DNA of 64,000 bases from Limonium bicolor (Eukaryota; Streptophyta; Magnoliopsida; Caryophyllales; Plumbaginaceae), in assembly GCA_023374045.1 (NCBI GenBank), contig CM041778.1:289331533-289395532 (forward strand). The letters are read 5' to 3'. The notes below the pieces were generated by a model. The model ran no database searches, was not told the origin of the DNA, and saw only the letters and a program-made list of their open reading frames with translations. Every line of letters begins with the position of its first letter. Position 1 is the stretch's first letter. Below, in pieces: positions 1-64,000 of the stretch. The position numbers and the translations under genes are program-made.

Positions 1-1760
1 GTCATTCCTAGAGTCCAAATGGCATTATTTTCCTCTCTAGTTCTACTCCAAGCACTATTCTCTTCCTCTTCCAAACATACCTAGTTTATCCTAGGTTTCA
101 CTCTCTTAATCTCCCTTAGTTTCTAGGCAAATTTTGACAGCACTTGCCTACTTCCCTAAGCATTCTCAACACACTAAATCAGCTCACAAATCAGCTCTTC
201 ACCCCTGTTTGATTTAGGCATCATCAACTATAAACACTTACTACAACAACACATTAAACTCCCTCTTGCTCACACATATGTAACAGTTTAGTTTCAAGCT
301 TATTTCCCACACTTAAGCAACATTAAAAACATCTCCCCTTACTCTTTCAAACTGTAGTACTTAACTACACTAAAACAAGGTCTTTCATTTGAACATTAAA
401 AATCTGTTTTGCAAGCCAACTAAGCTAACTCAAGGTGAGTTCATTACCTTGTTAATTTTCGGTTCTCTCTTCTCTTCTTCCTCTTCTCTTGTTCACTCTT
501 TCTCTTCTTGTTCCCACACCAAACAAAGGGTCTAGATTGCTATCTACAATCACATCCCCATACCACACAATATATACAAGCTAATTAATTCAAACTCCCC
601 TCAACAAAACTAGTATTTCAAGAGCTAGTTTTTAGGGTTTAACTTAGAGATTACCTTCAAGTGTCCAAATGGATGGCTTGGCAATCAAATGGATGAAATT
701 CCAAACACTCCACAAAGGCAAGGAAGAACCGACTGAAACAAGAAAAACACAAATCAACGTGGGCAAAATTTTGATTTTGCAAGGAAAAGCTAGTAAGGAT
801 GAAACTCTTGCTTTTATTTTTACCTTAGAGCATTAAGGAGATGATGGAGAGTCAAAAGCACCTCTTCAAGCTTCAAAAGGCCAATCTGCTACGGAGGTGA
901 AGATGGAGGTTTCAAGCTTTTTGTTGGGTGGAAAACGAAGCCCTTGCCGAGAGGAATCTAATGGTACTATTTTTATGTGATTTGGTGAAGGATTGAGCAA
1001 GATAATGGAGAAGGAAGATGGGGGCTGCTTGCTCTTTCTCAAATCGGAAATGAGCAGAGGAAGAAGAAGATGGTGGAGAGAGGAGGAGGAAAACGTGGCT
1101 GATAAGGAAAAAATGGAGGTAAGAGAGTGTTATATCCTTTTTTACTATTCCCTCCTTACTTTATTTATTTGTCATCTTGTGACTTAATAAGCTAACAAGA
1201 TAATTAAATGTGTGAGTGTATACTAATTAAAACCGGCCACTTAATTAATATAAGTTGAGGCGTTTTTTTGACTTTTTACAGAAAACACTCGTTAATTTAC
1301 CCGGTTTGGCACTATTCACCAACCAGGCCCGTTTTTTGGATTTTTCTCGTTTCTTTTTTTTAATGGTTCTTAAGCTTCCATTAATACTTAATTATAGCTA
1401 TATAATCAACTATAATTTTTACGGGTCTATTTGACCACTAAAAGTCACGTTTTCGGGTTTTCTAAAAAACGTGCTTTAAAACTCTGTTAGCGTTTTAATC
1501 CATTATTTGGATCTGTTTTCTTCGGGAATTACTCCCGTATACTAATTAGGACTAACTAAGCCTTAGGAATCCATCTCGGACCCTAACCAAGGTCATATAC
1601 CTCCTATACTCATTTAACGCGTGTTTTGCATTTTTCGCGTTTTACGCATTTTCCTTTACTTTTGGTTTAATTCTCTTTACCAATACTCTTTAGGCACCAT
1701 TAGGCCTTTAATAATCACATTAGAGTAATTTAATCACCATTTTTAGATCCGGGGTATTAA
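1..1760 (-). repeat. Diverged long LTR (partial), same superfamily as the LARD/solo LTRs
   Basis: From about 1,220 to 1,758 this aligns by eye, with many substitutions, to the ends of the LTRs at 27,200-27,732 and 37,200-37,742. Shared landmarks are the 'accggcc' block, 'tttttgactttttacagaaaa', 'cgggcccgtttt', 'aagcttcca', 'ttatttggat', 'cctcctat', 'accattaggcc' and the terminal 'cggggtatt'. The left end lies outside the window. In the intact relatives this end is the 5' (U3) start of a minus-strand element. I see no ORF worth calling; the short plus-strand ORF at 993-1,187 looks fortuitous. It abuts Athila-like sequence directly, so it was probably inserted into that element. The exact edge (1,758-1,764) is uncertain because the terminal bases differ from the usual TTTCA. 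Confidence 0.65.
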
Positions 1761-1764
1761 AACA

Positions 1765-2700
1765 ACCATCCTCGCGCTCGAGAGTTCATGCGAGAGCGCA
1801 CTGTCGACCCTGAGCTAATCTCGGACCTCTCGTTTGAGGAGGTGATGGACCGCACCGGGTGGGGTGTGTCCTGAACATGGGCGGCCAATACTGCCCTCGT
1901 CTGGGGAACGAATTCTACGCCAATGATACCATCGAGGCGGCGCACGGGATCATTGCAGTTATCTCCCATGTTAATGGTCAGCGCATCCGCATCACCATGG
2001 AGTCCTTCCTACGCTACTCTTCTGACTCCCGGTCGAGGACCTCCAATACACCACCCTCATCTCTGTCGGTGATCTTGGCGCTCACCGGAGACACTACTTG
2101 ACCACCCTCCCTGTCTAGCGCAGAAAGAAGAATCAGGCCGGGACAGATGTTCGGGTCACTATGACCCTGAACATGGTCAGTGACCCAGTGAGGAGGGTCA
2201 TGCTTGCGCTGCTTCGCCACAACATCTTGCCAAGGGACAACAAAGATTTAAATGCCATGGACTGCTATATGATGAACTATATGGTAGCCCCGGACCGAGA
2301 CCACCCCCTCTCTTTATCCGGGCTGATGTTCCCGCCACCTGCAGCACATTGTAAGCAGAAGAATTCTCATCATCTGGGCTTCCCCCCACTTCCTGCACAG
2401 CCAGATTGTCCACCAGGGCGTGTCGGCTGCTGGCGAGGCTGTGTCCGACCCCATGGACTTCATTCATGGCTACGCCATGTAGAGGATGGGCTCTCTCTTG
2501 GGGGGGGGACTTGGCAGAAGGGGATCGTAGAAGAAGATCAGCCGAGTGCCGGTTCCTCCTCCTCCAGACCACAGCTCTCCAGCGACCCACTCCTTGCTCT
2601 GCCCCCGCCATCGCCAGACACTATCTCTCGGTAGGAGTTTGAGGAGCGCATGTCAGCGTATCAGCGAGAGATGCAGGCCGAGATGGAGCCAGTTTATGAT
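1765..2700 (+). pseudogene. Athila-type retrotransposon ORF remnant (plant transposon protein domain, PF20167-like)
   Basis: GC-rich plus-strand sequence that reads in pieces in different frames. The first piece has a 'RERTVDPELI' start followed by 'RLGNEFYAND' and 'VNGQRIRITMESF'. A second piece (2,161 onward) has 'LNMVSDPVRRVMLALLRHNI' then 'DLNAMDCYMMNYMVA'. The order 'P.LGNEFYAN', 'V.G..IRI', then 'RHNILP' is what I know from the putative plant transposon protein domain found in Athila-like Gypsy elements. No frame stays open across the whole domain: stops and shifts occur near 1,873, 2,100 and 2,460. It lies upstream of an Athila-style polypurine tract and LTR in the same orientation, which supports the assignment. 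Family by recognition; clade is inference. Confidence 0.55.
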
Positions 2701-3998
2701 GCTCGGATGCCTGAGTCTTATAGTCCAAAACTGTTATGTTGAGTTTGGAGATTGGTTTTGTTTATGTCATCTAAACTCTACTTCTTTTCATTTAGCTGTA
2801 TCGTACTTTATTTTCCACCTAACCTTTATGTTTTATGTACCTTTTTGAATACTATGTTATCAGACTCATCTATGAGTCTCCTTTCGAAATCTAACCATGG
2901 GCTTTTTTATTCCTAGTTCCTCGGAATCCTGTTGCGCCTAGTTTATTTTTGTCTATGAATTGTAGATACATACACACTGAAAACAAGCACTCCTCAAGGC
3001 TGAGTAAGACCCATGCAAGAGGAACTTTGCAAAAAAATTCCTTGGTCTCTCCGACTTGTCATCGTTGGAGCTGGTGCTTCAACGACCCCGGACACTCTCA
3101 AGTATGGGGGAACCCTTTGCCCAACTCACGTCTTATCAGGGGAGTACTAGTTCTCTCAATACTTTAACAATGTTTTACAACTTTTTGTACTCTATGTTTG
3201 GTGCTTCGAAAAGGTCTTCTGTTTGTTTTCCCTTGAGTTTTGCTTTGAACAATGAGGACATGTCCTATTCAAGTGTGGGGGAAACGACCTTTTCTTTTTG
3301 GTGCGCTTCTCAATCTCCTCATACATATCTATTGCTGCCATGAAGAAGTTACATTTATATTAAGCAATTCTTTCCATGAATTCTTAGAACTTTCCACCAA
3401 TTTTTTCAAAAAGTTCCCTCTTGAGGAGAAATTAATTGCGGTGCTTCCATAAATCCCTTTCTTGGTGAATTTTTATTGCTTAGGGGTTCTTTCTAATCTT
3501 CTCATCTAGGGATTGCTAAGGGGTGTTTCCTCGTGAAAATTTTTAAAAGGACTTGAGAGACGCCATAGGTAACCAACAAATGAGAGTTGAGTGTTCTTAA
3601 AGCAAGGCAAAATGCCAAGGCAAAATGCCAAATTATCTCTTCTCATCTCTTGTTGCAAAAGTGAATCAAATGCAAATCTCTATTTTTCCTTTTGTTTTTC
3701 TCCTCAATGCCATTCTTGAGAGAAGTTGGCCATGGTAAAAGTTCTCCAAGTTTCCAAAGATCTTTAAGCACTTGGAAACAATCTAGATCATACCCCGAAG
3801 CTCTATATTTTTATTTGCCCTAAGCACACCCATGTCACCATGAGAAGGTTGGTTGCACTCCTCTTGAGATTTTTCACAATTTTGCTCACTTAATTCAAGA
3901 ATTCATCTAAACACTTGCTTGCTATAAATGTTCCTTCCTGTTGTGGGTTCCTAGATAATTTTGCTTGAGGACAAGAAAATAGATAAGTGTGGGGGAGT
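2701..3998 (+). mobile_element. 3' non-coding part of the Athila-like element, with polypurine tract
   Basis: No credible coding region. The stretch holds three copies of a polypurine motif AAGTRTGGGGGA, at 3,100-3,111, 3,271-3,282 and 3,985-3,996. The last ends two bases before a sequence starting TGATAAGTGGTG, the expected start of a 3' LTR. Repeated 'agtgtggggga' motifs ahead of the LTR are typical of Athila/Tat-type elements, where the last copy primes plus-strand DNA synthesis. The small ORFs here (for example 3,056-3,343) are fortuitous. Confidence 0.6.
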
Positions 3999-5414
3999 TG
4001 ATAAGTGGTGAAATAATGCTATATTAAGAGCTTCATTCACCTTCATTTTTTTTGGGTGCATAACTTATTTCACCACTTAATATAGTGTTTTTGTGATTAA
4101 TAGTGAACTTATAGAGCTTGATCTCTTAATAGGTAAAAGCTCATTTTTAGCATACTTTTGTGTTCTTTTTGAGATAGTGGCATGCATCAATGGATTCCCC
4201 ATCTCTCAAGCTTCCAACGCCGCAAACGAGGAGCATTTCCGAGCCACAGCGAAGATTCTAGGCCCCGCGCAAGTTAGAGCAAATCTCTGGAGCAGGATCG
4301 ACCCAGTCTGGGTCGTCGGATGTTATTCCGGGTGCCCAAGCTACTGGAATCGCCGACCATGAGTCTGGGTCGGTCGTACTTAAAGTTGCTCACGTGCCTT
4401 CTTCTTCGGAGACCGACTGGCCCACGGGACCGACCCAGTCTAGGTCGATCAGACGGAAAATTTGCTCAGATTTGTGTTTTTAAAAAGCTGATTTTTGGGG
4501 ACTCTTCTCTCATTCTACACTCCACACACCTAGAGACTGAAACAAGGAGAGAGAGACGATTTTGAGGGAGAAGAAGAAGAAGAAGAAGAAGAAGAAGAAG
4601 AAGAAGAAGAAGAAGAAGAAGAAGAAGAAGAAGAAGAAGAAGAAGAAGAAGAAGAAAAGAAGAAGACAAGAAGAAAGAAGAGAAGAAGAAGAGAAGGAAG
4701 AAGAGGAGGAAAGCTCACCTTCTCCAAGCTCAACCACGTTCAATAATGGCCTTCTCTCTCTCTCTCTCTCTCTCTCTTTTACTTCATTAATTATGATTGT
4801 TTTCTCTCTCTTGTGCATTTAATGCTTTAACTTTTGATCAATTATGGCATTTATGGTGATTCCCAACAACACAAGACTTTGAGTTGGGAGTTGTGACCTA
4901 GAGGAGAGTGAAACCCTAGATTGTGCTAGCTTGATTAGTTGGTGAAATTTGGGGCTATTTATGTGGACTTGCAATTAATGCTATCTAGTGATTGGAACTC
5001 CTCTTGATTTGAGAGTTGAGAGTATCTAGGTAAGAGTTGGCTCTTCCATGACTTGGAAGGTCATTACAATAGTCCAAATAGACAATTTGAGTGAAATGGG
5101 TTTATAAGTGAAGTTGGGGTGAATTTAGGTGATAATAACCATCCTATGCGGCTTTCCTTCCAAAACCCTTAATAACCAATTTTAGTTTCCAGATTTAAGT
5201 CGCAGTTTTTCTTGAACAAAACCATTATGCTTGCCACCGGCTAAACCCCCCCCCCCCCCCTTTTTTTTACTTATTTATTGTTCCATTACCGAATACCGAC
5301 GCTAGGGAGATAGATAGTCAATTTCCTGGTGGAACGACACTCGTTACTACTAATTCGATTGGGTCCACTTGCCCATATTTTGTGATATTGACCTGCACAT
5401 AAATTTTCCTATCA
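3999..5414 (+). repeat. 3' LTR of the Athila-like element (~1.4 kb)
   Basis: It begins with TG right after the polypurine tract and ends at 'tttcctatca' (5,414), giving TG...CA ends. The tail resembles the U5 end of Athila-like LTRs, which precede an 'AAATTTT'-type junction. No second copy is in the window, so the boundaries rest on the polypurine tract and terminal dinucleotides only. Inside are a long (GAA)n tract, a (CT)n tract, a C11/T8 homopolymer pair at about 5,249-5,269 and GACCCAG/CTGGGTC palindromes near 4,300-4,440. The poly-lysine, poly-serine and poly-leucine ORFs across 4,466-4,822 are translations of the (GAA)n/(CT)n tracts, not genes. Confidence 0.55.
4570..4658. repeat. (GAA)n microsatellite
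   Basis: About 28 uninterrupted GAA units followed by an impure GAA/GGA-rich tail to about 4,710. A short (CT)n tract lies at about 4,751-4,778. It sits inside the LTR at 3,999-5,414. It can be translated as long homopolymer ORFs in several frames, which are artefacts. Confidence 0.95.
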
Positions 5415-6836
5415 TAAAGCAACCTCCCAAAGTAACTAAGACACCGAAAATGAAAAGATTGAAAGACAAAGTAGATAAAATAAAGAGCTAGCTCTCACAG
5501 GAGAGAAACTTAGAGCATCTACAATAAGGAAAGTGGATGCCACCACTAAAAAAATTATTCTCTCAATCTATGAGCAACCTCTCCCCAAGGTTGTTAACTA
5601 AAAAAACTCTCTCCTACTCTAATCTTTTCACATCATGACTAAATCTTTTTATATTTTAGCATTTACTAATAATCGTGTCAACGACCATTATTAAGGATGC
5701 CCGTAAATTTTATTTTATTTTTTTGTTTACGTCATATATCTAAGGATAGAGATTTGAATTCTTGTTTATAGAACATTGGACGACTCGGGTCTTATTCCAT
5801 TAACATAAACCTTTAAACTATCACGGATCCTCTAAAGTTAAGCGACCTGATTTGATGTTGTGCTTCGGCTGCCGTTCTCATTCATAATTTCATATGCCAG
5901 TACCAAAGGAACAACTTTGCTTATCTTCCATCATCTTCTTGGTTGGGATTCAAAATGTCCACGTTGATGGTTTACAGGCTAGCCACATTAGTCGGTGAAT
6001 TATTACTTTTTTCAGTGTAAAAAAGACATCACGTGCTGCTTTAAACACCGAAATGAGAAACTCACATGCAGTACCCCTCATCTTTAAATGTAAAGTCTAC
6101 TTCAAAGCTCATCTTTATATGTGTTACTTGACCAAGTAATATACGTATTTGTAAATTTTAAACAAAAGCAACATCTGAATATAATTAAGTGATCCTTGTT
6201 TAGTCGTATAATTATTTTTAATCTTAAAATATAATTTTATAAATTTCTAATAATTTATAAAAGTAGAAATAAACTTTCTATTTTTAAATATGTTAAAAAT
6301 TACTCCATCCGTTAATTGCTAATTGTGTTGTGACTTTATACACATGAATTAAGAAGATGATTTCGACTACAAGGTGACACCATTTTTGTCTTTTTTTTTT
6401 CTTGTCTTTTTGTAAAATTCTAAAGTGTTAGAGTTTATTAGATATATGTCCAAATAAAAAAAAATTATATCGTTGCTCTTCAAAGTAAGATCTAACATAA
6501 ATATGTTTTGATAAATTTAAAATTTTATATTTTTTATATGTACATATGTTTTAAGATTCATCGTGAAAATAAATAAAATACATGATTTTAGATGTTTTGA
6601 CAGTGGTAGCTTTTTCCGTAGTGTTAGTCATCAAGAGTTGAGTGGGGTTAGATCATGTTTTTTTATTGTATGGTGGCTAGTTTGGCTTCTTCGACAGTGT
6701 TAGTCGTCCTAGGGTTATATGCAGGGGATAGGGTTATATTTTTCTTGAGTGGCTGTTAATAACTGAACCACATTAACATTTTTTAACAGGTCGGTGAACT
6801 TGGACATTGACCCATGGACCTAATGAAAACACGTTT
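5415..6836. other. AT-rich non-coding spacer
   Basis: No ORF or RNA gene that I can support. A 'tactccatccgtt' string at about 6,302 resembles the start of Stowaway-type MITEs, but I could not pair it with a convincing inverted partner. Confidence 0.5.
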
Positions 6837-7690
6837 AACCTTTCATTTTTTGAAAAGTGAATATTTTGTTTAAGAAAATTGAATCTTATGTTTAAAAGAG
6901 TGGATATTATGTTTAAGAAAATGAACCTTTTACATTAAGCAATGTGAATCCTTTGTGTTTTTAAAAGTGAATTTTTAGTTAAGAAAAGTGAATCTTAAGT
7001 GAGAGCAATATGAACCTTTCATTTATTGATAAGTGAATCAGAGGTTTTTTAAAAAGTAAATCAAATGTCTAAGAAAAGAGAATTTCATAAACAGAGGTTG
7101 TTTCACTAAAGTGAATAAGAGGTTCAAGAAAAGTGAATCAAAAGTTGTTAAAAATTGCATCTAAACACTACAAACCCTAAAACTTCCTTCGACGTTTTTT
7201 AGCTTATGGTTTGTGGTTAAGGGTTTATTGAAAAGTGAATATTTTGTTAACAAAAAGCAAATCGCATGTTTAAGTAAAGTGAATATTTTATTTACAAAAA
7301 GTGAACCTTACGTTTAAGAAAAATAAATCTTACTACAAACTTTGCGAGAACAATATGAATCATTCGTTTAAGAAAAGTGAATCTCTTATTTTAAAAAAGT
7401 GAATCTTACCACAAACTTATGCGAGAACAATGGAAATCTTTAATTTATTTAAAGTGAATATTTAGTTGAAGAAAAGTTAATCAAATTTTCAAGAAATGAA
7501 TATAATATTTAAGAAAAGTGAACCTTTCACTTTAAATAATGTGAATCCTTTGTTTTTCTAAAAGTGAATTTTAATTTTAAGAAAAGTAAATCTTAAAGAA
7601 GATTCATTTTGTTAATGAATAAGGTTCATTTTATTATTAAGAAGATATATTTTGTTAATGAATAAGATTCACTTTCAAAATACGTAACAT
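6837..7690. repeat. Degenerate tandem array of ~20-30 bp GTGAATC units
   Basis: The phrase 'gtttaagaaaagtgaatctta' recurs many times with substitutions and variable spacing, for example near 6,856, 6,890, 6,960, 7,125, 7,215, 7,275, 7,370, 7,395 and 7,510. Near 7,595-7,675 the motif also appears inverted ('aagattcattttgttaatgaat'). There are no ORFs. It may be a decayed minisatellite, or the sub-terminal repeats of a DNA transposon. Confidence 0.7.
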
Positions 7691-9320
7691 ATACTCATTC
7701 TAAAAACATAAATTTTAAGTTTATCAAAACATATCCCATGCATCTTGTTTTGAAGAGCACTAATTATGATGAATAATGGTTTTTTTTATTTTTGCACTTA
7801 TATTTTATAAATTATAACATTTTGAAAAAAATATTGTCTCTCTTTCCTAATAACAAAACCACAACCAGCCCCAACTCTCCCCCACACATACATGTTTTTC
7901 TTTTTTTTCTCCTTTTTTTTCTCCAATAGATTTTTTCACTCATGACAGAAGCCACACTTAGTGCCAGGGTCTTCGCTAGAATTAAGAAATAAGGTAAAAT
8001 GATTAATCTAATCTTACTCTTTCTTTTCAATAAATGTGTGTCATGTGGTAGACTATATTTTTCTTTTAAAAGTTGTTATTATCAATAGAGCTAATGGTGA
8101 AAAAAAATAAAATTTATCTTAAAAATGATATCTAAAATTAACAAATAAAAAAAACTAGAACTACATTAAAAATTGACGGAGAAAATAAATATTTAGTAAT
8201 AAGAATGTTTAATACCCATTTGTAATAAATAAGAATGTTGCATAAAGTCCATATTTGCTAGGTTACAAAAGCAGCACTTCTTTTTTCAGACACACTAACC
8301 AAACAATAAATACTTGTGCTGCTGTGATAATTTATATACCTATGCAAATTAACATATACTACCATTATGTTATAAAATATGCACCCCATATGTGCGTGTT
8401 AAATCGACAAAGTCAACTTCTTACATTTTCGAGGGAAGAATAATGAACAAAAAGTCATCCTTAAAACTTCAAGAAAGAACTGTTATTTGACCTTTAAGTT
8501 AGCTTAGTTGTAGGCTTCACCAGGTACTAGTCACATGTTAATGGAAATAGAGGTGGGAATGTGTTGGTAAAACTATTAGCTTAATTAAAAAGCTGTAAGT
8601 GTGGTTAACGACGTTTAGGGGCTACTGGTGTGACCGTCCGGGAGGCCGGTGATGTAAACTGTGGAGCATGCCTGGCTACTGCCTAGGATTTATGAGAGCT
8701 AAATGGTGTAGGAATAAATGGGTGGAATATGAGTCATCTATACAAGTTTAAGGTTTTAGGCCACGATTCGAGGTTTAGATAATGAAAGCCTAGTCTTAAC
8801 ATCCACTTGGTGTATTTTTATTTGTCAGTTGCTTGTGATTTTTTATTATTCTAAGTTGATTTGTAATTAAAACTTCAACAGACCAACAAAAATTAACATT
8901 TCAATCCTTTAAAATAAAATAAATAGTATATTATTCAATGTTATGGTGCATTAAGTAGTTAACTAATGCTTGTAATTTGAAATTTCAATTTATTAGATAA
9001 GCTAGTCTAAGTATGTTTTAGATTGCAACTAATCGTTGTTGAATTGTGTGAAATTTATCTGATAATTTAAATGAAGTGAATGAACGTGGCAATTTAAAAT
9101 ATTATTAGCTAGTAGTTTATTGTGTTACACAAGTTAGAACCTTGGTGAAACTCCTAAAACCATGTAAAACAATATATCAATCATGTTTATCTATGAATTT
9201 GGGTTGAATATAAATACAGTGAATTGTGGTGAAAGGTTACCTTTGTTTAGCCTCATTTATATCATGTTCATACTTGGGTTGAAGGGAGTTAAATGGGGTG
9301 AAAATGTTAGATAACGTTTG
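7691..9320. other. AT-rich non-coding spacer
   Basis: No supported gene. The segment 8,500-8,790 is less AT-rich and contains 'ccacgattcgaggtttag', which looks faintly like a tRNA B-box. I found no matching A-box at the right spacing, so I do not call a SINE or tRNA. Confidence 0.5.
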
Positions 9321-9553
9321 TGTAACGAGCTTAATTGCCGGTGAGTAGACATAGACGAGAGAATAACGAAATGTTGAAACTGAAATTGATAATCTTTGGT
9401 TGATCCTGACAGATCTTCTACTGCTATTTAAATAGGGAACGACTACTGATTTTCCTAATTTTGTGTAATTAATTAATTCCTAAATAACTACCCACTAACA
9501 CATTAACTATGCACTTTTGCATAATTTAAAATATGAATATTCACACATAATCA
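9321..9553 (-). repeat. 3' LTR of the small chromovirus-like element
   Basis: It begins TGTAACGAGC and ends ACATAATCA on the plus strand. It matches 12,570-12,799 nearly end to end, including 'ggtgagtagaca', 'gacgagagaataacgaaatg', 'gctatttaaatagggaacga' and 'atgaatattcacacataatca'. 'CTATTTAAATAG' is a palindromic TATA-like box expected in an LTR promoter. The element reads on the minus strand, so this left copy is the 3' LTR. The 5 bases before it (GTTTG) would be the TSD, but the right side is disrupted. Confidence 0.85.
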
Positions 9554-10753
9554 GCAAGATGGGGGGTAGGAGACATAGGTGTTGAGGTCTGGTTGGTATG
9601 CTGGAAGTAATGGTGTCAATGGTCGGTACATTGCCCGCCCCTTCGACAGTCGGCTTGTCCTCAAGCCGAAAGGTCGAAAAATCCGTGTGGATGGCAACAA
9701 CTGGTTCCTAGGAAGCATCGTCAGGAGAAAGACCGGTCCATTCGATGAGGATATGGGGAACAAAAGTGTCGTTAACAAGCTGGTCACGATAGGCAAGAGC
9801 GGCGGCGGGACGAATGAGGGGATGACCGTCGGAGTAGTTAGCGGGAAGGGTGGCCGTGTGAGGCAGCGGTGGGCCCCAAGCAAGCTTGAGGATGGAAACG
9901 TGGAAAACGTTGTGAATTCGGGCATCGGCTGAGAGCTTGAGCTTGTAGGCGACTGTAAAAATGAGCTCGAGAACAGGAAATGGGCCGTAGAAACGTTTGC
10001 TTAGCTTGTGATAATGATGGTGTGCCACACTTGTTTGGCGGTAAGGCTGGAGCTTGACACATGCAAGGTCACCGATCTCAAAACTGACGTCATGACGATG
10101 AAGGTCGGCCTTCTGTTTCATACGGTTGTGAGCCCAATAAATATTGGCACGAAGTCGAGTGAGGAGGGCGGAGCGATCCGCCAGGGTGGTTGCTATGACA
10201 GCGACCTTAGTGGAGTCAGGCAAGTAGTCCAACAAGGACGACGGGGGGCGACCGTAGGTGGCTTCGAAGGGAGTCGTGCCGGTGGAGGAATGGGTGCTGG
10301 TGTTGTAAGACGATTCAGCCCATTTAAGGTTATCGGCCCATTTGGACGGGGTGTCGGTGGTGTAGCAACAGAGGTAGTCTTCGAAGAGACGATTAATGAT
10401 CTAGGTTTGTCCGTCGGTATGCGGGTGGTAGGAACTAGACATGGATAGGGTGGTGCCTTGGAGCTGGAACAATCATGCCAAAAGGAGCTAAGGAATACGG
10501 AGTCTCGGTCGGAGATGATGACGGATGGAGTGCCATGGAGGCGGCATATGTCGCGGGAGAAGACATCGGCAACGGTGGCGGCGGTGAAGTGGGCTCTGAG
10601 GGTTGAGAAGTGTGCAGCCTTATACAGGCGATCGACGATGACCATTATGGTTCTTTTGCTGTGGGAGGGCGGCAGGCCGATGATAAAATCCATTGAGAGC
10701 TCATCCCAGATCTTGGTCGGGATAGGCAATGGCACAAAAACGCTAGGTTCCAT
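9551..10753 (-). pseudogene. Integrase core plus chromodomain-like C-terminus (gypsy pol remnant)
   Basis: From 10,753 leftwards the minus strand encodes 'WDELSMDFIIGLPPS', 'VIVDRL.KAAHF' and 'PSVIISDRDSVFLSSFWHD', which carry the first two Asp residues of the DDE integrase core. A frameshift near 10,470 leads to a decayed 'TDGQ' stretch. 10,235-9,708 then gives 'NRMKQKADLHR', 'KLSKRFYGPFPVLE', 'RIHNVFHVSILK' and 'HILIEWTGLSPDDAS', the post-integrase and chromodomain-type tail of chromoviruses. In the live element the integrase joins cDNA to chromatin and the chromodomain guides targeting. Several frameshifts make it non-functional. Confidence 0.8.
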
Positions 10754-11345
10754 TCTTCTTGTGACCTAAGAGGACCGGAGAGGAGAACAAGCTTGTACTC
10801 GGTTGGATGATGCCTTCTGCGAGCATCTCCTGTACCATTCGTTTGATTTTGGGTTTTGTGGTGGTGGGGGAAGCGGTAGGGGTGGACATTAACGGGTGGT
10901 ATATCGGGCAGAAGGGGGATGGAAAGATCATGTGGCCGGTGGGTGGTAGGGGGGGGCAGGTCGAACACACACGCATGGCGGATGAGGGTGTCATGTAATT
11001 CAAGTGGGGTGGGGGCGGATCGGTGGCTGCGGGGGTGTCGGAGGGGCAAAGGGTGATGGCAAAGTAGTGCCCAAAGTCGTGGTGACACTCCTGGACACGG
11101 AATTGAGAGAAGGAGATGAGAGCAAGTTCGGAGCGATTGAGGCCTTTGATAGTGTTCCACTAGTCAGAGCGGCGGATATGTAAAACGAGGTCCTGATAAT
11201 CCGCAATAAAGGGGCCGTGGGAGGAGAGCCAAGCGTGCTCGAGGACAATGTTTATGCCATGTATTGGGAGGAGGTGAAGGTCGGTGGTGAAGGAGTGGTC
11301 GGCGAGCAAGAATGGGGTCGCCAAACAGACTCCGGTACTTGCCAT
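10743..11345 (-). pseudogene. Gypsy protease region and start of RT, truncated by deletion
   Basis: 11,345-11,160 reads 'ATPFLLADHSFTTDLHLLPI' and 'DIVLEHAWLSSHGP'-like sequence, the C-terminal half of a retropepsin. 11,003-10,743 contains 'LLPDIPPVNVHPYR' and 'GIIQPSTSLFSSPVLLGHKK', the entry to the RT domain. The sequence then jumps straight into integrase at about 10,750, so RT motifs from the first catalytic Asp through RNase H are gone. The break sits at the 'LGHKKNGT' / 'EPSVFVPLP' boundary. Confidence 0.75.
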
Positions 11346-11639
11346 GGACTCGCCATTCCCAACGGCGACGTGGAGGTGGCGGGATGGGGTGATGGGAAGC
11401 TAGAGATGTTTGGCCTAGCGGTCCTGGATAAAGTTATGTGATGAGTTGGAGTCAATGAGGCTAACGAAGGCGCGCCCTGGATACATGCAAAGACTCGAAG
11501 AGTGAACGGGGCAGCATGATTGCTGAGGGCGTAGTAGGAGACATGTGGGACATTAGTGGCATCAGGGCCGAGGACATGTGCCTCCGGGGAAGGAACATCG
11601 GCCGGGTCAAGAAGGTACTTGGGGTTGCCCGGCGGCTCG

Positions 11640-12480
11640 TCGGTGATGAGGCACATCATAGGCGTGGTCTTGCAGCGGTGGCCCCAAATGAACTTTTTGT
11701 CACAGTTGTAGCAGAGGCCCTTCTTGCAACGCACGAGAGCTTCAGGGGGGGTGAGGTGTTTGAAGGCGGGGTGAGGGTGGTGGATGATGGGACCACCCGG
11801 GGACTCGATGCGGAGGTGGAGGATAGCGGCGTGGCTCTGTGAGAGGGGAAAGGCGTGGGAAGGCGCGGCCAGCGGAAGAGAGTTTGTCCTCGATGGACCG
11901 CGCAAGGGCGGCGGCGGCGTTGATGTTGTCGGGTTCCAAGAGTAACACTTCGCCTTTGATATCTTCCCGCAAGCCAGAGATGAAGCACCGAAGTGCGCCA
12001 TCATTGGTGAGGTGTGGGACTCTGAAGCGAAGGGCTTCGAAATCCTCCAGGTATTTGCGCACGGTAGTGGATTGGCAGAGCTTATATAGGGCGCCTTCAG
12101 CGTTGTCAAATTTGGTCAGTCCGAAGCGTTCTTCAATGCGGCAGCGGAAGTCGAGCCACGACACCAAGGGCTGAGAGTTGTGTTGAACCGTAAACCGAAC
12201 CGAGCAGGGCCCGTCATATACAGGGAAGCAATGTCCAACTATTGATCCTCAGTGGTTTGATGGTAGGTAAAAAATGCTCGACTTGAAACAGCCAGGCAAG
12301 GACATCGGTACGGGTGAATTGAGGAATTTCAAGTTTAGGAGTACGGGGGTGAGCGGTTGGTTAGGAGGACGGCCGGTGGGGTGTGCGCGGTGGTTCCAGG
12401 TGGTTGAATTGTTTGGTGAATTCTGCAAATTGGGCGGAGATGGATGCTGTAGCTGGGGGCGAACTGATTGGTGAGATTAT
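11640..12480 (-). pseudogene. Gypsy gag with CCHC zinc knuckle (remnant)
   Basis: On the minus strand 12,167-11,742 gives 'MVSWLDFRCRIEERFG', 'TTVRKYLEDFEALRFRVP', 'CFISGLREDIKGEV' and 'AAAALARSIEDKL', a Retrotrans_gag capsid core. Upstream, to about 12,450, 'DVLAWLFQVEHF' can be read in another frame. About 130 codons later 'CYNCDKKFIWGHRC' is a zinc-knuckle-like motif with slightly altered spacing. Gag forms the virus-like particle and the knuckle binds RNA. Frameshifts near 12,170 and 11,750 break it. Confidence 0.75.
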
Positions 12481-12569
12481 TGATTTATTCAGTAGCCTTA
12501 CGTTGGGCTTCCTAGATTGTTTCGAACTGGATGCCTTCGGCCCATGGAGTTCAACGTAGAAAGCATCAA

Positions 12570-12799
12570 TGTAATGAACTTAATACCGGTGAGTAGACAC
12601 AGACGAGAGAATAACGAAATGCTGAAACTGAAATTGATAATGTTTGCTTGATCCTAACAGATCTTCTATTGCTATTTAAATAGGGAACGAGTAGTGATTT
12701 TTCCTATTTTGCATAATTAATTAATTCTTAAATAACTACCCACTAAGCACGTCTGTGTACTTTTGTATAATTAAAAATATGAATATTCACACATAATCA
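12570..12799 (-). repeat. 5' LTR of the small chromovirus-like element
   Basis: TGTAATGAAC...CATAATCA, ~230 bp, with clear visual identity to 9,321-9,553 but many point differences, so the insertion is not recent. Confidence 0.85.
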
Positions 12800-12886
12800 A
12801 CAAGTTGGGGATGTGGAAGACGTGGGCATTGAGATCTGGTTGGTATGGTGGAAGTGGTGGTGTTAGTGGTCGGTACACGTTGTTAG
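12800..12886 (-). mobile_element. Scrap of a second, tandem internal region
   Basis: Directly outside the 5' LTR, 'caacaagttgggg...gagatctggttggtatgg..gaagtggtggtg...ggtcggtacac' matches the inner edge next to the other LTR (9,554-9,634). The order is therefore internal-LTR-internal fragment, as left by LTR-LTR recombination of a tandem array or two adjacent copies. It breaks off at about 12,884. Confidence 0.7.
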
Positions 12887-14435
12887 GGACAAAAGAGAGA
12901 GCTTAAATGAGTTATTGATCCCCCCCCAGTCCACTGGGTTCATCCTAATTATATTAACCCGTAATTTAGAGGTAAACAAGATTAAAATTTCAATAGAATT
13001 TTATAAATTTGACCTCAGTTCACCTTATTTAACCTTATAAAATATCCAAAACATTTGATTATCACCAATATGACTTCACCTTAGTGAATTTCACCCGACT
13101 GAACCCTGTGTTATCCCAATCCAAACACACAACTGATATCTGCTTTCTTTTTCATTCTCCCAATACCACTAACGAAACAATGCACAATCCATCTAAAATA
13201 GTCCTACGATGATTAGACTGTCGGATTATTAACATAAAAAAGAAAACCACTCCTATTTATATTAATTGATGATTTCTTATAGTTAAAAAATGTCAATGAC
13301 TACTATCATGTTAATCACTAATATTACATTCTTTACAATTAAAAGATAATCAACTCTAAGTATGAAATCAGTGCTATCATATCCCCAATCAGCTAGGATA
13401 TATGAGTTGCACAGTTACCTCTAAAAAGATGTATAACCAAGGAATGTAATCAAAACTAGACGTGAAAGCCAAATCATCATTAATAGAGAATTATAGTATG
13501 AGGTGATGTTTTTGTAGGGTAGCATATATGAACATGCTGCTTAGGATTTGTGTATAGGATGATAGAAAGACTATCATATTTAAGTTAAATATAAAGATCT
13601 ACCACTTTTATTTTGCCAAATCAGTGTCCAAACAACACAACTTTAGCCTCGGATAATTGAGAATGGAAGTGTAAGGGTTAAAGTCAATCACAAGCTTACA
13701 CCATTATCAATCCATGGTAATCTCTCACCCTTGCTTCCATTATGTCGTATCTCTAGCAAATATAGTCAACTTCAATTTTGAGTAAGACTAACCTTATTTG
13801 AGTACAAATAGAATATCGTTTTCATATAAACGTACAACAACTGATTTTTTTTTTATTTGTGCCAAAATTTTCAATACTACTACTGCACGAGTAGATTAAA
13901 CATACAAAATATCTTGAAGATCATTGACTGTACAGTTAATCTTTTACAATACCAACACCTTTTGTAAGTAATCTCCATATTGACGTCATATTTACTTGGA
14001 AATGATTAACAATCAAACAAAAGACAAAATGTGGGACACATATATTTTCTTCAAATGAAAATTTTGATCTTGATACATGATCTTTCTAGTCAAAGTTTGA
14101 GCACACAAAAAGATATCACAAACACTTTCTCAATCCTTCAAACCTTTTTAATGAGCACCCTGTGGCTGTTGTTAAGTTCTTAAGACATGCATAGTAACAA
14201 CTTCTAAAAAAGTATGAATAATCTCACAACTTGTAGTAATACTTTGACAATATTTCAAAAAAACATTTGTCATCTAGTCCAGAAACTTTAGAAGGCTTAA
14301 TCAACATTATGAGACATCTATCTTTATGTATTTGTGTACGGTCATTGAAGGGCAATTAACATCTGAAGTGTTGCATTTCTCTCCTCTCTGCAAAAATGAA
14401 GCGATTATTCATTACATGTGTAAAACCTGTGACTA
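12887..14435. other. AT-rich non-coding spacer
   Basis: No ORF, RNA gene or clear repeat structure seen. It contains a run of eight C at about 12,920. Confidence 0.5.
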
Positions 14436-14481
14436 GATTTTTTAATATATGTTTTTTTTTAAACCAACAAATACATTTATA

Positions 14482-17400
14482 TTAAGAGCAAATAGAGTGT
14501 ACATAGGATGGGAAGTCAGTAGACTTCCAGCAACTTGCTTGGAGTTGAGATTTTCTAGCAAGAAATGCTAGGTTGTGGGCAACCAAATTATGTAATCGAC
14601 TAACATGAAAGCATTGAACATTCGAAAGCGGAGCTAAAGTTGCCAGCGCCCTGTGAGCAAGTGTTTCGTGGTAGTAGTGAGGCTCGAACGAATCCGAAGG
14701 CCGAAATGTAATCAACCACACTCTTACAGTCTGACAAAACTCTAACTTGAGCGTAGGCAAACCGCTTGGCAAGGTCAAGACCTAAGTGTATAGCAGCAGC
14801 TTCCATATGTGATGGATCATGAGAAGTTATACCACCCAAAACTACTGCTCCAATGAATGAAACCATGCCGAGCTACAACCGCAGCAATGCCAAACCGACC
14901 ATACCTGTCCAGCCCTGCATCAACTGATATCTCAACCCAAGATGGGCATGAAAGTCGGGCGTCAGATAGCGAGGGCGAAAAAGTAGAGCTTGAGGCTGCA
15001 GAGCTTAGGCTAAAAAAGTTGTCTGCCTAAAACCATCCAGCTTCAAAAGAGGAAACACGATTATGCGAAAACTGACACCGGGCATACTACAGACGCCAAA
15101 GAAGTGACATAAGCAAAGAAAGGCGTACACGGGTCATGGCAATGCAAGAGTGAGTGAACCAATCAACAAAGACAGCATCTGACTTGAGTGGAGGTGACAT
15201 GCCTAGGCGGTTCCAGTAAGACCTGATTGTAGAACAGCTGAAGAAAGAATGAAAGAGGGTTTTCACAGTGGCACATAGTGCACAGTCTCCAGTTCAAGGC
15301 GGTGAAGCCGATAAGCCAACAGACCGCAACACGGTACCACTCCATGCAATAATTTCCAACCAAACAAACAGACGCGAGGAGGCAGGTCAAGCACCCAAAG
15401 TCTCTTATTGGCCAAACCCCTGGTAGATTCGGTCGTAGAGGAAGAAGACAATGTCACAGTGATAGGCACTCTTCACCGAAAACTGGCCTGATGTAGTGAG
15501 GCCCCAGAACCAAGAGTCTGGTGATAAGGCATCACCCAACAAGGGCAAGCGATAAATATGCTGAACATCCTTAGGGTGAAAAAGATTCCGAAGGAGCGGG
15601 ACATTCCAGGCTGAGGGAGTGAGCATGAAATCAGAAACTGGAGCATGGTGAAGATGCGGCAGGATTGACCACAGGTAAGGTAAGCCTCCCTCCTTAGAGT
15701 GAAGCCATCTTTCACGTACATAAGTGGTGAGCCCATTACCAATCTGTTTACGACCCCCTGTCTGAATGAGGTCCCGAACATTGAGAAGCGCCCTCCAAAT
15801 GGGACTGGAATTTGCTAAAGGATGTAAGTGCTGTAGAGGATTGTCGCCCATGTAACGTGCTGAGTAAAACCTTGATAACATAGAGTGGGGCTGTTGAAGG
15901 ATACGCCAAAGCTGTTTGGCTAAAAGCACGATTAAAACTACGCAAGTCACGAAAACCCAATCCTCCTGAGTTTAGTGGGAGACACAGTTGTTCCCACTTC
16001 GTCCAATGTAACGATTTGGTTGTTGGAGAACCACTCCACCAGAACCGGGAAATCATACCCTGAATGGACTTGAGAAGCGACTAGGGCAAGGCGATGACAG
16101 ACATAACATATGTAGGGATGGCCTGTAAGATAAACTTAATAAGATTCAAACGTGTTGCCTGAGAAGTGTGATGAGACCACCCCTGTATTCGGCGAGCAAC
16201 CCTATCCTTAATATATGCAAAGTCTGCTTTCCGATTCCGTCCCACTTGCACAGGGAAACCTAGATACATGCCAAAATCCTGAACCACACGACCGTTCAAA
16301 GTCCTTGCAACCGCCTAACGTATCTACGGTTGCAGGTGATGAGAAAACATGAGGGCAGACTTGTCTGCATTAATACATTGCCCCAATGCTTGCTTAAAAT
16401 TGTCTTGTATGTAAGACAAAGTTTGAGCATTGGTGATTGTTGCTTTACCAAATAAAATACAGTCATCCACAAAAAGTAAGCTGGTGATAGGCGTGGCGAG
16501 GCCCGGAAAAGAGAAACCCTTGTAATGGTTGACCTGAGCGGAGAGATGGATGGTAGAAGTCAAAACCTCCATACAGCAAATGAAAGCAGTGGCGATAAAG
16601 GGTCCCTCTGACGGAGGCCACGCTGAGGGAAAAAGGTGGGGCCCGGTGGCCATTAATAAGTACTAACATTGTGGCAGTCGTAAGACACTTACGTACAGCC
16701 TGGAGCCATACCGGGAAAACCCATCCTGGCCAAACTTCTAAAACAAAGACCACTCCTCCATGTCAAAAGCCTTAGACATATCAACTTTATAGGCAAAAAA
16801 AACTCGGAGCCTAGCCTTGGAAGTGCGCATGAGGTGAAGGATTTCATGAGTGATCAGAACCTGATTAGAGATCAAGCGGTCCTTCACGAAAGCTCCTTGA
16901 TTATCGGAAATGACATCTGGCAGAACATGTTGCACTCTGTTGACCAAGACCTTTGAAATGACATGGTACACAGTATTACACAAGATATGGGCCGAAACTC
17001 TGTGATTGAGGTTGCCCCCGACTTTTTTGGGATAAGAGCAAGATGAGTATGATTGAGATCCGGGGGCACAACATTGGTGATGAGAAATTCCAAAGCTATG
17101 TCAATAAAATCATCACTAATAATAGGCCAATAAGTGCAAAGAAAATCCCCATTGATACCATCAGGTCCTAGTGCCTTGGAGGGGTTTAACTGCTTATAAG
17201 CGACAACCACCACTTCACGGGTGAATGGCTGACCCATAGGGTCAAAACTGTGATGCAGAACGCGATCCTCCACAGATGCCAGAAGATGCTGGTCAGACTG
17301 AGGATTAGTTGATGCAAATAGATCTTGAAAATATGAACGGGCCACAGATTCTATACCATCCCAAGTTGTAGCAGTAAGGAGAGAGGGAGAGGAGAGACTG

Positions 17401-18569
17401 AAAATGCATTTTGACGAGATCGAGCCCTGAACTTATTGAAAAAACCGGTTATTATTTTTATCACCTGCCTGTAACCAACTTATCCTGGATCGCTGTTGAA
17501 GGCAGACTTCATCACGTTGTAAAGAGTGTCCACCATAACTGAGCAGGACTTCCATTGGGCCAAGTTTTGAGAGGTTGGGTCTTGCTGGTCAAGGTGATCA
17601 AGTTCAAGTTGGGCCTGACGAAGCGCTTTCTTTTCAACCCATATCTGTTTGATGCCCCATGTACGTAAGCGCTGACCACAGACCTTAACTTCGGAGGTGT
17701 AACCGTGCAAATTATGACTTCCAACCCACACTGATTGAACCATTGCGCGACACTGTTCATTCAAAGCCCAACAATTCTCAAAACGAAAAGGCTTCGGGCC
17801 CCGACGAGTGGATGGCTGAAGCAATAACTTAATGGGCTTATGATCTGGGCGTCCCCATCGGAGGTGATTGTTTTTGTGTATGGGATAAAGAGCTAACTTT
17901 GCATCATTAGCAACAAAACGATCTAAACGACTTTTGACATTATACGGGTGCTCCGCACGTTTTGTATATGTAAAACAAGAACCCCGATATCCCAAATCTT
18001 GCAAAGAGCAATTTGTTTAACAAGATCGGAAGGCCGACATTGCCGCTTGAGATCGAAAACCCGACCGCAGTGCTCCCGTAAAGCCAAAACTTCATTGAAA
18101 TCCCCACCCAGAACCCATGGTCCCCTCCATTGTGCATGTAAATAACGCAAAAGTCGCCAGATTTTCCATTTTTCAGTTACATTTGACCAAACGTACACCC
18201 CCGATAGCCGCCATTGGTAACCCCCAAAATGACTTACAATACATCAACATGATGAGTTGAAAAACTCGAAATAGAAACATGCAAATTTTCCTGCCAAAAC
18301 AAGGCGACACCACCGTTCCGACCTTCACTATCGCCCGCTACCCATTTATAACCCCGAATCCTAGATGCAACTGACCGCATCTCAAAAGAAGATAGCTTTG
18401 TTTCTAGAATGATTACAAAAAGAGGAGCTTCCCCAGCCACCAAACCTACTAACCAATGAACTGCCGTCGCACTCCCTAACCCACGACAGTTCGTGACTAA
18501 AACAGACATTATTCTGGGCGACCCGAGCTTTTGTGAAGGACAGCTTAATCCAGGAGCAGACAAATCCAA
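14482..18569 (-). pseudogene. LINE-1 ORF2: endonuclease-RT-zf-RVT-RNase H polyprotein, frameshifted
   Basis: Minus strand, in order. An EEP-type endonuclease (18,569-17,480) shows 'VTNCRGLGS', 'ILETKLSS', 'WVLGGDFNEV' and 'GRPDHKPIKLLL'. The RT (17,345-16,081) shows 'PSKALGPDGINGDFL', 'ALIPKKSGATSITEFRPIS', 'VKDRLISNQVLITHEILH', 'KVDMSKAFD' and the catalytic FVDD at 16,462-16,473. A zf-RVT block 'DLPPRVCLFGWKLLHGVVPC' lies near 15,390. A plant-type RNase H (14,866-14,482) shows 'AAAIHLGLDLAKRFAYAQVR' and 'VLSDCKSVVDYIS'. The enzyme nicks the target and copies its RNA there. Stops and frameshifts every few hundred bases make it non-functional. Confidence 0.88.
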
Positions 18570-18957
18570 ATCAAAGCCCTAGCTAGCGAACAAAATGCCC
18601 AATTGTAACCTGCACTACGAGCCGAAATTGAGCACCTCAGATGAAGACAGTAGCAAGACGACTTCAGTGATTGCTTAACCTGCAGCTTCGGCGATGGCAA
18701 AGGTTTGCCGATGACAGACGAGTGACGAGAGCACTTGCTATTCAGAAACCGATCCCAAAATTATAGAATAGAAATACTAAAAGATTTTATGAGGCCAATA
18801 GATGACGGACGATGAAGGACGAGCACTTGCCATTGACGGACGATGACGGTCGAGCGGCGAGAGCACTTGCTATTTGTGGAAGATTTCAATTGAAGGCGCA
18901 ATTGTAAGTCGAGCGGCGAGAGCACTTGAGGCGGCGCAATCCCAAGTCCCGCCCTAC
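18570..18957 (-). mobile_element. LINE-1 5' leader region
   Basis: Lies between the ORF2 start and the right-hand TSD. It contains the imperfect direct repeats 'gagcggcgagagcacttg' (around 18,851 and 18,911) and 'gacggacgatga' (around 18,805 and 18,836). I see no ORF1 domain. Whether it is LINE leader or captured sequence is not decidable by eye. Confidence 0.4.
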
Positions 18958-18973
18958 GATTTTTTAATGTATG

Positions 18974-19049
18974 TTAAAATGAAAATTAGTCCTAATTCTA
19001 TCAGGCACAAGTCTCAAATAAAAAACCTTAAAACCCGCCCAATACTCAT
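18974..19049. other. 76-bp spacer between the two LINE insertions
   Basis: AT-rich sequence between the right TSD of LINE-1 and the left TSD of LINE-2. Two LINEs of the same family in the same orientation landed within 80 bp of each other. Confidence 0.7.
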
Positions 19050-19084
19050 GACATATGTATGAATAGTTTTTTTTAAAGAAGGAA

Positions 19085-21960
19085 ACTATATTAAAACAAA
19101 GTGACCGTACAGAATCTGGGAAGTCAGAGGACTTCCAACAGCTCCTAGGGAGCTGAGCATTTCTAGCATGGAATGCTAGATTGTGAGCTAAAACATTGTC
19201 AAGATGACTAACATGAAACCAAGCTACATCTGAGAAGGGTTGTAGTTGAGCCAGTGCCACGTGAAGGAGCTCTTGCGTGGCAGCATCCAAACCTTTGACA
19301 TGAAAGTCCGAAATGTAATCGACAACTGCTTTACAATCTGATAAGAGGCAGAAATGCTGAAGTTGCAGATGGTGAGCAAGATCAAGACCTAAAGTGACCG
19401 CCATAGCTTCTACCTGAGGCGGTTGAAGCTGAGTGCTCTTGCCGCCCTGAACCCCTGCACCAATAGTGGAATCATGCACCCTGGAAATCGCTGCTAAACC
19501 AAAAAACCCAAACCGGTCTATCCCAGCATCAACCGAAATTTCCACCCTGTCCAGATGAGCGGACCGGTGGGCTAATAAACCGACCGAAGATGTAGAGTTA
19601 GCAGCTGCAAGACTGTGGCGGAGAAAACTGTCAGCATGGAACCAACTAGCCTCAAAAGATGTAACGTGCCGATGAGTGACCTGGCAGCGTGCAAACCAAA
19701 GCCCCCATAGCAAACAAATGAGCTGATAAAGGCGGTGATGGGGCATAGCTGAGCAAGAAAGAGAGAACCAATCCATAAACGCCTCATTCGAGGGCAAAGC
19801 GGGCGGATATGACACTTCCAAGCGGTCCCACTAAGGCCGGACAGATCGATAGCGGTAAAAAACGTGGAAGAAAGTTTCACACTCACTGCACAGGGAGCAA
19901 GGAGCCAAATCCGGACAATGTAGGCGAGAAGCCAAAAGAGCATTACAAGGAATTGCACCATGCAGAAGCTTCCACGCAAAAAGCCGTACACGTGGGGGCA
20001 AGTCAAGATGCCAAACGCGCTTTGCCACATGGCCCACTAGCGAAGGAGCGGTAGAGGAAGTAGAAGGCTGAGAAGTGCAAGATAGGGCTACATCAGCATG
20101 GTAAACACTTTTGACAGAGTATTGACCTGTGGAGGTGAGACCCCGGATCAATGAGTCCGGGGAAGATCTAATGCTGGGGAGCGGGAGCTTACAAATGTGG
20201 CGCACATCGTCAGGATGAAAATTTGCATGAAGGAGTTGCTCATTCCATGTGGAAGGAGAAAGCATGAGATTTGCAACCCAGGCATGCCTGAAAGAAGAGG
20301 TGACAGACCACAAGTAGGGCTTGCCACCCTCCTTTGAAGGTATCCAGCGATCGTGGACAAAGTCGTGAGGCCATTCCCAATTAAGCGTCTGCTGCCCATG
20401 TCAATAAGGTCACGGACCTGTAAAAGAGCCCTCCAAATAGGGCTGGAGTTGGCAGATGGCTGGAGATGCATAAGAAAGGTGCCACGCATATAATGCGCTG
20501 TGTAGAACCGGGAAAGGAGGGACTGATGGTTTGTCATGATGCGCCAGAGTTGTTTGGCGAGGAGAGCCCGTTGAAACTACGCAAATCGCGATGACCCAAG
20601 CCACCTGAGTTGAGCGGGAAACACATATGATGCCAACTTTTCTAGTGAATAGTCGACTTAGCGGTGGTGCCACCCCACCAAAACCGCGAAATCATACTCT
20701 TGATGGAGTTGAGCAGGGACATAGGCAAGGAGATAATGGACATCACATACGTTGGGATAACTTACAGGATCGTCTTAATGAGATTTAAACGCACCGCCTA
20801 CGACGTATGCTGGGGCCAACTTTGAATGCGTTTTGCAACGCAGTCCTTGATATAAGCAAAGACAGCCCGCCGACTGTGGCCCACATGTACAGGAACCCTA
20901 GATACATCCCAAAATCCTGGACCACTCTCCCCTGTAAAGCTGACGCGATCCCCTGACACAATGGTGGCGACAGATGACGTCAAAACATAAGAGCTGATTT
21001 GTCGACATTAATGCACTGTCCTGATGCCAACTTAAAATCGTCGAGAATGTTTCCCAGAGCCTGAGCATTGGCCATTGTTGCCTTGCCAAACAGGATACAG
21101 TCATCGGCAAATAGGAGACTGGTAACAGGCGTATCAAGGCCGCGCATGGTGAAACCTGCATATTGGTTGACTTGAGACGCAAACTGCAGAGCCGAGGACA
21201 GAACCTCCATACAGCAAATGAAAAGTAGAGGGGATAATGGGTCCCCCTAACGGAGCCCATGCTGAGGGCGGAAGGTGGTACCTGGGTTGCCATTAATAAG
21301 AACGGCCAGTGTTGAGGTTGTAAGACATTTACGAACTGCGCAGATCCATTAAGGGTGAAAACCCATCCGTTGCAAGACTTGCAAAATGAAAGACCACTCC
21401 ACTCTGTCAAAGGCCTTGGACATGTCAACCTTATAAGCGAAGAAACCACGTAGTTTCGACTTGGAGGCACGCAGCTGATGCAAAATTTCATGGGCCACTA
21501 GAACCTGATCAGTAATGAGACGATCCCTAACAAAGGCGCCCTGGTTGTCGGAGATGACTGAGGGCAGTGCCGACGTAACACGGTTGACTAAAACCTTGGA
21601 AATGACACGATACAAGGTGTTACATAACGAGATTGGCCGAAAATCCGTGATTGATGTGGCCCCCGACTTTTTGGGGATGAGGGCAATGTGCGTGTGATTG
21701 ATATTGGAGTCAATGGTGTCAGAGTTAAGGAAGTCAAGAGCGGAGCTGATGAAGTCTCCACTGATGATTGGCCAATAGCTACGCAAGAAGACACCATTGA
21801 TCCCATCCGGCCCCGGCGCTTTGGAAGGGTTTAATTGCTTGTAGGCCGCGATCACTTCATCACGAGTAAACGACAATCCCATAGAATCACACATCTGAGG
21901 AGGCACTCTGTCCTCAACACAAGCTAGAAGGTGCAAATTCTCCTCGGGTTAGTAGTAGCA
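19085..21960 (-). pseudogene. LINE-2 ORF2, 3' part: RT, zf-RVT, RNase H
   Basis: The RT (21,936-20,700) shows 'PSKAPGPDGINGVFL', 'ALIPKKSGATSITDFRPIS', 'VRDRLITDQVLVAHEILH', 'KVDMSKAFDRVEWSFIL' and the catalytic FADD at 21,100-21,111. The zf-RVT block (around 20,000) reads 'VWHLDLPPRVRLFAWKLLHG'. RNase H (19,821-19,085) shows 'VDAGIDRFGFFGLAAISR', 'AMAVTLGLDLAHHLQ' and 'LLSDCKAVVDYISDF'. The stop codon seen in LINE-1 (Cys-Ser-stop) is lost here by a one-base change of frame, so the frame runs through the poly(A) tail into flanking DNA. Frameshifts near 20,310, 20,540 and 20,900 break the ORF. Confidence 0.88.
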
Positions 21961-21990
21961 AAAAGATCACTGAAGTAGCTGCGGGCCACA

Positions 21991-23407
21991 ATGTAACACC
22001 CCTCTCCACAATCACGATATAATCTCTCATGTAGCAATAAATAAAACGTCTCACAGCGGAAAATAAATAACAGTTACAAAACTCACTCGGGTGTCACCGC
22101 CATTACTCGCCCATGCGAGCAACGAAGCCAAACTACATCCAACTTCCAACATAAACAATTGCTAACCTCCGTGATAACGAGAAAACTCCTATACATCATA
22201 CTAAGTCCATAAACCATAAACATCGACAAGTGAGCATCTACCCAAACCTGAAATACACAACCTTACCATATTACAATTCACCATCCTCATTGCTATACAA
22301 CATCTCCATGTGTAGTAACAAAAGCAAAACTCCAATTACCCTGTTCCCGCTCTTCGGCTTCGACAATGATCAACAACCTGTAATGGTGTAGTATCAGCGA
22401 TAGACGCTGAGTATGCCGGGCCTGGACCCTACTGGTCACTTGTTATTTTAACCATCTTGTTATTAGATTGCTTTCATGCTTTACCATTTTACAGTTATAA
22501 ACAATACTGCAATATAAATGTATACTATACATAATCATTCATCCAAATATTCACAAACATTTAACCATCCATCCAAACATCATTTAATAACACATCCGCA
22601 ATTATATATTGAACGTATCGAACAACCACAATATGATGTACAATGTACAATCGCCGTAGCGTATACCATCCTTTATTAATTTATTTTAGTTTGGCCTTCA
22701 AGGCCCCATCCATATGTACAATGTACATTCGTCGTGGCGTACAGTTTTCATATTTAATTTAATTTGGCCTTTAAGGCCCCAACCATCCAAACCATGTTTA
22801 ATTATTAATATCAGTTGGGCGTCATGTTAGGACAACCCGATAACCTCACCATGGACAGTAGTCCTCCCGTACACACAAAGGTGCTCATTTCGTCAGAGGA
22901 CCGGAGGCCCCTGACTCACTTATGTCTCGTAAGACGTCCATAAAAGGTCGTAGCCACCTGATCCATGATCCAGTTTGGGCTCGTTGGATATAACCTGGAG
23001 CGGAATCCAATTAGGAAACCCCTCAGTGATCACAAATGCGCAACCTAGTAGTTCGTAAACTACCGGGATTCCTCACCTCAACTCATAACATCTCTCTCAT
23101 AATGTTTAAGATCAGCTCTTAGTCTTATGGAGAATAATTATTAGTTAGCTGCCCAATGGGTCTCACGCATACCTAGAAGTAATCTAGGTTATATTCATGT
23201 TCGAGATCCATGCTCTAGAGACCGACAATGTCGTGACTCGTCCCTAAGTGTTTTACTTAGGTTACCATATACTTAATATTAATATCATGGTATTATATCA
23301 AGTAATCGTCATGTCAGCACAACGCATATGTATGTTTATATAAGTCGATCTATAGTCGACGTAGTGTTAGTCCCATAGGACGCTCGTGCATAAATAATTA
23401 ATGCAGT
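21991..23407 (-). repeat. Solo LTR, left part (split by the nested LARD)
   Basis: It begins TGTAACACCCC directly after CACAA (21,986-21,990). It shares the family signature: TGTAACACCCC start, a 'cagcggaaa' box shortly after and a 'cccatgcgagc'-type block. It runs to the GCAGT target duplication of the LARD at 23,403-23,407 and resumes at 37,743. There is no primer-binding site, internal region or second LTR, so it is a solo LTR left by LTR-LTR recombination. Several direct repeats 'tgtacaatgtacattcg..gtggcgta' / 'ttggcctt.aaggcccca' occur at 22,640-22,790. Confidence 0.8.
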
Positions 23408-26400
23408 TGTAACACCCCTACCATTAGTGCTGTGCTTACCGTCCAATCTCCTTACACATCAGATACACGCAGCGGATACATACTTACATACAGTGGGTGA
23501 TACAATGTCGTTAGTCACCCACGTGACTAACAAGGCTACTGCTTCTACATACAGCATCGGTCTGATGGACCGGAATCCCGAGTACTACACATCTATATTA
23601 CATACTCCATTCATCAATCAAATACAACAATGCTCCATTCAATACTTACTCCTCCATAATCCATGCAATACAATATACTTAACCGAGTCTACTAGGATCC
23701 TTGTACAATTATAATATCTCTTCCAAGTTCATACATACTCACTAAGAGTCTACATCTACCCATTCCTCGCAACTACTTACTTTCTAAGTACAAGGGTGTG
23801 CCGCCGGTCTCTTACCTTGACCACATCCGCTTCGAGTACCTGCACACTAAAAACGTTCCCCCTAGGGGGTCAGCTTTCGCTGCGCATGATAACCGCATAC
23901 CCCGCGTACTAGTGAGGGTACGCCGACCACTTGGTCGAATACAAGCGGTTGATTTCATTCAAACATACATGCATACATGCTCTTATACATAATATTACAA
24001 TACATTACGCAAGGCATACACACATACATACACTTCATTACATACCAGGAATACAATATAAACATCCACACATACTTACCTTCCTCCGAATACACATACT
24101 CATTACATACACAAAGTACAGTTCTTGTTAGCTTCATTGGTCCACCCGGTTAATCGGGTGGAGATTACTCTTTTACTCGTTACTTCATACATACGCATAC
24201 ATACTCATACTCATACTCATACATACTTACTTACTCTTACTCTTACTCATGTTAAGTCGTCGGGACCTCCGGCCCTGGGGACTACTCCGTCTCACCTCCG
24301 GGATTTACTTGACTCACCAATCCGGGATGCTACCCATTTAAGGGATTTGGGCCGCGGACCAGTTTAAGAGTCAGGAATTGCAGCCAACCTCTTGGGACTC
24401 CGCATCCTCACGTGTGGCCGAAGCTATATCGGACTTCTACTCATTCCAGTTTACTCACTTAAGTTAGGAGTTAGGTAGTTAGGAATCAGCAGAAGTCATT
24501 CATACAAGCCACATACACAAATACATTATTCATATACACATCCATACAATACAATACAATATACAAGTGCACTACAAGGTACAATTACACATCATCAACA
24601 TTCATATATTTCATGAATTATACAAACTATTGTTCAAGACAAATATCGAGAACAATGTAAACAAGCACAAGTAAGTGCAATATAATCCGATTCATGCATT
24701 TATCTTATTAGGTGGTCAATTAAGCACACAAATCGGGGTAACCAAATTATGATACAGGGCATGAAGAAATCATACCTTTCACCGTTGGTTTACTTTATCG
24801 GGTGTTCCCTTGCTCCATAGTTCCTTATTTGTTCCTCGAGTCTTAGTCTCGAACCAATGACTACATGCCAATGGTTCAATAAATTCTAAGCATTACAATA
24901 CATTCATAGCTACTACTCCCGTGCTTACCCCGTTATCCCATTGCTTTGGTTTAACTCAACGTTCTTATACTTCCCACTTCTTAACTAATCCTCTTACTTG
25001 TTTCCCATTTACATACTTATTTCTTTACCATTAGTGTTACATTAATTGTGTATTTCTAAGTCCCACATATATGTACATATCTATATATGTACATACATAT
25101 GATTACATTATTACTATTATTATTTTTTTTTTCTTTTTTTATAAGTTGGGGCCGTCCGACCCACCGTCCAACCCAACCTATGGGTCGGACCGTTCCAGTA
25201 AGTTTCGGTCCTGTGGTCCAGACTCCGTCCGACCAACTGTCCGACCCAGACTCTGGGTCGGACGAAGTCAGTAACTTCGTCCTTGATTTTTTTTTGCCTG
25301 TCCGACCCATGTCCGATCCACGGCTCTGGGTCGGACCCTTCCAGAAAGATTTACTGCCGTTGCCTAAGCCCCGTCCGACCCACTGTCCGACCCAGACTCT
25401 GGGTCGGACGGTAGCAGAACCTTGCTACAGCCTTTATTTTCTTTTCCCATTTCACCCATTGCTTCCCCAATCTTTTTACATACATCCTAACATGTTTTAG
25501 TACTATTTAAACATTCTAAATCACCTTAATTCATCCACCAAATCCATTGCTAACCCATCAAACAACTTGCACAATTCCCTCACTTCTCTTTCAACACTTG
25601 TAACAGTTTTTGTTACACTTATGCTACAGATTTTAAAGCTCATGAATGCTCATATCCAATACTCCTACTACCAATACCATTACTAGCATCCCAAATACAT
25701 TTCCAAGCCATTACATTACCTATACCCAAGTCCAACTCTCCTCTTACCAAATCTTGCACACTATTTCTTCTTAGTTCTACAATGCAATTCAATACCTCCT
25801 TGCTACAGATTTTGGTTCCCACCTCCTCCATACATAATTTCCTCTCCTAATGCCATTTCCAATGCCTACAATGCATTGCCTCTCCTCTTCAAGTCCAGCA
25901 CTCACTCCCAAGGTCAAGTACATAAATCCTCCTAGTTTCTCCAATGCCATTCAACAATTCTTGCTACAGATTTTATATCCTTTCATTCTCTTACCACAAC
26001 TACTACTCCATAGTCATTAACATCTCTACTAACTCCAATACTCACCTTGGTTTTCCCATTCACCAAGTCATCCATACATGTACATATTCCTACCAAAATT
26101 TGCCATAGTTCCTCTACATTTCTTACTTCTCCACATATGCACTTTTTCATCAAACTCATTCCTAATCTAGCCAAACCACAAGGGTTCTACCAGCAATTGA
26201 GCAAATATATAAAGCCATCCCAATACACCAATACTCCATCAAACATCAATACTAATACTCATACACAACCATTTGGCTCCAAGGCCTACAATTCACATAC
26301 TATTGCACAATTACTCAAACTTCCACAATTACGTTACTAATACATTAGTTGGGTTCCTTAGATTGGTTTACCCATTCCCATTACTCTAATGCACTAAAAT

Positions 26401-27732
26401 TTAACATTAGTAGAGAGCCCTTACCTTGAGCTTACAATTCCTTCATTCCTTTTCCACTTCTCCTCTTCTCTTCCTTGTACAATTCGATTTTGTGGGGAAT
26501 AGAGTTGCCAAACTCCATTCCCATCACCTAAAGCATACAAAACAAGTATAATTAATATACTAACCCTTAGATTTATCCTAACTCATTGAGATGTTTTAAA
26601 CAAATTTCTAGGGTTTACCTTTTGAAGCTTTTAGGAGGGGTTTTAGCCCTTGGTTCAAGAAGGTGTTCTCACCACCATTGGAGGGTTGAAACAAAGCTCC
26701 AAAACAAGAGGAAAAACAAGGTGAGAGAGAGAGGAAAAATCGGTTATACCCAAGAGATGGAGAAAAGTGAGGTCTTTCATGGAGATTCTTACCTTGTTGG
26801 AAAGAGAGACTCCAAGCTCCATAATGGTGTGCTTTTCTCTTCAAATGGGGAAAACCCATGGATATGAAACTCATCCTTTTCGAATTTTGAAAAGAGGGAA
26901 ATGTAGAGGAGAATGAGGGGAGTTCAAATATGTAATTATTTTTGAGTTTGGAGCTTACATGGAGGTAGAGCATGAGGTTGAGGAGGGAAGCCATTAGAGC
27001 TTCTTGAAGCTCTCGAAATCACAGCCACAAGGGAGAAGAAAAAGAGGGAGTACGATGAGGAAGGATGGAATGGGAGAGAGAATAGAAAAGTGAGGTGAGA
27101 GAGTATCTTTTCTACTTTTTGTACTTTTGCTTTTGCTTTTTGATTTACTTATTTGTTACTTGTGTGTGTGTGAGAGAGAGGGCTGTTTATACCCATTAAA
27201 ACCGGCCCCCACTGTTACACTAGCTGGAGTGTTTTTTTCGTCTTTTATAGAAACGCTCGTTATTTTACCGGTTTAGGTACTGTTCCCTAACCGGGCCCGT
27301 TTTCGGAATTTTCTCGTTTCTTTACTTTTATTGGTTATTAAGCTTCCATAAATGCTTAATAATATTTATTTAATGACTTAAAATTTTTTTACGGGTTCGT
27401 TTGACCACTTAAAATCACGTTTTCGGGTTTTCTCGAGAAACATGCGTTAAAGCTCTATTAGTGTTTTAATACATTATTTGGATCCGTTTTCTTTGGGAGT
27501 TGTTCCCATATATTATTTAGGTCTTATTAAACCTTCAGAATCCATATACTACGCTAACCGAGGTCTCATACCTCCTATGGTTATTTAACGCTTATTTAGC
27601 GTTTTCCGCTTTTTAAGCGTTTATTTATTCTTTTGGATTTATTTTTCCTTACCGTATTAATTAGGTACCATTAGGCCCTTAAATACGTATTAGATTAATT
27701 TTAATCCCTATATTTAAGTTCGGGGTATTTCA
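23408..27732 (-). repeat. 3' LTR of the LARD
   Basis: TGTAACACCCC...GGGGTATTTCA, 4,325 bp. It matches 33,407-37,742 along its whole length with scattered substitutions and one-base indels. Recognisable parts are a (CATACT)n-like simple repeat at about 24,180-24,250, palindromes of GTCCGACCCAGA at 25,239-25,263 and 25,385-25,409, and a T-rich/TATATA stretch at 25,070-25,140. ORFs inside (for example 25,087-25,500 and 26,608-26,994) have no family resemblance and are treated as non-coding. Confidence 0.92.
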
Positions 27733-27745
27733 ATCTACCCCCCTT
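27733..27745 (-). promoter_or_regulatory. Polypurine tract of the LARD
   Basis: AAGGGGGGTAGAT on the minus strand, directly before the LTR start TGAAATACCCC. This is the usual place and sequence type for the RNase H-resistant primer of plus-strand DNA synthesis in Ty3/gypsy elements. Confidence 0.85.
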
Positions 27746-30700
27746 AAGAACTTTGTCCTCAAAGTTGATCGAGGTTATAGGTTTACAATGCTTACTCATT
27801 CTTACGTGTCTAATACCAAAGCCATACCTTCTACCTCCTTATAATTCCTAAATCCATTACTCAGGGTCTCTACATACCATACCATACCAATATACAATAG
27901 TTACTCCAATCCGCGCTACTACCAACTATCCGGCTCCTTATTACAAAGTTCATACATACACAGTGCAATGCTATTCCCAAAGCAATGCAATACACATTAC
28001 AATCCCGCAGGCACTCAGGTCATCTCGACGCAGGACTCCTCTATGTCCTGCTGCCTTTGGAATAATACAACATGCTACACTACTATCTTCTCCGGTATAA
28101 GCTTCTAACAAATCCTTATTCTCATGTCTAAGACTATCTTTTCAATACTACTAATTAGAAGTTCCTAAAACACACACTCCGAATTCCAATTTATATTCAT
28201 TACTTCTATCCTATGTGTGATTCTTGTGACCACTTGAGGGGAGCTTCTAGAATCATTCGACCCTGATGTGATCAGCACCAGTGTTGAACTATCTTTCCAC
28301 TCCAATTTGTGTTCAGTTTCCCTTGATCTGATCAGCATCAAGTTCGACTTCCCACGCCAGATTCAATCAAACAAATAATTTAATTGTTTTCATTTTCTAT
28401 CTTTTTACTCTTTCTAGTCGTGATACGAATTCATACATCTCCAAAAGATGGAATCAATCCATCGATCATCCTCACTCTACTTCCCAAATGTTTTACTCCG
28501 TGATTCAATACCTAAGTGTTCATTTCATCAACCTTCACTACTTCCATCCATTACTCACCATCGTCTCCAATGTTCTAACTAAGGAATACTATACTTATGA
28601 GATTTTGTTGACTTCAATTGCTTCAAATAATTTACTTACGATTCCACTACTCATAAACTTCATTCATCTACTATCCTCATTCGTTCGTACTACTTCTTCA
28701 AAGGTTACAATACTTGTGGAGCTCCGTCCACTACTCATTACTTTTCTTTTACTAATACTCTTACATTGGTGTTACAAGATAGATATATCCATCCCATGGT
28801 ATTTGCATGTCTAATGCCTAATTACCATAATTACAATATGAATGAGTACTTATGTTTATTTAACATAGTATCAATCATCAATTTGGTTCTCATTTGTGCT
28901 ATGCACATTATGGTTTATGTGTTTTTTATCACAAAACTTACATTAAGCGGTTTTCGCTCTACCCCCCTTAAAAGGGATTACGCCCACGTAATCTACCATA
29001 TGTTATTATTATAAACTTTGGTTTAATCAGTTTGGGCAAACTGAAGCGTTTAGCTTCACTACGGTATACTATATAATATGCTCTGGTCAACAGGGTCTTA
29101 ACCATACCAATGGTTTAGTCTTTGCACCAAGAGTTCCTATATGAGTTTATTTAACTCATATTTAATTCGGTTCTAGCCTAACCGGCTTCAAGGCATTAAT
29201 AGCTGTTCTATTACACTCAGTAGGTAGCTAGGGCCCACTAGCTCTGCTGCGCGACCCTGATAACTCGGGTTATTCACCCTTCTTGTTATCCTAGATGTGG
29301 TATACATCGCCTTCTTATCCGTCTATTATGGGAATAGGGTTTACAAACAAATGCGGTATTCTTTTACCGTGTTTGAACTCAATGAGTTTAAGATTTATAA
29401 CCAGCTCTCTGGTAATATATTGCACCTGTTTATTCGTGCTTCCACGATTATTCGTTAAGTTCCTCTGACTTATTGTCAGGCGAGGGTAATTCACCACTTA
29501 ACTGTAGTGCTTCCTCTGTTGTCACTAGCTTCTATTATACCAGTTCTTCTGGTTCAGTACAAGTGTCTTCACTTGTATGACCTTGCATTTCTGTGTGTCG
29601 GTCCTAGTGACTTTCTTGTATCTCCTTTCACCTTATATTCTAATGGAATTCACTCTTGTGATTACTAGTGTGTTGTACACTCTTCGTGCTTCTTTGGCCT
29701 TAGGCCGCACTGTATGTTGCTAGGCTTGCTTGACTGGCTTATGCCATGTTTGTGGTGAAAGGAAAGATTTACTACGGTTTACATTCTCCATATCCCTAAC
29801 CATCTCATTAGATCATTAGCTGAACAAGTGCAATGCCAAACACTCAGTCATACAGAGTGCAGAGGCGTAAACGCTTGACAGTAAGTCACTTATGTGATAG
29901 GAAAGAATATTTCTGTGTGTCATCTCGTATTTATACTCCGTGTCATTATCTGTTACTTCCTCATATCGGTCGCTTGTTGCGCACCGTATTCTTACTCATT
30001 ATAAACATCGTTTTTACTGACTCCGTTACTGTAGTAGTTTCTCTTTACTCACTGTTACTATCATTGGCACCATTTCTTATGGTGTGTTACGCTGAGGGCT
30101 TCCTATATTCGTGTATATGATGGTTGTCGTAGCATACCGCGGTATTATAATTCTAATGTGAAGATGTTCTTCCACTTTAGGTTTCATGTGTAGGTTAGCT
30201 TACCTCATATTCCGTCATCCTTTGTGATACAATTTACCAGGTATCTTGGTTGACCAAGGATGAGGACTCATCGGGTCATAAGCTCTCTTGAGCGTTAGTC
30301 ATTCGTGGTGCTCAATGTGTATTCACATAATTGTTCCTGACACTTATTGTCTTTCCAGTGCTGAGCATTGGTTATAGGCTCTAGCTGTGTAGTTCCACTT
30401 GTATGCATATCACCGGGACATCCCAAGAACTCTAGGGGTTTTCTGGTCCCGTTCTCTAATTGAAGAGTATTTCATCACTGACCGGTGAAATTTCTTGTTG
30501 AGGGGTTCTCTCCACTCATAGGTCTCATGACAAGGTTATCATGTTGGTGTTTATACAACGGTTCACCACATGCTTGAGTGCATATGGAGTATGCTTACTC
30601 CTTAAGTCGTAATGGTTTGGAAATCTCATTTCCTTATTCCATCGCCCTTGACAATATTTATAAGCGTAACTTATTGTTATATAGATGGAAGCCTTTCCAA

Positions 30701-33389
30701 GGGTTCACATCTTCACCACATTGGTGGTCTTTGGCTAACGAGGGGGTACCTTCCCTTGGGTTTCCCGTAGTGTCCAAGTGTGGACTAGGCCAATGTTGGC
30801 ATTATCATGATTCTTATGTCTCTGTGCTACCATTGCTACATAAGGCATGAAGGTAATTAAAAGCTTGTCAACTGTATACTAGACTGATGCTCTAGTGACA
30901 GTGACACTGAGTTGGCCATTACTCCAAGCCACTCATAAGGTTGGTTTTGGATCGATGGTCCAGTTGTTGATTTCTTGTCGTACGAGGCAATATCTCTTGC
31001 AGGTCTTGTTAGCAATTGGTGCCGGTTTTGCAACCGTTTAAGTTTATATAACGTATTTGGTTTACGACTTCTGAGCCGTATTGCTGCAAGCTATGCTCTT
31101 TGCAAGCTGCTTATACATGTTTCACTCCATGTATACCCGTCATAGGTTGGAGATATTATTGGGCTCCATGGTAAGTCGTGGCATCACGCTTCCGTTCATA
31201 GGAGACTCTCAGGCAATCTGGTGCTGATCAGTGCCTTTTGTAGTCTAGGGTATTTCCTGTTAGTGAATCCCTCGTGTCCTAAGGGATTGGTGAAATCCCC
31301 GTCCTAACCTAATGTTCCTTCTAGCTCATGTGCCTTATCATGACGCTTGTTCAACTGTTGTTATCTCAGAGACCCTTCAAGATTGCTCCTGAGTGCTGTT
31401 AGTTTGTGCCGTTACATCCGGCTAATGTTTACGATATGTTGTTCTACTATACCGCCTGGTGTTATTGTATTTGAGTTATTCCTTTTGGTTTATAACGTCT
31501 CCCGTCGTTGGGTAGACTGTTTAACCTTCTCCTAGTTTTCTTACTAGGTTTCATTCTTTTCCATGATGGATTTTACTTTATGTGATCTTGTGATTGCTCT
31601 GGGAGTTCGTCCGTTTGTCGAGCATTGTGGTGTTCATTAGGGAAACTGCCTTACTGTGTTGAGGCTGGGTATGCTTTCCAGCTGTCATATATTTGTTTAT
31701 GTCTTTGAGACATCCCATGTCTATACTTATCAGTCTATGCTCTTTTGCACTCTTAGTCCTTACTCCTTATTTTCCGTGGATTCTCTGAGTTCCTTACACT
31801 TGTTCCTTAACTGAGTTTTCCTTCTCCTTGATTGTCTATGGTGTCCAGTTGTTCTGGTTAAAATTCACTCATGGTCCGTAGAACGGAGTTGACTACTTCC
31901 CGTGTTCGCACACTCCATGTATACATACGTGGGGTACCATGTTGATACGTTACCACTTACCCGACTATGTGTCAGGCCCGCAAGCTCCTTCGAGTGCTGT
32001 TGTCCCACATCCCGTAATGGGGTACACTCGTAGTGTTCGTCACACGCCTAGGTGAAGTATTCTGTTGCCAACTCCTCTTGTATCATTCTTTGATACTCAC
32101 CGTAATTCGGTGGCTTGGTTTAAAATTCAAGGTTTTAAAGAAAGGTATGGTCTTGAAAGAAAAATTTTGGGTTTTAAATTTATGGTTCGGTGTTAAAGGC
32201 AGTTTCTCATGGCATCGCCATGTTTGAGGTCTCGACCAAGTCTAGTTCCTCGCTGACTGGTATGTACTAAATACAGTGGTCGGGTCGTTAGGCCTTTCCA
32301 AGGTTCCATTCCTTCAGTTTCAGGATTTGTGATCCCATAGTTGCTTCATTGTAGTCACGGTACATTACTATGTACCTGTGGTGTTAGGTTTCTTTACGTA
32401 TCTCTGTCCTTACTGCACTTGCCGTGGCAAGTGCGTGGTACTGATGGTTTTTGGGTAATCCTATACCAATCTTGGTAGGGTTTCCGCTTGCATTTGGTAG
32501 TCTTGTCGACTCTTCCTTTGATCTTATTGATCTACAATTGGTATGCTCGATCCTTTAGGTAGCTTCTTGGTGGTCTAGACATGGCTGTCGTAGATCTGGG
32601 TACTCCTCCAATCCTGGGAGATTCCCACTCTATTTGGTTTAGTGTCGTTCCTTGTGGCTCGTTCCCACACATTTGTGGTGGTCACTGAGCCTTCCTTGTT
32701 TAGGCACTACTCTTGTAGTCCTATTGGATTATATCTCATGGTTGTTCTCGTAGTTGTCTGAGCTATATTGGCCAGGTATTGCAACCTTAATGGCGTCGTA
32801 ATTCCGGAGTTAACCGCTTCCGACTATGTCCTTAGTCGGCTAGCATACCGTTGGTGGTATTATTCAAGTATTACTATCCCGTAGACTTGTGTCTCGGGTT
32901 CCGTTGCTGCTCCCTTTTTCATTCCGTCGCACGGTTAGTGCTTCTGTCCTGCTGTTGGTTGACTAGCTAGGTTTCGCGACTGCTAAGCACGTCGCCCCAT
33001 GCTGTTGCATGTTGTAGTCTCCTTATGTTGAGTTCTCATTCTTCCGCCATTAAGTGCGGGCATTGTTGTTCCAACCGGGATCCATCTCCGGGACTTCCAG
33101 TTCTCGGCATCTCCTACGTGTCGGTTCTTGTTTACCGTGTGATTATTTCACAACTGCCAGGTTCGGGTTTTCCCCGAGGATGAGAAGGCTCCTCTTCTCC
33201 CTGGCGTCTTTCCCAAGTTATACAATGGGGTTCGCGGCGGGCGGGACTGGTATTGTAGGTATCCGGTACTCACCGGTAGTTCCTAACTAGCATATCTCTA
33301 ATGCTAACACTCAGCCCTTAGCCCTAAGCTTCTAATTCCTAACTCGGTATTCCTAAACTCGGTATTTCCAGTCATCAGAGCGATACTTC
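27746..33389 (-). mobile_element. Non-coding internal region of the LARD
   Basis: About 5.6 kb without recognisable gag, protease, RT, RNase H or integrase motifs on either strand. The longest open frames are ~110 codons and resemble nothing I know. The plus strand is unusually T-rich and rich in 'ggt..tt' phrases, so the element's own RNA (minus strand) would be A-rich. Roughly the first 60 bases after the primer site (33,330-33,389) match the leader of the AlkB-bearing Ty3/gypsy element at 58,512-58,570 ('gatgactgga.aataccgag..taggaa'), linking the two. Confidence 0.8.
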
Positions 33390-33401
33390 GCTCTGATACC
33401 A
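33390..33401 (-). promoter_or_regulatory. Primer-binding site of the LARD (initiator-Met tRNA)
   Basis: TGGTATCAGAGC on the minus strand, separated from the LTR by the 5 bases AAAAG. It is complementary to the 3' end of plant initiator methionine tRNA. It overlaps a perfect hairpin with 10-bp arms at 33,374-33,383 and 33,388-33,397. Confidence 0.92.
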
Positions 33402-33406
33402 CTTTT

Positions 33407-36400
33407 TGTAACACCCCTACCATTAGTGCTGTGCTTACCGTCCAATCTCCTTACACATCAGATACACGCAGCGGATACATACTTACATACAGTGGGTGAT
33501 ACAATGCCGTTAGTCACCCACGTGACTAACAGGCTACTGCTTCTACATACAGCATCGGTCTGATGGACCGGAATCCCGAGTACTACACATCTATATTACA
33601 TACTCCATTCATCAATCAAATACAACAATGCTCCATTCAATACTTACTCCTCCATAATCCATGCAATACAATATACTTAACCGAGTCTACTAGGATCCTT
33701 GTACAATTATAATATCTCTTCCAAGTTCATACATACTCACTAAGAGTCTACATCTACCCATTCCTCGCAACTACTTACTTTCTAAGTACAAGGGTGTGCC
33801 GCCGGTCTCTTACCTTGACCACATCCGCTTCGGGTACCTGCACACTAAAACGTTCCCCCTAGGGGGTCAGCTTTCGCTGCGCATGATAACCGCATACCCT
33901 CGTACTAGTGAGGGTACGCCGACCACTTGGTCGAATACATGCGGTTGATTTCATTCAAACATACATGCATACATGCTCTTATACATAATTTACAATACAT
34001 TACGCAAGGCATACACACATACATACACTTCATTACATACCAGGAATACAATATAACATCCAACACATACTTACCTTCCTCCGAATACACACTATTACAT
34101 ACACCAAGTACAGTTCTTGTTAGCTTCATTGGTCCACCCGGTTAATCGGGTGGAGATTACTCTTTTACTCGTTACTTCATACATACGCATACATACTCAT
34201 ACTCATACTCATACTCATACATACTTACTTACTCTTACTCTTACTCATGTTAAGTCGTCGGGACCTCCGGCCCTGGGGACTAATCTGTCCCACCTCCGGG
34301 ATTACTTGACTCACCAATCCGGGATGCTACCCATTTAAGGGATTTGGGCCGCGGACCAGTTTAAGAGTCAGGAATTGCAGCCAACCTCTTGTGACTCCGC
34401 ATCCTCACGCGTGGCCGAAGCTATATCGGATTTCTTCACTCATTCCAGTTTACTCACTTAAGTTAGGAGTTAGGTAGTTAGGAATCAGCAGAAGTCATTC
34501 ATACAAGCCACATACACAATACATTATTCATATACACATCCATACAAATACAATACAATATACAAGTGCACTACAAGGTACAATTACACATCATCAACAT
34601 TCATATATTTCATGAATTATACAAACTATTGTTCAAGACAAATATCGAGAACAATGTAAACAAGCACAAGTAAGTGCAATATAATCCGATTCATGCATTT
34701 ATCTTATTAGGTGGTCAATTAAGCACACAAATCGGGGTAACCAGATTAGGATACAGGGCATGAAGAAATCATACCTTTCACCGTTGGTTTACTTTATCGG
34801 GTGTTCCCTTGCTCCATAGTTCCTTATTTGTTCCTCGAGTCTTAGTCTCGAACCAATGACTACATGCCAAATGGTTCAATAATTCTAAGCATTACAATAC
34901 ATTCATATACTACTACTACTACCCCGTGCTTACCCCGTTATCCCATTGCTTTGGTTTAACTCAACGTTCTTATACTTCCCACTTCTTAACTAATCCTCTT
35001 ACTTGTTTCCCATTTACATACTTATTTCTTTACCATTAGTGTTACATTAATGGTGTATTTCTAAGTCCCACATATATGTACATATCTATATATGTACATA
35101 CATATGATTACTATTATTACTATTATTATTATTATTTTTTTCTTTTTTTTATTTAAGTGGGGCCGTCCGACCCACCGTCCGACCCACCTATGGGTCGGAC
35201 CGTTCCAGTAAGTTTCGGTCCTGTGGTCCAGACTCCGTCCGACCCACTGTCCGACCCAGACTCTGGGTCGGACGAAGTCAGTAACTTCGTCCTTGATTTT
35301 TTTTTTGCCTGTCCGACCCACGTCCGATCCACGGCTCTGGGTTGGACCCTTCCAGAAAGGTTTACTGCCGTTGCCTAAGCCCCGTCCGACCCACTGTCCG
35401 ACCCAGACTCTGGGTCGGACGGTAGCAGAACCTTGCTACAGCCCTTTATTTTCTTTCCCAATTTCACCCATTGCTTCCCCAATCTTCCTACATACATCCT
35501 AACATGTTTTAGTACTATTTAAACATTCTAAATCACCTTAATTCATCCACCAAATCCATTGCTAAATCCATCAAACAACTTGCACAATTCCCTCACTTCT
35601 CTTTCAACACTTGTAACAGTTTTTGTTACACTTATGCTACAGATTTTAAAGCTCAATGCTCATATCCAATACTCCTACTACCAATACCATTACTAGCATC
35701 CCAAATACATTTCCAAGCCATTACATTACCTATACCCAAGTCCAACTCTCCTCTTACCAAATCTTGCACACTATTTCTTCTTAGTTCTACAATGCAATTT
35801 AATACCTCCTTGCTACAGATTTTGGTTCCCACCTCCTCCTACATAATTTCCTCTCCTAATGCCATTTCCAATGCCTACAATGCATTGCCTCTCCTCTTCA
35901 AGTCCAGCACTCACTCCCAGGTCAAGTACATAAATCCTCCTAGTTTCTCCAATGCCATTCAACAATTCTTGCTACAGATTTTATATCCTTTTCTCTCCCA
36001 CCACTACTACTCCATAGTCATTAACATCTCTACTAACTCCAATACTCACCTTGGTTTTCCCATTCACCAAGTCATCCATACATGTACATATTCCTACCAA
36101 AATTTTGCCATAGTTCCTCTACATTTCTTCTTACTTCTCCCCACATGCACTTTTCATCAAACTCATTCCTAATCTAGCCAAACCACAAGGGTTCTACCAG
36201 CAATTGAGCAAATATATAAAGCCATCCCAATACACCAATACTCCATCAAACATCAATACTAATACTCATACACAACCATTTGGCTCCAAGGCCTACAATT
36301 CACATACTATTGCCAATTACTCAAACTTTCACAATTACATTACTATACATTAGTTGGGTTCCTTAGATTGGTTTACCCATTCCCTTACTCTCAAATGCAC

Positions 36401-37742
36401 TAAAATTTACATTAGTAGAAAGCCCTTCCCTTGAGCTTACCATTCCTTCAAGATTCCTTTTCCACTTCTCCTCTTCTCTTCCTTGTACAATTCGATTTTG
36501 TGGGGAATGGAGTTGCCAAACTCCATTCCCATCACCCAAAGCATACAAAAGAAGTATAATTAATATACTAACCCTTAGATTTATCCTAACTCATTGAGAT
36601 GTTTTAAACAAATTTCTAGGGTTTACCTTTTGAAGCTTTTAGGAGGGGTTTTAGCCCTTGGTTCAAGAAGGTGTTCTCACCACCATTGGAGGGTTGAAAC
36701 AAAGCTCCAAAACAAGAGGAAAACAAGGTGAGAGAGAGAGGAAAAATCGGTTATACCCAAGAGATGGAGAAAAGTGAGGTCTTTCATGGAGATTCTTACC
36801 TTGTTGGAAAGAGGAGACTCCAAGCTCCATAATGGTGTGCTTTTCTCTTCAAATGGGGAAAACCCATGGAGATGAAACTCATCCTTTTCGAATTTTGAAA
36901 AGAGGGAAATGTAGAGGAGAATGAGGGGAGTTCAAATATGTAATTATTTTTGAGTTTGGAGCTTACATGGAGGTAGAGCATGAGGTTGAAGGAGGGAAGC
37001 CATTAGAGCTTCTTGAAGCTCTCGAAATCGCAGCCACAAGGGAGAAGAAAGAGAGGGAGTACGATGAGGAAGGAGGGAATGGGAGAGAGAATAGAAAAGT
37101 GAGGTGAGAGAGTATCTTTTCTACTTTTTGTACTTTTGCTTTTGCTTTTTGATTTACTTATTTGTTACTTGTGTGTGTGTGAGAGAGAGGGCTGTTTATA
37201 CCCATTAAAACCGGCCCCCACTGTTACACTAGCTGGAGCGTTTTTCGTCTTTTACAGAAAACGCTCGTTATTTTACCCGGTTTAGGTACTGTTCCCTAAC
37301 CGGGCCCGTTTTCCGGAATTTTCTCGTTTCTTTACTTTTATTGGTTATTAAGCTTCCATAAATGCTTAATAATATTTATTTAATGACTTAAAATTTTTAC
37401 GGGTTCGTTTGACCACTTAAAATCACGTTTTTGGTTTTTCTCGAGAAACGTGCGTTAAAGCTCTATTAGTGTTTTAATACATTATTTGGATCTGTTTTCT
37501 TCGGGAGTTGTTCCCATATATTATTTAGGTCTTATTAAACCTTCATAATCCATATAATACGCTAATCGAGGTCTCATACCTCCTATGGTTATTTAACGCT
37601 TATTTAGCGTTTTCCGCTTTTTAAGCGTTTATTTATTCTTTTGGATTTATTTTTCCTTACCGGTATTAATTAGGTACCATTAGGCCCTTAAATACGTATT
37701 AGATTAATTTTAATCCCTATATTTAAGTTCGGGGTATTTCAG
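33407..37742 (-). repeat. 5' LTR of the LARD
   Basis: 4,336 bp, TGTAACACCCC...GGGGTATTTCA, the partner of 23,408-27,732. Being upstream on the minus strand, it would carry the promoter that drives the element. The palindromes recur at 35,249-35,273 and 35,396-35,420. Confidence 0.92.
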
Positions 37743-40700
37743 CAGTAGCACACAATCACATACATGTATCACACACATAACCACTAGTTACATCAACCAA
37801 ATCCGAGCCAAGGAGCAACCTTAGGACAACTCGGATCAACCCCTTTACATACCGTTCACCCTGATCGTATTACGGTGGAGTATGAATCAGCAAGATCCTA
37901 CGCTCCGTGTAGTCCACTAGCTCGTCGAGCGTCTTGTTAGAAGTACAATCTAAATGGTATTAAAACTATAAGTCAGTCTCCATGACTAACCACATCCGGT
38001 ATTTCCGAATAATAAGTAACCCCAACAGTTCACCCCTGTTTTCTACAGTTTTGTTACGGGTTTCTCTAAAACAGTCGGCTTTGTTACTTAAGCTCGTATG
38101 TCAAACTATTTCAACTGTTAAGTTTAATTCGTTGTATTTCTTTTAATCTTATCCACCATCTAGTTTAGGTACATAACCTATAGTTGCATGTATGCATGCA
38201 TGATTGTATTATATTATTTTTTTTTTGTATTGTATCATCTCCCACACCATCCATTATAATACAATGTATTATATGATCCATTTACCTTTAGCAAATAATA
38301 TTGGATCCTAGATTCATAACTTATAGTTCGTAACTAATTATTATTATTTTTTTAAAATAACCACCACCATTAAATCATATGGTTTCCAACCAAAATATCT
38401 ATCCACCTTATATACATTATTCTTGTGTATGTATATATTTACCATGTAGGTAATCCCCATGAGTTTAATAAACTCTTATATTTTATGTTACTTTTTATCA
38501 TCTTTTGTTAGATGATTATTCCCATTAGTTGTATTATATTATACAACTTATATTAAGATTATTATCCTTACATGAGTAACATTTTATGTTGTATATCTAC
38601 AACTCCTAAGGTTTATTCCATAAATACCTTAGTTAATAAATCCCATTTATTTATAGTTTGTCACATTATTTTATGTGAATATCCTTACTTGTATTTATTC
38701 CTTTAAACCACCTTAATACCATATAATTGTTATAACATTTATAACATTATAGACCTTAGTCTAAAATTCATTTTCCAATTCTTATTAATTCCGTACAGCC
38801 CTTGAATTTATTTAAATTCTATTTTGACCACATAACATTATGTAATGTTATACCATATTCTAATATCATTTGATATGATATTCTTATTTCCTTTAATTAA
38901 TAACCTATAGTTTTTATACAAAACAATTATATATTGCCACATAGGCACATATATTAAACCTTATTCTTTTCATAACCATAGTTTCCTTAATTTACCAAAT
39001 CACCCCTTTCTTTTCACCATGCTATATATACCATTTAATATAACATTTCTAACTTATAAAAGAGTATAACCTATGGTTATTTTTTTTTTAAATCTCGAAC
39101 AGCCCTTGTGCTATTCTATAATTGCCATTTGGCCCTATTTATAACATATAGTTTTACCATATCATTAAAACCATATACTATACACATATCTTAATAAATA
39201 CTCTTATATAATTCTAAAAATCACCAAATTTCTCCAAAGGGTTATAAATATCCTTATTAACCCATATTTTCGGTATTTGTAATTCCACCATCTATATTTC
39301 TCCAAAGTGTCATAATGACATAATAACTATATATTGTACGTATATAGTTCATTCTAATTCCAAAAATCAACCCAATAAATTCCTAAAAAATTCCTAATAG
39401 CCCATGGGTGTTTAAAATACCATTGTACACCCTTAATTTTCGGTAATAATATATTTACCATATATGTTATAAAAATATTACCATAAGATACTTATCTTTA
39501 TTATGAAACCTTAAATAAGTTATTTAACTTATCTAATTTGGTCAAAACCTACCATATGGTCAAGGTTGACCACCTCAATATTTCCTCGACCATTAATTCC
39601 TAATAATTACGGTTTGCACCCATACTTTCTAGAAATCACCATTTAACCCCAAAACTTTATAAAATCTTATAAACTTTATTTTAAATCCTTTTAACCTCTA
39701 ATTTTCGACTTAATTATTATATAGCCCCCAAATTTAATTTAATTACACCTAAAACCCCATTTCTTTTCAGTAATAATTATATATCACCTAAACTTAAATA
39801 AAAGCTTGTAAATGCATAAATAAAATGGCCTAAAGTACATGACCTTATTACAACATTTGCTCACAAAATAAATTACACATAAATGTCCCAAAAATACATA
39901 TAGATCTCAACCTCACCATGTATTTTCCATTTAATTACCAAACTTCCACATAATGTCTTAATTTGACAATTATGCTTGTTTAATTAGTTATAAAATTTAT
40001 TAAACCATTCCTTAATCATTTTAAGATCAAACATGACCATATCACCATGTTCCCTCACGAAAATTTAATTAGAAATAGCTTTAGAAACATATTACTTAAC
40101 AAGGTTAATGTTTAAGTGGTTTATACCTTGATTTAGCTTAGGTAAAGCCTTGTTTGGATTCGGCCACCTTAAGGAGAATTTCTCCACAGCTTGATTTACT
40201 TGTCCTCATGTAGAAAACAAGACATGATTAAACTCCAAACATGAGCTAACCATGGGAAGTAATTTAAGTCATGAAAATCATGGATTTTTACCTTAAATCT
40301 CCAAGTTTGTTGGAGTGAGATCTCGGCCCTATTTTTTCCAGAAAGAAAGAGTATCAAAACACTCTCAAGAACAAGGTATAAAACTGTGGGTAATTAGCTT
40401 GGAAGATAGCTAAGTTTTACCTTGTTTAAGATGCCAAAAATGGTGTTATTGGCTTGGATCTAGCTACTCCTTGTAGATATTGGTATACCAACTGAATCCA
40501 CATGAAAAGGAGAAGAAAATAAGGCTAGGGAACCAAGTTTTACAACCGAAATTCACAAGGAAGAAGAGGTGTGTGCTTAGAGCACATTTTTACCTTAAAT
40601 GGTCAAGACTTGAACTTTCCTCCTTAGATCTTGATATGGCTGAAATTTATCTTTCCTTTAACCTCCAAAACACTCTACATAGATGTATAAAAAGGTTGGA

Positions 40701-41998
40701 GTCTAGATCAATGGAAAAAGGAAAGAAAGATGAAGAAAATAGGCATTTTATGCCTTAGAAGCTTACCTAGAGCAAGAGCTCTCTCCAATGGAGCTTGGAA
40801 CACTTAACTTCGGTCAAGAGGAGCCAAAGAGAGCTCAAGGAAGGAGCAAACTCGGATGAAGAGGAGAAATGAAAGAGAATGACCTAAATTTGCCTTAAAG
40901 CACATTTTTCCTTATTTTTTATGTCTTTAATGATTTGATGACTCATTACTAATTGATTGGTGTTGATTATTGAAGGCTCAATCAGTGGAGACAAACAAGA
41001 GGGCAGCCGTCCATGTTAGGAGAAGGTGGGTGAATGATTGGTTCCAATTTGATTCAAAATGGAGTAAATAATGTGACTTTAATCAAATAAGTGTAAGGTG
41101 AGTCACTAGGTTTGTCTTGTACTACTTGGAGCACCGTGTAACAAGGGAAAGGAGAGGCTCTCAATCGGCTGGCCTCACATGGGGTAAGGTAAGTGGTAGA
41201 CAACCTTTTTTTGTTTTATAAGGTAAAGTATGCTTTTTCCTTATTTTATGCAAAAGTAAAGAGGAATAAATAATTGTCACATGGGAATTGTCTCATGGTC
41301 TGTTAAGAGACTTGCCCAACCGATTTTATGTGGTTCAATTCGTGGTCAATGGTCAACATTGACCAACTTAGTCAATGTTGACCCAAACGGGCCCCACTTT
41401 AGGGTTTTATTAATATTTTAATATTAAATTTGTAAAAATTTGTAAATTTCTGGAATTAAATTCCTAATATATTATAATATGATATTTTATCATATTTAAA
41501 GGTATTTATAACCTTTTATCCCATTTAAAACCAATTTAGAAGGCAATTACACAAAAATGTGCTTTAAGGAGTTTTAGTGCACATTTTGTGTCTCAAGGAG
41601 TTTCTGAGCTTGGTTTTCTTTGAAAACGGTTTTTTTGTGTTCCTTACATGATATTTGATCATGGTATCAAATTTTATATCATTTAGAGGTCATTAGACCT
41701 TTAAGGTTTCTTAGAGCACATTTTTGCCTTTTTTGACCTTGAAGCATGAAAGTGCTTGTTCTTTGTGTTGGAGTGTTGTCCAACAATTGTAATATGTTTA
41801 GTAATGTGTTAATTTCTTAGGACAAATTTTTAGGTCCTAAGAAGTTCATTTGGGTATTTATTTACCCTAGACAGTCAAAGGGTGCAACACCTTGTTTTGT
41901 GTTGACCACTGTTGTTCTCAGTTGACTTTTAAGGCATGTTAGGCCTTAATTAATGTGATTAGATATTTAATCCATGTTTTATTAATTTGGGGTATTTC
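37743..41998 (-). repeat. Solo LTR, right part
   Basis: Continues the LTR begun at 21,991 after the LARD, and ends GGGGTATTTCA at 41,998 followed by CACAA, the copy of the 5-bp target duplication. The joined LTR is about 5.67 kb. The sequence is AT-rich and low in structure, without recognisable coding. The ORF at 40,480-40,758 has no family resemblance and is not called. Confidence 0.8.
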
Positions 41999-42084
41999 AC
42001 ACAAACTCCACCCTATGCCAGGTCGTGGCTAGCGGTAAAGTTAGAGATGTGAGGGTCTAAATCTCATTAGGCCATGATCGAGAA

Positions 42085-43237
42085 CGGAATCTGTTATAAA
42101 ACACACGGTTTTCCTGTCACCTGCCAGTAACCACTGAATCCGAGATCACTAATGAAGCCTGATTTCTTCACGAAGCAAAAGCGAGTCAACAGTTACTGAA
42201 CATTGATGCCAACGGGCCTGATTAGAGATAGTGGGGGCTTGATTGGCAATAGTGTCAAGCTCATGCTGGGCCTGAGTAAGCGCCCGCTTTTCGACCCAAA
42301 CCTTTTTGGTCCCCCAAGCTTGTAACTGTCGCCCACAAAGATTGACCTTGGTTTGATAATTGCTAGCAGGTGGACTGGTGGCCCAAAAGGATTGTACTAT
42401 ATTTCTACACTCATTGTCTCCAGCCCAACAATTTTCAAACCTGAAAGGTCGCGGCCAACGGCGCGTGGATGGTTGAAGTAAAAGCTTAATGGGCTTATGA
42501 TCAGACCGGCCCCACCGCAAGTGATAATTTTGTGCATGTGGGTATAGAGCCAACCAATCAGCATTTGCCACGAAACGATCCAACCGACTCTTGACATTTA
42601 GGGGATGGGTTGCACGGTTGGAGTAAGTAAAACAAGTACCTCTGTATCCTAGGTCCTACAAGGAACAGTCTGTAAGACAAGAACGAAAAGCACCTATTGC
42701 TGACTGAGATCGAAATCCTCTACCCCGATGCTCCCCCAGATGTAAAAGCTCATTAAAATCCCCACCAAGAACCCAAGGGCCCACCCATTGCGAATGAAGA
42801 TAACGTAAAATGCGCCAAGTTTTTCATTTTTCAGTTACAGATGACCAACCATAGACTCCAGTGAGTCGCCAGTTCACACCCCCAAGATTACATACAAAAG
42901 CATCCACATGATGCGATGAAAAGCTAGACAAAGAAACAGTAACAAAAGTTTTCCAAAAGAAAGCCACCCCCCTTTCCGACTCGCTATCACTTGCTACCCA
43001 ATTGTAATCCTGAAATATAGATAAAAAATACCGCATCTCAAAAGAAGAGAGTTTTGTCTCCAACAAAATCACAAAAACTGGTGCTTCATGAGCCACCAAG
43101 CCTACCAACCAGCGAAGCACCGCCCTACTACCTAGCCCACGACAGTTCACAACTAAAACCAAAATTAATCCCGGCGACCGAGGGTGGCTCGCCACCCGAA
43201 TCAGAGCTCTTGAGCCTCTTTGAAGAGTCTGAAACAA
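42085..43237 (-). pseudogene. LINE-2 ORF2, 5' part: EEP-type endonuclease
   Basis: On the minus strand, 43,237-42,824 shows 'VLVVNCRGLGSRAVLRWL', 'ILLETKLSSFEMR' and 'LTGVYGWSSVTEK'. After an in-frame stop come 'WVLGGDFNELL', then 'CFTYSNRATHPLNVKSRLDR' and 'GRSDHKPIKLLL' (42,597-42,400). These are the Glu, GDFN and SDH motifs of the apurinic-type endonuclease that nicks the target DNA. Stops near 42,830 and 42,655 and frame changes break it. The RT half lies at 20,700-21,936, beyond the nested insertion. Confidence 0.88.
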
Positions 43238-43399
43238 CGGCCTCAGCTAAAGCGTGAACATGAGAAGTCACAGAGGTATCTTTTTCCTGCTTGCGCTTCC
43301 GATTACATGAGCTCGTCGGTGAGCAACAATCTCACCTTCTTCAACTTCCTGATCCCCTTGACCTGCGTGATGGGCTTTGTAGCAGCTGGTAGAGATTGG

Positions 43400-44332
43400 T
43401 GCACAATAGGAAGAGACTACGAAACCTTGCCAGAGATCGTATGGTCACCCACCGCGGGTGCAACTGCATTTGAGAGAATCTGCTTGCTTTGCTCAACCCC
43501 CTCCATTACATGGACAGCCGAAGCAGTGCGTGTGACTGGTGGAGCAGCAGAAGGAAGCGGTGCTTGGAATGGCGATGCAACCCTGGAGCGCCCAGAACCA
43601 AAGGTGCTTGATTTAAGCCACAACCCGTAAAGAAAAGCAGCGCCCGCCATCTCGGACTTATGAGGGCAGTCACAGACAGTATGATAAAAAAACCCACAGA
43701 TGAAACAAAGGGTTGGCAACCTCTCATACGACAGACAGCTTACCTTCTATAGTGACAGTGATAAAACGCAGCAATGGCTTGGAGAGATCCAGTATCACCT
43801 TAACCCGAAGATACGGTCCAGCAAACCGATGATCATACTCAGCATAATCGAGGAATTCACCCATCTTATCGCCCACTCGTCGGCGATCATAGGATTCAGA
43901 ACCACATCGGGACGTCATGCACTCTCACCCAAAACGGAACAAAGCGAACTCATGAGCCTGAGGAGGCTGGTGGGCGATCGTTTTCCTTCCATCAAAACAC
44001 GCAAGCAGCCTCAAAGTCCAAGGGCCACGGGGTCCCAGCAAAGCCTCATACTTGCGTCCCTCATCAGGGAACTCAAATAGGTAAATACTGGAACCCAAAG
44101 TTCGAACAGACAACTGGTCTTCTAGACGCCAGAGCTTAGAAAAAGAACGAGCCATAGCCTTGACATCTACAGTTTGGTGATCAAGAGCTTACCCAGAAGA
44201 GAACAAGCGTAATTAAACCGTCTCTGCAGTGGCAACATCCGAAACGTCCAAGGTTGCCTCCTCTGCTTCTGTCAGTGCAAAGTTTGCACAATGCTCAGCT
44301 ATGTCATCAACGCGGGAGGAAGAAGCAGCCAT
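43400..44332 (-). pseudogene. LINE-2 ORF1: DUF4283 / CCHC gag-like protein, broken
   Basis: A likely start is the ATG whose complement lies at 44,330-44,332 ('MAASSSRVDDIAEH'). A stop near 44,215 interrupts. 44,155-43,925 then gives 'SFSKLWRLEDQLSVRTLG', 'YLFEFPDEGRKYEALLGPRG' and 'PWTLRLLACFDG', the DUF4283 signature. 43,918-43,724 gives 'GPYLRVKVILDLSKPL', and 'LPTLCFICGFFYHTVCDC' is the zf-CCHC_4 knuckle. In plant L1 elements this protein binds the element RNA. The region 3' of the knuckle is low-complexity Pro/Ser/Ala. Confidence 0.8.
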
Positions 44333-44964
44333 GGTAGGTAGGAGGAGTTTACCGAAAGAGAACAGCAGGAAAATTAGAGTGCGCAAGATTACCGGAGAAA
44401 ACTGGAGAAGGATGCGTAAGCAATGGTGCGTGCCTGGGAAAGAAAATATAGGTCGTGGCGTTTATCGGGACAACGAAGTGGTTTGGAACTTTGCAGAAAT
44501 TGCAATGATTTGCATGTTGGAAATCGGAAAACGTGGTTAATATTAGAGGATAACTTGATTAAGGTGGCATAATCCTGGGGAGGTGCAAGGGCGGTGGCAA
44601 AGGAATCATCGGAGCTGGCTGTAGTGACCAATGCATGGTTGGCAAGTTACAGGCGAGGGGCAAACCCTAGCAAAACAGAGGTTACCTCGCTAGAGAGGAA
44701 ACCTAACAGATGTTTTATTATATTCCTTCCATTGATATATTGTTATAGTAATGCTTTAAACATATATAATTAATAAATTTCTCTACTACATCATCAATTA
44801 TATAGCTAAGAATTTGCAGGATATTTGATGGGCTTGATTTGACTTGGCTTCGTTTCAAGAAAAACCGCGCAGTTAGTAAAAGCCAGGCCTAATCCTATGT
44901 GAAGTATGAAAGCTCTAACCAAGGAACGCTTCCTTGAGATTGAGCGACATATGTTTGAATAGTT

Positions 44965-46410
44965 GAACAACCAAAGAGCAGATTTCGATGAATCCAACAT
45001 AACATGAACAATTTTGACAATTTTTTACACAACTGATATAATATTTACAATATTTCACATGACTACAAAACTTTAAAAATCATGAGTAGAAAAATCTTCA
45101 AAAATACTTTTCACAACCTTATAGAATAGATGCAAAAATATGATAATTTTAAATTCTCATATTCAGCTGGGGCCGTTGATCTTCAAAGTTAAAGTACCTA
45201 ATTTACAACTTTTATATATTGGAGCTGAAAACAATAATGTACAAGACCCAAAACTGTCAAAAAGAATACCGATGATCACCGTAGGCATAGTGCATGATTA
45301 AATAAAGCTTTCGAGTTTCTCCATTTATACATAAAAAAGCTTTGTAGTTTCAAACATGTACCAAGGTGCCTTCGGAACACCCACATGCAATCATTTATCA
45401 ATGTTTAAGCTCATCTTCTCCGAATCATCATATTTAGATAGTAGCGTAATTAATTACTAACTTATTATAAGTTGAACAGAGCTAAATCAGAAATAAAAAT
45501 AAAAAAAATCAATTGCAACTTGGATACTGTATGAGATATGACGGTAAAGAAAGAAGCATCTGGATTGACTCTGACTTTTTATTTGCTTTTAAGATGAACC
45601 TTTTTTTGGTTGTTATTACAGCTCATCACTATTACTTTATTAAGATCAGTACGCTCTACTCTACCCACCCCCAGTCCCCCATCACCTAACTTCACTTATA
45701 GATATATGGCTTCACATTTGACATTGGTCAATCACCATCCACCCAATGGTTACAAGGAACGAGTTATTAAATGCATTTAATAATAAAGAATTTAATATTT
45801 GATTATATACATATGACATTTGATTTAATATTTAATATATAAAATAATTTAATTTTATAAATTTAATTTTATAATTGATTGCTGAATTCATAAAAGGTAT
45901 ATTCTAAAACTTGATTTTACAAAATTAATTTTAAACAATTACTACTATATGTTTAATACTAAAACCATAAAAAGATTTTTTGAGAAGAGAGCCCTCCATG
46001 TAATAATCGAGGATTTAGGTTTACCTAATTACTAGTTGGACAAAGAATACTCCAATTTGTTAATGCCAGTTTGGTTTATGTTTGATCACTCAAGATTCTT
46101 TTTCTTGGATTAAAAAAAAAAGATTCTTTTTCTTAGAAGAATAGGTTGGTGAATGGTTTTAATTTCAATGAGAAAGAAGATTCTCGGTTTATTTATAGTA
46201 GAAATTGATAATGATTGGAAAATAACTCAAAACTGACCAGTAATCAACTTATGTAACTGATTCATAATTAGCCTTTTTCTATGATTGAAAAATTCTACAC
46301 GTCAAAAGATCTAAAAAAATGAAAAGGGAAGGTAAGAGACAATAATGAAAAAGAAAAGTTGGAAAAGATAGGAATATGAATGGAGAAAGAACGTCTATCG
46401 GATTTTAACT
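44965..46410. other. AT-rich host flank upstream of the DUF688 gene (copy 1)
   Basis: No ORF with family resemblance. It recurs in copy 2 at about 48,470-49,890. It probably held the distal promoter region of the DUF688 gene before the duplication. Confidence 0.5.
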
Positions 46411-47174
46411 AAGAGTGTTCATAATCGGTTAATCGAGTATTTGATTAATCAGATACCGGTAAATTATATGTGATGGTTAGTCAATATTGGTAACTGTAAC
46501 CGTTTTTTTAGAAATGGTTAATCAGATTTGGTTAATCGCTAATTTAATATGTTTTTTCTGATTAATCGTAAACCGGATAAAGAAAAAAACTATTTTAGAT
46601 TATAATCTATAATTAAAATCATAAAATTTTCCGTTACATTATAAATTTTGTTATTACAGCAAGCCATCTTAGTTTCTCTCCTAACTCACAACAACTAAAT
46701 ATTATTAACAAATACCAACCAAGTTTCACAATCAATAGAAAAGTCTAAAGACTCATCAATTGTTATTATAAGTAACTTCACCTTCATTTCTACAAGTTTT
46801 AAGAAAATTTGATAGTAATAGTACGAAAATTAATTGTAAAATAACTACATAATAAAAAATCTGACCTTCCTCCATTTCTATATCTTTTAATTTAAAACTT
46901 ATTTTATCTAACACAAATATAAGGCTTAGAATTAAAAGAAGTAAGGGAAGTATATAAATATTTTTAAAAAAATCTATTTTTTTAATTTATAAATAGTTAA
47001 ACGGTTAATCTGATTAACTGGTTGGGTTAACTTTAATTAATCGTAACCGTAATCATAACTGACTTATTTAATTAGTCAATTAACTCGGAATATGAGTACA
47101 GTTAACCAGATTTTCAATACGATTTTTACGATTTCAGTATCAATTTGACGGTTACCGGTTTTTTTTAACACCCC
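46411..47174. repeat. Possible hAT-like MITE rich in GGTTAATC motifs (copy 1)
   Basis: A ~760-bp AT-rich block with many 'ggttaatcg' / 'cgattaacc'-type words. One end reads 'agagtgttca.aatcggttaatcg'; the other, on the opposite strand, 'aggggtgttaaaaaaaaccggtaaccg'. The short terminal similarity (GTGTT plus an A/T-flanked ACCGGT) is reminiscent of hAT-type MITEs. I could not define an exact 8-bp target duplication. The same block recurs at about 49,890-50,660 in copy 2. Confidence 0.35.
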
Positions 47175-47290
47175 TCATTTCAAGCTAGAGATGCCACCGA
47201 GGAAAACAGCTCCCGGGGACAAAACGCAGACGACTCAGTCCGCGGGCTAATATTATTATTAATCACATATCACTCGACGCACGGTCAAAG

Positions 47291-50200
47291 TAAAACGCAG
47301 CAATGGCTTGGAGAGATCCAGTATCACCTTAACCCGAAGATACGGTCCCACAAACCGATGATCATACTCAGCATAATCGAGGAATTCACCAATCTTATCG
47401 CCCACTCGTCGTGCGATCATAGGATTCAGAAACCACATCGGGCGTCATGCACTCTCACCCAAAACGGAACAAGCGGAACTCATGAGCCTGAGGAGGCTGG
47501 TGGCGATCGATTTCCATCAAACACAAGCAGCAGCCCTCAAAAGTCCAAGGGCCACGTCCCAAGCCTCATACTTGCGTCCCTCATCAGGGAACTCAAATAG
47601 GTAAATACTGGAACCCAAAGTTCGAACAGACAACTGGTCTTCTAGACGCCAGAGCTTAGAAAAAGAACGAGCCATAGCCTTGACATCTACAGTTTGGTGA
47701 TCAAGAGCTTACCCAGAAGAGAACAAGCGTAATTAAACCGCTCTGCAGTGGCAACATCCGAACGTCCAAGGTTGCCTCCTCTGCTTCTGTCAGTGCAAAG
47801 TTGCACAATGCTCAGCTATGTCATCAACGCGGGAGGAAGAAGCAGCCATGGTAGGTAGGAGGAGTTTACCGAAAGAGACAGCAGGAAAATTAGAGTGCGC
47901 AAGATTACCGGAGAAAACTGGAGAAGGATGCGTAAGCAATGGTGCGTGCCTGGGAAAGAAAATATAAGGTCGTGGCGTTTATCGGACAAACGAAGCGGGT
48001 GTTTGGAACTTTGCAGAAATTGCAATGATTTGCATGTTGGAAATCGAAAACGTGGTTAATATTAGAGGATACTGATTAAGGTGGCATAATCCTGGGGAGG
48101 TGCAAGGGCCGGTGGCAAAGGAATCATCGGAGCTGCTGTAGTGACAATGCATGGTTGGCAAGTTACAGGCGAGGGGCAAACCCTAGCAAAACAGAGGTTA
48201 CCTCGCTAGAGAGGAAACCTAACAGATTTTTATTATATTCCTTCCATTGATATATTGTTATAGTAATGCTTTAAACATATATATTAATAATTTCTCTACT
48301 ACATCATCAATTATATAGCTAAATTTGCAGGATATTTGATGGGCTTGTTTGACTTGGCTTCGTTTCAAGAAAACCGCAGTTAGTAAAAGCCAGGCCTAAT
48401 CCTATGTGAAGTATGAAAGCTCTAACCAGGAACGCTTCCTTGAGATTGAGCGACATATGTTTGAATAGTTGAACAACCCAAAGAGCAGATTTCGATGAAT
48501 CCAACATAACATGAACAATTTTGACATTTTTTAACCACTGATATAATTTTACAATATTTCCATGACTACAAAACTTTAAAAATCATGAGTAGAAAAATCT
48601 TCAAAAATACTTTTCACAACCTATAGAATAGATGCAAAATATGATATTTTAAATTTCTCTATTCAGCTGGGGCCGTTGATCTTCAAAGTTAAAGGACCTA
48701 ATTTACAACTTTTATATTGGAGCTGAAAACTAATGTACAAGACCCCAAACTGTCAAAAGATACCGATGCACCGTAGGCATAGTGCATGATTAAATAAAGC
48801 TTCGAGTTTCTCCATTTATACATAAAAAAGCTTTGTAGTTTCAAACATGTACCAAGGTGCCTTCGAACACCCCATGCAATCATTTATCAATTGTTTAAGC
48901 TCATCTTCTCCGATCTCATATTTAGATAGTAGCGCTTAATTACTAACTTATTATAAGTTGACAGAGCTAAATCAGAATATAAAAATAAAAAAATCAATTG
49001 CAACTTGGATACTTATGAGATATGACGGTAAAGAAAGAAGCATCTGGATTGACTCCTGACTTTTTATTTTGCTTTTAAGATGAACCTTTTTTTGGTTGTT
49101 ATTACACTCATCACTATTACTTTATTAAGATCAGTACGCTCTACTCTACCCACCCCAGTCCCCATCACCTAACTTCACTATAGATATATGGCTTCACATT
49201 TGACATTGGTCAATCACCATCCACCCAATGGTTACAAGGAACGAGTTATTAATGCTTTAATAATAAAGGAATTTAATATTTTGATTATATACATATGACA
49301 TTTGATTTAAATATTTAATATATAAAATAATTTAATTTTATAAATTTAATTTTTATAATTGATTGCTGAATCATAAAAGGTATATTCTAAAACTTGATTT
49401 TACAAAATTAATTTTAAACATTACTACTATATGTTAATACTAAAACCATAAAAAGATTTTTGAGAAGAGAGCCCTCCATGTATAATCGAGGATTTAGGTT
49501 TACCTAATTACTAGTTGGACAAAGAATACTCCAATTTGTTAATGCAGTTTGGTTTATGTTTGATCACTCAAGATTCTTTTTCTTGGGATTAAAAAAAAGA
49601 TTCTTTTTTCTTAGAAGAATAGGTTGGTGAATGGTTTAATTTCAATGAGAAAGAAGATTCTCGGTTTATTTATAGTAGAAATTGATAATGATTGGAAAAT
49701 AACTCAAAACTGACCAGTAATCAACTTATGTAACTGATTCATAATTAGCCTTTTTCTATGATTGAAAAATTCTACACGTCAAAAGATCTAAAAAAATGAA
49801 AAGGGAAAAGGTAAGAGACAATAATGAAAAAGAAAAGTTGGAAAAGATAGGAATATGAATGGAGAAAGAACGTCTATCGGATTTTAACTAAGAGTGTTCA
49901 TAATCGTTTAATCGAGTATTTGATTAATCAGATACCGGTAAATTATATGTGATGGTTAGTCAATATTGGTAACTGTAACCGTTTTTATTTAGAAATGGTT
50001 AATCAGATTTGGTTAATCGCTAATTTTAATATGTTTTTTCTGATTAATCGTAAACCGGATAAAGAAAAAAACTATTTTAGATTATAATCTATAATTAAAA
50101 ATCATAAAATTTTCCGTTACATTATAAATTTTGTTATTACAGCAAGCCATCTTAGTTTCTCTCCTAACTCACAACAACTAAATATTATTAACAAATACCA

Positions 50201-50759
50201 ACCAAGTTTCACACAATAGAAAAGAAAAGTCTAAGACTCATCATTGTTTTATAAGTAACTTCACCTTCATTTCTACAAGTTTTATAGAAAATTTGATAGT
50301 AATAGTACGAAATATTAATTGTAAAATAACTACATAATAAAAAAATCTGACCTTCCTCCATTTCTATATCTTTTAATTTAAAACTTATTTTATCTAACAC
50401 AAAATATAAGGCTTAGAATTTAAAAGAAGTAAGGAAGTATATAAATATTTTTAAAAAATCTATTTTTTTAATTTATAAATAGTTAAACGGTTAATCTGAT
50501 TAACTGGTTGGGTTAACTTTAATAACCGTAACCGTAATCATAACTGACTTATTTAATTAGTCAATTAACTCGGATATGAGTACAGTTAACCAGATTTTCA
50601 ATACGATTTTCACGATTTCAGTATCAATTTGACGGTTACCGGTTTTTTTTAACACCCCTCATTTCAACTGCTAGAGATGCCACCGAGGAAACAGCTCCCG
50701 GGACAAAACGCAGACGACTCAGTCCGCTGGCCTAATTATTTATTAATCACATATCACTC
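47291..50759. repeat. Tandem duplication, copy 2 (with LINE-2 5' fragment)
   Basis: Second copy of 43,762-47,275. 47,291-48,450 is a truncated piece of LINE-2 (ORF1 DUF4283 start plus leader, minus strand), and the rest is host flank and the MITE-like block. It runs directly into the CT-rich start of the DUF688 gene at 50,760, whereas copy 1 stops at the 15-bp filler. So copy 2 is the one continuous with the gene. Compared with copy 1 it lacks single bases at many homopolymers, for example 'ccgtctctg' to 'ccgctctg', 'aagtttgc' to 'aagttgc' and 'gagaacag' to 'gagacag'. Confidence 0.9.
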
Positions 50760-52134
50760 ACTCCACTTCCTCGCCTCTCTTTCTCTCTCTGTCTCCATCC
50801 CTCTTGTACTTCTTTCAGGGAATCGCTAGCTAGCCTTGGTGAAGAAACAGATCTTCTCTACTCAGGTTTCTCCTCCCTCTGTTTACTCTGATTTCCGTTT
50901 CGGATTGTATCATATCGCAAGGGCTTGAATTCAAATATAGCTACCACAATCTTTTTTAAGTTTTGTTTTTTTTTTTTTGCAGTTTACATCTTGATCTTTT
51001 CGTTTTCGTTTCAGTTTCTGTTTCTGTTTTTTTCCCCCCGCTGCTCCAGCGACAACAGATTGCGTGTCTTCACTGTTGCTTGTGCTGATCTTCATCATTC
51101 CTGTGTGATTTGTTTCTTCTTTCTGCCGTCTTGTTAAGAGAGCTTTGGTTAGTGATTATTCATTATTATCGTCGGGCTGCTGATGGTTTTCTGGCGGTAG
51201 TCGTTTCTATTCTTGTCATTACGGAATTCGTTTGCACAGCCACAGAGAGGGGAGGAAGGGTCTTTTTCAGGTTTATCAATATTTTTGTTTCTTTTCCGTG
51301 TAACTGTAACAAATCTACCAGTACGTTGACAGGAAAAGTAACCAACAGAATCAGAAGAATAGACAAGGGTTTTTTTGTTGATGGAGACTTCTGGTCTTCC
51401 ATCGCTGCGTTGATTTTCTTTGGATTTGTGCTATGAATTTAGCGTTGAATACTTAAAAAGTAAAACTGGATTAGGAATATGACAACACAAACGACAGATA
51501 TGAAACAGTGGCGTAGTTCGATTTCCCTTTTGTTTTCTTTCTTTGCTTAATTGATCCGCGCATATGTGAAATACTATCACTTTACGAAACAAATTAGGTC
51601 TGAAGGCGTGATACTTACTGGATTAACCTTCGAAATCTGCTGTGGAACGGAATTATAAGGATGAGTGCGAGTACTCGGAATGACGTTGCAGCAGTAAGCA
51701 TGTTTTTGTAAGAGTGCCTGGTATATTAGTAGGGCATTCATTTGAGATGATGCCGGGGAGATTGATGTCAAGAAAGTTGATCGGTCTAGATTCCATTGGT
51801 TGATTCTTCTTACTAGAGAAATACTGCATTCGTTTTCTTTCAGTTGTCAACATGGTAGTGTACTACCCATTAACTTGATAAATAAACCCATTATCCGGTA
51901 TGTTTCAGATCGCAGTAGGGCTCTGGCATTCAATCTCTTTCAGTTGGTTGTCCTTAAAATTAATTTTTTCGGGATAAGGGAAAAAATATTTCTGCACTGA
52001 TATTGCTGACATCCTCTTTGCTTCATTATGTTACAAATTTCGCAACGCATTCCCATTTTTGTGTATCCTCTAAAAGCAAAACTTTCTAACAAGAGTTTCT
52101 TGATACTTCAATTTTTTGCAGTCAAACTCTGTTC
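50760..52134 (+). promoter_or_regulatory. 5' UTR of the DUF688 gene with a ~1.26-kb leader intron
   Basis: CT-rich leader at 50,760-50,815, then a donor at 50,865/50,866 ('ctcag|gtttct') and an acceptor at 52,121/52,122 ('attttttgcag|tcaaac'), 13 bases before the first ATG. The intron is T-rich, as plant introns are. ORFs inside it (50,925-51,436) have no family resemblance. Leader introns of this size are common in plant genes and often raise expression; that role is inference here. Confidence 0.7.
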
Positions 52135-54375
52135 ATGGTTTCAATGGAGGACAGATGTTTGAACTTCACCCAGCCAATTCTTTCTGTAAGGCGTGGCTCA
52201 TCAACAACTACAGCTATCCCCCAAGTTCACAAAAGCAAAACCAACAACAATGTTTCTTCTTCTTCTAACATACCTCCTCTCCCGTACTACAAGTCAGACA
52301 TAAAATCAGGTCCCATTAGGAACCCAGGAGTTGTCCCCTTTCAATGGGAACAAAGCCCAGGACGACCCAAGCACGACAAGACCACACAATCACAACAAAC
52401 CAGAGCCATAGTTCAGCCTGCTGGTGTTGCCCCAAAGGTCCCTTCTGGAAGTGTTCTAAATCAAAGTTCAGATAAATCTGCAGAGGATTCTCATGCCTTC
52501 AATCCTCAACTGGAATGTGATTCCGCTAGCATTTCGGACATCTCTTCTTTACAGAAAAACAATCCAGAAGAAGAAAAATAGTAGCTCAGGCTCTGGGGAT
52601 GACAATTTAACATACCAAGATGCACTTGAGACTCTTTCGAGAAGTGACTCATTCTTGAACTGTAGTTTGAGTGATCTTAGTGGATTGGACAGGCCTGGAA
52701 TGAGGCCACCAAGCGGGACTGGTTCAAATCCGATGGCTCAAGATTTCATGATGGACAGGTTCTTGACAGCTGCCAAAGCGGTTGCATCTGATACAGCTCA
52801 ATTAGGATCAAGGAAGCCGCAGCATCAACCTGTTTGTAAGGAAGAACCAGTAGCAGATGTCAAGAAAATCATTATTAAGAACAATGGGAATCCAGGAAAT
52901 CACTGTATACCCGAATCCTACATGGCTTACCCGAATCCATATAATGGTGTAGAAGAAGAAGAATGATGATGACTACAAGTCCAACGATGATGATGATGAT
53001 TTTGAAGGAACTGGGGATTTCTCATCAGCAAAACTTTGTGGCTTACTTCCTCGGTTTTGTCTTCTGAATCCTTTACCTGGAGGAATGAGGTATCCAGCAC
53101 CAACACCTGGATCATCAGTTCAGAAATACACAGGAAACCAGCCAATGTTGGTGCTCATATGAAAAACGAGGCTAAGGTAACCCCCTCATGAGTCATGACT
53201 ACATATATATTTTCTTAGAACTATCTCCATGCATTGAAATTCTCAAATGATGATCTTGGTTATGCAGGCAATTATTGATGCTGTTCATGAGAAAAAACGT
53301 CTCACGGTGTACCAGAGATCAGATATGCGTGTGTAATGACGGGTCAAACACAGTCAACAATGAACTGAAGAAAGTGCCCTTTCAACTTGTTGCTCCTTCA
53401 ATGTCAGCAGTTAACTGCAGTGGCGAAGATGGAAATAACATAGCTCCATATAGGAGCACAACCCGCCATTCTCTCATGCAAAAGGAGAGGATTACTTGGC
53501 GTTCCAGAAGTACCCCGAAGTTCATGGCCAGTTAAGAGAACCTATGCCCACAGAAATGCAAGGTTACGGCAATTGCTGGCTCCTGACCAGAGTCAGAGCA
53601 TTAGAGAAGAACCTTCATCTCATCCACATCATGCTGTTGTTAAGACCCTTTACATAGACGACTCTGCACAGGGAGGAGCAGAATATCAAGATTCGTATTC
53701 AAGCTCGTCTGAGTCAAGGAGTCATACTGAATCACGAGGAAGGAATCCTTCCATTGACTACTCATTACTACAAGATGTCAACGACTTAAGTTCTGCAGAT
53801 GATAAAGCAATTTCACAATTAAGGAGTTCGGCTGCTATTGTTAATTCCAGTGCACAACATGAAAAGGAAACATCTGATGAGAGAATGGAGAAGAGACCGA
53901 AAGATTTTTCACGGATGCAAGATAAAGTGGAGCCAGTCTCGTCAAGGGGCGGTATAAATCTGCAAGGTGGCAGTGGTTTTGTTCAACAGTCAAAGAAGGA
54001 AGAATTGGCAATGCAGGATAAAATTCTATACTTCCCTTACCTTTGCCAAAATCTCCATCCGAGTCTTGGCTTTCTCGTGCTCGTGCCGTACCCTCTGCTG
54101 CTTCATCCAGAACAACACATTTGAAGACGTATCTAGGTTTGTGGAATCAGTGTTCCAGGGACTCACCTGTTCATCCCAAGTGGGAAAATGTAGTGAGAAG
54201 TTCAGATTCCAATCATAAGCAACTCGCAGTACCAATGGTCAGTTCTCTTTCTCTCGTACTACACCTTCAGGGTTTCCCCGAATCGCTTATCTGCTTATAT
54301 ATTTATATCTTATTTCGTCCCCCTTTGGTGTTGTTTCCGACTTCCGAGCAGCTCACACCAATATCAGAAAATTAA
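52135..54375 (+). pseudogene. DUF688-family protein gene, with apparent frameshifts
   Basis: Plant-specific protein family of unknown function (Pfam DUF688). The start is MVSMED at 52,135, with a second ATG at 52,144. Family landmarks in order: 'NPGVVPFQWEQSPGRPK' (52,320-52,375), 'DALETLSRSDSFLNCSLSDL' and 'AQDFMMDRFLTAAKAVAS' (52,620-52,790), 'LCGLLPRFCLLNPLPGGMR' (53,030-53,090), 'RTYAHRNARLRQLLAP' and 'VVKTLYIDD' (53,540-53,660), then 'LPLPKSPSESWLSRA' (about 54,040). Introns: 53,177-53,267 and 54,238-54,351. The reading frame changes near 52,575, 52,960, 53,140, 53,330, 53,490 and 54,035, always at or near short runs. It is either a recent pseudogene or a good gene in poorly polished sequence; conservation of every landmark favours the latter. 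The C-terminal exon is uncertain. Confidence 0.82.
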
Positions 54376-54728
54376 AGAGAAGGGTGTTCAGGGGTCCGTG
54401 AAAATCATTTCCTTTGGCGGCAACTATTGATCTTCAACTGGAGGAAATGAAGCCCTCAAACTCACTGTTGGGAATTGCTTGTTCATTATTTGACCCACAA
54501 AGAACGTAATCCAAAATAAAAAACGGAAGCAGGTAGTTCATCTTGAACAGTTGGCTTAAAGGAATTAGATTGGTGAAGCTTAGAATTTCCAATTCATCAG
54601 ATAGCGTGTACTGTAAAGGGGGTTATAGAGGGTTACAGAGTGCAATAAGATGGCTTTGGCAGTTTGTAAGTACAACTTTTGGTCTGCTTGACGCTAATTC
54701 GCTAAATACATATAGGTGCCGTTTGTAA
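54376..54728. other. 3' flank of the DUF688 gene / start of the copia element
   Basis: No gene is supported. The 5' edge of the copia LTR lies somewhere here or a little downstream. TGTTGGGAATTG at about 54,468 is a plausible LTR start but cannot be confirmed without the second LTR. Confidence 0.35.
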
Positions 54729-55083
54729 TCCGCGATCAGAAATTTCATCGGCTTTAAAGTATAAAGTTAGTACGCGTGTCAAATCCATATTGATCCTATC
54801 AATAACCAAAGCTCTTGGATTGGTTAACTACATAGACATTTATGTAGACGCAGAGACTCTGGGTTTGTCTAAAACTCTTGGGTGTGTACGAGTGTAAATC
54901 ATAATAGGCCCATTTTCAGATTCTTGTGATAAGCCCATTACGATTGTTAATAGTCTAGTCTGGCCCATTCTAGGCCTCTTTACACTGTCTATCATTTCTG
55001 TTATATATATATCTCTTCTGTATACTTGTAAATAAAGCTATGAATTCAATACAACAGTGATATTTCATCTTTATACGCTTGCA
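54729..55083 (+). repeat. 5' LTR of a Ty1/copia element (left edge uncertain)
   Basis: The right edge is firm: the LTR ends 'cgcttgCA' immediately before the primer-binding site at 55,084. A TATA-like 'ttatatatatat' at about 55,000 and 'aataaag' at about 55,032 fit an LTR promoter and poly(A) signal. The 3' LTR is outside the window, so the left edge could lie anywhere from about 54,468 to 54,780. Confidence 0.55.
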
Positions 55084-55095
55084 TGGTATCAGAGC
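55084..55095 (+). promoter_or_regulatory. Primer-binding site of the copia element
   Basis: TGGTATCAGAGC, complementary to the 3' end of initiator-Met tRNA, directly abutting the LTR end, as is normal for Ty1/copia. Confidence 0.92.
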
Positions 55096-55123
55096 ACGAA
55101 GAAGGAGCTCTTTCCCTTCATCT

Positions 55124-55905
55124 ATGGATACCTCCGGAATCTCTAGTCCGAATCCAAATCCCACCTCTTCCACCACACAACAAACTATCCCTAATCTCAT
55201 CAGTCCAGCATCCAACTTCAGTAAACTAACAGGAGATAATTATCCCATATGGAGGATTCAGCTCGAGCCCTTCATCATCGCCAATGGCCTGAGCAATTAC
55301 ATTGACGGCAGTATAGAAGCTCCACCGAAGATCGTGAATGGTCAATCGAATCCTGAATACATCGCCTGGAAGCAGAAAGATCAGATGGTGTTTGCCATCC
55401 TCACTAGCACCCTTTCAGATCATGTTCTTGGTCAGGTAACAGGCTGCCAAATGGCTCTTCAGATCTGGAATATTCTTGCTGAGAATTACTCGTCTCAATC
55501 TGTAGCCAGATTTCAGCAATTAAAGTATCAATTATTTTCCATCAAAAAGGGAGCCGATGATATTCAGGCATATTATAGTCGTGCTAGATCCATTGCTACC
55601 TCTTTAGCTGCTGCTGGATCTCCGATTTCCGATGCAGATTTCAATGTCTGCTTGATTCATGGCCTGCCCACGGAGTATGAATCCATAGCCACTTTGTTAT
55701 TATCTCAGTCCTTCTCTACATCACAGTTTTATAGCCAATTGTTGAATTATTAAAGCCGTCTCACTAGCAAATCAGCTGAGCTGCTTGAATCAAACCCGAT
55801 TTCAGCCAATAATACCAATGTCAAGTATAACAACACTCGAGGAGGATATAACAATCGAGGTTCACGTGGCCATGGAAACCGTGGAGGATACGAGAATCGG
55901 GGAGA
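55124..55905 (+). pseudogene. Ty1/copia gag, with premature stop
   Basis: Starts MDTSGISS at 55,124, 28 bases after the primer site; an upstream in-frame ATG at 55,079 lies in the LTR and is not the start. 'FSKLTGDNYPIWRIQLEPFI' at residues 40-60 and 'DHVLGQVTGCQMALQIWNIL' are the UBN2-type gag core, followed by 'FQQLKYQLFSIKKGADDIQ'. A TAA at 55,751 interrupts after 'FYSQLLNY'. The same frame continues with a Gly/Arg/Asn-rich linker and is lost to a frameshift at about 55,905. One stop and one shift would both need to be absent for a full polyprotein. Confidence 0.85.
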
Positions 55906-55941
55906 GGCAGATCTCAGGGAGGACGCGGTCGAAATGCGTCT

Positions 55942-57104
55942 GTGCTCTTCAATGGTAAACCTGACCTGCGTGAAATCTGCAAAATCTGTGATAAACCAGG
56001 CCATGCTGCTCGCGCCTGTTATCATCGATTCAACTACAGCTACCAGAATACTGGATCTGTTAAATACAAGGCGAATGCTACCAACACTGATTATGGAGGA
56101 AATTCGGTCAATAATTCCTCTTCTTCATGGTATCCAGATACAGCGGCGACAAATCATTTTACAAATGATTTTGGCAATCTTAACCTAAATCATCATCCCT
56201 ACAGTGGTTCTGATTCTGTTGCAGTAGGGGATGGTTCTCTCTTAACCATTGAAAATCAAGGCATGAGGAAACTCTCTTTGTCTAATAGACAGTTTATACT
56301 TTCGAATTTACTTCATGTTCCGCAGATTACTCGGAATTTGCTCTCTGTTCGCCAATTTTGCATTGATAATAACGTGTTTTTTGAGTTTCATCCTTCTTCT
56401 TTTGTGGTGAAGGATCTGGATACCAAGACAGTGGTTCTTCACGGAGGTACTAGAGATGGCCTTTACCATTTCGACACTGCAGTATCACCATCTACTGCTG
56501 CCTACTCCACTGTTAAGACGAGCTCTTATACTTGGCATCTCCGACTTGGACATACTGGGGACAGAATCACTCAACACACTATACATAAATACAACCTACC
56601 TTTTTACAATAGGCCTGATACTTCTCTGTGTTCTGGTTGCAGAGATGGTAAATCTCATTCCTTACCGCATTATAGAACAACTTCAGTGAGCTCTAGACCT
56701 TTTGAACTCTTGTTTATGGACGTTTGGGGTCCGGCCCCTGTAATAAGCACTGATGGCAGTAGATATTATCTATCTATTCTTGATAATTTCAGCAAATTTC
56801 TCTGGCTTTTTACTATATCATGCAAGAGCAGTGTTGCTGCTATTTTTGCTGAGTTTCATGTGTTTGTTCGAACTCAGTTTGGTGTATCAGTCCAGTCTGT
56901 GCAAACTGATGGCGGCAGTGAATTTACGCCCCTTATTCCCTTTTTCAAACAACTTGGTATAATGCATCGGGTTACATGTCCCTATGCTCATGCTTCAAAT
57001 GGTGCTATTGAAAACCGACATCGACAAATTGTTGATAAAGGCCTTGCTATGCTAAGTCACTCGTCTATGCCTCTTAAATTCTGGGGGCAAGCTTTTCATA
57101 CAAG
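55942..57104 (+). pseudogene. Ty1/copia pol: zinc knuckle, protease, integrase, truncated by insertion
   Basis: Open for ~387 codons. 'CKICDKPGHAARAC' is the CX2CX4HX4C knuckle. 'WYPDTAATNHFTNDF' is the protease active site, with DTA in place of the usual DSG/DTG. 'TWHLRLGHTGDRI' is the GAG-pre-integrase domain, with 'CSGCRDGKSH' completing the zinc site. 'LFMDVWGPAP' and 'QTDGGSEF' give the first two Asp of the integrase core and 'SNGAIENRHRQIVDKG' the Glu. It is cut after 'FWGQAFHTS' at 57,104, where TGTAACACC of another element begins. RT and RNase H should resume beyond the right end of that insertion, outside the window. Confidence 0.9.
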
Positions 57105-58485
57105 TGTAACACCCCTAATACGCACATGATACTAAATGAAATCGCAGCGGAAATAAATGACTAAACAGTAACTAACGCTTCGGTGCTACAACGCCGTCAA
57201 CCACCCACGTGGTTGACAAGGCAGAATAAATACAAGTGTACCGGTCTGATGATCAGACTCCCGAGCATAAACTAAACCATAAATACATTATATACAATAC
57301 CGAGTAATACATACATCCTTCACTGTCAAACATCACTGTAACTGTCACAACCAAATATAAACACGCCACGGGAGCACAGGCGCATCCCGGGCCAACATCC
57401 CAAAGGTATACAAAAGTAAATCACATCCTAGGATCTAGAGCCACTCCGCTTCTTCGATCCTCATCCTGCAGTATAAGAAATATGGATCCCCCGAGGGGGT
57501 CAGCAACCCTTGGCTGGTATGGCTAACGCGCAGCCCATCGGCTACCGGGATACGCGCAGCTACTTGTCATTATAACATGGCATTCAGTTATATACATAAC
57601 ATAACATAACATGGAGCATGGCATCAATGGTGCATAGCTCAACAACACATACACAGTGGATTTTCACTCCACGATAACAAACCACAAGGGTCAAATAACA
57701 TAAGAGCCTAGAGAGTGATTCACCCTCATGTTAAGCTCGTTAAACACACTCATTACCGTTCTGTTAGGCGAACGAGTAACTTAAGTCACAGATGGTTCGG
57801 ATTTAGTGACCCGAACACACCACACAAACACAGGTTCCCACTAAACCGATCATAAGTCAGAATAGGTAAGCTTTGGAAGAAGCTAGCGGGAGATCGAACG
57901 CCAAATTAAGGAGAACAATCTTAACAACATAAGAGTCGAATCTGATTCAATATCCACTCTTAACTTACATGCATGACCGGATAACCGGATTCCTCACTTC
58001 CCAGTTAACACTTGTTAGAAGTTCATAGTGGAACTTAACAACCAACACACAATAGGTGGCAAGTCATGTTAGACACACACAAGGGAATTGAGTCACAACA
58101 TTACATCACAATTATGAACAACTGTAAACTCATTACATGTTTAAATCTTATAACGTTGTAAACACACAGAAAAACATACAACACACAAACCGGTGTAAAC
58201 CGCTAGACAACAGACTGCAAGAAAACCATACCTTGGTCCTTGCCTCGTTTGGTTTCCTCCGTAGGTCACTCCTATACATAATTCAAGAACGTCGGTTAAT
58301 TAACTTACTTAACCTCCAAATTTACTAAGTGTTTTACATCATTGTATGACATGTTTTAATGTCTATCTTACCCTAGGTTACCTTCATTATACACCCTAGG
58401 GTCAACTACATAAGTCACATTCTTTTCTGTTTTTTTTTTTTTTTTACAAGTTTTGGTCCGACCGGACTTGCCGACCGGGCTTGTC
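57105..58485 (-). repeat. Inverted, truncated LTR fragment at the left end of the AlkB-bearing element
   Basis: Begins TGTAACACCCCTAAT and follows the order of the LARD and solo LTRs: a 'cgcagcggaaataaat' box, 'cacccacgtgg', 'ggtctgatga.cagactcccgag', 'gggggtcagc', then a T-run and 'ggtccgaccgg'. In the LARD the matching stretch covers the first ~1.75 kb of the LTR as written in this window. So this piece lies in minus orientation, while the primer site and gag right after it are in plus orientation. About 1.38 kb remains; the rest of the LTR is missing. Confidence 0.75.
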
Positions 58486-58499
58486 CTGATACCAAAAAG

Positions 58500-58511
58500 T
58501 GGTATCAGAGC
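58500..58511 (+). promoter_or_regulatory. Primer-binding site (iMet tRNA) within a hairpin
   Basis: TGGTATCAGAGC preceded by AAAAG, exactly as in the LARD. Downstream it forms a perfect stem with 10-bp arms (58,504-58,513 and 58,518-58,527, loop AGTA). Upstream, CTGATACCA (58,486-58,494) is the reverse complement of TGGTATCAG (58,500-58,508). Confidence 0.9.
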
Positions 58512-58527
58512 GAAGTATCGCTCTGAT

Positions 58528-58711
58528 GACTAGAATACCGAGCTTAGGAATATACCGAGTTAGGAAACCTAACTACAGTTACCTAAGTGATCAGTTATGG
58601 AGAGGTTAACCACTAACTAAGTGTGGAGGTACCTTATTGTCGGGAAGCGTTACAACCGTTGGACCGATAAGTGTGCAAGCATATTGCTAATGAATATTCA
58701 TGTGAATACAG
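58528..58711 (+). other. Untranslated leader of the AlkB-bearing element
   Basis: 184 bases between the primer-site hairpin and the gag ATG. The first ~50 bases match the LARD leader. It ends 'gtgaatacag|ATG', a good splice acceptor immediately before the start codon, so the leader itself may be spliced. Confidence 0.6.
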
Positions 58712-59380
58712 ATGTCAGGTAGACCACGCGGTAGAGGCCGCGGAAGTGGTACTGGTACTGGGGGTGACCAGGGCGAGAACACTACGGCTCAGGTTATGGC
58801 TGAGGCTGTAGCAGCCGCTGTGGCCCAGATGGTACCCCAGCTTGTAGCTGCGATCCAGCAGGGGCAGATGCCCGGAGTTCAGCCACCACCGCCACGAGAG
58901 ACCAACTGGGTCAAGGCATTGGCAGATCTGAGACCCCCTTCGTTTCATGGGGAGACCGACCCACGTAAGTTGGAGGCGTACATCTCCGAGTTGGAGACCG
59001 CCTACGAGACCTTGGCTGTGCCCGCAGAGGCTAAGGTCCGTCTTGCCGCTTACTACCTGAAGGGTTCGGCGCAAAACTGGTGGAAGCTAGTGAGAGAGGA
59101 CCGGATGGCGGATCCTCAGTTTGGTTGGAGGGAGTACACGGCTCTGCTGCGAGCCAAATACTACCCCGTGCACGTTCAAGAGGCCAAGCGCCTGGAGCTG
59201 GATAGCCTGAGGCAGGGGGACAAGGTGACGGTTGATGAGTATTACACCGCCTTCACCGGCCTTGTCCACCTGTTACCGGACCTGGGATACTCAAACCGGG
59301 TGCTGGTAAACCGTTTCTACAACGGTCTCAGCCACCGTCTTCGCTATGGGATGGGGCCAGCTGAGTATACTACCTTGCAG
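58712..59380 (+). CDS. Gag exon 1 (Retrotrans_gag capsid)
   Basis: Starts 'MSGRPRGRGRGSGTGTGG', a basic Gly/Arg N-terminus, then an Ala-rich helix and a Pro linker. The capsid core runs from about residue 75: 'LADLRPPSFHGETDPRKLEA', 'AAYYLKGSAQNWWKLV', 'LRAKYYPVHVQEAKRLELDS', 'VDEYYTAFTGLVHLLPDLGY' and 'RFYNGLSHRLRYG'. This is the Ty3/gypsy Retrotrans_gag domain that builds the particle. The ORF hits a stop at 59,387-59,389 only by reading past a splice donor ('ttgcag|gtaatt', 59,381). Spliced, it continues in phase 0 to exon 2. Confidence 0.88.
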
Positions 59381-59485
59381 GTAATTTAAATAGAGAGTGA
59401 TGTGAATATGTATAGTCTACAAGTGAGTATTAATGTGAGTTTGTGAGTATGTATTGCGGGGCATGACTGATCATCCTAAATACAG
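59381..59485 (+). other. Intron 1 in gag
   Basis: 105 bases, GTAATT...TACAG. Removing it restores phase: 'YTTLQ' joins 'ECYHAAAKVEITVRL', the expected continuation of a gypsy gag. It is T/A-rich with in-frame stops. Confidence 0.75.
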
Positions 59486-59747
59486 GAGTGCTATCATGCC
59501 GCTGCTAAGGTGGAGATCACCGTCCGTCTGAGGGACGAGGAGAATGCGCACAAGCGCAAGGCCACGAGCGAGGGCCAGAGTTCGCAGGGGTATGGGGGAG
59601 GAAAGAAGAAGAAGAAACCTTATTCCCAGCCCCAGAAGAGTCAGCACCAGGGTGACAAGGGCCAAGCCCAAACCACCACCGCTGAGGAGCCACTGAAGCT
59701 CACATATGCTTATGCGGCGAAGCCCCTACGCTCTTACCCACCAAAGG
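59486..59747 (+). CDS. Gag exon 2 (basic linker)
   Basis: Reads 'ECYHAAAKVEITVRLRDEEN', then a Lys/Gln/Ser-rich linker with 'GGGKKKKKPYSQ', ending '...KPLRSYPPK' plus one base of the next codon. Between capsid and zinc knuckles such basic linkers bind RNA. The donor is 'aagg|gtaatt' at 59,748. Confidence 0.75.
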
Positions 59748-59830
59748 GTAATTGTCTAATCACGTGTAATAAGTTGATGTGTATGTTGATAAGGTGTGAA
59801 ACAAGTACTGAGTGTGTATTGTGTTAGCAG
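59748..59830 (+). other. Intron 2 in gag
   Basis: 83 bases, GTAATT...TTAGCAG, T-rich. It contains in-frame stops. Splicing joins one base of exon 2 to 'ct', giving Ala and then 'STGSGPERHYYCKWC'. Confidence 0.7.
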
Positions 59831-60171
59831 CTAGCACGGGCTCTGGACCGGAGCGCCACTATTACTGTAAGTGGTGCAATGGAGACCACCCCGGCAAGGA
59901 CTGCAAGGGAATGAGGTGCAGTGTCGATACTGCGAGAAGTGGGGCCACCGTGACCACGAGTGTTACCGGAACCCCAACAGCAGAGTCAACAAGCCCAAGG
60001 GGCAGTGGAAGGGTAAGGCCACAGCAGCTATTGATGGCCCGAAGACGGCTAACCAGCCACCCACTGATCAGAGGCATACTGATTCCCAGAAGGGGAAGGG
60101 GTCGGGACCTAGCAAGGCCACCCTGAATGTGGTGGACCGGTCTGAGGCGCCAGGGCCCTCTTCTAGACCAG
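59831..60171 (+). pseudogene. Gag exon 3 with two zinc knuckles, one frameshift
   Basis: The first knuckle is 'CKWCNGDHPGKDC' (CX2CX3HX4C, one residue short between C and H); the second is 'CRYCEKWGHRDHEC' (canonical CX2CX4HX4C). They lie in different frames: the frame changes near 59,910, between 'KDCKG' and 'VQCRYC'. The second frame then runs through 'KPKGQWKGKATAAIDG' to a stop at 60,180-60,182. Before that stop there is a donor 'accag|gtaccg' at 60,172, which can splice on to pol or to the AlkB exon. Confidence 0.75.
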
Positions 60172-60395
60172 GTACCGCCTAAACTGTTGAATGTAATAAG
60201 TGATTGCATACCGCATTTCATGCTTATGTGTGTTAGTGAGTTCAAGTGTATTATCATGTGAGTAAGGAGTTAAAGTATAGTGTGAAAGACACCTAATTAG
60301 ATAATTCTAAACTTAAAGGAACCTTCAATATATGTTATCCAATCCCACCCACACCAAACCCTGAAGAGACCACCATCAACATCACCGACTTTCCA

Positions 60396-61058
60396 ATGGA
60401 GCAATGTCAGGTTATCCAGCCAGGTATGATACTTTTAAGTGGATACCTGACACCGGAAGCACAAGTCCATATCATCAGACGATGCGACGAACTTGGAGCT
60501 AAACCTGGAGGTTTCTACACACCTGAATATCCGAATGGATCAAGAATGCAATTGAAGATGATGTGCATGGGTAAGGACTGGAACCCTTACACCAAGTCAT
60601 ATCAAGAAGTGCGAGCTGAAGATGGAGCAACAGTACCAAGTATACCTGAGGAGTTCCGTGCGGTCGTTAATCACGCCGTGGGAATTGCTCAACAAGTTGA
60701 AACGGATTCAATTCCAAATGTAGAAGCAGATTTATGTATTGTGAACTTCTACCAGAAAGGTGGACGGTTAGGTTTACACCAAGATAAGGACGAGTCACCC
60801 GAGTCTCTAAGTAAGGGAGTACCCGTGGTGTCTTGGTCCATTGGTGATACCGCAGTATTTGTATATGGCGAGCAGAAGCGTGCTGATCTCGCAAGGAAGT
60901 TGATGTTAAAGTCAGGAGATGTATTAATCATGGGTGGGCAGTCAAGGATGCTATATCACGGCATCAGAAAGATCAAACTTAATACCGCACCGTCGGCAGT
61001 GATCAATGCCACACACATGAAACCCGGACGTTTGAATTTGACCTTCAGACAATTCTAA
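60396..61058 (+). CDS. AlkB-type 2-oxoglutarate/Fe(II) dioxygenase inside a Ty3/gypsy element
   Basis: 220 residues, one uninterrupted frame, close in length to a bare bacterial AlkB domain. Motifs: 'YLTPEAQ' helix start (17-23); 'PYTKSYQEVR' region (64-73); 'IVNFYQKGGRLGLHQDKDE' (115-133) with iron ligands His128 and Asp130; 'VSWSIGDTAVFVYG' (145-158); 'GDVLIMGGQSRMLYHGI' (174-190) with iron ligand His188; and 'GRLNLTFRQF' (211-220) with Arg212 and Arg218 of the RxNxTxR motif that holds 2-oxoglutarate. Family members oxidatively remove alkyl groups from DNA or RNA bases; the substrate here is unknown. The frame is open upstream to 60,297, so translation could start as a Gag fusion through the acceptor at 60,300, or at this ATG. 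It lies in sense orientation between gag and protease. It shows no frameshift, although gag and pol around it have several. Confidence 0.92.
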   Translation: MEQCQVIQPGMILLSGYLTPEAQVHIIRRCDELGAKPGGFYTPEYPNGSRMQLKMMCMGKDWNPYTKSYQEVRAEDGATVPSIPEEFRAVVNHAVGIAQQVETDSIPNVEADLCIVNFYQKGGRLGLHQDKDESPESLSKGVPVVSWSIGDTAVFVYGEQKRADLARKLMLKSGDVLIMGGQSRMLYHGIRKIKLNTAPSAVINATHMKPGRLNLTFRQF

Positions 61059-61240
61059 GCCTTGTATACTTTGTAATGTGTTAAGTCAGTACATGTTAAG
61101 GGAGTTATGTATGTGTTAAGTTATATCAACCATGTAAACCAACAATGTTGTAAAGAGGAAGTGTTAATGAATAAAGTGGAGTTATTGAAGTATATCAACC
61201 GTGTTGTTACCCAGTACTTATTAGTTTGCCAATGAATTAG
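61059..61240 (+). other. Spacer between the AlkB ORF and the pol exon
   Basis: 182 bases rich in 'tgttaagt' and 'tatatcaaccatgt' repeats, with AATAAAG at about 61,170, which could serve as a poly(A) signal for a short Gag-AlkB transcript. It ends with the acceptor 'aatgaattag'. Confidence 0.45.
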
Positions 61241-62010
61241 GCTGTGCACTCGGAACGGGAGGTACATTGAGTGTCTGCAATGAGGCAGAAGCCGGCAAGA
61301 GCGGCACAATCCTCACCGGTACCTTTCCAGTGAATGGCGTGGATGCATCGATCCTGTTCGACTCTGGAGCCTCGCACACATTTGTTTCGCTATCTTTTGC
61401 GAAGAGGCTGGGGTTAGATGGAGAGGAGATGCCAGACTTCTTGGTCACTCTCCCATCGAAAGAGCGGATCAGGTGTACCCGCTACCACCGAGATGTCATT
61501 GTACGAATCAGAGGTGAAGAGTTCCCGATCGACCTGATAGAGTTCGACGGACTTGGATTTGATGTGATTGTCGGGATGAACTGGTTGGAGCGGTACAAGG
61601 GCAGAATCCTGTGTGCCGAGCATCGACTGCTTCTTCGGAGTCCATCTGGGGTTACCATATCTTACCGCCAGAGGCCCAGGGAGCCTTCGACTCAGATCAT
61701 CACCGCCATGGCCATGTATCGTGAGTTACGACGGGGGAGTGATGTGTACCTCTGCTATGTCCAGGACATAGAGAGAGACCCTGAGTTTAGCCCAGATGTG
61801 CCGGTAGTGTCGGAGTTTCCTGATGTATTCCCTAAGGAACTGCCGGGCATGCCGCCAGCACGAGAGGTTGAGTTTGAGATCGACTTAGTACCGGGCACTG
61901 GACCCATTGCGAAAGCACCTTATCGTATGGCTCCAGCAGAGATGACAGAGCTCAAGGAGCAGCTGAGAGACCTACTCGACAAGGGCTTCATCCGCCCTAG
62001 TTGTCACCAT
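61241..62010 (+). pseudogene. Pol: retropepsin protease and start of RT
   Basis: Begins at the acceptor as 'CALGTGGTLSVCNEAEAG'. 'ILFDSGASHTFVS' is the protease active site (DSG at 61,360-61,368), followed by 'VIVGMNWLERYKGRI'. The RT entry is 'VVSEFPDVFPKELPGMPP', 'FEIDLVPGTGPIAKAPYRMA' and '[10 protein letters not shown]'. A frame change at about 62,005-62,015 separates it from the catalytic RT. The protease cuts the polyprotein inside the particle. Confidence 0.88.
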
Positions 62011-62815
62011 GGGGAGCGCCAGTCCTCTTCGTGAAGAAGAAGGACGGTAGCCTCCGCCTGTGTATTGATTATCGGGAGCTGAATGCTGTTACGGTGAAAA
62101 ACCGTTACCCTTTACCACGCATCGACGATCTATTTGATCAGCTGAGGGGTGCATCAGTATTCTCCAAGATAGACTTACGTTCCGGATACCATCAGATTGC
62201 CATCCGTGACAGTGATATCGAGAAGACAGCTTTCAGAACGAGGTATGGGCATTATGAGTTCACAGTTATGCCATTTGGCTTATCGAATGCACCAGCAAAG
62301 TTCATGGACTTAATGAACCGCTTGTTCCAAGATCAGTTGGACAAGTCAGTGGTAGTCTTCATCGATGACATTCTTGTGTATTCTAAATCGAAAGGTGAGC
62401 ACGAAAGCCACCTGAGAGATGTGTTACAAACTTTGAGGAGAAACCAGTTGTATGCAAAGTTTTCGAAATGTGAGTTTTGGTTGAACCAAGTATCTTTCCT
62501 TGGACATGTGATTTCTGAGGCCGGGATCGCTGTTGATCCGGCAAAGATAGATGCAGTGCGCACCTGGCCTAGGCCGAAGACAGTCACTGATATCAGGAGC
62601 TTCCTCGGTCTGGCAGGTTATTATAGGAGGTTTGTGAAGGACTTCTCCAGTATCTCGAAGCCGATGACTTCCTTGATGAAGAAGGATGCACCATTCGAGT
62701 GGACAGTTGACTGTGAGAGTTCTTTCGCGAGTCTCAAGGATGCTCTGACATCTGCACCAGTCCTGACTATACCAGACGGTCCAGATGGTTTTGAGGTCTA
62801 CTGCGACGCATCAGG
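62001..62815 (+). pseudogene. Pol: reverse transcriptase and start of RNase H
   Basis: '[20 protein letters not shown]', '[20 protein letters not shown]', '[13 protein letters not shown]' with the first catalytic Asp, '[17 protein letters not shown]', and 'FIDDILVYS' (62,358-62,384) with the catalytic Asp pair. Then '[17 protein letters not shown]' and RNase H '[12 protein letters not shown]'. A one-base shift near 62,825 breaks the frame. Confidence 0.9.
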
Positions 62816-62825
62816 CAGAGGTATG

Positions 62826-63160
62826 GGGTGTATTGATGCAGCACGGGAAGGTCGTAGCATACGCCTCCCGTCAGCTGAAGAAACATGAGGAGAACTACCC
62901 TACCCACGACTTAGAATTGGGTGCCATTGTCTTCGCATTGAAGATATGGCGACATTATTTGTATGGGGTAAGTGTGACAATCTATTCTGACCATAAAAGC
63001 TTAAAGTACTTGTTCACTCAGAAAGAGTTGAACATGAGCAAAGAAGGTGGGTTGAGTTTCTGAATGACTACGATATTAATCTGCAATACAAAGAGGTAAG
63101 GCAAATGTGGTAGCTGACGCACTGAGTCGCCGAGCACACTCTCTCCATTCGCTGGTCTCT
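62826..63160 (+). pseudogene. Pol: RNase H remainder, frameshifted
   Basis: '[20 protein letters not shown]', '[20 protein letters not shown]' and '[17 protein letters not shown]' follow the RNase H fold. A shift near 63,040 leads into '[16 protein letters not shown]', and another near 63,095 into 'GKANVVADALSR', the end of RNase H. Each break is a single-base type change. Confidence 0.85.
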
Positions 63161-64000
63161 CATACTGGCTTGGTTGAAGAGGTGCGGAGTGCTCAGATGA
63201 CGGATCAGTACATGCTGGAGATCCGGCAGAAGCTTATTGATGGCACATTCGAGGGTCAGAAGTACGACTTCAGACTCCACGATGATGACCTGATTAGGCT
63301 GAATGGCCGCTTGTGTATACCTAGGAGTAGCGCTGAGTTGAAGGAGCGCATATTGAGTGAATCCCATTGTTCTACTACTTCGATTCACCCCGGAGCTTCA
63401 AAGATGTATAAGAGTATGAAAAGGTATTTTTGGTGGACTGGAATGAAGAAAGATGTAAGTGATTATGTGTTGAGGTGTCTCACTTGCCAGAAGGTCAAGT
63501 TTGAGCACCGACGGCCTGGTGGTATGGTACAGCCAATGCCAGTGCCTGAGTGGAAGTTCCATGATATCTCCATGGACTTTGTAGTAGGGCTTCCGCCTAC
63601 AAGGGGAGGTCTGAATATGATATGGGTGATAGTTGACCGACTGACCAAGGTGGCCCGATTCATTCCGATGAAGGACACTTGGAAAGTGGCAAGATTGGCA
63701 GAACTGTTTGATAAAGAGATTGTAAGACATCATGGTGTACCGAAAACGATTGTATCTGACAGAGACACCAGATTCTTATCCAGATATTGGAAGTCCACAC
63801 GAGAGGCATTGGGTACTGAATTGAAATTGAGTACAGCGTTTCATCCACAGACCGATGGTCAGAGTGAGCGCACTATTCAGACACTTGAGGATATGCTACG
63901 TGCTTGTGCACTTGACTTTCAGACCAGCTGGATTGATAAGTTACATCTGATCGAGTTTAGTTACAACAACAGTTATCATGCTTCGATCAAGATGTCTCCC
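63100..64000 (+). CDS. Pol: integrase (runs off the window)
   Basis: An open frame to the window end. The HHCC zinc domain reads 'SIHPGASKMYKSMKRYFWW' through 'CLTCQKVKFEH'. The core has the first Asp in 'HDISMDFVVGLPP', the second in 'IVSDRDTRFLSRYW' and the Glu in 'HPQTDGQSERTIQTLEDML'. The DDE integrase inserts the cDNA. No stop is seen over ~300 codons. The chromodomain and 3' LTR must lie beyond 64,000. Confidence 0.88.

What the first reader, a model, noticed from the sequence alone, without database searches (positions are those of the whole stretch)
60396..61058. A complete AlkB dioxygenase gene lodged inside a Ty3/gypsy retrotransposon
Seen: an uninterrupted 220-codon frame with His128-x-Asp130, His188 and the RxNxTxR motif, in sense orientation between gag and protease. 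Known: AlkB-family 2-oxoglutarate/Fe(II) enzymes remove alkyl groups from nucleic acids, and AlkB domains occur in some plant RNA viruses; they are not a standard part of Ty3/gypsy elements. Inference: the element may carry its own nucleic-acid demethylase, to erase methyl marks (for example m6A or m1A) on its genomic RNA or to repair its cDNA. The frame is intact while gag and pol on both sides are frameshifted. I cannot tell whether such elements have been described before.
Basis: partly seen in the sequence, partly recalled or inferred. Interest (0 to 1): 0.92.

Follow-up and report, generated by a model that had tools for sequence, protein, structure and literature searches.

The report
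Plant retrotransposon carrying an AlkB demethylase
A large, recently active family of plant jumping genes carries its own copy of a gene for a DNA/RNA-demethylating type of enzyme inside an intron between its structural and replication genes, and that gene appears to have been kept by natural selection.

Summary
ORF 60396-61058 is a full AlkB domain with all catalytic residues, ALKBH1-type, between gag and protease of a Ty3/gypsy element. It is not a one-off: of 150 scored copies in the window's own 2.92-Gb genome (97-100% identity, window included), 147 have no internal stop. All 29 copies picked by a non-coding spacer, and all 20 checked of those picked by gag, have AlkB at the same place. 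Two further subfamilies (gag about 40% identical) keep the gag-AlkB-pro-RT order. Selection is purifying (dN/dS 0.10-0.24).

Gag is split by introns. One phase-1 donor (60172) faces two phase-1 acceptors: AlkB (60319) and protease (61241). Genomic copies lacking exactly the predicted introns, including 13 places with the gag|protease junction, show that splicing is real. Best model: splicing yields Gag-Pro-Pol or a Gag-AlkB fusion acting on the element's own nucleic acids. The Gag-AlkB junction and the enzyme's activity are untested, and only 1 of the 29 spacer-picked copies has an unbroken AlkB frame, probably through assembly errors.

A Ty3/gypsy AlkB is known from Phalaenopsis (2022): Ogre-type, ALKBH5-like. 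This looks like an independent, probably older capture: a new variant of a known kind.

The parts
57105..58483 (-). 5' end of this insertion: the 3' part of the family's LTR, in inverted orientation
   Evidence: Matches 2730-4097 of L032 in reverse. A 5-base target-site duplication ACAAG lies at 57100-57104 and at L031:5706-5710.
58500..58511 (+). primer binding site TGGTATCAGAGC, initiator tRNA-Met type (tRNA match recalled, not run)
   Evidence: Sequence. It sits in a strong predicted hairpin, z -4.5.
58712..59380 (+). gag exon 1 (capsid)
   Evidence: PF03732 E 1.6e-17 and PF19259. Relative P0121 (65%) is aligned to the end of this exon and stops soon after it.
59381..59485 (+). intron 1, GT-AG, phase 0
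   Evidence: GC 0.34 against 0.58-0.59 in the flanking exons. GT and AG present in 29 of 29 copies. Precisely absent in L095 and L098. Absent in 6 of 8 second/third-type copies, those where both ends align.
59486..59747 (+). gag exon 2
   Evidence: Open frame in phase with exon 1.
59748..59830 (+). intron 2, GT-AG, phase 1, tandem NAGNAG acceptor
   Evidence: Precisely missing in L017 and L061, at two acceptors 3 bases apart, and in L095 and L098.
59831..60171 (+). gag exon 3, nucleocapsid with two CCHC knuckles (by eye); one frame break in this copy
   Evidence: Translation; Pfam gave only a sub-threshold PHD match. Phase-1 donor follows at 60172.
60172..61240 (+). intron 3 as used for Gag-Pro-Pol; it holds the AlkB exon. 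For the proposed Gag-AlkB form the intron is 60172-60318
   Evidence: Donor GT and both acceptor AGs present in 29 of 29 copies in each of two sets. The gag|pro junction occurs at 13 genomic places; 7 of 7 fetched are precise.
60319..61058 (+). AlkB exon (ATG at 60396; conserved N-terminal FNICYP upstream of it)
   Evidence: PF13532 E 1.1e-48. The same acceptor position and phase seen in 7 of 8 second/third-type copies.
61241..64000 (+). protease-RT-RNase H-integrase, several frame breaks in this copy; runs on past the window to about L031:612
   Evidence: PF08284, PF00078, PF17917, PF17921. Chromodomain-like C-terminus in L031 seen by eye.

Best explanation
This is a young, high-copy Ty3/gypsy retrotransposon family, by its primer site and C-terminus probably a chromovirus, that captured a plant-type ALKBH1 gene and has kept it as an exon between gag and protease. 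Shown: AlkB sits there in each copy checked other than those fetched for the gag|protease junction, in three subfamilies (the third known from one copy); substitutions show purifying selection; gag is split by introns that genomic copies show to be spliced; and a single phase-1 donor is joined to the protease exon, skipping AlkB. Inferred: the same donor is alternatively joined to the AlkB exon, in phase, giving Gag-AlkB; reading through gives Gag alone; joining to protease gives Gag-Pro-Pol. Splicing would thus set the ratio of structural protein, eraser and enzymes. Inferred further: Gag-AlkB is built into the particle through its Gag part and removes methyl adducts from the element's own packaged nucleic acid (genomic RNA, cDNA or tRNA primer) before or during reverse transcription.
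For: Copies: 150 scored (a cap; the window is one) at 97-100% identity, 147 without internal stops. Colinear gag-AlkB-pro-RT in 29 of 29 other AlkB-picked loci (of the 30 loci given for 150 hits) and 29 of 29 other spacer-picked loci (30 given for 40 hits); AlkB in place in 20 of 20 gag-picked copies checked, of 39. Second and third subfamilies: 121 scored hits; 8 of 8 fetched carry gag, AlkB, pro and RT in that order. Selection: AlkB variants shared by 2 or more copies 6 N to 16 S (pN/pS 0.11), singletons 14 N to 16 S (0.25), in the AlkB-blind set; dN/dS 0.10-0.24 in 15 pairs of second-type copies; 0 of 58 conserved columns changed between the window and P0001 against 54 of 198 overall, p 1.6e-10. 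Splicing: precise loss of intron 2 in L017 and L061; 13 gag|pro junctions, reversed-pattern control 0; L095 and L098 lack all three introns. The AlkB acceptor and its phase are kept across subfamilies. ALKBH1 affinity: trees and the FDIC motif, found in 22 plant-type proteins and P0002 among 120 library proteins.
Against: No transcript or protein data. No gag|AlkB junction was found among the loci held when one search ran (L001-L093), and the genome-wide search for it did not complete. Only 1 of 29 AlkB-blind copies has an unbroken AlkB frame; I read this mainly as assembly indels, but cannot prove it. Of 121 scored second/third-type hits, 27 have internal stops by my count, and L041 has lost Arg212. 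AlkB-lacking copies occur at 13 places, so AlkB in cis may not be needed for every insertion. AlkB could instead be made from its own ATG at 60396.
Confidence: 0.6

Rival explanations
1. AlkB is a stand-alone protein, translated from ATG 60396 on its own RNA, or after reinitiation, rather than fused to Gag. It works in trans in the cell like the free ORF2 of the Phalaenopsis element.
For: ATG 60396 is kept in 29 of 29 AlkB-picked copies. The Phalaenopsis AlkB is a separate ORF (PMC9289625).
Against: The conserved F-[DN]-I-C-[YF]-P segment lies upstream of that ATG, begins at a phase-1 acceptor and is kept in divergent subfamilies and in P0002.
Confidence: 0.25
2. AlkB is a passenger: a captured gene that rides in an intron with no benefit to the element.
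For: AlkB-lacking (gag|pro) copies occur at 13 places. Frames are broken in 28 of 29 AlkB-blind copies.
Against: dN/dS well below 1, conserved columns untouched, retention across subfamilies with saturated synonymous sites.
Confidence: 0.08
3. The AlkB-lacking copies are the ancestral state and AlkB with its flanks was inserted later, rather than removed by splicing.
For: In 5 of 7 fetched copies only the AlkB intron is missing while intron 2 is present, and their gag is only 81-84% identical to the window.
Against: The joint falls exactly at GT...AG with the right phase; the other two of the seven also lack introns 1 and 2 precisely; the second- and third-type copies fetched, far more diverged, all have AlkB, though they were picked by it.
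Confidence: 0.07

Closest known systems
Gypsy_Pa_2799 and kin: Phalaenopsis Ty3/gypsy elements with an AlkB (2-ODD) ORF, Alvarado-Marchena et al. 2022, PMC9289625
   Same: A plant Ty3/gypsy element in high copy carries a catalytically complete AlkB; there the purified protein removed m6A from RNA in vitro (read).
   Different: Theirs: Ogre/Tat lineage, tRNA-Arg primer site, 25 kb, gag-pol in one ORF, separate 565-residue ALKBH5-like ORF2, detected only in two Phalaenopsis species among 121 genomes. Here: tRNA-Met-type primer site (recalled match), repeat unit about 10.3 kb in a tandem array (one LTR of about 3.9 kb plus internal part), ALKBH1-type AlkB as an exon between gag and protease with several introns.
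Ogre elements (intron between gag-pro and RT) and EVD/EVADE (alternatively spliced Ty1/copia), as described in passages of PMC6317226 and PMC12786077
   Same: Splicing of the full-length RNA regulates which proteins are made.
   Different: Here at least three introns, one donor with two in-phase acceptors, and an enzyme exon as the alternative end.
AlkB domains of plant RNA viruses (Alphaflexi-, Betaflexi-, Closteroviridae; named in PMC9289625)
   Same: A mobile genome carries its own AlkB, thought to protect its nucleic acid.
   Different: RNA viruses, no reverse transcription. Not compared by sequence here.
Plant nuclear ALKBH1 (5xeg, recalled as rice ALKBH1; ALKBH1 acts on 6mA of single-stranded or unpaired DNA per passages of PMC10469495)
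   Same: About 50% identity, FDIC N-terminal motif, same catalytic residues.
   Different: A host gene. The element clade is sister to, not inside, the sampled angiosperm genes, though nesting with eudicots is not rejected (p 0.30).

Membership tests
AlkB 2-oxoglutarate/Fe(II) dioxygenases (PF13532) | Profile match over the whole domain | tested here: met
   E 1.1e-48, profile 1-194 of 194.
AlkB 2-oxoglutarate/Fe(II) dioxygenases (PF13532) | HxD...H iron ligands and RxxxxxR 2-oxoglutarate site | tested here: met
   H128, D130, H188, R212, R218; kept in 28-29 of 29 AlkB-blind copies. Second/third-type: NxY and HxD in 8 of 8, Arg212 in 7 of 8.
AlkB 2-oxoglutarate/Fe(II) dioxygenases (PF13532) | Fold (predicted structure) | not tested
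   The prediction machine was busy at each of 14 tries (first, last).
AlkB 2-oxoglutarate/Fe(II) dioxygenases (PF13532) | Demethylase activity | not testable with these tools
   Needs a bench assay.
ALKBH1 subfamily (plant type) | Phylogenetic grouping with plant ALKBH1 | tested here: met
   Groups with 25 plant-type proteins (2 of them unnamed) against 15 bacterial-type ones (mostly unnamed), 100/100. ALKBH5-type plant proteins were not in the tree.
Ty3/gypsy LTR retrotransposon | gag, then PR-RT-RH-IN order, LTRs, PBS, PPT, 5-base TSD | tested here: met
   Domains; LTRs about 3.9 kb in other copies; PPT by eye; TSDs ACAAG and CTAAG.
Chromovirus (seed-plant type) | tRNA-Met primer site, not used by non-chromoviruses (PMC6317226) | tested here: inconclusive
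   TGGTATCAGAGC at 58500 is of that type, but the tRNA match is recalled and was not run.
Chromovirus (seed-plant type) | Chromodomain after integrase | tested here: inconclusive
   Chromodomain-like end seen by eye in L031; no profile was run. The Tekay clade is suspected from recalled motifs only.
Phalaenopsis AlkB elements (Gypsy_Pa_2799) | Ogre/Tat lineage with tRNA-Arg primer site | tested here: inconclusive
   The primer site looks tRNA-Met-type (recalled match), which would exclude it; no RT tree with Ogre was built.
Phalaenopsis AlkB elements (Gypsy_Pa_2799) | ALKBH5-like AlkB in a separate ORF2, gag-pol in one ORF | tested here: not met
   ALKBH1-like; gag and pol separated by introns, AlkB between them.

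The most novel reading that the evidence does not exclude
The element makes a packaged Gag-AlkB eraser by choosing between two acceptors from one donor, and the ALKBH1-type enzyme acts inside the particle on the element's own tRNA-iMet primer (m1A58, a reported ALKBH1 target and a known reverse-transcription stop in HIV) or on N6-/N1-methyl adenine of its RNA/cDNA. That would be a retroelement carrying its own control over the modification state of its primer or template.
Probability: 0.15. Interest if true: 0.92.

Novelty: new variant of a known kind. Interest (0 to 1): 0.75.

Why it matters
It suggests that acquisition of an AlkB eraser by plant retrotransposons happened at least twice, from different AlkB classes and apparently in different element lineages, and here was kept through the split of three subfamilies. 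Convergence would argue that adenine or alkyl marks on retroelement nucleic acid are a real battleground. It also gives a Ty3/gypsy element with several introns whose splicing is recorded in genomic retrocopies, and a directly testable idea that splicing, not frameshifting, sets the Gag : Gag-AlkB : Gag-Pol ratio.

Tried and rejected
Single-copy capture or assembly chimera: rejected. Bacterial donor: rejected; the element AlkBs group with plant ALKBH1 and share the FDIC motif. Capture inside eudicots: neither supported nor rejected (p 0.30). Intactness of this one AlkB frame as evidence of function: rejected as weak. Relatives in viral contigs: 3 stretches matched a pattern, none encodes a relative. 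The gag search in the protein library gave 1 hit at E <= 1e-8; weaker hits were not shown. Structure prediction, and searches of the own genome with P0001 and P0002, did not complete, so whether P0001 and P0002 come from other species is unknown. The host species was not identified.

Full report
THE OBJECT. ORF 60396-61058(+) is a 220-residue AlkB domain with PF13532 over its full length and 5xeg as best solved relative by sequence (recalled as rice ALKBH1). All iron and 2-oxoglutarate residues are present. It lies after gag (capsid exon 58712-59380, nucleocapsid exon 59831-60171) and before protease-RT-RNase H-integrase. The primer site TGGTATCAGAGC at 58500 is the initiator-tRNA-Met type (match recalled). 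Per PMC6317226 (two sections and passages read) non-chromoviruses do not use tRNA-Met. Integrase is followed by a chromodomain-like end in the adjoining DNA (L031; by eye, no profile run).

THE FAMILY. The window lies in an unnamed 2.92-Gb genome. A protein search with this AlkB scored 150 places (a cap; 51,374 first-look candidates; the window is one of the 150), over residues 1-220 at 97-100% identity; 147 of 150 have no internal stop. The 30 loci given are colinear in 29 of 29 cases besides the window, at 92.7-98.2% identity; one of them, L017, lacks intron 2. These were chosen for AlkB similarity, so I took two further samples. By the non-coding spacer 61059-61240: 40 scored of 1,286 candidates, 30 loci given, one being the window; 29 of 29 others are colinear from gag to RT at 95.7-99.0% identity. 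By gag: 40 scored of 4,536 candidates; I fetched 350 bases at the expected AlkB place for 20 of the 39 others, and 20 of 20 hold AlkB at 96-99%. Two copies looked at further have LTRs of about 3.9 kb. One pair differs by K2P 0.0076, about 0.3-0.5 My at recalled rates, with a TSD CTAAG; the other pair (0.0072) may belong to a tandem array because a second primer site follows its LTR.

OTHER SUBFAMILIES. A plant ALKBH1 query (P0014) scored 121 other places (a cap; 46,934 candidates) at 51-60% identity; by my count 94 have no stop and 27 have one or more. Eight were fetched: 8 of 8 carry gag (34-45% to the window), AlkB (55-59%), protease and RT in the same order. One of them, L042, pairs with library protein P0002 (92/94), so I count three subfamilies, the third from one copy. 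In the protein library, P0001 (AlkB, 72%) and P0121 (gag, 65%) both come from an 'ena' contig of 26,621 bases. I infer one contig, hence another gag+AlkB element. P0121 ends three residues after the glutamine at which the window's intron 1 begins.

SELECTION. In the AlkB-blind set, AlkB variants shared by two or more copies are 6 nonsynonymous to 16 synonymous (pN/pS 0.11), singletons 14 to 16 (0.25). For comparison protease is shared 0 to 13, single 10 to 15; gag exon 3 shared 2 to 4, single 10 to 4 (0.75). In the AlkB-picked set (28 copies plus the window; L001 left out as most diverged) the shared AlkB counts are 3 to 24. Among six second-type copies, 15 pairs give dN/dS 0.10-0.24; between subfamilies synonymous sites are saturated or nearly so while dN is 0.18-0.32 (L040 was not included). 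Between the window and P0001, 54 of 198 columns differ but 0 of 58 conserved ones (p 1.6e-10). Against this: only 1 of 29 AlkB-blind copies has an unbroken 220-codon frame, and L041 has Trp for Arg212. Of 112 indel events in AlkB, 82 are single bases, and between the two LTR pairs gap events exceed substitutions (51 to 29, 38 to 27). I take most of these as assembly errors, which would also explain many frame breaks in the window's gag and pol, but this is inference.

INTRONS AND SPLICING. Three gaps in gag/pol have GT-AG ends, matching phases and low GC (0.32-0.35 against 0.54-0.60 in the gag and protease exons). The donor and acceptor dinucleotides of introns 2 and 3 are kept in 28-29 of 29 copies in two sets; those of intron 1, covered by one set, in 29 of 29. 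Genomic copies record the splicing. L017 and L061 lack intron 2 exactly, using two acceptors three bases apart. The predicted gag|protease junction, which skips AlkB, occurs at 13 places (5 exact, 7 with one mismatch, 1 with two; reversed control 0). I fetched 7 of the 13: 7 of 7 are precise, and L095 and L098 also lack introns 1 and 2. The other five keep intron 2. The gag of the seven is 80-86% and their protease 91-97% identical to the window, so they may descend from one or a few AlkB-less lineages. The donor at 60172 is phase 1, and both acceptors (60319 AlkB, 61241 protease) are phase 1. In the second/third-type copies the AlkB acceptor and phase recur in 7 of 8. Four of the 8 have an open gag frame into what the translation implies is a phase-1 donor, and the L037 DNA shows donor and protease acceptor directly. 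Intron 1 is absent in 6 of 8, those where both ends align. The gag|AlkB junction was not seen among L001-L093 and could not be searched genome-wide.

ORIGIN. In trees of 121, 45 and 53 proteins the element AlkBs form one clade beside the sampled monocot and eudicot ALKBH1 proteins and apart from bacterial-type ones (support for the element clade 99/94, 97/95, 90/84). Nesting with eudicots is not rejected. The N-terminal FDIC motif is shared with 22 plant-type proteins of the 120 looked at. So the donor was most likely a plant ALKBH1 gene; the date is open.

HOW IT MAY WORK. Shown: presence, place, selection, splicing from gag to protease. Inferred: splicing from the same donor to AlkB gives Gag-AlkB, which Gag would carry into particles. 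ALKBH1 acts on 6mA in single-stranded or unpaired DNA, in rice at R-loops (PMC10469495, passages). ALKBH1 erases m1A58 of tRNA (as cited in PMC7475180, passages). m1A58 of the primer tRNA halts plus-strand copying in HIV (PMC13191261, passages). Template RNA, cDNA and the tRNA-iMet primer are therefore all possible substrates. I cannot choose between them.

KNOWN OR NEW. The one published parallel found is the Phalaenopsis element (PMC9289625; abstract, parts 2-4 of 7 and Discussion read). It is Ogre/Tat with a tRNA-Arg primer site, a single gag-pol ORF and a separate ALKBH5-like ORF; those authors detected no such domain in their consensuses from the other genomes of 121 angiosperm assemblies, and note that low-copy families can be missed. 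My literature searches for an ALKBH1-type, chromoviral or Gag-fused case (open-licence papers only, judged from listings) showed no other. PMC12786077 (passages) says plant LTR elements generally lack introns, with Ogre and EVADE as exceptions; PMC7730604 (passages) reports spliced isoforms of sunflower elements. Hence: a new variant of a known kind.

Noticed in passing
57105-58483 and L031:932-5705: The window's own copy is rearranged: its 5' end is the inverted 3' part of the LTR and its 3' end is the LTR 5' part followed by an inverted copy of itself, yet the whole is flanked by a 5-base TSD ACAAG inside what looks by eye like a Ty1/copia element.
   Followed up: partly
23407-37741 (minus strand): A large element without long coding ORFs: two direct repeats (alignment 4,368 columns, 97.07% identical) around 5.7 kb. 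It shares the primer-site leader (75 bases, 93%) and the PPT/LTR start (72 bases, 86%) with the AlkB element: perhaps a non-autonomous partner.
   Followed up: partly
58490-58570: The primer binding site lies in a near-perfect hairpin (-24.5 kcal/mol, z -4.5); the same sequence is 93% conserved in the element at 33.4 kb.
   Followed up: partly
G000 C6:52090830, 52101153, 52111526; L035: Gag matches spaced 10.32 and 10.37 kb apart, and an LTR followed directly by another primer site: apparently tandem copies sharing LTRs.
   Followed up: no
59826-59830; L017 and L061: Intron 2 has a NAGNAG acceptor, and both acceptors are represented among precisely intron-less genomic copies.
   Followed up: yes
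L036-L043: Second/third-type copies lack intron 1 (6 of 8 where it can be judged), so that intron was gained in one lineage or lost in the other, possibly through reverse transcription of spliced RNA.
   Followed up: partly
G000 assembly: Indels exceed substitutions between the two young LTR pairs examined, which points to residual assembly error in repeats.
   Followed up: partly
15405-21948 and 42149-43246 (minus strand): Long open frames that look by eye like LINE-type endonuclease/reverse transcriptase remains; no profile run.
   Followed up: no
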